IMG/VR virus record: IMGVR_UViG_3300041409_000135
Coordinates: 1-28,704 of that record
Origin: a virus
DNA: 28,704 nt
Direction: 5' to 3' (one strand)
Shown piece after piece: positions 1-28,704 of this stretch; within the stretch, counting starts at the first letter, position 1, and each line of letters starts with the position of its first letter. The position numbers and the translations under genes are program-made. The notes under the pieces were generated by a model. That model was given only the letters and a program-made list of their open reading frames with translations. It was not told the DNA's origin and searched no databases.

Positions 1-180
1 CAGGCCGTTGCTGATATCAAGGACTTTGTTGATGGCTTGAAGGGCTCGAATGGCGGCCCTACTTTGACCGACTCGTCGGATACGTCCGGTCAGTCGGCTG
101 CCGTGGTTCCTCCGGTCGTATCTCCGGTAACGCCGCCGGCCCCTGAGCAACTGACCGTCAACGGCGTGTCGACTTCGTAA
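1..180 (+). CDS. C-terminal end of an unidentified phage protein (partial)
   Basis: An open frame runs from the first base to a TAA at 178-180 and gives 59 residues; the start lies outside the window. It begins with a short helical stretch (AVADIKDFVDGLKG) and ends in a low-complexity tail rich in Ser, Thr, Pro and Val. I do not recognise the family. Its place just before the head-tail joining gene, with a one-base gap to the next ATG, suggests a head or neck gene in the same transcription unit. Confidence 0.6.
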   Translation, partial: QAVADIKDFVDGLKGSNGGPTLTDSSDTSGQSAAVVPPVVSPVTPPAPEQLTVNGVSTS

Positions 181-181
181 G

Positions 182-574
182 ATGTCCGACCTTATAGCAG
201 CGCTGGATAACGCGCTGGCGCAAGTAGGAGAGGACATCATCCTTCGCCGCGTCGTGGGCACGGCACCCAACCAGGTCAATATCGACGTGAAGTGCAGGGC
301 GACGGTCAATGCTCTGACGGTCCAGCAGCTTGTTGCCGGAATCCCGGCTACTGATTTAAACATCGCCATGTCTCCGACGCAGATCAATAACGCGCAATGG
401 CCCGGTGGTCAGGTGCCGGCCCTGCCGCCATTCAATCTCGATCAGCGCGTCCCGCGCGTCGGCCCGACCGATAAGGTATTGATGCGCGGGCAGGCGCCCA
501 AGGCAGTTGCCTTTGTGGATCCGAAGTTCATCGGCGGCGAACTCGTCCGCATCGACATGCGCGTCACGGGCTGA
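182..574 (+). CDS. Head-tail joining protein (lambda FII position)
   Basis: This 130-residue soluble protein has no signal peptide or membrane segment. Motifs such as VKCRA (about residues 37-41), SPTQINNAQWPGG (64-76) and the ending GELVRIDMRVTG resemble a small neck protein that recurs in alphaproteobacterial siphoviruses. Lambda synteny places it where FII joins the filled head to the finished tail. The ATG lies one base after the preceding stop without a clear Shine-Dalgarno site, so translation is probably coupled. The stop overlaps the next ATG (TGATG at 572-576). The exact neck role is inferred from position. Confidence 0.6.
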   Translation: MSDLIAALDNALAQVGEDIILRRVVGTAPNQVNIDVKCRATVNALTVQQLVAGIPATDLNIAMSPTQINNAQWPGGQVPALPPFNLDQRVPRVGPTDKVLMRGQAPKAVAFVDPKFIGGELVRIDMRVTG

Positions 575-1173
575 TGTTTAGCGGAACGATCGATCCGATC
601 GATCTCGACATCAGAGCGATCGTTAACGAGGAACTATCGCCGCAGGCCAGGAGCGCCGCGCTCGCGGACTTCGCGCGCGAGACCCTGGCCGATGCCGAAA
701 AGCAGAACTCTGCCGCGCTTGGAAGCGTACCGGCGCACACAACGAAAGTAGACGGCGCCGAGGGCGCCGATGAAAGCCGGGTCAGGCCGGACGGCGAGAT
801 CGACTACAGCTTCAGCTTGCTGCCCGACGTCTTCGGCTGGATCGCCGATATGCTTGAGCAGTTCGCGCCGGTTCGAAGTGGAGCGTTCAAAGCATCGTTC
901 GAGCTATTCGCTGACGGAACCGAAATCGATCCGGATGGCGACGCTCCGCCTGCGTCTGAATATGTGTTCGTTTCATCGTTGCCCTACGCCAGCAAGATCG
1001 AAGGCGAAAGTGGGCCTCCGGAATCGCGGCAGGCGCCGAACGGCGTGTTCGAAGCCGTAGTGACGTTGGCGCAGGATCGTTACCCGGCCTTCAATATTTC
1101 GTTCTCCTATCGCCCGCCATTCGACGGCGCTCCGCATCTCACGCCGGCCATCACGATCACTCTGGGGTCTTAG
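574..1173 (+). CDS. Tail completion / neck protein (lambda Z-like position)
   Basis: This 199-residue soluble protein starts within the preceding stop codon. The central and C-terminal parts (APVRSGAFKASFELF near residue 97, SSLPYASKIEGE near 133, then a run ending NISFSYRPP) look like the HK97-gp10/gpZ type of tail completion protein, where a 'vrTGaLk' segment precedes a 'YA..iE.G' segment. The acidic, Gly/Asp-rich middle (residues 55-75) is probably a loop. Its position between FII-like and terminator genes supports a role at the tail's head-proximal end. Sequence similarity is weak, so the family call is moderate. Confidence 0.55.
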   Translation: MFSGTIDPIDLDIRAIVNEELSPQARSAALADFARETLADAEKQNSAALGSVPAHTTKVDGAEGADESRVRPDGEIDYSFSLLPDVFGWIADMLEQFAPVRSGAFKASFELFADGTEIDPDGDAPPASEYVFVSSLPYASKIEGESGPPESRQAPNGVFEAVVTLAQDRYPAFNISFSYRPPFDGAPHLTPAITITLGS

Positions 1174-1176
1174 TTC

Positions 1177-1587
1177 ATGGCCGGAAAAGTGGTCGTCGAT
1201 GCGGTATCCGCACGGCTCGCGGCGAATTGGACCGCAACGGCGATTGTCGATGACGACACGACGGGGCAGGGGACCGGCGACGGCTCGGCCTATGTCACCG
1301 TTGAATATCCGGTCGCAGTCGAGAATCAGATTACGGTCGGCTCGCCCGGCAACAACGTCTTCCGGGAGTCCGGCGCGTTTCGGATCAAGCTTATCTGCCC
1401 AACGGGCACGGGTCTTAGTCAGCCCCTCGCATGGATCGACCAGCTTCGCGCGATCTTCCGCGGCAAACAATTCTCTGGCGTCGTCTGTTATGCGCCATCT
1501 CCGGGCGTTATCGATAATTCGAACTATGCCGCTGGCAAGTTCATCATCTCATCGTCGGTGCCTTATTACACCGACCTCTTCGCTTAA
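1177..1587 (+). CDS. Tail terminator protein (DUF4128 / gpU-like)
   Basis: This 136-residue protein has the look of DUF4128-type tail terminators: an N-terminal helix (VVDAVSARLAANWT), a strand with YVTVEYPVAVENQITVGSPG, a central RESGAFRIKLICPTG, and a C-terminal strand KFIISSSVPYYTDLFA. Terminators form a ring that stops tail-tube growth and gives the head-docking surface. It lies three bases after the previous stop and directly before the tube gene, the lambda U-V order. The stop at 1585-1587 is followed by a 47-base gap carrying the ribosome binding site of the tube gene. Confidence 0.65.
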   Translation: MAGKVVVDAVSARLAANWTATAIVDDDTTGQGTGDGSAYVTVEYPVAVENQITVGSPGNNVFRESGAFRIKLICPTGTGLSQPLAWIDQLRAIFRGKQFSGVVCYAPSPGVIDNSNYAAGKFIISSSVPYYTDLFA

Positions 1588-1634
1588 ATCCCTTCAACAT
1601 CTGCCGCATCGTCGGCTTGCCTATGGAGCCTTAA

Positions 1635-3080
1635 ATGGTTGATCTCCAGTCGACGAACCGCGTTGCGATCGCAAAGGTCCGCGAGACGACCTTTGGTGTC
1701 ACGCCCACGACGCCAGCCTTCAAGGCTATTCGGCAGACATCGAGCAGCCTCGCGGTCAATCCGCAGACGGTCATTTCGAACGAGATCAGGTCTGATCGTC
1801 AGGTCCCGGACCTTATCCTTGTCGGCGTCCAGGCCGGCGGCGATATTGCCGGCGAAATGTCGTTCCAGACGATGGACGATGACCTTGAAGAGGCTTTGCA
1901 GGGAACGTGGGGCAATCTTCCGTCGCAGGCCGTCACGGCCCTGACGACCACGACGGCAACTGTTGCGCTGGGAACGCCGTTCAAAGCCCAGATGCTGGTG
2001 CTGGCCTCCGGCTTCGCGACCGCGGCGAATAACGGTTTGTTCGTGGTCTCATCGAGCGGTGCCACGACGGTGGTATTTCCCACCGCATCCTTCACCGCAG
2101 AGGCCTCGCCGCCCGCCGGCGCGACCATCCGCGTGGTCGGATTTCAGGCCGCGTCGGGCGATATCGTCGCCGACACCACCAGCGGGAATCACCTCACCTC
2201 GACCGCGCTCGACTTCACCACGCTGGGCATCCTGCCTGGCATGTGGGCGAAGGTCGGTGGCGCCGCCGCGGGTGTGCAGTTAGCCACTGCGGTCGACAAT
2301 GACTTCGTTCGGATCCTTTCGGCGGTGGCGCATACGCTGACGCTGGATCGCGTTCCGGTTGGCTGGGCCGCCGATGCAGGCACGAGCAAGACGATTCAGG
2401 TGTTCCTCTGCGACTTCCTGACCAATGCATCGACCAAGCGCTCAAATACGATCGAGAGGCAGTATCTCGATCATAGCCCGGTTACCTACGAATATCTGCG
2501 TGGCCAGACGCTGGATAAATTCTCAGTCACCGCGGATTCGGCGAAGATCGCCACCTACGCAAAAACTTACGTCGGGTCAGACGGGGCCGTGCAGACGACG
2601 CGCTTTGCTGGCGCAACGGACGTCGCTGCAGCGACCAATGACGTGCTGAATACCGCATCGAACGTCGGTCGCATCGGGTTCAATGGCGCCAACGTCATCG
2701 GTCCGAACTATGTGACCGGCGCAAAATGGGATTTCCAGAATAATCTGCGGCGTCAGATGGCGGTCGGGTCCATCGGAGCGGTCGGCATCGGGAACGGCGA
2801 ATTCGTCGTCTCGGGTTCGCTGAATACCTACTTCGGCGACAAGACCGTGCTGGACAAGCTGCTCAACAATACCCCGACATCTTACGATATCCGGCTCGGA
2901 CGAACAGACAGCAATAACGAAACGCTCGTCTTCGACTTCCCCAGCATCAAACTGTCCAGCGGCTCGCCCAATGTCAGCGGCAAGAATGCCGACGTGATGC
3001 TGTCGGCGAGCTTCCAGGCCATCAGGGACGCGACCTACGGCTATACTGTGAGTGTCGGCCGGTTCTGGTATCTCCCGTAA
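1635..3080 (+). CDS. Major tail tube protein with an inserted domain
   Basis: The 481-residue product begins with a tube-type N-terminus (STNRVAIAKVRETTFGVTP) and continues SDRQVPDLILVGVQAGGDIAGEMSF, as in the Phage_tube_2 type of tail tube proteins. The end (SGKNADVMLSASFQAIRDATYGYTV) matches the closing strands of that fold. These tube proteins are commonly near 300 residues; the extra length lies between about residues 95 and 265, a Thr/Ala/Gly-rich segment that may be a surface-displayed beta domain. GGAG at 1625-1628, six bases before ATG, supports the start. Position after the terminator fits lambda V. Confidence 0.75.
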   Translation: MVDLQSTNRVAIAKVRETTFGVTPTTPAFKAIRQTSSSLAVNPQTVISNEIRSDRQVPDLILVGVQAGGDIAGEMSFQTMDDDLEEALQGTWGNLPSQAVTALTTTTATVALGTPFKAQMLVLASGFATAANNGLFVVSSSGATTVVFPTASFTAEASPPAGATIRVVGFQAASGDIVADTTSGNHLTSTALDFTTLGILPGMWAKVGGAAAGVQLATAVDNDFVRILSAVAHTLTLDRVPVGWAADAGTSKTIQVFLCDFLTNASTKRSNTIERQYLDHSPVTYEYLRGQTLDKFSVTADSAKIATYAKTYVGSDGAVQTTRFAGATDVAAATNDVLNTASNVGRIGFNGANVIGPNYVTGAKWDFQNNLRRQMAVGSIGAVGIGNGEFVVSGSLNTYFGDKTVLDKLLNNTPTSYDIRLGRTDSNNETLVFDFPSIKLSSGSPNVSGKNADVMLSASFQAIRDATYGYTVSVGRFWYLP

Positions 3081-3094
3081 CATAGGAACGTTGC

Positions 3095-3517
3095 ATGAAG
3101 CTTTCTGCAATCAAGGTCGACTCAGCGCTCATTGAACAAGGCGATTGGGTCGACGGAATTCCAGACCTTCCGGGGATCCGGATCAAGGCCCGCGGCACCA
3201 ACAACGTCGACTATCGCATTCTCGAGGGAAAGATGGTCCGTGAGATTCCCCGGGGCCAGCGCGTCGAGGGTGTTTTGCCCGAAGACCAGGACCGTATCGC
3301 CGGAAAGCTTTTGCTCGAGACGGTTGTTCTCGATGTCGAGGGCCTGACGGACGACGACGATAAGCCGATTCCGTACACAAAGGAAATCGGGGCAAGGCTT
3401 CTGCTGGATCCTGATTACCGCGTGTTCCAGGCCGGCGCCGCCTATGCCGGATCGGTCGTCGCGCAGCGCCGCAAGGCTGACGGAGCCGCAGAGGTAAAAA
3501 ACTCACGGACGTCCTGA
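3095..3517 (+). CDS. Tail assembly chaperone, short form (lambda gpG analogue)
   Basis: This 140-residue protein lies between the tube and tape-measure genes, the constant place of the gpG chaperone that keeps the tape measure soluble while tube subunits assemble. The first part (SALIEQGDWVDGIPDLPGIRIKARG) is typical of alphaproteobacterial phage chaperones. GGAA seven bases upstream of the ATG supports the start. Near its end the gene carries A AAA AAC in the correct phase, so a minority of ribosomes should slip by -1 and continue into the frame ending at 3846, giving a product of about 250 residues. Unshifted ribosomes add only NSRTS after AAA and stop. Confidence 0.8.
   Translation: MKLSAIKVDSALIEQGDWVDGIPDLPGIRIKARGTNNVDYRILEGKMVREIPRGQRVEGVLPEDQDRIAGKLLLETVVLDVEGLTDDDDKPIPYTKEIGARLLLDPDYRVFQAGAAYAGSVVAQRRKADGAAEVKNSRTS
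3482..3502 (+). promoter_or_regulatory. Programmed -1 frameshift site (A AAA AAC) with upstream Shine-Dalgarno-like GGAG
   Basis: In the frame of the chaperone the codons are GTA AAA AAC, so bases 3496-3502 form the canonical slippery heptamer X XXY YYZ in the right phase. After tandem slippage reading continues at CTC 3502 in the -1 frame, which is open to 3846. GGAG at 3482-3485 lies ten bases before the heptamer, a spacing like the stimulatory Shine-Dalgarno site of dnaX. I could not establish a downstream pseudoknot by eye. Confidence 0.8.
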
Positions 3518-3846
3518 TCTGGCAACTGGATTGGGGCGAGAGTTTCGAGACGATTGTTAATGCGGCCATGGCAGCGGGCGCACCCCTCGCGTCCCTACCG
3601 TGTGTCGCAAATAAGCCGGAACTGTTCGGCCACCTTTACTTTGAATGGGGCGCCTTCCGCGCTCTCTCCACTGATCGTCAGATCGGCATGGCTATGGGGC
3701 CCATCCCATGGCTTGCGATCGACCGTTTTTCCTCCCGGTACGGTCTGATCGGGGACGACTTCGATCGTCTCTGCGAAATCATTCAGGCGATGGACGCGGC
3801 TTTCCGCGATTATCACGAGAAAAAGAGCGCAGATGCCAAGCGTTGA
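3502..3846 (+). CDS. Frameshift extension of the tail assembly chaperone (lambda T part of gpGT)
   Basis: This -1 frame adds 114 residues to the chaperone. It opens at the slippery site with LTDVLIWQLDWGESFETIV; the first ATG is only at 3568, so an independent start would lose the first 22 residues, and no good ribosome binding site precedes it. The segment EWGAFRALSTDRQIGMAMGPIPW resembles DUF1799-type T regions of alphaproteobacterial phages. In lambda the T part recruits tube subunits while the G part coats the tape measure. The stop overlaps the tape-measure start at 3833 by 14 bases. Confidence 0.75.
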   Translation, partial: LTDVLIWQLDWGESFETIVNAAMAAGAPLASLPCVANKPELFGHLYFEWGAFRALSTDRQIGMAMGPIPWLAIDRFSSRYGLIGDDFDRLCEIIQAMDAAFRDYHEKKSADAKR

Positions 3847-6271
3847 TACGATCCGCAACATTACGATTAAGGGAAAGGCCGATGGCGTGGATGACGCTAC
3901 GGCCGCCCTTACCCGGTTGACGGATTCGATCAAGGCAGCGAACGAGAACCTGGCCAAGAGCACATCGGCAGCGAATGACAATGCTGGCGGCTTCCGCGTC
4001 ACGGGCGAAGGTGCCCTTACCGCAGCAAACCACCTCAGGCAGGCAGCCGAAGCCGCCTATGCGTTCTCCCCGGCCTTCCGCGGCGTGGTCAACGAAATGG
4101 CCGTCCCCGTGCTCAGCGCCTCCGGAACGGCGATCGCAGCTCTCGCAACGGGTATGGTCACGGCAACCAACTACGCCGGGACCGGGCTTATCGCGCTCGC
4201 GGGCGCCGCCGAGAAGGCCGCGCCAAGCCTGATGGGGGTGACTGGTGGCGTTCGTTCGGCCGGTATCGCCATGGAGGCATTCAGCCCGTCCGTTGGAGCG
4301 GCGGCGACCTCCATTCTGGGGTTTCTGTCGCCCGCGCTCCGGATGGTGGGCTGGTTCGCCCTGGCCTACGACGGCGTTAAAATGGTGGGCGAGGCGTGGC
4401 GCCTCGGCGGCGAGAAGCTTGCCGAGTATGTCGCGCTATCCGAAAAGGCCGCGGCCGCCAATGTGACGACGGATTTCTTTCAGCGGATTTCGAAGGCTGC
4501 AGAAGACGCGAAATTGCCCGTCGATGCCCTGACGACCGCGCTCCAGAAGTTAAACGATTCGACCGCGGGAAAGCTGGGCGGAAGCGCCGCTTCGAATGGT
4601 ATCAAGACCGTTGCCGATTACGGCAACTTCGCAGGCAATTCCGGCGTTGGACAACTGGCGAACGCCAACGGTTCCGAGGAAAAGCTTCGTGCGGCCGTGA
4701 GCCTGTTCGATCAGGCCGTCGCGAAGGGCGAGCGGTTGGCCGCGATCGAGGCTGTCCGGGTCACGCTCGGCGACGAGATCGCCAAGAAGGCCGCAGCCGA
4801 TAGTGGGTTTCTTGACAAAATGGTCGCGTCGGCCGATGCGATCAGCAAAGACGAACTTGTGTCGAGCGCTGACGTGCAGAACGCAGTCGATCTGCAGAAC
4901 AGGCTCGACGCCGCCGAAAAAATCCTGTCTCAGCGCTGGCACCCCGTCCAAGATCTGCTTACGCAGCTCGGTATCAAGTTCCGGGAAGCATGGGTAAGCA
5001 TCGTCGAATTGACTGCGAGCGCATTCGATAACATCGCCAAGATGGTCGACAAGCTGGGTCAACTCCCCAGCTGGTTCCAAGACAAGATGAACCAAGGCGC
5101 GACGGCGTTCATGAATTTGACCACGACTCCCGAAAGCCGCGCCGCGGCCGAGAAGAGTTTTGGGATCTCCAGCGATCCGGCCGATATTTCCGCCTTAGCA
5201 GATCAGCAGCGGCTCGACGGCATCCGCAATAGCGGCCTTATGGCCGATGCGCGCAAGCGGCTTGCGGAGGGCATGAACCGGAAGTTTGACACGTCGACGG
5301 GGCCGCCAACGACGTCAGACACGGGCGCATTTGATCGCGCGGAAGAATCGCTGCGCAAATACACCGAGACCACGCTCGCTGCGGCCAACGCGATCGATCT
5401 GACCACAGCGGCCCAGGAGCGCGCCAAGGCGATCGCCCAACTGACGGCCGCCGGCATGAAGGACGGTCTGACCCGCGAGGCGGCTGCGGCGAAAGCCGAA
5501 ATGAGCGGCCTGGCCGATCAGGCGATGCGGGCCGCTGACGCGCTGGCGCGGGCACAGGTGAATTCGAGCATTAAATTCGGACGCAACACCGCGTTTCTCT
5601 CGTCCGATGACGTTGCGATCGCAACCCAACTCAAGGGCCTTTATCCCGATGTCGCAACTGCCCTGAACAGCGTCGAGGCGGCGGGGATGCGCACCAATAC
5701 CGCGATGAGAGGACTGTCGACGGCCCTCGAAACGAATCTAACATCCGGTCTCAGCGATATCTTTACCGGCACTAAGACCGTTTCGCAGGGATTCAAGGAC
5801 ATGGGTCTGGCGGTCGTCAAGGCGCTCGATGACATGCTCATCAAGATGCTAATCATCCAGCCGTTGATGCAATCGATGCAGGGGCTCTTCGGTGGCGGCG
5901 CATTACCCAGTGTCGGAGAGACGTCCGCGGTCGCGGGTGCGTCCTCTGGAATGATGGGCGGCATCTCGTTCCCGAAATTCGCCAGCGGCACCGATAATGC
6001 GCCCGGTGGATGGTCCATCGTCGGCGAAAAGGGCCCTGAGTTGGTGAATTTGAATCCGGGCGCCAAGGTCATTCCGAATGGTGGTTCGGTGCCGTCTTCG
6101 GGTGGCGGAAGCGTCTCCTTCGGAGACATCCACATCAGCGTACCGGAGGGTACAACGCCGGATAACGCCGCAGCTATTGGCGCGGCCGTGAAGAACTCGA
6201 TGGCCCAGGTCATCGATGAGCGCCTGAGTTATCACATGCGCTCGCGCGGAATGCTGAACCGTGCCGCTTGA
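3833..6271 (+). CDS. Tail tape measure protein
   Basis: This 812-residue protein sets tail length and is expected to leave the tail during DNA injection. It is helical and Ala-rich, with hydrophobic stretches around residues 100-140 and 160-190 (ILGFLSPALRMVGWFALAY) and another near 660-690 (MLIKMLIIQPLMQSMQGLF). Near the C-terminus FASGTDNAPGGWSIVGEKGP is a very common tape-measure ending motif. Its place after the frameshifted chaperone and before M and L homologues is the lambda H position. The length would suit a tail of roughly 120 nm by the usual 1.5 Å per residue rule, which is an estimate. Confidence 0.9.
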   Translation: MPSVDTIRNITIKGKADGVDDATAALTRLTDSIKAANENLAKSTSAANDNAGGFRVTGEGALTAANHLRQAAEAAYAFSPAFRGVVNEMAVPVLSASGTAIAALATGMVTATNYAGTGLIALAGAAEKAAPSLMGVTGGVRSAGIAMEAFSPSVGAAATSILGFLSPALRMVGWFALAYDGVKMVGEAWRLGGEKLAEYVALSEKAAAANVTTDFFQRISKAAEDAKLPVDALTTALQKLNDSTAGKLGGSAASNGIKTVADYGNFAGNSGVGQLANANGSEEKLRAAVSLFDQAVAKGERLAAIEAVRVTLGDEIAKKAAADSGFLDKMVASADAISKDELVSSADVQNAVDLQNRLDAAEKILSQRWHPVQDLLTQLGIKFREAWVSIVELTASAFDNIAKMVDKLGQLPSWFQDKMNQGATAFMNLTTTPESRAAAEKSFGISSDPADISALADQQRLDGIRNSGLMADARKRLAEGMNRKFDTSTGPPTTSDTGAFDRAEESLRKYTETTLAAANAIDLTTAAQERAKAIAQLTAAGMKDGLTREAAAAKAEMSGLADQAMRAADALARAQVNSSIKFGRNTAFLSSDDVAIATQLKGLYPDVATALNSVEAAGMRTNTAMRGLSTALETNLTSGLSDIFTGTKTVSQGFKDMGLAVVKALDDMLIKMLIIQPLMQSMQGLFGGGALPSVGETSAVAGASSGMMGGISFPKFASGTDNAPGGWSIVGEKGPELVNLNPGAKVIPNGGSVPSSGGGSVSFGDIHISVPEGTTPDNAAAIGAAVKNSMAQVIDERLSYHMRSRGMLNRAA

Positions 6272-6608
6272 TACATTCGCTCCAGTTGTGAACCCGTCGC
6301 CTTCGACGACGCTGGGCGTGAAGGCCCGCGTTAACGCGGCTCAGTTTGGAGACGGATACAGCCAGCGGAGCGAGGATGGGCTGAACGCCGCGCCCCGTTC
6401 ATATCAGGCGGTGTGGAGCACGCTCCTATCTACCGACGCCGACATGATTCAGGCGTTTCTTGAGGCACACAAGGCCACGCCATTTTTGTGGACGCCTCCG
6501 CTCGAGACCATTCAAAGAAAGTGGACGTTTTCGACATCGCAGCGTGGCTATGTCGGCGGACCGACCGTTTCGCTCACGGCAAGCTTGTCTGAGGTCTTCG
6601 ACCTGTGA
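6261..6608 (+). CDS. Minor tail protein M family, tail tip
   Basis: The 115-residue product has the gpM pattern: PLDTFAPVVNPSPSTT at the N-terminus, VNAAQFGDGYSQRSEDGLN (residues 24-42), and a Trp/Pro-rich FLWTPP segment near residue 72. In lambda gpM belongs to the tail-tip complex around the end of the tape measure. The start is GTG 6261, inside the tape-measure gene, with an 11-base overlap, which implies coupled translation. Confidence 0.8.
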   Translation: MPLDTFAPVVNPSPSTTLGVKARVNAAQFGDGYSQRSEDGLNAAPRSYQAVWSTLLSTDADMIQAFLEAHKATPFLWTPPLETIQRKWTFSTSQRGYVGGPTVSLTASLSEVFDL

Positions 6609-7339
6609 CGAAGCCGAATGCGGATATTCAAAAGCCGGATATCGGGGTCGTCGTCGAATTGTACGATGTCGATTGCACGGCCATCTTCGGGCAGGTTTTG
6701 AGATACGTTCCTGCACCACTGATCGCCGATCCAACGAACCCCGTTCCAGCTCCGATTATCTGGCGAACGTTTACCTATCAACCCCGCGCCTGTGAATCAT
6801 CGGGTTGGCAATGGGATGGGCAGGGGCCGTTGCCCCGGCCAAAACTCACGATCGGGAATACGGATCAGGCCGTTTCGGCGCTTTGCATCGCCTATAGCGA
6901 TTTGCAGGGAGCCATCGTCACGCGCCATCGCGTTCCGATGAAATATCTGGACGGTCAGCCTGCGGCAGATCCGACAGTTGAATTCGATCCCGATGTGTAC
7001 GTCATCGACCAGAAGGTGACGCAAAACAAAATGGCGGTCGAGTTCGCGCTCGGGGCTTCAATTGACATCGAGGGTCGATTGATCCCGGGCCGCCAGGTCA
7101 TCCAGAGCTATTGCTCGTTTCGATACCGGGTGTGGAACGGATCAACGTTCATCTACAGCCAGGGCACCGCGGCGTGCCCTTACACCGGTTCGAGTTATTT
7201 CGACGCCAACGGAAACCCCGTGGCGACTCCTGATCTCGATAAGCCATCAAAGCGCTTGCAGTCTTGCTGTCAAAAGCGCTTCCCGACTGGGGATCTTCCG
7301 TTCGGCGGATTCCCGGGCGCAGCGAAGTTTCACGGATGA
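6605..7339 (+). CDS. Minor tail protein L family, putative iron-sulfur tail-tip protein
   Basis: The 244-residue product begins at GTG 6605, overlapping the previous stop. The C-terminal half carries the gpL signature: SYCSFRYRVWNG (Cys170), AACPYTGSSYFD (Cys191), SKRLQSCCQKRFP (Cys221, Cys222) and LPFGGFPG. Lambda gpL binds an Fe-S cluster through four cysteines. Taking the lambda ligands as Cys173, 182, 205 and 212 (from memory), Cys191 and Cys221 fit the 182 and 212 positions, but the 205 position is Pro214. Cys222 may take its place. The stop overlaps the next ATG as ATGA. Confidence 0.8.
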   Translation: MTKPNADIQKPDIGVVVELYDVDCTAIFGQVLRYVPAPLIADPTNPVPAPIIWRTFTYQPRACESSGWQWDGQGPLPRPKLTIGNTDQAVSALCIAYSDLQGAIVTRHRVPMKYLDGQPAADPTVEFDPDVYVIDQKVTQNKMAVEFALGASIDIEGRLIPGRQVIQSYCSFRYRVWNGSTFIYSQGTAACPYTGSSYFDANGNPVATPDLDKPSKRLQSCCQKRFPTGDLPFGGFPGAAKFHG

Positions 7340-8034
7340 TGTTATTTGCCCCCGAGGTCGACGCCGCCGCGCGCGATCACGCGATCTCGGAATTCCCGAA
7401 AGAGAGTTGCGGAATCGTCGTCGGCGGAGCGTATCTGCCGATCAAGAATATCGCGCCGACGCCGGAAAGGGATTTCCGGATGGCTGACGACACTTGGGCG
7501 GCCCATGTCGTCGAGGGCGTCATCCATAGCCACGGACAGCAAGAAGCGCTGGCGCCCAGCGCCAATGACATGGTGCACCAGATTTCGAGTAACGTGCCGT
7601 GGGGCATTACGCAGACGGATGGGGTTGCGGCCTCGCCGGTTCTGTGGTGGGGCGATTTCCGGCTTGATGAGCCACTGCTCGGGAGGCAATTTGTCCACGG
7701 CGTCACTGACTGCTATTCGGCCATCCGTTCGTGGCGTTGGCAAAATACCGGGATCAAACTGCCGGATTTTCCGCGCAATGACCAATGGTGGATGGCGGAC
7801 GAGGATTTGTACAACGACGGCTTTCCGCGAGCGGGCTATCGCGTCATCACGGAATATGAGGCGTCGGTCGGGGACGTTGCTCTGATCAATTTCCGGTCCA
7901 AGGTTCCCAACCACGGCGGGACATTGGTCGAGGACGGCCTTCTTTATCACCATTTGCAAAATCGCCTGTCATGTCGTGAACCCGTTGGGCGCTGGCGTCC
8001 GATGATTTCCAAGTGGCTGCGCTATGAGGGCTGA
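7336..8034 (+). CDS. Tail-tip peptidase, JAB/MPN plus NlpC/P60 domains (lambda gpK-like)
   Basis: I chose ATG 7336, which overlaps the upstream stop as ATGA and gives 232 residues; a longer in-frame start at 7264 would lie inside the L gene. Residues 1-110 are a JAB/MPN-type domain: FPKESCGIVVGG with Glu23, then HSHGQQEALAPSAND (His64, His66, Ser75, Asp78). The spacing His66-Ser75 is eight residues where JAMM proteins usually have seven. Residues 115-232 are NlpC/P60-like, with GVTDCYSAIRSW (Cys126 as nucleophile) and NHGGTLV (His193). Such proteins probably cleave peptidoglycan during tail assembly or DNA entry. Confidence 0.85.
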   Translation: MMLFAPEVDAAARDHAISEFPKESCGIVVGGAYLPIKNIAPTPERDFRMADDTWAAHVVEGVIHSHGQQEALAPSANDMVHQISSNVPWGITQTDGVAASPVLWWGDFRLDEPLLGRQFVHGVTDCYSAIRSWRWQNTGIKLPDFPRNDQWWMADEDLYNDGFPRAGYRVITEYEASVGDVALINFRSKVPNHGGTLVEDGLLYHHLQNRLSCREPVGRWRPMISKWLRYEG

Positions 8035-8037
8035 TCC

Positions 8038-8715
8038 ATGCTGCGCACGGTTGTTTTGCACGGCGCGCTTGGGGCGCAGTTTGGCGCGTCATTCGATCTC
8101 GATGTCAAAAGCCCGGTCGAGGCGATCCGCGCGCTCATCGTTCAGGTCAAGGGTTTCCGCCAGGCATTACGGGAGGGGCATTACCGCGTCCTGAGACTGA
8201 CCGAGGCGCTCGAGCTCGAGGAACTGAAGCTCCGGCTCGGCCGGGCCACGGAAATTCATATCGTTCCCGTCATCGAGGGCTCGGCGAGCGGCTGGGGCAA
8301 GATCCTGACCGGCGTTGCAATCATCGGTCTGGCGATCGCCGCTCCTTATGCGCTGGGCATGGCTGGCGGGTTGAGCGCGACGTTCGGCGGCATCTCGGCC
8401 ATTGGCTTTTCCGGCATCAGCTTCGGCACGGTGGCCGGATTAGGTGCGGCAGTGGCGCTTGGCGGTGTGGCGCAGATGCTCTCGCCAGCCCCGACGCTGG
8501 CTGGCGGAAGTGCGGCGGTGGACCGGCGGGATTCGTTCCTGTTCGGCAGCGCCGATAACGTCACGGCGCAGGGTGTTCCCGTGCCGCTGGTGTTTGGGGA
8601 GTTCGTTGTTGGCTCCGTGGTTATTTCCGCAGGCCTCAGCACCGAGGAGATTGGGACCGATCCGCTGAGCATCGGCGTGATTTTGGTGAATATCCTGACC
8701 AGAAATAAGAGCTAA
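8038..8715 (+). CDS. Tail assembly protein I family
   Basis: The 225-residue product fits lambda gpI. It has an N-terminal ubiquitin-like part (TVVLHGALGAQFGASFDLDV, then EAIRALIVQVKGFRQ), a long hydrophobic Gly/Ala-rich centre (residues about 85-150) and a C-terminal segment GVPVPLVFGEFVVGSVVISAG typical of the family. gpI is needed for tail-tip assembly and is always next to K and J. Only three bases separate it from the peptidase stop. Confidence 0.85.
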   Translation: MLRTVVLHGALGAQFGASFDLDVKSPVEAIRALIVQVKGFRQALREGHYRVLRLTEALELEELKLRLGRATEIHIVPVIEGSASGWGKILTGVAIIGLAIAAPYALGMAGGLSATFGGISAIGFSGISFGTVAGLGAAVALGGVAQMLSPAPTLAGGSAAVDRRDSFLFGSADNVTAQGVPVPLVFGEFVVGSVVISAGLSTEEIGTDPLSIGVILVNILTRNKS

Positions 8716-8719
8716 ACCT

Positions 8720-11700
8720 GTGGGTAAGGGGTCAGGTTCGTCCACTAACACGCCGACAGAAGCACCGAATACACTTCAGTCGCGGGCGACGGCGCGGGTT
8801 ATCGATCTTCTCTCCGAAGGCGAGGTTGAGGGTGTTCCGGGTAATCTTCAAAATGTTTACCTCGACGATACGCCGATTCAAAATGCGGACGGCTCATTCA
8901 ATTTCTCCAACATCATCGTCGATGCGCGGCCCGGAACACCGGTTCAAACGTCCATCCCCGGCTTCCCTGCCGTGGAATCGGTGTTCTCGGTTGGGGCGGA
9001 GGTCAAGAATACCGCGTCCGTCACCCGCGCGATATCGAATGCCGATGCGGATGCTGCTCTCGTTACGATACGCCTCGACGGTCTGCAATCAGTGGACACC
9101 AAAACCGGAAACATAAATCCGACGACGGTGCAGATCGCGATCGACGTTCAAATTAACGGAGGTGGCTGGACTGACGTTTCCCCGGGCAATTGCGTGTTCT
9201 CCGGGAAGACCAGCAGCGCCTATCAGCGCAGTTTTCGCATCGCTCGGCCCTCTGCCGGAAATTGGTCAATCCGGGTTCGGCGCATCACGGCGGATAATTC
9301 GTCATCGACACTGATCAACAAGACGTTCTGGGACAGCGTTACCGAGATAGAGGATTTCGCACTTCAATATCCGAACTCCGCGTTGATGGCCTATCGGGTC
9401 GACGCGCAGTCGTTCGGAGGCAAGGTTCCGAAGCGACTCGTCAGGCTGCGGGGCCTTAAGACCCGCATCCCGTCGAATTACAATCCGATTGCCCGGACCT
9501 ATGCCGGTGTCTGGGACGGCACCTTTCAGACGGCGTGGCACAATAACCCGGCCTGGGTTTTGTTCGAATGCATCGCCAATGATCGCTGGGGTGTCGGCGA
9601 GTACGTCCCGGATGCGTTCCGCGATAAGTGGACGCTCTATTCGATCGGTCAATATTGCGATGCCTCGGTCCCCAATGGGTTCGGGGGATTTGAGCCGCGT
9701 TACACGTTCAATTTCGCGTTTGCCACGGCCGACGATGCGCTGAAGGTTCTGATGTCGATCGCCTCCGTGTTTCGGGGGATGATCTATTGGAGCTCCGCGG
9801 GGGTAACGGCGAGCGCTGATATGGCGCTTGATCCCGTCAAGCTGGTCGTTCCAGGAAACGTCATCGGCGGCGTCATCAACTGGGGCGGTGGCAGCCTCAA
9901 GGCCCGGCACACTGTAGCGATTATCACATGGTTCGATCCGACTGACTTCTGCCGGCCTGCGTATGAGGTTGTAGAGGGGTCTCCGTCCGATATTTCGCGT
10001 TTCGGCTACCGCACTATGGAAGTGGTCGCTATCGGCTGTACGAGCCGCGGGCAGGCCCACCGGATGGGCAAATGGGCCATTGAGACCGAAGCCTCGGAAG
10101 CCGAGACGTGCACATGGCAGGCTTCGTGGGACCACTCTGACGTTTATCCCGGCGAGGTCGTTGAAATCCAGGACCCGGCCTATGCCGGCATTCAGTTTGG
10201 CGGCCGTGTAGCTGGGCTGGTCACCACGGCGGGAGTAACCGGACTTACCCTCGACCGACCGATCACTTTGGTTGCGGGAAAGACCTACCAGATCAGCGTT
10301 GTGCTATCGGACGGCTCCGTAGCCGTCCGCAACGTCACAACGGGGGCATCGACCACATCGACGCTCTCGCTCGACGTGGCCTTGGCCCCGGCGCCGATCG
10401 TTAATGCCATATGGGTCATCACGGCATCCGACCTTTCGCCCCGGCGGGTGAAGGTCATTAAGCGGGTCGAAACCGCCAAGAACGTCTACGACCTCGCCGG
10501 AATTCTGCACGATCCGACCAAGTTCGCCCGGATCGAACAGGGGCTGGTCCTGGAGCAGCCGAACTACACTGCTCTCCCGACCGGGCCGATCATCGCGCCC
10601 ACCGGTCTGGTAGCGAAAGAATGCCTCGTTATCGTCAGCTCCGCCGTTCATTCGGAGGTGGTGCTATCCTGGGTGCTCTCGACGGATCCGAGGGCGTTCA
10701 ATTACGAAATCCAGGTCAAGCCCCCGGGCCTGAACTGGCAGGCGGCGAGCCCTCGGTTTTCGTCTCAGACGTCAGTCGATCTTCTGGACCTCGCGGCCGG
10801 GAATTGGGGATTTCGGGTTCGCTCTCTTGATGCATTCTCGCGACCATCGCCGTGGGTATCGATCGAGACTTTCACGCTGTTTGGAACGAGCCTCCCGCCG
10901 GACGATGTGCAGAACATCCGCGGCGCGGCCTACGTCGATAGCAATACCTCGATTGCATGGGACGAAATCAGCGACGTTCGCGCGATTCGTTACGCGGTGC
11001 GAAACGGCGGCACATGGGCGTCGGCACTGGATTTGGGCAGTGTCGCCCATCCGCCCTTCGCCTCGCATGGTAATGGCACGTTTCTGGTCAAGGCCTACAC
11101 TGGCCCGGATACCGCAAGAATTTACAGCGTCAACGCTGCCTCGATCGAGATTGCCGGCGCATCCCTTGTCACCAACGTTATCGCGACCCGCGATGAGGCG
11201 GCTAACGGCTGGCTCGGTGTTTATACGGGGACAGTTGCGAAATCCGGCACGCTGATCCGGACGGGCGGCTCCGGCGATTTCCTGTCTACCGCCGACGTTC
11301 TGAATACGCCGGATATCCTGAACGCGGGCGGGCAGGGCAACGGCACCTACGAGATAAGTTCGTCCCGCTATATCGACGCCGGGCGCGTTGTGCCTTGCCG
11401 GGTTACGTGCACATGGAAAGGCACCGGGCAGACCGTCACTGACAGCATGCTCACCAATCCGGATATTCTCAACAATCCGGATTTCCTCGCGGCTGGTTCA
11501 ACGGATAGCGTTCAGGTCTACCCGGAAATCTCCGTCGCGCAGAACGTCGCCCTTGGCGATGTCTTCAACATGGACCCGACTTCCAATCCGGCGAACGATG
11601 TCTTCGTCCCGACAGATGTGTTCAGCCCGGGTATCTCGTTCGGTCCATGGGTCAGGTATGAGCCCGGTCTGTATGTCGGAAGGTTCTTCCGGGCGAGACT

Positions 11701-12067
11701 GGTTCTTAAAACCGCCGATCCGCAAGTCATCGCAATAGCTCTCGCATTCACCTTCAGCGTCGATGTTCCGGACCGTCTCGACACCTGGGCGTTGGTTGGC
11801 GGCGTTGGGACGTCGCTCAACGGGGTAACCGTTCCATCAACCGGCCTTGTGATCGTCTTCGCCTCGAACGGCAAAACCATAGCCGAGCCGTTCAACGCTG
11901 GTCCCGGCACAGACACCGCGCCGCTGATCCAGATTACGAACACGAGCTCAAGCGCGTTCGATTTCGAAGTGCAGAGCCTGACCCTGTCGGGCTGCACCAT
12001 CATCCCGCGCCTCGCCGGCACGCCGACGAACGCGCCGAAAACCAACATCAGCATTCAGGGCTGGTGA
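8720..12067 (+). CDS. Host specificity / central tail tip protein J family
   Basis: This 1115-residue protein is the largest in the window. The N-terminus (ATARVIDLLSEGEVEGVPG, then VYLDDTPIQNADGSFNF) is the classic gpJ start, and residues up to about 610 follow the J hub pattern with LVRLRGLKTRIPSNYNP and DRWGVGEYV. Later parts contain fibronectin-III-like stretches (about residues 635-730) and an Asn-Pro-Asp-rich segment with near repeats (VLNTPDILNAGG, MLTNPDILNNPDFL). The distal third is the likely receptor-contact part and is expected to vary. The start is GTG 8720, four bases after the I gene; no ATG fits the conserved N-terminus. Confidence 0.9.
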   Translation: MGKGSGSSTNTPTEAPNTLQSRATARVIDLLSEGEVEGVPGNLQNVYLDDTPIQNADGSFNFSNIIVDARPGTPVQTSIPGFPAVESVFSVGAEVKNTASVTRAISNADADAALVTIRLDGLQSVDTKTGNINPTTVQIAIDVQINGGGWTDVSPGNCVFSGKTSSAYQRSFRIARPSAGNWSIRVRRITADNSSSTLINKTFWDSVTEIEDFALQYPNSALMAYRVDAQSFGGKVPKRLVRLRGLKTRIPSNYNPIARTYAGVWDGTFQTAWHNNPAWVLFECIANDRWGVGEYVPDAFRDKWTLYSIGQYCDASVPNGFGGFEPRYTFNFAFATADDALKVLMSIASVFRGMIYWSSAGVTASADMALDPVKLVVPGNVIGGVINWGGGSLKARHTVAIITWFDPTDFCRPAYEVVEGSPSDISRFGYRTMEVVAIGCTSRGQAHRMGKWAIETEASEAETCTWQASWDHSDVYPGEVVEIQDPAYAGIQFGGRVAGLVTTAGVTGLTLDRPITLVAGKTYQISVVLSDGSVAVRNVTTGASTTSTLSLDVALAPAPIVNAIWVITASDLSPRRVKVIKRVETAKNVYDLAGILHDPTKFARIEQGLVLEQPNYTALPTGPIIAPTGLVAKECLVIVSSAVHSEVVLSWVLSTDPRAFNYEIQVKPPGLNWQAASPRFSSQTSVDLLDLAAGNWGFRVRSLDAFSRPSPWVSIETFTLFGTSLPPDDVQNIRGAAYVDSNTSIAWDEISDVRAIRYAVRNGGTWASALDLGSVAHPPFASHGNGTFLVKAYTGPDTARIYSVNAASIEIAGASLVTNVIATRDEAANGWLGVYTGTVAKSGTLIRTGGSGDFLSTADVLNTPDILNAGGQGNGTYEISSSRYIDAGRVVPCRVTCTWKGTGQTVTDSMLTNPDILNNPDFLAAGSTDSVQVYPEISVAQNVALGDVFNMDPTSNPANDVFVPTDVFSPGISFGPWVRYEPGLYVGRFFRARLVLKTADPQVIAIALAFTFSVDVPDRLDTWALVGGVGTSLNGVTVPSTGLVIVFASNGKTIAEPFNAGPGTDTAPLIQITNTSSSAFDFEVQSLTLSGCTIIPRLAGTPTNAPKTNISIQGW

Positions 12068-12086
12068 TCTCCTAAAAGGACATAAA

Positions 12087-13529
12087 ATGCTTAATCGGCT
12101 GATCTCGCTCGCGCTTGCGGGCGCGCTTTCGCTTGGCCTCGCCTCGCATTCATTTGCGGTGCAGGGCACGGGTTGCATGCCCACCACAGGGACGATATCG
12201 GGCCTAACATTTGCGCAGGACGTAAATGCGGGTATTGCCGCACTGATCTCGAGCAACTCGGGATCGTCGGCGCCGACCACGGATTGCTCGCTCGCCGCGG
12301 TAAAGGGTCAGGTCTGGCTCGATACTTCGGTCACGCCGAACCTTCTGAAGCAATATGACGGCGCATCTATGTGGGTTGTCATCGGGGCGCTGGATGCGAC
12401 CAATCATCTCTGGTCCCCGCCAATCGGTGGCGGTACGGCGACGGTTACCGCCGCCAGCACCACGGATATCTGTGCGGCCCCTTCTGCCGTCCAGAACATC
12501 ACCGGTACGACTACGATCACGGCCTTCGGTTCCTCGTGCGTAGCGGGCGTTCGTAAGACGCTAATCTTCGGCAGCGCTACGCCGCTGACCTATAATGCGA
12601 CATCGCTCATTCTGCCAGGGCAGTTGAGTTACACCACGGCCGCTGGAGACATAGCAGAGGCGGTCTATCTGGGCTCGGGTAACTGGCGCGTCATCAACAT
12701 CACAAAGATCGACGGCAGCGCGGTTACCAACCCCGCAACGCCGCTGGGCACAGTGCTTTATGGTGTCTACGGAACGATCCCACCCAAGACGCTGTACGGC
12801 ATGGGCCAGGCGATCACGAGGACCTCTTATCCGGCCTATCTCGCTGCCGTCACACGCGCGCAATCAGGCACACTCACGGCCGGCAATAACACCATTGCAT
12901 CGGTCGGAAATACGGACGGTCTCGGCGCCGGAATGCCCATCGAGGGCACGGGCATCCCCGCCGGCACCACGATTGCCAGCGTCACGTCTTCCTCCATCGT
13001 CATGTCGGCGAATGCCACCGCTAACGGGTCACAGATAGTCACGGCGTTCATCACGGGCTACGGCTCGGGCGGCAGTAGCACGACGGTGGGCGTCATGGAT
13101 TGCCGCGGACGAACTATGGCAGGCCGTGACGGGCCGTTAAACACAGCGGCAAGTCGACTGACCAGCAGCTTTTTCGGATCGGGCGCAAACGCCATCAATA
13201 CTGGGGCTGGATCTGAAAGCCAGACGCTAACGCTGGCGCAATTGCCTACCGGCATCACGTCAATCAATTCAAACGCGGTTTCAGTCAGCGTCTTATCTTC
13301 CCAATCTGGTATTCCGTCTGGAGCAACTCGCGGCGATGCGCTGGCGAACGGAACCGGCGCTTGGTATGGCCCTGCTTCACTTAGTCCGCTCAGTGTCGGC
13401 CAGATCACTTCAGCCGGCACCATTGCAATCGGCCAGATTGGCAGCGCGTCGAACAATACCAGCGGAAGCGCTCATCCGATCGTGGGGCCAATGGTCACGG
13501 CTGAATGCGTTGTTGTGGTTCTTCCCTGA
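12087..13529 (+). CDS. Fibre-like protein with a Sec-type signal peptide and tail-collar-like end
   Basis: The 480-residue product begins MLNRLISLALAGALSLGLASHSFA, a textbook signal peptide with a likely cut after SFA (residue 24). This is unusual for a virion part. A domain with QYDGASMWVVIGALDATNHLWSP follows, shared with the next gene. Residues 255-320 form a Thr/Ser/Gly-rich beta domain, and DCRGRTMAGRD with SAHPIVGPM near the end resembles phage tail-collar domains. AAGGA seven bases before the ATG supports the start. Position right after J points to a tail fibre; export to the periplasm or surface is the alternative. Confidence 0.7.
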   Translation: MLNRLISLALAGALSLGLASHSFAVQGTGCMPTTGTISGLTFAQDVNAGIAALISSNSGSSAPTTDCSLAAVKGQVWLDTSVTPNLLKQYDGASMWVVIGALDATNHLWSPPIGGGTATVTAASTTDICAAPSAVQNITGTTTITAFGSSCVAGVRKTLIFGSATPLTYNATSLILPGQLSYTTAAGDIAEAVYLGSGNWRVINITKIDGSAVTNPATPLGTVLYGVYGTIPPKTLYGMGQAITRTSYPAYLAAVTRAQSGTLTAGNNTIASVGNTDGLGAGMPIEGTGIPAGTTIASVTSSSIVMSANATANGSQIVTAFITGYGSGGSSTTVGVMDCRGRTMAGRDGPLNTAASRLTSSFFGSGANAINTGAGSESQTLTLAQLPTGITSINSNAVSVSVLSSQSGIPSGATRGDALANGTGAWYGPASLSPLSVGQITSAGTIAIGQIGSASNNTSGSAHPIVGPMVTAECVVVVLP

Positions 13530-13559
13530 CCCAATAGCCTGAACAGGATTCCAAATCAG

Positions 13560-15815
13560 ATGAAAAAACGCCTTTTCGGCGCGCTTTGTGCTGGCTTGTT
13601 GATGCTTTCGTCCGTCAAGGCCGTGGAGCAAGCCAGCATCGTCATGCCAACTGCCGGGCCGCACACCATGGCGGACCTGACGGGCACTTATTTCAATCCA
13701 GCATTTCGCGCATTGGCAAGTTGTTCGTGGGGACCGTCCGCGCCGGCGAATGGGCCCGGTGCCGTGCCGCTGCCTTATCAGTGCTGGGCTAATACGACGA
13801 CAAACCCCGTTGTTTTCAGCCGTTATGATGGCGCATCGTGGGTTTCTTATGGTTCGCTCAATACGTCCACCCATGCGTGGGTTCCGTTTCTGACCGGTGA
13901 CACAGTCGTCGGTCGCGCGACGACGGACACCCTCACCAACAAGACGTTTGACACGGCCGGCACAGGAAATTCGTTCTCCATTAACGGACTGGGCGCTGCG
14001 GCAAATACAGGCACGGGATCGGTCGTCCGCGCTACGTCGCCAACACTGGTCACGCCGGCGTTGGGGGCCGCGACCGCGACCAGCCTCAACGGCAATTTCT
14101 TCACAGCCGGAACCTACACGCTCACCGGCGCCGCGGGCAAAACCTTTACTTTCAACAATTCGCTAACGGTAGCTGGAGTCGATGCGACGACGCTGACGTT
14201 CCAGGGGACGGATACCTACGTCGGTCGCGCCACGACTGACACGCTGACGAACAAGACGCTGACATCTCCCGTCTTGACATCTCCCGCCCTTGGTACGCCG
14301 GCGTCTGGTGTCGCGACCAACCTAACGGGGACAGCTTCGGGTCTGACTGCTGGCAACGTGACCACCAACGCCAATTTAACCGGAGATGTTACTAGCGTCG
14401 GCAATGCGACCACACTGACCAACGCGCCCGTTATTGCAAAGGTTCTGACCGGATACGTCAGTGGCGCGGGCACGGTAAGTGCTACGGATTCGATTCTAGG
14501 TGCTATTCAGAAAATCAACGGCAATGACGCTCTAAAGACGCCGCTGACCCGCAACATCTCGACCGGCTGCGGCCTGACCGGCGGCGGCGATCTCTCTGCC
14601 GATCGCACCCTGAAACTCAGTCTCACGGTCAATGCGCAGACCGGAACGAGCTATACGGTGGTTGACGGCGATTGCGGAAAACTGATCAGCCTCAGCAACG
14701 CATCGGCGGTAGCCGTCTCTCTGCCGCAGGCCAACGGATCAACTTTCGTTTCTGGCTGGAGTGTAGATTTCCAAAACAGGGGCGCGGGCACCGTCACGGT
14801 CACGCCCGTCACGTCGACCATCAACGGCGGATCCTCTCTTGTTCTGACGCAAAATCAGGGCATGCACTGCCAGTCCGATGGTACGAATTACACTTGCATG
14901 CTCGGCGTCGGTGCGGGCGGCGGTTCTGGCACCGTCACCAACATTGCAACGACCTATCCTGTTTCTGGTGGCCCAATTACGGCGACCGGAACCCTGACCT
15001 ATGCCGGGCCGATCAACTGCGGCCGGCTGGCATTCAGTTCAACAACCGCGCTGACATTTACGCCATTCATGGGGGATCTGATCCGCATCAATGGGGCAGT
15101 GTTTCAGATCCCGAGCGCCGGGATCGCGGGCGGCGCCAATACATCGGTGTTCGTGAATGGCACGGGCGCCTCTAACCTTGCTGCCAGTACGGTCTATTAC
15201 GTCTATGCCTTTTCCAACTCTGGAACAGTCACTTTCGATTTTCGGACCGATGGCAATGGGCACTTGCCGGACAATACAGCCGGCAACATCGGAACGGAGG
15301 TTCGTGTCTCATCCGGAACGACCCGGGATAGCACCCGAACCCTGATTGGCCTCATCAAGACGAGTGCAGCAAGTCAATTCGTCGATAGCGCAACGCAGCG
15401 TTACACGCGCTCTTGGTATAATGAAAAACCATTCTCCGCTGCCATGACGCCCAGCGGCACATTCACTGGCGCGGCCTCGGCGGAAATCAATAGCCCGAAC
15501 AACAGGCTTGAGTTTGTCGCGTGGAACGACGACCTGGTGAACTTTTCGGTTGGCGGTCAAGTTTATAACGGCGCGACCGGGCAAAGCAGCTATGTGCAGG
15601 TTTCGTTTAATGGAAGTACGGCTGAAACCGGCGGCGGCGGCGGTGTCTCCGCTTCCCTGAACGCGGACCTTCCGATCGGAATATCCGGCTATAAGACGGG
15701 GCTGACCGAAGGCTACAACTACGCAGCCATATTCGGCTTTGTGTCAACAAATACGGGGACGCTGTATAATGGCGGCGCCGGGTTGAAATTCTCACTGAGG
15801 CTTTCCAGGCAATGA
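13560..15815 (+). CDS. Large fibre-like protein with a Sec-type signal peptide and repeats
   Basis: The 751-residue product starts MKKRLFGALCAGLLMLSSVKA, again a signal peptide with an AxA-like cut site (VKA). The next 90 residues resemble those of the preceding fibre protein (MPTAGPHTMADL, RYDGASWVSYGSLNTSTHAWVP). Two copies of VGRATTDTLTNKT (about residues 117 and 221) introduce SPTLVTPALG / SPALGTPASG segments common in phage fibres. GCGLTGGGDLSADRTLKLSL (near 337) is another frequent fibre module. The last 200 residues are a Gly/Ser/Asn-rich beta domain. The Shine-Dalgarno site is weak, so translation may depend on the upstream gene. Confidence 0.75.
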   Translation: MKKRLFGALCAGLLMLSSVKAVEQASIVMPTAGPHTMADLTGTYFNPAFRALASCSWGPSAPANGPGAVPLPYQCWANTTTNPVVFSRYDGASWVSYGSLNTSTHAWVPFLTGDTVVGRATTDTLTNKTFDTAGTGNSFSINGLGAAANTGTGSVVRATSPTLVTPALGAATATSLNGNFFTAGTYTLTGAAGKTFTFNNSLTVAGVDATTLTFQGTDTYVGRATTDTLTNKTLTSPVLTSPALGTPASGVATNLTGTASGLTAGNVTTNANLTGDVTSVGNATTLTNAPVIAKVLTGYVSGAGTVSATDSILGAIQKINGNDALKTPLTRNISTGCGLTGGGDLSADRTLKLSLTVNAQTGTSYTVVDGDCGKLISLSNASAVAVSLPQANGSTFVSGWSVDFQNRGAGTVTVTPVTSTINGGSSLVLTQNQGMHCQSDGTNYTCMLGVGAGGGSGTVTNIATTYPVSGGPITATGTLTYAGPINCGRLAFSSTTALTFTPFMGDLIRINGAVFQIPSAGIAGGANTSVFVNGTGASNLAASTVYYVYAFSNSGTVTFDFRTDGNGHLPDNTAGNIGTEVRVSSGTTRDSTRTLIGLIKTSAASQFVDSATQRYTRSWYNEKPFSAAMTPSGTFTGAASAEINSPNNRLEFVAWNDDLVNFSVGGQVYNGATGQSSYVQVSFNGSTAETGGGGGVSASLNADLPIGISGYKTGLTEGYNYAAIFGFVSTNTGTLYNGGAGLKFSLRLSRQ
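13908..13946 (+). repeat. 39-base imperfect repeat in the fibre gene, copy 1
   Basis: This block encodes VGRATTDTLTNKT and matches 14220-14258 at 34 of 39 bases. Both copies encode identical peptides, and at least three of the differences are in third codon positions, so the copies have been kept at protein level. Confidence 0.8.
14220..14258 (+). repeat. 39-base imperfect repeat in the fibre gene, copy 2
   Basis: Second copy of the VGRATTDTLTNKT block, 312 bases (104 codons) after the first and in the same frame. The repeat could support domain duplication or loss in the fibre. Confidence 0.8.
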
Positions 15816-17047
15816 ACACCGTCCTAGATCAGAGGGCCGCCAAGACCCGTATTGGTTACGTTGGAGATTCGATTGTGGCGGGGAATAACCTCGCCAGCGC
15901 CTCTCTCATCTCCACACTTCCGCGCGAAATCGCGTGGGCGCGGGCGATGTATCCGCATTTCGAATGTGACGTGTGGTATGACGCTGGCGATACACGTTCA
16001 TTCAAGGGCATGAATGCGGCCTACAGCGGTGAGACCGTGGCGCAAACCCGCGCAAGATTGCCGTCGCCAGGTTTGTACGCTCCGCAGATCGTCATCGTCT
16101 CGGCAGGTATCAACAGCGGCACCACAAATGTTACCGCCGCGAGCATCGAGACCGACTTGCAGGCGATTTGCCAAGCCTATCTGCGGGCGGGCAGCAGGGT
16201 CATTCTCGCCAACATCCGCCCGGTGAGCGCGGCCATTATTCCGGACGGATCGCCGCAACTCCAGGTCCGCAGCGACGTTAACGCATGGATCGCAAGCTAC
16301 GCCACCACAACGCCGGACGTGGTATTATGGGACGTGGCAGCGGCCTATGACGACGGCACGGGGCGCCCGAAGGCGGGCTACATGGCGGATGGCCTGCATC
16401 CATCCCCGCTCGGTTCTCAGTACGGCGCACTGTCGCTCCTGATGATCCTCAAATGTCTGGTAAAACCGATCGCGCGTCGCATGGTCGATGACGGATTCAA
16501 CCAGTTTCCCAACGGCAGGATGAACGGCACTTCGGGATCGGTTGGCGCAGGCGTCTCCGGCTTAATTGCCAGCAATTTCGTTGCGCAAATGGTTTCATCG
16601 GGCCCGACCACAACCGTTTCCGCAGGACTACTCAATAATGCCGACACGGGCGGATTAATCCAAGTATTCGATTTCACCACCAACGGCGGCGCGGCATCTT
16701 CTGAAATCTTCGGCTTTTACGGGGCGAGCTTTGCCCCTGTTGCCGGTCAATGGGTAAAGGCGCGGGTGCGTCTCTCGCTCGTTGCGTGGTCCGGCTGGCG
16801 CAGTATCTATTTCAACGCGGGATATGGAGATTGCTTCAGCAGCAATTCGGCGCAGTCAGATCAACTTGCCGTCGGCGGCGATTTCGATCTTGAAACTATG
16901 CCGTTCCAGCCTGCCTCATCGGCAATTCGGCCCTATATCTGGATTTATAATGATCCCAGAGTGGCGGGGTCGAACGTGAGAGTGCAGATAAAAGAACTGG
17001 AGTTCATCCAGGTGGATGACCCGAGGTATCTGCACAACGCCGCCTGA
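15812..17047 (+). CDS. SGNH/GDSL hydrolase, tail-associated esterase
   Basis: The 411-residue product has all four SGNH blocks: GDS (Ser20) in YVGDSIVAG, Gly73 in AYSGETV, Asn101 in SAGINSG, and DGLHPS (Asp193, His196). The catalytic domain ends near residue 215; the remaining 195 residues form a beta-rich part with no signal peptide. SGNH enzymes in phage tails usually remove acetyl or similar esters from surface polysaccharides. The ATG overlaps the stop of the fibre gene (ATGA), which ties it to the adsorption apparatus. The substrate cannot be read from the sequence. Confidence 0.8.
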   Translation: MNTVLDQRAAKTRIGYVGDSIVAGNNLASASLISTLPREIAWARAMYPHFECDVWYDAGDTRSFKGMNAAYSGETVAQTRARLPSPGLYAPQIVIVSAGINSGTTNVTAASIETDLQAICQAYLRAGSRVILANIRPVSAAIIPDGSPQLQVRSDVNAWIASYATTTPDVVLWDVAAAYDDGTGRPKAGYMADGLHPSPLGSQYGALSLLMILKCLVKPIARRMVDDGFNQFPNGRMNGTSGSVGAGVSGLIASNFVAQMVSSGPTTTVSAGLLNNADTGGLIQVFDFTTNGGAASSEIFGFYGASFAPVAGQWVKARVRLSLVAWSGWRSIYFNAGYGDCFSSNSAQSDQLAVGGDFDLETMPFQPASSAIRPYIWIYNDPRVAGSNVRVQIKELEFIQVDDPRYLHNAA

Positions 17048-17309
17048 TATTGCAGAGCAGTTGCGATGCCGCGCCGGGGCAGGCCAGCGCGCCCTGCTTG
17101 CCCCCGATCGGATGGGAGCAGGCGAAAGCCACCGTCTCGCGGAGCACGGTCACGACGCTTGAAAGCCAGAAGATTAGCAGTAGCGCCGCCACGACATAGA
17201 TTGGTCGGCGCCAACGCGCCGGATCGCTTGTCGTCATAAGAAGCAGATAAACGGCGCCCCCTAACGGGAGGGTTACGGCCGCCCCCCGCAACAGGGATTG
17301 CATCTGCAT
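17004..17309 (-). CDS. Small two-helix membrane protein, unknown function
   Basis: Read on the minus strand from ATG 17309 (a TTG one codon earlier is possible), this gives 101 residues. Two hydrophobic segments (about residues 8-27 and 38-58, the second YVVAALLLIFWLSSVVTVL) are separated by SDPARWRRP, a basic loop. The C-terminal 40 residues are polar and hold four Cys. It follows a 35-residue membrane peptide gene with a TGATG overlap, which supports a two-gene unit. Its 3' end overlaps the esterase gene by 44 bases on the opposite strand. I do not recognise the family. Confidence 0.5.
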   Translation of the reverse strand: MQMQSLLRGAAVTLPLGGAVYLLLMTTSDPARWRRPIYVVAALLLIFWLSSVVTVLRETVAFACSHPIGGKQGALACPGAASQLLCNIRRRCADTSGHPPG

Positions 17310-17416
17310 CAAACGATGTCGGGATGCCCGTCCCTTTTAATATTGCGGTAGCCGACAAGCACATAGCCTCCCACGACGAGAACGGGGATGGCGAGAAGAG
17401 CAGCCAAAACAGCCAT
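17309..17416 (-). CDS. 35-residue membrane peptide, unknown function
   Basis: This short minus-strand gene starts at ATG 17416 with GAGGA seven bases upstream, one of the best ribosome binding sites in the window. It encodes a single hydrophobic helix (MAVLAALLAIPVLVVGGYVL) followed by a short basic tail with YRNIKRDGH. The stop TGA overlaps the ATG of the next minus-strand gene (TGATG). Small phage membrane peptides include holins, antiholins and exclusion proteins; the sequence does not say which applies here. Confidence 0.55.
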   Translation of the reverse strand: MAVLAALLAIPVLVVGGYVLVGYRNIKRDGHPDIV

Positions 17417-17527
17417 TTTGATTTCCTCAAACTTGAGCCGAGGAAATCTAGCCCACAACCCCACAGCGAACAAGCCGCCCTCGGCGCTCGTCCACCTAGA
17501 AATTCCGTAAAACTACTGGAGATTGAT

Positions 17528-18385
17528 ATGGTGGACGCCAGTTTTGCGGCTGCTTTGACGCGCCTATGGCCGCACGGGGATGAGAAAATACCCGGATTGC
17601 GGACCGGGATCATCGATACGGCCCCAGCCGTCTTCGCGAAATACGGCATCAATACCCCGCTTTTGGTCGCCCATGTCATGGCGCAGATCAGCCATGAATG
17701 CGGGGCGGGGCACGATGTTGTTGAAAACCTGAGCTATACGGCCAATCGAATGACTCAGGTTTGGCCCGCTCGCTTCCCCTCAGCGGCAAGCGCCGATCCT
17801 TACGCCGGCAATCCAAGGGCTCTCGCGAACAAGGTCTATAACGGCCGCATGGGAAATGCCATCGGGACCGACGATGGCTGGAATTTTCGGGGTAGGGGGG
17901 CGTCACAGACGACGGGCCGCGAAGGCTACGTCCGGCTCGCCCTGAAGACCGGGCTGGATGTCGTCAAGAATCCCGACCTCGTAAACGATCCCCGATATTT
18001 CATGGAATGCGGTGTCGCCGATTTCATCAACTGCGGCTGTCTTCCTTACGCAAAGAACGACGACGTTCTCGGCGTCACCAAGCGTCTGAACGGCGGAACG
18101 GTAGGGCTGAACGAACGCAAGATATGGCTTGCAAAATGGAAAGGCGCGATCGACAGCGTTCCTGTCTCGAGTAAGCCGCCGATTGATCTTCCCGACATTC
18201 ACCCGTCTGAGCCAAAGCCCGCCACCAAGCCGTCGATCACCGCGGGCAACACCAAGCCGGCCCCGACCGATCTTCACGAAAAAGACAACGCGCCGAACCT
18301 TGGCCCGCAATCTCCCGCACCGAGCTTCGCGACCGCGTTCGCCAGTCTATTCGCGCTCATCCTCTCGCTGTTCAAGCGCAAATGA
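17528..18385 (+). CDS. Endolysin, GH19 chitinase/lysozyme-like, with C-terminal membrane segment
   Basis: I place the start at ATG 17528, with GGAG six bases upstream, giving 285 residues; the open frame back to 17324 has no support and runs against the minus-strand genes. Residues 5-210 look like GH19-type phage endolysins: HVMAQISHECG (Glu57 as likely catalytic acid), NLSYTANRMTQVWPARFP, NKVYNGRMGN, and GWNFRGRGASQTTGREGY. A Pro/Lys-rich linker (about 212-265) leads to SFATAFASLFALILSLFKRK, a hydrophobic helix with a basic end. The enzyme cuts peptidoglycan glycan chains at host lysis. No N-terminal signal is seen. Confidence 0.85.
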   Translation: MVDASFAAALTRLWPHGDEKIPGLRTGIIDTAPAVFAKYGINTPLLVAHVMAQISHECGAGHDVVENLSYTANRMTQVWPARFPSAASADPYAGNPRALANKVYNGRMGNAIGTDDGWNFRGRGASQTTGREGYVRLALKTGLDVVKNPDLVNDPRYFMECGVADFINCGCLPYAKNDDVLGVTKRLNGGTVGLNERKIWLAKWKGAIDSVPVSSKPPIDLPDIHPSEPKPATKPSITAGNTKPAPTDLHEKDNAPNLGPQSPAPSFATAFASLFALILSLFKRK

Positions 18386-18900
18386 ATTGGCTGAGGCTCT
18401 TCCGCCTAACGAAGTGGGAGTATTACGCCGACTTCTTCATCACCCCGCCGATCACGCTGGCGCTGCTGGTGTTCTCTATTCGGCAAGGCGTGTCGCCCGG
18501 TTGGTTCGGTGAGCTGGCGTTCGGACTTCTCGGCTGGTCGCTGTACGAATACGTGTTGCACCGATGGGTTCTGCATCGCGCTTGGTTCTTTCGCGACATG
18601 CACGATCTGCACCACTCGAGGCAGAAAGACTACATCGCGGTCCATCCTGCTTTGACGATCGCGATATACGCCGCGCTCTGGGCCATGTTCGGTTTTGGAA
18701 GCAGTGCGGTAATGATCGGGTTTTCGCTTGGCTACATCGCCTATTCGATCACGCACACAGCGTTTCACTACACGCACATACCGAAGGGCCACTGGCTCTA
18801 CGGAATGAAGATGCGCCACGCCGCGCATCATCGGACGGACGTGTGTTTCGGCGTGACGACCTCGCTCTGGGACAAGATTTTCAACACAGAAGGAAAATGA
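18382..18900 (+). CDS. Fatty acid hydroxylase / sterol desaturase superfamily membrane enzyme
   Basis: The 172-residue product has the diiron histidine boxes of this superfamily: HRWVLH (His60, His65), HDLHH (His74, 77, 78), HTAFHYTH (His125, 129, 132) and HAAHH (His146, 149, 150). Hydrophobic segments lie around residues 18-33, 42-58, 89-104 and 106-123. Family members use oxygen to hydroxylate or desaturate lipids or carotenoids. The ATG overlaps the endolysin stop (ATGA), and the next small membrane gene follows at once, so it is inside the lysis operon rather than in flanking DNA. The lipid substrate is unknown. Confidence 0.8.
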   Translation: MNWLRLFRLTKWEYYADFFITPPITLALLVFSIRQGVSPGWFGELAFGLLGWSLYEYVLHRWVLHRAWFFRDMHDLHHSRQKDYIAVHPALTIAIYAALWAMFGFGSSAVMIGFSLGYIAYSITHTAFHYTHIPKGHWLYGMKMRHAAHHRTDVCFGVTTSLWDKIFNTEGK

Positions 18901-18902
18901 CC

Positions 18903-19097
18903 ATGTTTACCGTGTTCGCAGAAGTCATCCTCGCCGGCGTCATCTTCACTGCCGGCGGCGCGCTGATCTGGTTTTTCAAACCAAAAATTCAGGAACTGGT
19001 GATCGGCGCGAACAAGCTTTCAGCCAAGCTTCACGCGCAGGCTGATGCGCTCAGCGCCAAAGCGACCGCGGCCGTCGACGCCGTCAAGAAGGTCTGA
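18903..19097 (+). CDS. Small membrane protein with C-terminal amphipathic helix
   Basis: AGGA at 18891-18894 fits best with ATG 18903 (64 residues); ATG 18897, which overlaps the upstream stop, is also possible. One membrane helix (about residues 5-27, ending GGALIWFFKP) is followed by an Ala/Lys-rich helix with repeated LSAKLHAQADALSAKATAA. With an N-terminal anchor and a long helix it could be a very short i-spanin-like protein or a holin partner, but no motif decides between these. Confidence 0.6.
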   Translation: MFTVFAEVILAGVIFTAGGALIWFFKPKIQELVIGANKLSAKLHAQADALSAKATAAVDAVKKV

Positions 19098-19101
19098 GGC
19101 G

Positions 19102-19350
19102 GTGCTGCAGAAGATCTGGGCCGCCTGCGGCCGGTCCGCAACGATGGCGGTCCAGTACGTCGGACTCGCCTTCGGTCTCGTCGTTGCGAACCTGGATAAT
19201 ATCGCTGCGGTCGTCGGTGATCCGGCCTTCGTGACGTGGGCCCAATCCTGGCTAGGGAGTAACCCCAAGGCGTGGGGCGTGGTGATGATGGCGTTCTCGA
19301 GCGTCACCATGGCGGCGCGGCTGCGGACGCTCATCAAGCCGAAGGCATAA
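19102..19350 (+). CDS. Small hydrophobic protein of the lysis cassette, possible holin or antiholin
   Basis: The likely start is GTG 19102, four bases after the previous stop and preceded by GAGG, giving 82 residues; ATG 19144 would give 68. Two hydrophobic stretches are visible (about residues 14-40, YVGLAFGLVVANLDNIAAVVG, and 60-75, GVVMMAFSSVTMAA), with a basic C-terminus RLRTLIKPKA. Size, topology and place just before a holin suggest a second holin or a regulator of it. No family is recognised. Confidence 0.6.
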   Translation: MLQKIWAACGRSATMAVQYVGLAFGLVVANLDNIAAVVGDPAFVTWAQSWLGSNPKAWGVVMMAFSSVTMAARLRTLIKPKA

Positions 19351-19354
19351 TCCG

Positions 19355-19738
19355 ATGTGGATGACAATTCTCTCCTTTCTCGGCGGTCCCGTCATCAAGG
19401 GCCTGATCGATGCCTATCAGGCAAAGCTGAAGTCCGAAACGACTGACGCAAAAACAGCAGCCACATTGGCTGCGTCTGAAATTGCGGCTCAGGTCAGCGA
19501 GTCCAATGCCATCCTCCAGTATCGGACGGCCGAGATCGGCCATTGGTACGAGCCTGACAAGATCATGGGATATCTCGTAGCGCTGTTGCTCGGGAAAATC
19601 ATCGTCTGGGATATCTGCCTAGGCTGGGGAACAACGACCCTGCACGACGGCTGGATGACGACGACAGCCAATCTGGTCGTTGCGTTTTACTTCGGTAAAC
19701 GTGGATTTGAAAACGTCGCGCGCATCATCAAACGCTAA
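19355..19738 (+). CDS. Holin, GTA-type 3TM family
   Basis: The 127-residue product resembles the holins of gene transfer agents and alphaproteobacterial phages (GTA_holin_3TM): FLGGPVIKGLIDAYQAKLK at the start, a helical Ala/Glu-rich linker, EIGHWYEPDKIMGYLVALLLGKIIVWD in the middle and AFYFGKRGFENVARII at the end. Holins open the inner membrane so the endolysin can reach the wall. It lies four bases after the preceding small membrane gene and 13 bases before the lipoprotein gene. Confidence 0.75.
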   Translation: MWMTILSFLGGPVIKGLIDAYQAKLKSETTDAKTAATLAASEIAAQVSESNAILQYRTAEIGHWYEPDKIMGYLVALLLGKIIVWDICLGWGTTTLHDGWMTTTANLVVAFYFGKRGFENVARIIKR

Positions 19739-19751
19739 ACCGGAGGCAGAA

Positions 19752-20051
19752 ATGAAGAAGATCAGCTTCACAATTGCGCTTGCTGTCATGGTGGCAGGCT
19801 GCGCCCATCGACCCGGGATGGTCGCCCCCGCGCCCGTCAAGCGTCATCACGCGGTCCATAAGGTTGCGGCGGTGCCAGTTGCCCATCCCGTTGCCGCTCC
19901 CGTGGCGCCTCCTGTCGCCGAACCAGCGCCGCCGCCTGTGGCTCAGGTCGCGCCGCCTCCGGTTGTTCCTGCTCCTGTTGCTGCACCAGCCACGCCGAAG
20001 CACGGCGCGTTGCGCTGGTTCTTGCGCGATCGATCCACCAGCGGACGGTAA
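19752..20051 (+). CDS. Proline-rich lipoprotein, candidate outer-membrane spanin (Rz1-like)
   Basis: GGAGG six bases before ATG 19752 gives a clear start and 99 residues. MKKISFTIALAVMVAGC is a lipoprotein signal peptide with the lipobox VAGC, so Cys17 should be lipidated. The mature part is dominated by Pro, Ala and Val (PVAPPVAEPAPPPVAQ), with a basic end RWFLRDR. Rz1 proteins are small Pro-rich outer-membrane lipoproteins of the lysis cassette, which matches type and place. Here it is longer than usual and is not nested in an i-spanin gene. Confidence 0.65.
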   Translation: MKKISFTIALAVMVAGCAHRPGMVAPAPVKRHHAVHKVAAVPVAHPVAAPVAPPVAEPAPPPVAQVAPPPVVPAPVAAPATPKHGALRWFLRDRSTSGR

Positions 20052-20348
20052 ATGATGCAAGATCACGAAGTCCGACAAGTCGTCAATGACGTCCTCTCCG
20101 AACAGCAGCGCCTCCATAGTGCGGATGTCGATACGGTCGTCCTGAAGGCAATAGCAACGATTCTGACTTCGTTTGGAATCGAAGAAGAGGACCGCAAAGA
20201 GCTTCGCGCGGATTTCCAGCATCTTCGAAAATGGCGACGTGGCGTTGAGCAAGTCGAGCGCGTCGGCTGGGGATCTGTCATCACCATCATCGTTACCGGG
20301 ACTCTCGGCGCGCTATGGGTCGGCTTCAAGACACTGGTTGGCAAATAG
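20052..20348 (+). CDS. Small phage protein with C-terminal membrane helix
   Basis: The 98-residue product starts at ATG 20052 directly after the lipoprotein stop (a second ATG follows). The N-terminal two thirds are charged and helical (HEVRQVVNDVLSEQQRLH, then EEEDRKELRADFQHLRKWRRG). Residues 74-95 form a hydrophobic helix (VITIIVTGTLGALWVGF). Proteins of this shape are common beside holins in alphaproteobacterial prophages, but I cannot name a function. The orientation, with a cytoplasmic N-terminus, argues against an i-spanin. Confidence 0.65.
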   Translation: MMQDHEVRQVVNDVLSEQQRLHSADVDTVVLKAIATILTSFGIEEEDRKELRADFQHLRKWRRGVEQVERVGWGSVITIIVTGTLGALWVGFKTLVGK

Positions 20349-20349
20349 T

Positions 20350-20553
20350 ATGTTCGCGATCCTGATCGTCGTCAGCCTCACCCTGCACGGCCATCAGCAT
20401 AAGTTCTTCTACACGTCCAAAGCCGGGTTCAGCCAGCAATCCTGCGAAAAGCGGGGCGATGCCATGGCCGACCGTATCGCTCGCAGCGTTGCCGGCCGCG
20501 TCAATGCTTCGGTGAAGTCGAGTTGCTCGCGTCTCGATACCCGGCCGATCTAA
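20350..20553 (+). CDS. Small secreted or membrane-anchored protein
   Basis: ATG 20350 lies one base after the previous stop and gives 67 residues. The first 12 residues are hydrophobic (MFAILIVVSLTL), followed by HGHQHKFFYTSKAGFSQQSCEKRGDAMA, a pattern like short periplasmic proteins with two cysteines (Cys32 and Cys59). No Shine-Dalgarno site is evident, so translation may be coupled. Function unknown. Confidence 0.5.
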   Translation: MFAILIVVSLTLHGHQHKFFYTSKAGFSQQSCEKRGDAMADRIARSVAGRVNASVKSSCSRLDTRPI

Positions 20554-20578
20554 ATCATCAACAACTAGACGAGGTTTT

Positions 20579-20992
20579 ATGTTCCGCAAAACGCTTGCGG
20601 CGTGCATCTGCGCGCTTTCGATTCTGTCCGCAACATCCGCAGAGGCGCGGCATCATAGGCATCATCACTCGATGTCGAATTCAGGCGCAGGCGTCATCGG
20701 CGGGCGCCCGGCAGGCTGCCCCTCCCGGTTCTGCGGATGCGGCGCAAGCCTGCATCTGTTCGGGCGCATCATTCCATCGCTCAATCTGGCGGCGAACTGG
20801 CTGCGCTTCCCACGGGCGGCGCCGGCTCCGAAGATGGCCGCCGCACGACGCGGCCACGTCTTCGTGCTCGAGCAGCACATTCAGGGCAATACCTGGCTCG
20901 TGTTCGACGCCAATTCCGGTCACCACGCGACACGTCTCCATGCCCGTTCCATCGCGGGCTTCGCAATCGTCAATCCATTCGGTTCGACATGA
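20579..20992 (+). CDS. Secreted His-rich protein, possibly a CHAP-like fold
   Basis: GAGG shortly before ATG 20579 supports the start; the product has 137 residues. A signal peptide ends at AEA (residue 23) and is followed by RHHRHHH. The mature part has GGRPAGCPSRFCGCG (Cys47, 52, 54), then NLAANWLRFPR and ARRGHVFVLEQ (His93). This Cys...His layout recalls small secreted rhizobial proteins with a CHAP-like fold, which suggests a cell-wall peptidase or a relic of one. That fold is an inference from motif spacing. The stop overlaps the next ATG (ATGA). Confidence 0.6.
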   Translation: MFRKTLAACICALSILSATSAEARHHRHHHSMSNSGAGVIGGRPAGCPSRFCGCGASLHLFGRIIPSLNLAANWLRFPRAAPAPKMAAARRGHVFVLEQHIQGNTWLVFDANSGHHATRLHARSIAGFAIVNPFGST

Positions 20993-21213
20993 ACAACACC
21001 GCGGCCGAGATCGCATACAGCGCCGCCGTTATCCATGGCGAGTTGCGCCGCGTCTTCTTGGCCGCCGCTATCGTGCTGCTCATCTGCGTTGTCTGTTGGG
21101 TCATCCAGGAATTCGGCTTGCGTAAATCGACGGCCGCGCTCGGCTGGGTTGGGATGCTCTGCCTCGCCGTTGTTGCGTCAATTGCCGTCATTCTCATCGT
21201 CGCGCTGATCTGA
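20989..21213 (+). CDS. Small two-helix membrane protein
   Basis: ATG 20989 overlaps the upstream stop and gives 74 residues. Two hydrophobic helices (about residues 22-43, FLAAAIVLLICVVCWVIQEF, and 50-74, LGWVGMLCLAVVASIAVIL) are separated by a short basic loop GLRKSTAA. The stop overlaps the ATG of the HTH-phosphoesterase gene (TGATG). Function unknown; it may belong to the envelope cassette upstream or accompany the downstream trio. Confidence 0.6.
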   Translation: MNNTAAEIAYSAAVIHGELRRVFLAAAIVLLICVVCWVIQEFGLRKSTAALGWVGMLCLAVVASIAVILIVALI

Positions 21214-22514
21214 TGACCGCGCACAATCTGACGGACGCCCAGTTGGACGCCGCCGCAGCCGCCCTAGCGCAATGTGGCGGCAATGCCACACACGCCGCAG
21301 CGTCTCTGAATCTAAATCGCAGCACGTTCAACCATCACATTCGGTGCCACAAACTGCGCTGTTCGAGGTCGGCGACGACTCCGGCGCCGGTTAAACTGGA
21401 CGTAGTTGAGCGCCACCGCTTCACTGCCGAGATATCCCAGCTTCGCGAGAATAACAAAGCGCTGACAAAGCGCTTGGCGGCGGCGGAAGACCACCGCGCC
21501 TCGATCCTCGGCCTCGAGATCGCCCCAGCGGAGCCGGTGGCCAGGCCCCGTCCGGCCAAAATTTCCAGAAATTCCAGCAAACAGGCCGTCGTCCTGCACC
21601 TTTCCGACCTCCATGTTGGCGAAGTCGTCAACCGCGAGGAGGTCATGGGCGTCAACGAATACAATCTCCCGGTCGCAGAGAAGCGCATAGGTAGGCTTTT
21701 CAACGCGGCGTCCATCCTGACGACTTCGGCGTGGCCCGCGTCTGACGCGGCTCCCAGCAAGGTCTGCGTGCTATTGGGTGGGGATCTGATCTCCGGCCAT
21801 GGATTGCACCCCGAGCACGCCGAGACCGACGCCGGGACGGCCTACCAGCAGACCAAATGGGCGGCTGAGTATATCGCCGCCGGCGTCCTGAGGCTGCATC
21901 TGGACCTTATGGAGCGGTTCGGTAAGCCGGTCCCGATCGAACTCATCAGCGTGGTCGGCAACCACGGCCGGGACACGTTCGGCAAGCCGCGGACCAAGCT
22001 GGTTTCGATCCAGAGCTATGACACGCTGGTTTCGGATTTCGTCGAAGCGGCGCTGAAGCAATTCCCCTCCATCAAGCATTACCGGCCCCGGGGCTTCGAC
22101 GCCTATTTCGATGCCGCCGGCTGGCCGCTGTTGCTGACCCACGGCGACCGGATGGGATCCGGCGGGGGGACCGGATTCATCGGGCCCGCCGCGACCATCA
22201 TCAAGGGCCATCGGAAAATCTTGGATACCGAGCACCGCCAGCGCCGGCCGGTCTACAAGGTGTTCTCTGGGCACTTCCATACGACGTGCGTTACGCCCTT
22301 CGGTTTCGGCAACGGCTCTGGAATCGGCTACGGCGAGTTCGCCAAGAGTCTCCGCGCCGATCCTGAGCCGGCTCAGCAGAACTTCGTGGTCTTCCATGAG
22401 CGCATCGGCGTGATCCGCTGGCATCCTATCGCCATGGGAGCGTCGTCCGAGGGATCGATCTACCAACCTACCGCCGGCCTGATCCTGCCTAGCATGTATG
22501 AGGGCCGCACATGA
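21213..22514 (+). CDS. HTH-calcineurin-type metallophosphoesterase fusion
   Basis: The 433-residue product begins with a FIS-like helix-turn-helix (about residues 12-45; CGGNATHAAASLNLNRSTFNHH), then a short coiled coil (65-95). The catalytic domain carries the full metallophosphoesterase set: DLHVGE (Asp132, His134), GGDLISGHG (Asp191), GNHGRD (Asn250, His251), THGD (His310) and SGHFHT (His354, His356). Such enzymes use two metals to cleave phosphodiester or phosphomonoester bonds; the DNA-binding head suggests a nucleic acid substrate or DNA targeting. It is coupled to the genes on both sides. Similar proteins occur in tailed phages without an established role. Confidence 0.8.
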   Translation: MTAHNLTDAQLDAAAAALAQCGGNATHAAASLNLNRSTFNHHIRCHKLRCSRSATTPAPVKLDVVERHRFTAEISQLRENNKALTKRLAAAEDHRASILGLEIAPAEPVARPRPAKISRNSSKQAVVLHLSDLHVGEVVNREEVMGVNEYNLPVAEKRIGRLFNAASILTTSAWPASDAAPSKVCVLLGGDLISGHGLHPEHAETDAGTAYQQTKWAAEYIAAGVLRLHLDLMERFGKPVPIELISVVGNHGRDTFGKPRTKLVSIQSYDTLVSDFVEAALKQFPSIKHYRPRGFDAYFDAAGWPLLLTHGDRMGSGGGTGFIGPAATIIKGHRKILDTEHRQRRPVYKVFSGHFHTTCVTPFGFGNGSGIGYGEFAKSLRADPEPAQQNFVVFHERIGVIRWHPIAMGASSEGSIYQPTAGLILPSMYEGRT

Positions 22515-22876
22515 CCCTTCCGCTGACACCTGAAATGCTGGCAGCGGCTTACGAATACATGAGGACAACGCCGCCGTTTTGCCGATTGAAGCTACCACCC
22601 GCCGCCGTCGTCAAGTTCACCGTGGGGAAATTCCGGCAGGACTTCGCCGAGTATCGATGGGACGGCAAGCACCACACCATTACGATGTCAGTGAATGCTA
22701 TCGGGCATACCACAACCCTGATGCGGTGCATGGCACACGAGGCAATCCATCTTTATTTGGAAGAGAACGGGCTTGAGAGCCGCGCGGGCGGCAAGGACAC
22801 GCACAACGCGGCGTTCCGGAAGTTGGCCGCCCAGGTGTGTCGGCATCATGGATTCGACGCGAAGGCGTTCTACTGA
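22511..22876 (+). CDS. SprT-like zinc metallopeptidase
   Basis: This 121-residue protein has HEAIH (His76, Glu77, His80) and a downstream THNAAFRKLAAQVCRHHG with His98 as the likely third zinc ligand, the SprT/zincin arrangement. The first 60 residues contain a strand pattern (YRWDGKHHTITMSV) typical of the fold. SprT relatives cut DNA-bound proteins or act as transcription-associated factors; here the substrate is unknown. It starts at ATG 22511, inside the phosphoesterase stop, and its own TGA overlaps the next ATG, so the three genes should be made together. Confidence 0.75.
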   Translation: MTLPLTPEMLAAAYEYMRTTPPFCRLKLPPAAVVKFTVGKFRQDFAEYRWDGKHHTITMSVNAIGHTTTLMRCMAHEAIHLYLEENGLESRAGGKDTHNAAFRKLAAQVCRHHGFDAKAFY

Positions 22877-23313
22877 TGCCTTATCTGATCCGCGAGGTCG
22901 ACGGTCGCGACCCCGACGTTGCCGCCGTGCTGCACCGCCTCAATGGCCTCGCGCCCGATATTTTCCCGGCACTGGAATCGCGTCATCTCGAGGACGGCTT
23001 CTGGTGGCTGGCGTATCTCGAAAGTGATCCCGTCGCCTTCGCCGGCATGGTGCCGTTCGAACCCTTCCCGAACATTGGATATTTTAAGCGCTGCTACGTT
23101 CTGCCCGACCATCACGGCCACGGGTTGCAATTACGGTTCATGGTCACGCGAGAGATCAAGGCGAAAAAGATAGGCTGGACGCACCTCGTATCGGAGTGCG
23201 CGGCGCGCAATCTGCATTCGTCCGCCAATTTCCGGCGCGCCGGATTTGAGCAAGCCGAGCCGGAGCAGCGTTGGGGCCAGGCAAATTCCGTCTACTGGGT
23301 GAAGGCGATTTAG
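22876..23313 (+). CDS. GNAT family N-acetyltransferase
   Basis: I prefer ATG 22876, which overlaps the SprT stop (TGATG), giving 145 residues; an open frame from 22837 would lie inside that gene. The middle strand PNIGYFKRCYVLPDHHGHGLQLRFM contains the acetyl-CoA-binding motif A in the form HHGHGL, and LVSECAARNLHSSANFRRAGFE is the usual GNAT motif B. It would acetylate an amine on a small molecule, peptide or protein; the acceptor is unknown. The gene ends 17 bases before a strong terminator. Confidence 0.8.
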   Translation: MPYLIREVDGRDPDVAAVLHRLNGLAPDIFPALESRHLEDGFWWLAYLESDPVAFAGMVPFEPFPNIGYFKRCYVLPDHHGHGLQLRFMVTREIKAKKIGWTHLVSECAARNLHSSANFRRAGFEQAEPEQRWGQANSVYWVKAI

Positions 23314-23330
23314 TCGCCTCGCTCCAAGGC

Positions 23331-23367
23331 AAAAGGCCGCCGCTCAATCTGGGCAGCGGCCTTTTTT
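23331..23367. terminator. Bidirectional rho-independent terminator
   Basis: The arms AAAAGGCCGC (23331-23340) and GCGGCCTTTT (23356-23365) can form a ten-base-pair stem with a 15-base loop, followed by a T-run to 23367 on the + strand and preceded by an A-run that gives a T-run on the minus strand. It sits between the convergent acetyltransferase gene and the minus-strand array, so it can stop transcription from both sides. Confidence 0.9.
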
Positions 23368-23369
23368 GT

Positions 23370-23612
23370 TCAGTTCGATAGCCAGGGCTTCAGGTAAGCC
23401 CGAATCTTGGACATCTGTTCGCTAATGTGCTGCTCACCGCAGCCGTGCTTTTCAAGATGTTTCCGAAATTCCGGTTCGGCCAAGGACCATCCTATATCTT
23501 CGGCACGGAGCATTATCAGCAGATCAAATGCCCGCCTCTCGTCAAGCGGATGAATCGCAAAAAGTTGGTCTTGGTTGCCGAAGCATCCCGCTATTCTCTG
23601 TTTCCAGTCCAA
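23370..23612 (-). CDS. Small phage protein of unknown function
   Basis: I choose TTG 23612 because GGAGG (complement of 23622-23626) lies nine bases upstream; this gives 80 residues. A longer form from TTG 23663 (97 residues), overlapping the previous stop, is possible. The protein is soluble, with DERRAFDLLIMLRAEDIGWSL in the middle and HLEKHGCGEQHISEQMSKI near the end. It is the last gene of the minus-strand array and stops two bases from the shared terminator. No family recognised. Confidence 0.55.
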   Translation of the reverse strand: MDWKQRIAGCFGNQDQLFAIHPLDERRAFDLLIMLRAEDIGWSLAEPEFRKHLEKHGCGEQHISEQMSKIRAYLKPWLSN

Positions 23613-23659
23613 ATTGTCGGTCCTCCGTTGTTTAACGGCTAGTGCGCCCCTTGCCCAAC

Positions 23660-23887
23660 TCAATCCTCGGTAGCCCTAGGCACCCCATACTGATCCGCGC
23701 CGCCGGCTGGGCGCAACGGGCCCTGTCCCTCGCGCACCACCTGGTTGACCAGTCTGCGGTCGCGCCGCTCATCCGGCGTCAGCGTCATCACCGCGTCGTG
23801 GATCTCGGCTGGAATCGTGAGGGTGGAATCGTGCGGCTTTTCCGCCCAGTCCCACCAGCGGTCGAAGGCGTCTTTTTCTTCTGTCAT
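23660..23887 (-). CDS. Small phage protein of unknown function
   Basis: The 75-residue product starts at ATG 23887, overlapping the stop of the gene before it (ATGA). It is acidic at the N-terminus (MTEEKDAFDRWWDWAEKPHD) and has a short helix TPDERRDRRLVNQVVREG. It has no membrane segment. The tight overlap supports a real gene, but the role is unknown. Confidence 0.55.
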   Translation of the reverse strand: MTEEKDAFDRWWDWAEKPHDSTLTIPAEIHDAVMTLTPDERRDRRLVNQVVREGQGPLRPAGGADQYGVPRATED

Positions 23888-24150
23888 CGCACGATCCTGT
23901 ATTTTTTGGCCCGCTTGACCCTCGGTTCAATAGGTGGGTTCGGCTTGCCATAGTTCAACGCCCGCAGCATGCCTATCCGGGCGTGCAGCAGCGGTCCCTT
24001 GTCTTCCGCCGCCATGATCAGCGCCTCTACAGCCGCCTGCCAGTGCGGCAATACCTGCTCAGACTTCGGTAGCCGCTTGATGTAATTGGCCGCGTGACGG
24101 AGCGTCCTGAGGCCGGGGACCATGTCTTCGAACTCACGGGACCAGGCCAT
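23884..24150 (-). CDS. Conserved-looking prophage protein of unknown function
   Basis: The 88-residue product contains LRTLRHAANYIKRLPKSEQ, then PHWQAAVEALIMAAEDKGP and ARIGMLRALNYG. From memory this pattern recurs in short proteins of rhizobial prophages, but no function is known to me. The C-terminus is strongly basic (RVKRAKKYRIVR), as in nucleic-acid-binding proteins. The ATG at 24150 overlaps the preceding stop (TAATG). Confidence 0.65.
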   Translation of the reverse strand: MAWSREFEDMVPGLRTLRHAANYIKRLPKSEQVLPHWQAAVEALIMAAEDKGPLLHARIGMLRALNYGKPNPPIEPRVKRAKKYRIVR

Positions 24151-24359
24151 TACTCCGGCGCCCCAGTCCTTATCCGTTCCTTCCGGGCGATCTCCTTGGC
24201 CGCTGCCTCGGCATCCTCCTTGCTCGGCTTTTGAGATATCGCGCGCCGGCCAGGATCGGAATCGAACTCAATGAAAGTTGAAACTCTGACCTCGTAGCGC
24301 TCCTTGATTCCGTCATCGAGGATCGGGCGGACGTGGGTATAGGGCTTATGGTTTGGCAT
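24150..24359 (-). CDS. Small charged phage protein of unknown function
   Basis: The 69-residue product starts at ATG 24359 with only a weak ribosome binding site. It begins MPNHKPYTHVRPILDDGI, has a beta stretch ERYEVRVSTFIEFDS, and ends in a helix rich in Ala, Glu and Lys (SKEDAEAAAKEIARKERI). It is followed at once by the next minus-strand gene. Function unknown. Confidence 0.55.
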   Translation of the reverse strand: MPNHKPYTHVRPILDDGIKERYEVRVSTFIEFDSDPGRRAISQKPSKEDAEAAAKEIARKERIRTGAPE

Positions 24360-24420
24360 TCCGGTAGTTTAGCGCGATCGGCGGGGACGGGGCGAGTCGG
24401 TGACCATTGCCCATCACCAG

Positions 24421-25076
24421 TTATGCCGTCTTCCGTGGCGTTGGGGGCTGGCCTGATCTTAGTCCGAGGCGATAGGTGCGACCCATCACGGCACTTACGG
24501 ATCGGCCGACATGCTGGGCCATCTTTGAGAAATTATAGCCGAGATTGACGGCCTCACGGATCTTGCCGTCCTCCAGATCGGTCCAATGCTTGATCTTGGA
24601 TGGTCCGGCGTGTGAGCGTCCTAAGAAGATGTCGCGAACCGTCGGCTCCGAAACGCCGAATGTGAAAGCGATTTCGGCTTGGGTTTTCTTCCCCTTCATG
24701 GCGCGAATTCCTTCCACCTGTTCGTCAGTCAATCGCCCTTTATTACCATTGGTCGATCGAGCCTGCGTACCATGGCCGCTGCAATCAAGAAGATTTTCCG
24801 GACTTTGTTTTCCAGCCGAGATGCTTTGGGTGAGCACAGCCTCCCGCCCCGTTGCCGCATGAATGAGCGGCTTCGTGCTCCGTGGGTTGGGGGAGGACCG
24901 TTGGCCAACTCGCACATGAACCGATGCGCCCAATGATTATCTCCGTTGTAGCCGAGCATTCCGTATCCGTTCGGATTTCGGTAGAACGGCCAGATGAGGC
25001 AGTAATCGCCATCATGCTCCTGATGGTCTAGGAGCCACTGATATGCCCTACCTTCGCCTTTCGTCGCCACTGACAT
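24421..25076 (-). pseudogene. Broken HNH endonuclease gene, paralogue of the intact copy at 25705-26361
   Basis: Three reading frames in series match the intact paralogue. From 25076 the frame gives MSVATKGEGRAYQWLL to NGPPPTHG; then a second frame gives EHEAAHSCGNGAGGC to GWKTKS; then a third gives ENLLDCSGHGTQARS to a normal end at 24421. Against the paralogue there is one extra base near 24881-24890 (beside a five-G run) and one near 24796-24812. The first shift lies before the HNH-like Cys/His cluster and the second just after it, so no single frame encodes the full protein. Sequencing error at the G-run is possible for the first shift only. GTG 25070, eight bases after GGAG, could be the original start. 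Confidence 0.8.
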
Positions 25077-25110
25077 TCTCCAATGATTTCTATAGGGCAG
25101 AACGTATCGC

Positions 25111-25281
25111 TTAGGAGTGGGGTGCGTATAGCCACGCGCCCGCGACTATCCCGACCATTAGAAGCGCGGCGAACGGGATTGCCCAAGGAATAGTTATTTT
25201 GGCATTTACGGCCCATGCGATCGGTATCCCGCAGAACACGCCGGCAGCTAGGATCATTGCTATCGCCATTAAAACCCTCAT
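25111..25281 (-). CDS. 56-residue two-helix membrane protein
   Basis: This short gene starts at ATG 25281 with GAGGAG directly upstream. The product is almost all hydrophobic: MRVLMAIAMILAAGVFCGIP as a first helix (possibly a signal anchor), AVNAKITIPWAIP as a turn, and FAALLMVGIVAGAWLY as a second helix. It follows the 44-residue gene with the conserved 30-base junction. Function unknown; the hydrophobic protein in an accessory phage array could be an exclusion or membrane-modifying peptide. Confidence 0.6.
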   Translation of the reverse strand: MRVLMAIAMILAAGVFCGIPIAWAVNAKITIPWAIPFAALLMVGIVAGAWLYAPHS

Positions 25282-25308
25282 GGTCTCCTCAATTCCTGTT
25301 TAAGAGCG
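25279..25308 (-). repeat. Conserved gene junction, copy 3
   Basis: Thirty bases running from CGCTCTTAAAC (end of the 44-residue gene) through GAGGAGACC to the ATG of the 56-residue gene. It agrees with the junction at 25432-25461 at about 24 positions, with no length change. Confidence 0.65.
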
Positions 25309-25434
25309 CCGAATCCGGCGCAGTATTCTGTCGCCAAACAAGCCCAGCAGGCAGATGACAACGCCGAACACGGCGAACCCCCAGGAGATATAGTAGAAGC
25401 CTTGCGGCGTCATTGCCCATTGAAAGAAGTTCAT
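25300..25434 (-). CDS. 44-residue single-helix membrane protein
   Basis: ATG 25434 has GAGGA four bases upstream. The product starts MNFFQWAMTPQGFYYISW, has one hydrophobic helix (GFAVFGVVICLLGLFG, about residues 19-34) and ends with DRILRRIRRS, a basic cytoplasmic tail. It lies between the 77-residue gene and the 56-residue membrane gene, joined on both sides by conserved junctions. Function unknown. Confidence 0.6.
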   Translation of the reverse strand: MNFFQWAMTPQGFYYISWGFAVFGVVICLLGLFGDRILRRIRRS

Positions 25435-25461
25435 GGTGTCCTCAATCTCTGCTCAAGAGCG
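25432..25461 (-). repeat. Conserved gene junction, copy 2
   Basis: Thirty bases from CGCTCTTGAGC (end of the 77-residue gene) through ATTGAGGACACC to the ATG of the 44-residue gene. It combines the last codons, stop, spacer and ribosome binding site in one repeated unit. Confidence 0.65.
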
Positions 25462-25686
25462 TGGAGGCCCGACGTACTCATACATCTTGCCATCAACCAT
25501 GATGGGAAGAGGCGGCTTACGGGCTTCGATTTCGGCCAATTCCTTGTATATTGGCTCGCACTCGGCCACCAACGCTTCGCGGTGCTTCTTGGCGATCCTT
25601 TGAAGTTCGCCCTCCAGGTCGCGCTCGCGGTCTGTCTTAAGGCTCTCGCGGAGGCCAGCTAGGTAATCTTCAAAATTAAATTCCAT
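25453..25686 (-). CDS. Small helical protein of unknown function
   Basis: The 77-residue product starts at ATG 25686 with GAGGA upstream. It is highly charged and helical (RESLKTDRERDLEGELQRI, then AECEPIYKELAEIEARK) and ends in a short beta-like MVDGKMYEYVGPPRS. It has no membrane segment. The helical region may form a coiled coil. It follows the intact HNH gene with the conserved junction. Confidence 0.6.
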   Translation of the reverse strand: MEFNFEDYLAGLRESLKTDRERDLEGELQRIAKKHREALVAECEPIYKELAEIEARKPPLPIMVDGKMYEYVGPPRS

Positions 25687-25713
25687 GGGTTCCTCGGTGT
25701 TCGGTCAGGAGCG
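25684..25713 (-). repeat. Conserved gene junction, copy 1
   Basis: Thirty bases from CGCTCCTGACC (end of the intact HNH gene) through GAGGAACCC to the ATG of the 77-residue gene. It shares the length, the CGCTC-YTGA start and the GAGGA-N2-CCATG end with the other two copies; the middle is more diverged. Confidence 0.55.
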
Positions 25714-26361
25714 CTTGACGGTGGGTGGTTGGCCTGATTTCAGGCCGAGCCGGTAAACGCGGCCGGACACCGCGTGGATTGGCCGGCCGACAATTTCTGC
25801 AATCTGTCGAAAGTTGCAGCCTCGCGCGATCGCATCGCGGATATTGGCGTCATCTTCCGGAGTATAGTGCTTTACCTTTGACTGGCCGGTATGCGATCTC
25901 CCATGCCATATGTCGCTGATGGTCCCTTCGGAGACGCCGAACTTCGCCGCAAGCTGACCCTGCGTCTGGAATCCTCGCGCGTCCCTGATCGCCATGATTT
26001 CTTCCGGCAGTACGCGACGGACATTCCCGCCGCGGTGCCGAACCAGAGTGCCATGAGCGCGGCAATCTTCAAGGTTATCGGCTTGCGTTTTCCAGGCTAA
26101 GTGATGCGGGCTCACGCATCCGCCATGACCGTTCCCGCAATTATGGGCTGCGGTATGGTCGGCGGTCGGTGGATCGCCATTCACTAGGCGGCACATAAAA
26201 CGGTGCGCCCAATAGCTGGCGCCGTTGTACCCCATCATTCCGCGGCCGTGCTTATCGCGGGCGAAGGGCCAGATCAAACACCAGTCTTTATGTGGGTAAT
26301 CCTGGTGGGCTAAGATCCACTGGTATGCTTTGCCTTCGCCTTTAATGCCCACTGACATCAT
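25705..26361 (-). CDS. HNH endonuclease with HTH and Myb/SANT-like C-terminal domains
   Basis: The 218-residue product has an HNH/zinc-finger domain (about residues 40-105): YWAHRFMC, then DHTAAHNCGNGHGGCVSPHH and WKTQADNLEDC, as in phage homing-type endonucleases. Residues 115-160 form a helix-turn-helix (TQGQLAAKFGVSEGTISDIW), and residues 170-212 resemble a Myb/SANT-like domain (YTPEDDANIRDAI, RPIHAVSGRVYRLGL). Two ATGs at 26361 and 26358 overlap the previous stop; GTG 26352 has better spacing from AAGGA and is conserved in the broken paralogue. It probably cleaves a specific DNA site, perhaps in related phages. Confidence 0.8.
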   Translation of the reverse strand: MMSVGIKGEGKAYQWILAHQDYPHKDWCLIWPFARDKHGRGMMGYNGASYWAHRFMCRLVNGDPPTADHTAAHNCGNGHGGCVSPHHLAWKTQADNLEDCRAHGTLVRHRGGNVRRVLPEEIMAIRDARGFQTQGQLAAKFGVSEGTISDIWHGRSHTGQSKVKHYTPEDDANIRDAIARGCNFRQIAEIVGRPIHAVSGRVYRLGLKSGQPPTVKRS

Positions 26362-26651
26362 CCTTTGTTTTCAGTGCTCTCGCGAGCACCATTCGGGAGC
26401 AATGCAGCCTCGATCGCCTTGATCGGAAATTTGATGCCGCAGGCCGCGTCCGCCATTTGAATTTCGCGGATCGGACTTTCTTCGTACCAGAGCAGAACCG
26501 CACGAAGCGCAAGGCGCGCATGGTGCTCGGTTGTGTCCGCGGGCAGATCAGGATATTCGCTGCCGCAGTTGGGGCATTCAAGTTTCATTTCGCTCGCCTC
26601 CGTCACCATTTCGTCGGTTACCTCGTCGGCAGGATGGCTTTTATGGGCCAT
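26358..26651 (-). CDS. Small protein with a CxxC knuckle
   Basis: The 97-residue product starts at ATG 26651, inside the end of the zinc-ribbon gene upstream. After a charged N-terminus (DEVTDEMVTEASEMK) it carries LECPNCGSEYPDLPADTTEH, a single CxxC unit that could bind metal with His44 or Cys71. The rest is helical (ARLALRAVLLWYEESPIREIQM). Its TGA overlaps the start of the HNH gene. Function unknown. Confidence 0.6.
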   Translation of the reverse strand: MAHKSHPADEVTDEMVTEASEMKLECPNCGSEYPDLPADTTEHHARLALRAVLLWYEESPIREIQMADAACGIKFPIKAIEAALLPNGARESTENKG

Positions 26652-26814
26652 TGCTCACTCTCCATTTCGTCACCGAGGCACCCGTCGCCAGTTTGATAGC
26701 GTCAAAGCCGCAATCGTTGCATTCCCAACCCGTGTCCAACTCACCGCTGCACTTCGGGCAGATGTCCTTGCTGACCTTGCGCTTTACTGGGTCGAACGGA
26801 ATCACTTTTTCCAT
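26641..26814 (-). CDS. 57-residue zinc-ribbon protein
   Basis: Starting at ATG 26814 with GGGGA about six bases upstream, this short gene encodes a four-Cys zinc ribbon: ICPKCSGEL (Cys19, Cys22) and ECNDCGFDA (Cys32, Cys35). The N-terminus is basic (VKRKVSK). It overlaps the next gene by 11 bases. Small zinc ribbons in phages often bind nucleic acid or proteins; the partner is not known. Confidence 0.65.
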   Translation of the reverse strand: MEKVIPFDPVKRKVSKDICPKCSGELDTGWECNDCGFDAIKLATGASVTKWRVSNGP

Positions 26815-26842
26815 GGCTATCCCCGCTCTCTACTGATGATCG

Positions 26843-27094
26843 TTACATCGCCCAATCGGCGCCTGGCGCCGCATTGAAGTTCCGCGGCGGCTCTTTGCGT
26901 TTTTCAGGGCGGTGAATGCGATTGAACCCCTGCCACATCAGCCCAAAGACGCCGCCGGATCGCTTCACGGGACTGTCAGGCGTCAGCGTCTCGACCTCCT
27001 GCACATACACTGTAGGCTCGCGGCAGGTGCCAAGGACGCGCCATAGCTTACCCTGCGCATCGATGTAGATGTCGCCCGCTTCCGCATCGTTCAT
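26843..27094 (-). CDS. Small phage protein of unknown function
   Basis: ATG 27094, preceded by AGGAG ten bases away, gives 83 residues; ATG 27115 would add seven residues but has no ribosome binding site. A beta-rich first half (AGDIYIDAQGKLWRVLG, then TVYVQEVETL) precedes GGVFGLMWQGFNRIHRPEK, a motif that I have seen in short phage proteins with a small SH3-like fold. That fold is a guess from pattern only. Confidence 0.55.
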   Translation of the reverse strand: MNDAEAGDIYIDAQGKLWRVLGTCREPTVYVQEVETLTPDSPVKRSGGVFGLMWQGFNRIHRPEKRKEPPRNFNAAPGADWAM

Positions 27095-27154
27095 GGGGTC
27101 ACAACTCCTCTGCATTCAGTGGTTAGCCTACCGATCGGTCAGGATCGATCCTAG

Positions 27155-27316
27155 CTAATCCCCCAGTTCAACGACTTCATAGACTGGCGGAATCTTTTCC
27201 AAAACCCTGCGAGTGATCTCCCGCACGGAACTATTCGAGAGCCTTTCTGCGCCAGCGAGTGCATCCAGAGACAAAATCACCGAAAGCAAATAGTCGCGCT
27301 CTTGTTCTTTCGTCAC
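27155..27316 (-). CDS. 53-residue helical protein of unknown function
   Basis: The start is GTG 27316, one base after the stop of the preceding gene, with GGAG six bases upstream. The product MTKEQERDYLLSVILSLDAL continues with a helix ERLSNSSVREITRRVLEKI and ends acidic (EVVELGD). It is soluble. Coupling to the upstream gene supports it, but there is no family match. Confidence 0.45.
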   Translation of the reverse strand: MTKEQERDYLLSVILSLDALAGAERLSNSSVREITRRVLEKIPPVYEVVELGD

Positions 27317-27317
27317 G

Positions 27318-27773
27318 TCACGCTCCCGGTGTCTGTTGGGGTGGAGGCAATAGGTTCATCGTATGGATGCGGTCGATCAGCGTCTCGCCGTTCTCCAGGA
27401 GCATGTACGGCATGAACACGGCTTCGAACGACAGAATACCGCACTCCACCGCCATCACCTGACCCTTGACCCAATCCCGCAGGATCGAGTTGACCGCGAC
27501 CAAACCCTGCCGCAGCGCCTTCTGCTCGTACTCCTGGCGCGTCCCGGTCCGGCGATGGGTGTATGGGTTCTCCTTCATGTAGAGCGCCGCCCAGCCCTTG
27601 GCGGACGCCCGTAGCTGCATCTGGCGGCCACGGTGCTTAAAGGCGAGGAGGATCGAGTAATTTTCGAAGTCATCCATGAACCCCACGGACTCGCAACCGA
27701 ACCGGCGAAGCATCTTTGTGATCTCGTCGCGGGCGGCGTGGCCGCTAGTCGCGCCGGCATAGGGGGTGGTCAC
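27318..27773 (-). CDS. Phage protein of unknown function, first gene of the minus-strand array
   Basis: GTG 27773 is preceded by AGGAGG at the ideal distance of seven bases, which fixes the start and gives 151 residues. The protein is soluble, with FGCESVGFMDDFENYSILLA, then a conserved-looking RGRQMQLRASAKGWAALYM and ENPYTHRRTGTRQEYEQKAL, and ends GETLIDRIHTMNL. I recall similar proteins in alphaproteobacterial prophages, without a known role. It is transcribed away from glnS, so its promoter should lie in 27774-27941. Confidence 0.7.
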   Translation of the reverse strand: MTTPYAGATSGHAARDEITKMLRRFGCESVGFMDDFENYSILLAFKHRGRQMQLRASAKGWAALYMKENPYTHRRTGTRQEYEQKALRQGLVAVNSILRDWVKGQVMAVECGILSFEAVFMPYMLLENGETLIDRIHTMNLLPPPQQTPGA

Positions 27774-27941
27774 TCGTCATCCTCCTGCCGCCATACGCGG
27801 CTTTTGCGATTTCGATGACTGACGCCAGCTAGACAATCCAATAAGGTAGGGTTCAATAGCAGGAACCATGCATAACTAAAGCCTTCCGTGCAGCGGTCGG
27901 ATTTGGCAGATAGACCGTTAATTCCCGAACAGGAAACAGGA
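27774..27941. other. Divergent intergenic region, probable prophage-host boundary
   Basis: This 168-base gap lies between the first minus-strand phage gene and glnS. Promoters for both must be here; I see only weak candidates, for example TTGAAC-17-TCTAGC on the minus strand. A small hairpin GGTTC/GAACC (27850-27867) is present. No tRNA gene is visible. The right attachment site of the prophage is probably in this gap, but the core cannot be found without the left end. Confidence 0.4.
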
Positions 27942-28704
27942 ATGACCACAGAACCGGCGGCGGCAGAGACAGGCCGCGACTTCATTCGCGACATCGTTCA
28001 GGCCGATCTCGACGCCAGGCGACATCGCCAGGTCGTGACCCGGTTCCCGCCGGAGCCGAACGGCTACCTGCACATCGGCCATGCCAAGTCGATCGCGCTC
28101 AATTTCGGCATCGCGCAGGAATTCGCCGGGCGCTGCCACTTACGGTTCGACGATACCAACCCGATCAGGGAAGAGCAGGAATACATCGATTCAATCCAAG
28201 CCGACGTGCACTGGCTCGGTTACGACTGGGGAACGGACTTGTTCTATGCCTCGGATTATTTCGAGCAGCTCTACCAGTGGGCGGAGGGCCTGATCCGCGC
28301 TGGCCACGCTTATGTCGACGACCAGTCGCAGGAGGAGATCCGCCACACGCGCGGCACGCTGACCGAGCCCGGCAGGAACAGCCCGTTCCGCGACCGGCCG
28401 GTGGACGAGAACCTCGACCTGTTCCGCCGCATGAAGGCCGGTGAGTTCCCCAACGGCGCCCGGGTGCTGCGCGCCAAAATCGATATGTCGTCCGGCAACA
28501 TCAACCTGCGCGATCCCGTGCTCTACCGCATCCTGCACGCCACCCATCCGCGCACCGGCGACAAATGGTCGATCTATCCGAGCTACGATTACGCCCATGG
28601 TCAGTCGGATGCGATCGAGGGCATTACCCATTCAATCTGCACGCTGGAGTTCGAGGATCACCGGCCGCTCTATGAATGGCTGCTCGACAAATTGCCGGTG
28701 CCCT
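27942..28704 (+). CDS. glnS: Glutaminyl-tRNA synthetase (partial, cut by window end)
   Basis: The first 254 residues of a class I aminoacyl-tRNA synthetase are present. [17 protein letters not shown] holds the HIGH signature (residues 44-47), followed by [19 protein letters not shown] and WLGYDWG, which are the glutaminyl/glutamyl type. [13 protein letters not shown] and [20 protein letters not shown] agree with the glutaminyl enzyme. AGGA seven bases before ATG 27942 supports the start. It charges tRNA-Gln in the cytoplasm. The KMSKS-type loop lies beyond the window. It is a host housekeeping gene and marks the end of the prophage. Confidence 0.95.

Follow-up and report, generated by a model that had tools for sequence, protein, structure and literature searches.

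A predicted membrane hydroxylase of the PF04116 superfamily recurs in phage lysis modules

The lysis operon and its hydroxylase gene

The DNA analysed here, hereafter the window, is a 28.7 kb IMG/VR virus contig (record IMGVR_UViG_3300041409_000135), whose J-type tail protein has proteins of Rhizobium, Halomonas and Stenotrophomonas phages among its best matches. Its lysis region contains the following features:

17528..18385, plus strand: GH19-type endolysin (phrog_181, E 2.5e-52); homologues L017-L064 align from 17528
18382..18900, plus strand: predicted membrane di-metal hydroxylase (PF04116), ATG start, 172 aa; from Pfam, an AF2 model and Foldseek
18559..18576, plus strand: His box 1, HRWVLH (HX4H), residues 60-65; H60, R61 and H65 invariant
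18601..18615, plus strand: His box 2, HDLHH (HX2HH), residues 74-78; H74, H77 and H78 invariant
18754..18777, plus strand: His box 3, HTAFHYTH (HX3H), residues 125-132; H125 and H129 invariant
18817..18831, plus strand: His box 4, HAAHH (HX2HH), residues 146-150; H146, H149 and H150 invariant
18897..19097, plus strand: small membrane protein, 66 aa; hydrophobic stretch 6-24
19102..19350, plus strand: small membrane protein, 82 aa, GTG start; hydrophobic stretch 20-38
19355..19738, plus strand: holin-type membrane protein, 127 aa (phrog_12264)
19752..20051, plus strand: proline-rich lipoprotein, possibly an outer-membrane spanin; signal and lipobox recognised by eye (MKKISFTIALAVMVAGC)
20052..20348, plus strand: 98-aa protein with a C-terminal transmembrane segment (phrog_6420, E 1.7e-18)

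The endolysin frame is readable from 17324, but its homologues begin at about 17528, which is probably the true start. Its stop codon (18383-18385) overlaps the start of the hydroxylase gene in GCAAATGAATTGG, with four bases common to both, confirming the ATGA coupling noted in the original prediction; the hydroxylase stop likewise overlaps the start of the 66-aa frame by four bases (ATGA). The hydroxylase gene thus belongs to an operon-like run of overlapping frames with an endolysin upstream and small membrane proteins and a holin-type protein downstream, as had been proposed, a layout seen in many phages. A consensus scan of 17.0-20.7 kb, a weak test for this host group, found no sigma-70-like promoter site; terminator-like sequences occur twice within or close to the hydroxylase frame, as consensus matches only.

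Several neighbours recur elsewhere. Stretches similar to the 66-aa frame adjoin related endolysins in L017, L020 and L042, all lacking the hydroxylase. In L109 a homologue of the 82-aa frame (E 4e-6) separates the hydroxylase from the holin, and the frame is also present in L004, L006, L008 and L040. The 127-aa holin-type protein is homologous to an L163 protein of the holin family phrog_3427, and phrog_6420 is also found downstream of the hydroxylase in L071, with a homologous frame in L164. No family matched the proline-rich lipoprotein.

Directly upstream of the lysis genes, 15812-17047 codes for a GDSL/SGNH-type lipase-esterase (PF13472, E 2e-19; phrog_6102, lipase), which places another gene for a lipid- or ester-directed enzyme close to the hydroxylase; its product is probably tail-associated. 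Further along, downstream of a phosphoesterase/exonuclease gene, 22511-23313 contains an SprT-like frame (PF10263, E 1e-5, just under the cut-off) and a GNAT acetyltransferase frame (PF00583, E 7e-7).

Sequence and predicted structure of the hydroxylase

The only Pfam match in the 172-aa protein is PF04116 (FA_hydroxylase; 65.2 bits against a cut-off of 31, E 1.1e-17, residues 46-169), which supports the enzyme class originally suggested from its four complete His boxes. No substitution occurs at any of the ten box histidines among eight aligned phage and bacterial sequences (the other seven 28-57% identical to that of the window), and hence the boxes are not a chance motif; they are invariant in alignments A2 and A3. 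Among PDB sequences, phmmer recovered a sole match, yeast Scs7p (E 0.003). An AF2 model, built from a shallow alignment of seven viral sequences (pLDDT 82, pTM 0.76), has the multi-helix transmembrane fold of the superfamily, with Scs7p as its best Foldseek match (4zr0/4zr1, TM 0.73-0.75, E 5e-5) and no other match below E 0.9; a viral structure library gave no significant match to the model. PHROGs holds no family matching the protein and NCBIfam no name for it. The sequence thus shows the product of 18382-18900 to be a conserved member of the PF04116 superfamily, and we predict a small inner-membrane, presumably di-iron, monooxygenase. A CrtZ-like carotenoid hydroxylase was considered and seems less likely, since the C-terminal FGVT..WD..F motif is Scs7/FA2H-like.

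Relatives in viruses and cells

Searches used the hydroxylase alone as query, ignoring its neighbours. Scans of IMG/VR with progressively wider alignments yielded about 45 further viral homologues on contigs that are often fragments, some of which (e.g. L076) may contain host DNA. A tblastn search of INPHARED returned no match for the hydroxylase of the window or for that of L098. A weak match in 'Acinetobacter phage MD-2021a' (L068, CAKLQH020000004.1) was discarded because the stretch holds bacterial chromosomal genes, which flank the match; the record is possibly mislabelled.

The best cellular relatives reach 38% identity (genome_contigs). Hydroxylase relatives occur in 57 of 397 genomes of the order Hyphomicrobiales, the top three matches among which (L112-L114) lie in lysis regions of prophages; two seem to be the prophages already found as L104 and L102. 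The gene context of the cellular homologues inspected offered neither recognisable phage genes nor a hint of the substrate. The original prediction would have been refuted by homologues confined to host loci away from phage genes, and this was not the outcome. The open literature searched contained no report of such a hydroxylase gene in lysis cassettes.

Recurrence beside unrelated endolysins

A check suggested at the outset, whether the gene recurs next to endolysin and holin genes, proved strongly positive: about one in two of the viral homologues is part of a lysis module and shares its orientation, and the endolysins there are of unrelated types (GH19/phrog_181, M15, GH25, PG-binding/CHAP and a lysozyme-like family). 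Gene calls in these relatives come from a simple GC-position caller supplemented by hand, and for genes other than those of lysis many functions of neighbours were assigned by eye. The arrangements are:

Window: phrog_181 endolysin; hydroxylase start overlaps endolysin stop
L092: M15 endolysin; hydroxylase overlap TGATG
L071: M15 endolysin, same strand; about 1 kb of small frames before the hydroxylase
L095: GH25 endolysin; hydroxylase start at a position equivalent to the overlaps
L080: phrog_1259/21357 lysin; overlap TGATG, then a membrane protein, then a holin-like protein
L107, L160: PG-binding/CHAP endolysin close to the hydroxylase, same strand
L166: PG-binding/CHAP endolysin, assigned via similarity to L107
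L108, L169: PG-binding endolysin; overlap in L169 from frame coordinates
L109: lysin homologous to that of L108 (E 1e-26); then a homologue of the window holin (E 2e-57)
L164, L167: lysins L109-like by eye, with no family match
L162, L163, L173: GH19/phrog_181 endolysin close to the hydroxylase
Group formed by L098-L106 with L104/L114: an RlpA-like gene, then the hydroxylase, a lysin of phrog_181 type and a holin-type protein; the lysins of L098 and L104 are likewise GH19/phrog_181
L021: hydroxylase one gene upstream of an endolysin at 74% identity
L070: hydroxylase near a holin-like frame; lysin not identified there

The window, L080, L109, L164 and L167 all run from endolysin through hydroxylase and small membrane protein to holin, as does L163, which has extra genes. 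When the viral hydroxylases are clustered at 50% identity, 9 of 19 clusters include a lysis-module member, the labels being assigned by hand. A chance test of this association, taking 9 of 24 architectures (an earlier hand count) at an assumed 10% base rate, gives P about 3e-4, with counts that are non-independent.

Two further genes in these modules deserve mention. The gene adjoining the hydroxylase in the L098 group (L098:5643-5981 and homologues) codes for an RlpA-like DPBB lytic transglycosylase (PF03330, E 5e-21). In the L163 cassette, the gene after the hydroxylase (4351-4812; best match phrog_6098, of unknown function; no Pfam match) bears a CIEHDRAY motif resembling prokaryotic phospholipase A2, and could be another lipid-active lysis gene.

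In an IQ-TREE phylogeny of 62 rows, in which long branches leave some deep joins unsure, the hydroxylase of the window falls in a nine-row phage-only clade (support 100/99). The L098 group (100/99) and a group of L109, L078, L111 and L080 (98/91) are likewise phage-only, and the majority of cellular hydroxylases form one separate clade (98/97). The hand-assigned lysis label changes nine times on this tree, with at least four changes forced by well-supported branches. Within the L098 group, NG86 dN/dS values of 0.10-0.37 point to purifying selection on the enzyme. Taken at the level of sequence and gene order, phages of different lineages have repeatedly put such hydroxylase genes into their lysis modules.

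An accessory gene with several locations

The remaining half or so occur in replication, packaging and other regions instead of lysis modules, so the hydroxylase is not bound to lysis. A second recurrent location is seen in L003 (about 6504-9264), L075 (about 2887-7378) and L165 (about 1-3977), where its two flanking genes are of the same kinds each time, namely probable replication genes of the DUF2800 and DUF2815 types, recognised by eye. It lies amid replication or other early genes in L097, L078, L082, L084 and L110, near terminase-type packaging genes in L074, L085 and L111, and near a ParA-like gene and other small genes in L002 and L096; L153 is the only homologue beside capsid-type genes. 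From this spread of sites it follows that the gene is mobile between modules; of the locations found, lysis modules are the most frequent. The box histidines are kept in copies outside lysis modules too.

We also examined relatives of the cassette itself, comprising 13 holin and 49 endolysin relatives with contig L004 in both sets: in no case does a hydroxylase separate the endolysin from the holin, most of the close relatives have no hydroxylase, and L004, L022, L028, L032 and L040 carry an endolysin and holin cassette without it. Such cassettes, together with the homologues outside lysis modules, make the hydroxylase an accessory gene.

Proposed role in lysis

That genes of this kind occur in lysis operons across many quite different phages suggests oxidation of a host membrane molecule by some phages while the cell bursts. 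We posit, at roughly even odds, that the hydroxylase is accessory, acts late in lysis and hydroxylates a lipid of the host membrane to time holin action or to weaken the envelope. Translated within the late lysis operon together with the endolysin and holin, it would reside in the cytoplasmic membrane and use di-iron chemistry on an abundant host lipid; the target could be an acyl chain, or else a lipid typical of rhizobia, for instance an ornithine lipid or hopanoid. By changing how lipids pack, hydroxylation would let the holin act at the right time together with the small membrane proteins of lysis; its effect might alternatively be a weakening of the envelope during lysis. Candidate lipids do exist in the host group, given that ornithine lipids are hydroxylated in Agrobacterium (PMC3972451) and that all three prophage hosts tested encode a squalene-hopene cyclase, although neither identifies the substrate.

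A different view, which we regard as rather unlikely, is that of a lysogenic-conversion moron that alters the membrane lipids of the lysogen for stress tolerance or superinfection exclusion, the lysis region being a mere insertion hot spot. The absence of the gene from relatives with the same cassette, the several genome positions of its homologues and its presence in the Hyphomicrobiales prophages (L112-L114) are all in keeping with this. Morons, however, usually carry their own promoter and terminator; the hydroxylase gene overlaps both neighbours in a region where the scan found no promoter-like site, and this disfavours a simple moron, as do its constant orientation and mostly constant slot beside unrelated endolysins. 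For the original suggestion of a moron travelling with the lysis genes, accessory status is supported and a simple moron is disfavoured.

We give a similarly low probability to a general virocell enzyme, acting on lipids or isoprenoids for late metabolism or progeny release rather than on the holin, with selection for late expression only. Hydroxylases and desaturases of this superfamily act on many substrates, and the copies in L003, L075 and L165 suggest use at other times; yet the recurrent endolysin/holin-type slot is more specific than late expression alone would demand, and structural operons, which would do equally well, are represented by L153 only. Finally, a non-enzymatic structural helper, either an antiholin or a chaperone for the small membrane proteins beside which the hydroxylase usually lies in lysis modules, is very improbable, as the invariance of the box histidines at such divergence, and their retention in copies elsewhere, points to catalysis.

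Returning to an accessory lipid-hydroxylating enzyme of late lysis, we more tentatively entertain a broader generalization, which falls short of probable: that membrane-lipid oxygenases constitute a recurrent class of phage lysis proteins, produced along with endolysin and holin and altering host membranes, such as those with hopanoids or ornithine lipids, to set or enable lysis. If true, a lipid-oxidising membrane enzyme in the endolysin-holin interval of many unrelated phages would add an oxygen-dependent membrane remodelling step to phage lysis, and the effect of membrane composition on holin action would be directly testable in Hyphomicrobiales prophages. In any event, a gene that phage annotation may miss now has a name and a family.

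Comparison with known systems

Known lysis cassettes comprise muralytic enzymes, holins and antiholins, and spanins, with a lipid esterase in addition in mycobacteriophages. Phage fatty-acid and lipid desaturases, which are auxiliary metabolic genes, resemble the hydroxylase as phage-encoded membrane enzymes of the lipid-oxidising di-iron class but belong to a different family, and we know of no report of them as lysis-cassette genes. The mycobacteriophage lipid enzyme, LysB, is an esterase of mycolyl-arabinogalactan unrelated to the hydroxylase in sequence and chemistry. LysB is nevertheless analogous in its working, as an enzyme directed at host lipids and encoded beside endolysin and holin; lysin B genes are described in lysis cassettes (PMC13056207).

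With Scs7p/FA2H (PF04116; PDB 4zr0, 4zr1) the window protein has in common the superfamily, the His boxes, the transmembrane di-metal fold and the FGVT..WD..F motif; it differs in being about half the size, at about 22% identity, in lacking the N-terminal cytochrome b5 domain and in its location in a phage lysis operon. Small bacterial 'sterol desaturase family' proteins, including those of Hyphomicrobiales (e.g. L065 of Rhizobium, 36%), resemble it in size, in the N-terminal YY.DF region and in the boxes, but mostly form a separate clade. OlsE belongs to the fatty acyl hydroxylase superfamily. Likened here by description rather than sequence, OlsE of rhizobia and Agrobacterium acts on a membrane lipid in a related host group, as is proposed for the window protein, but it is encoded by a chromosomal gene and hydroxylates the ornithine moiety (PMC3972451).
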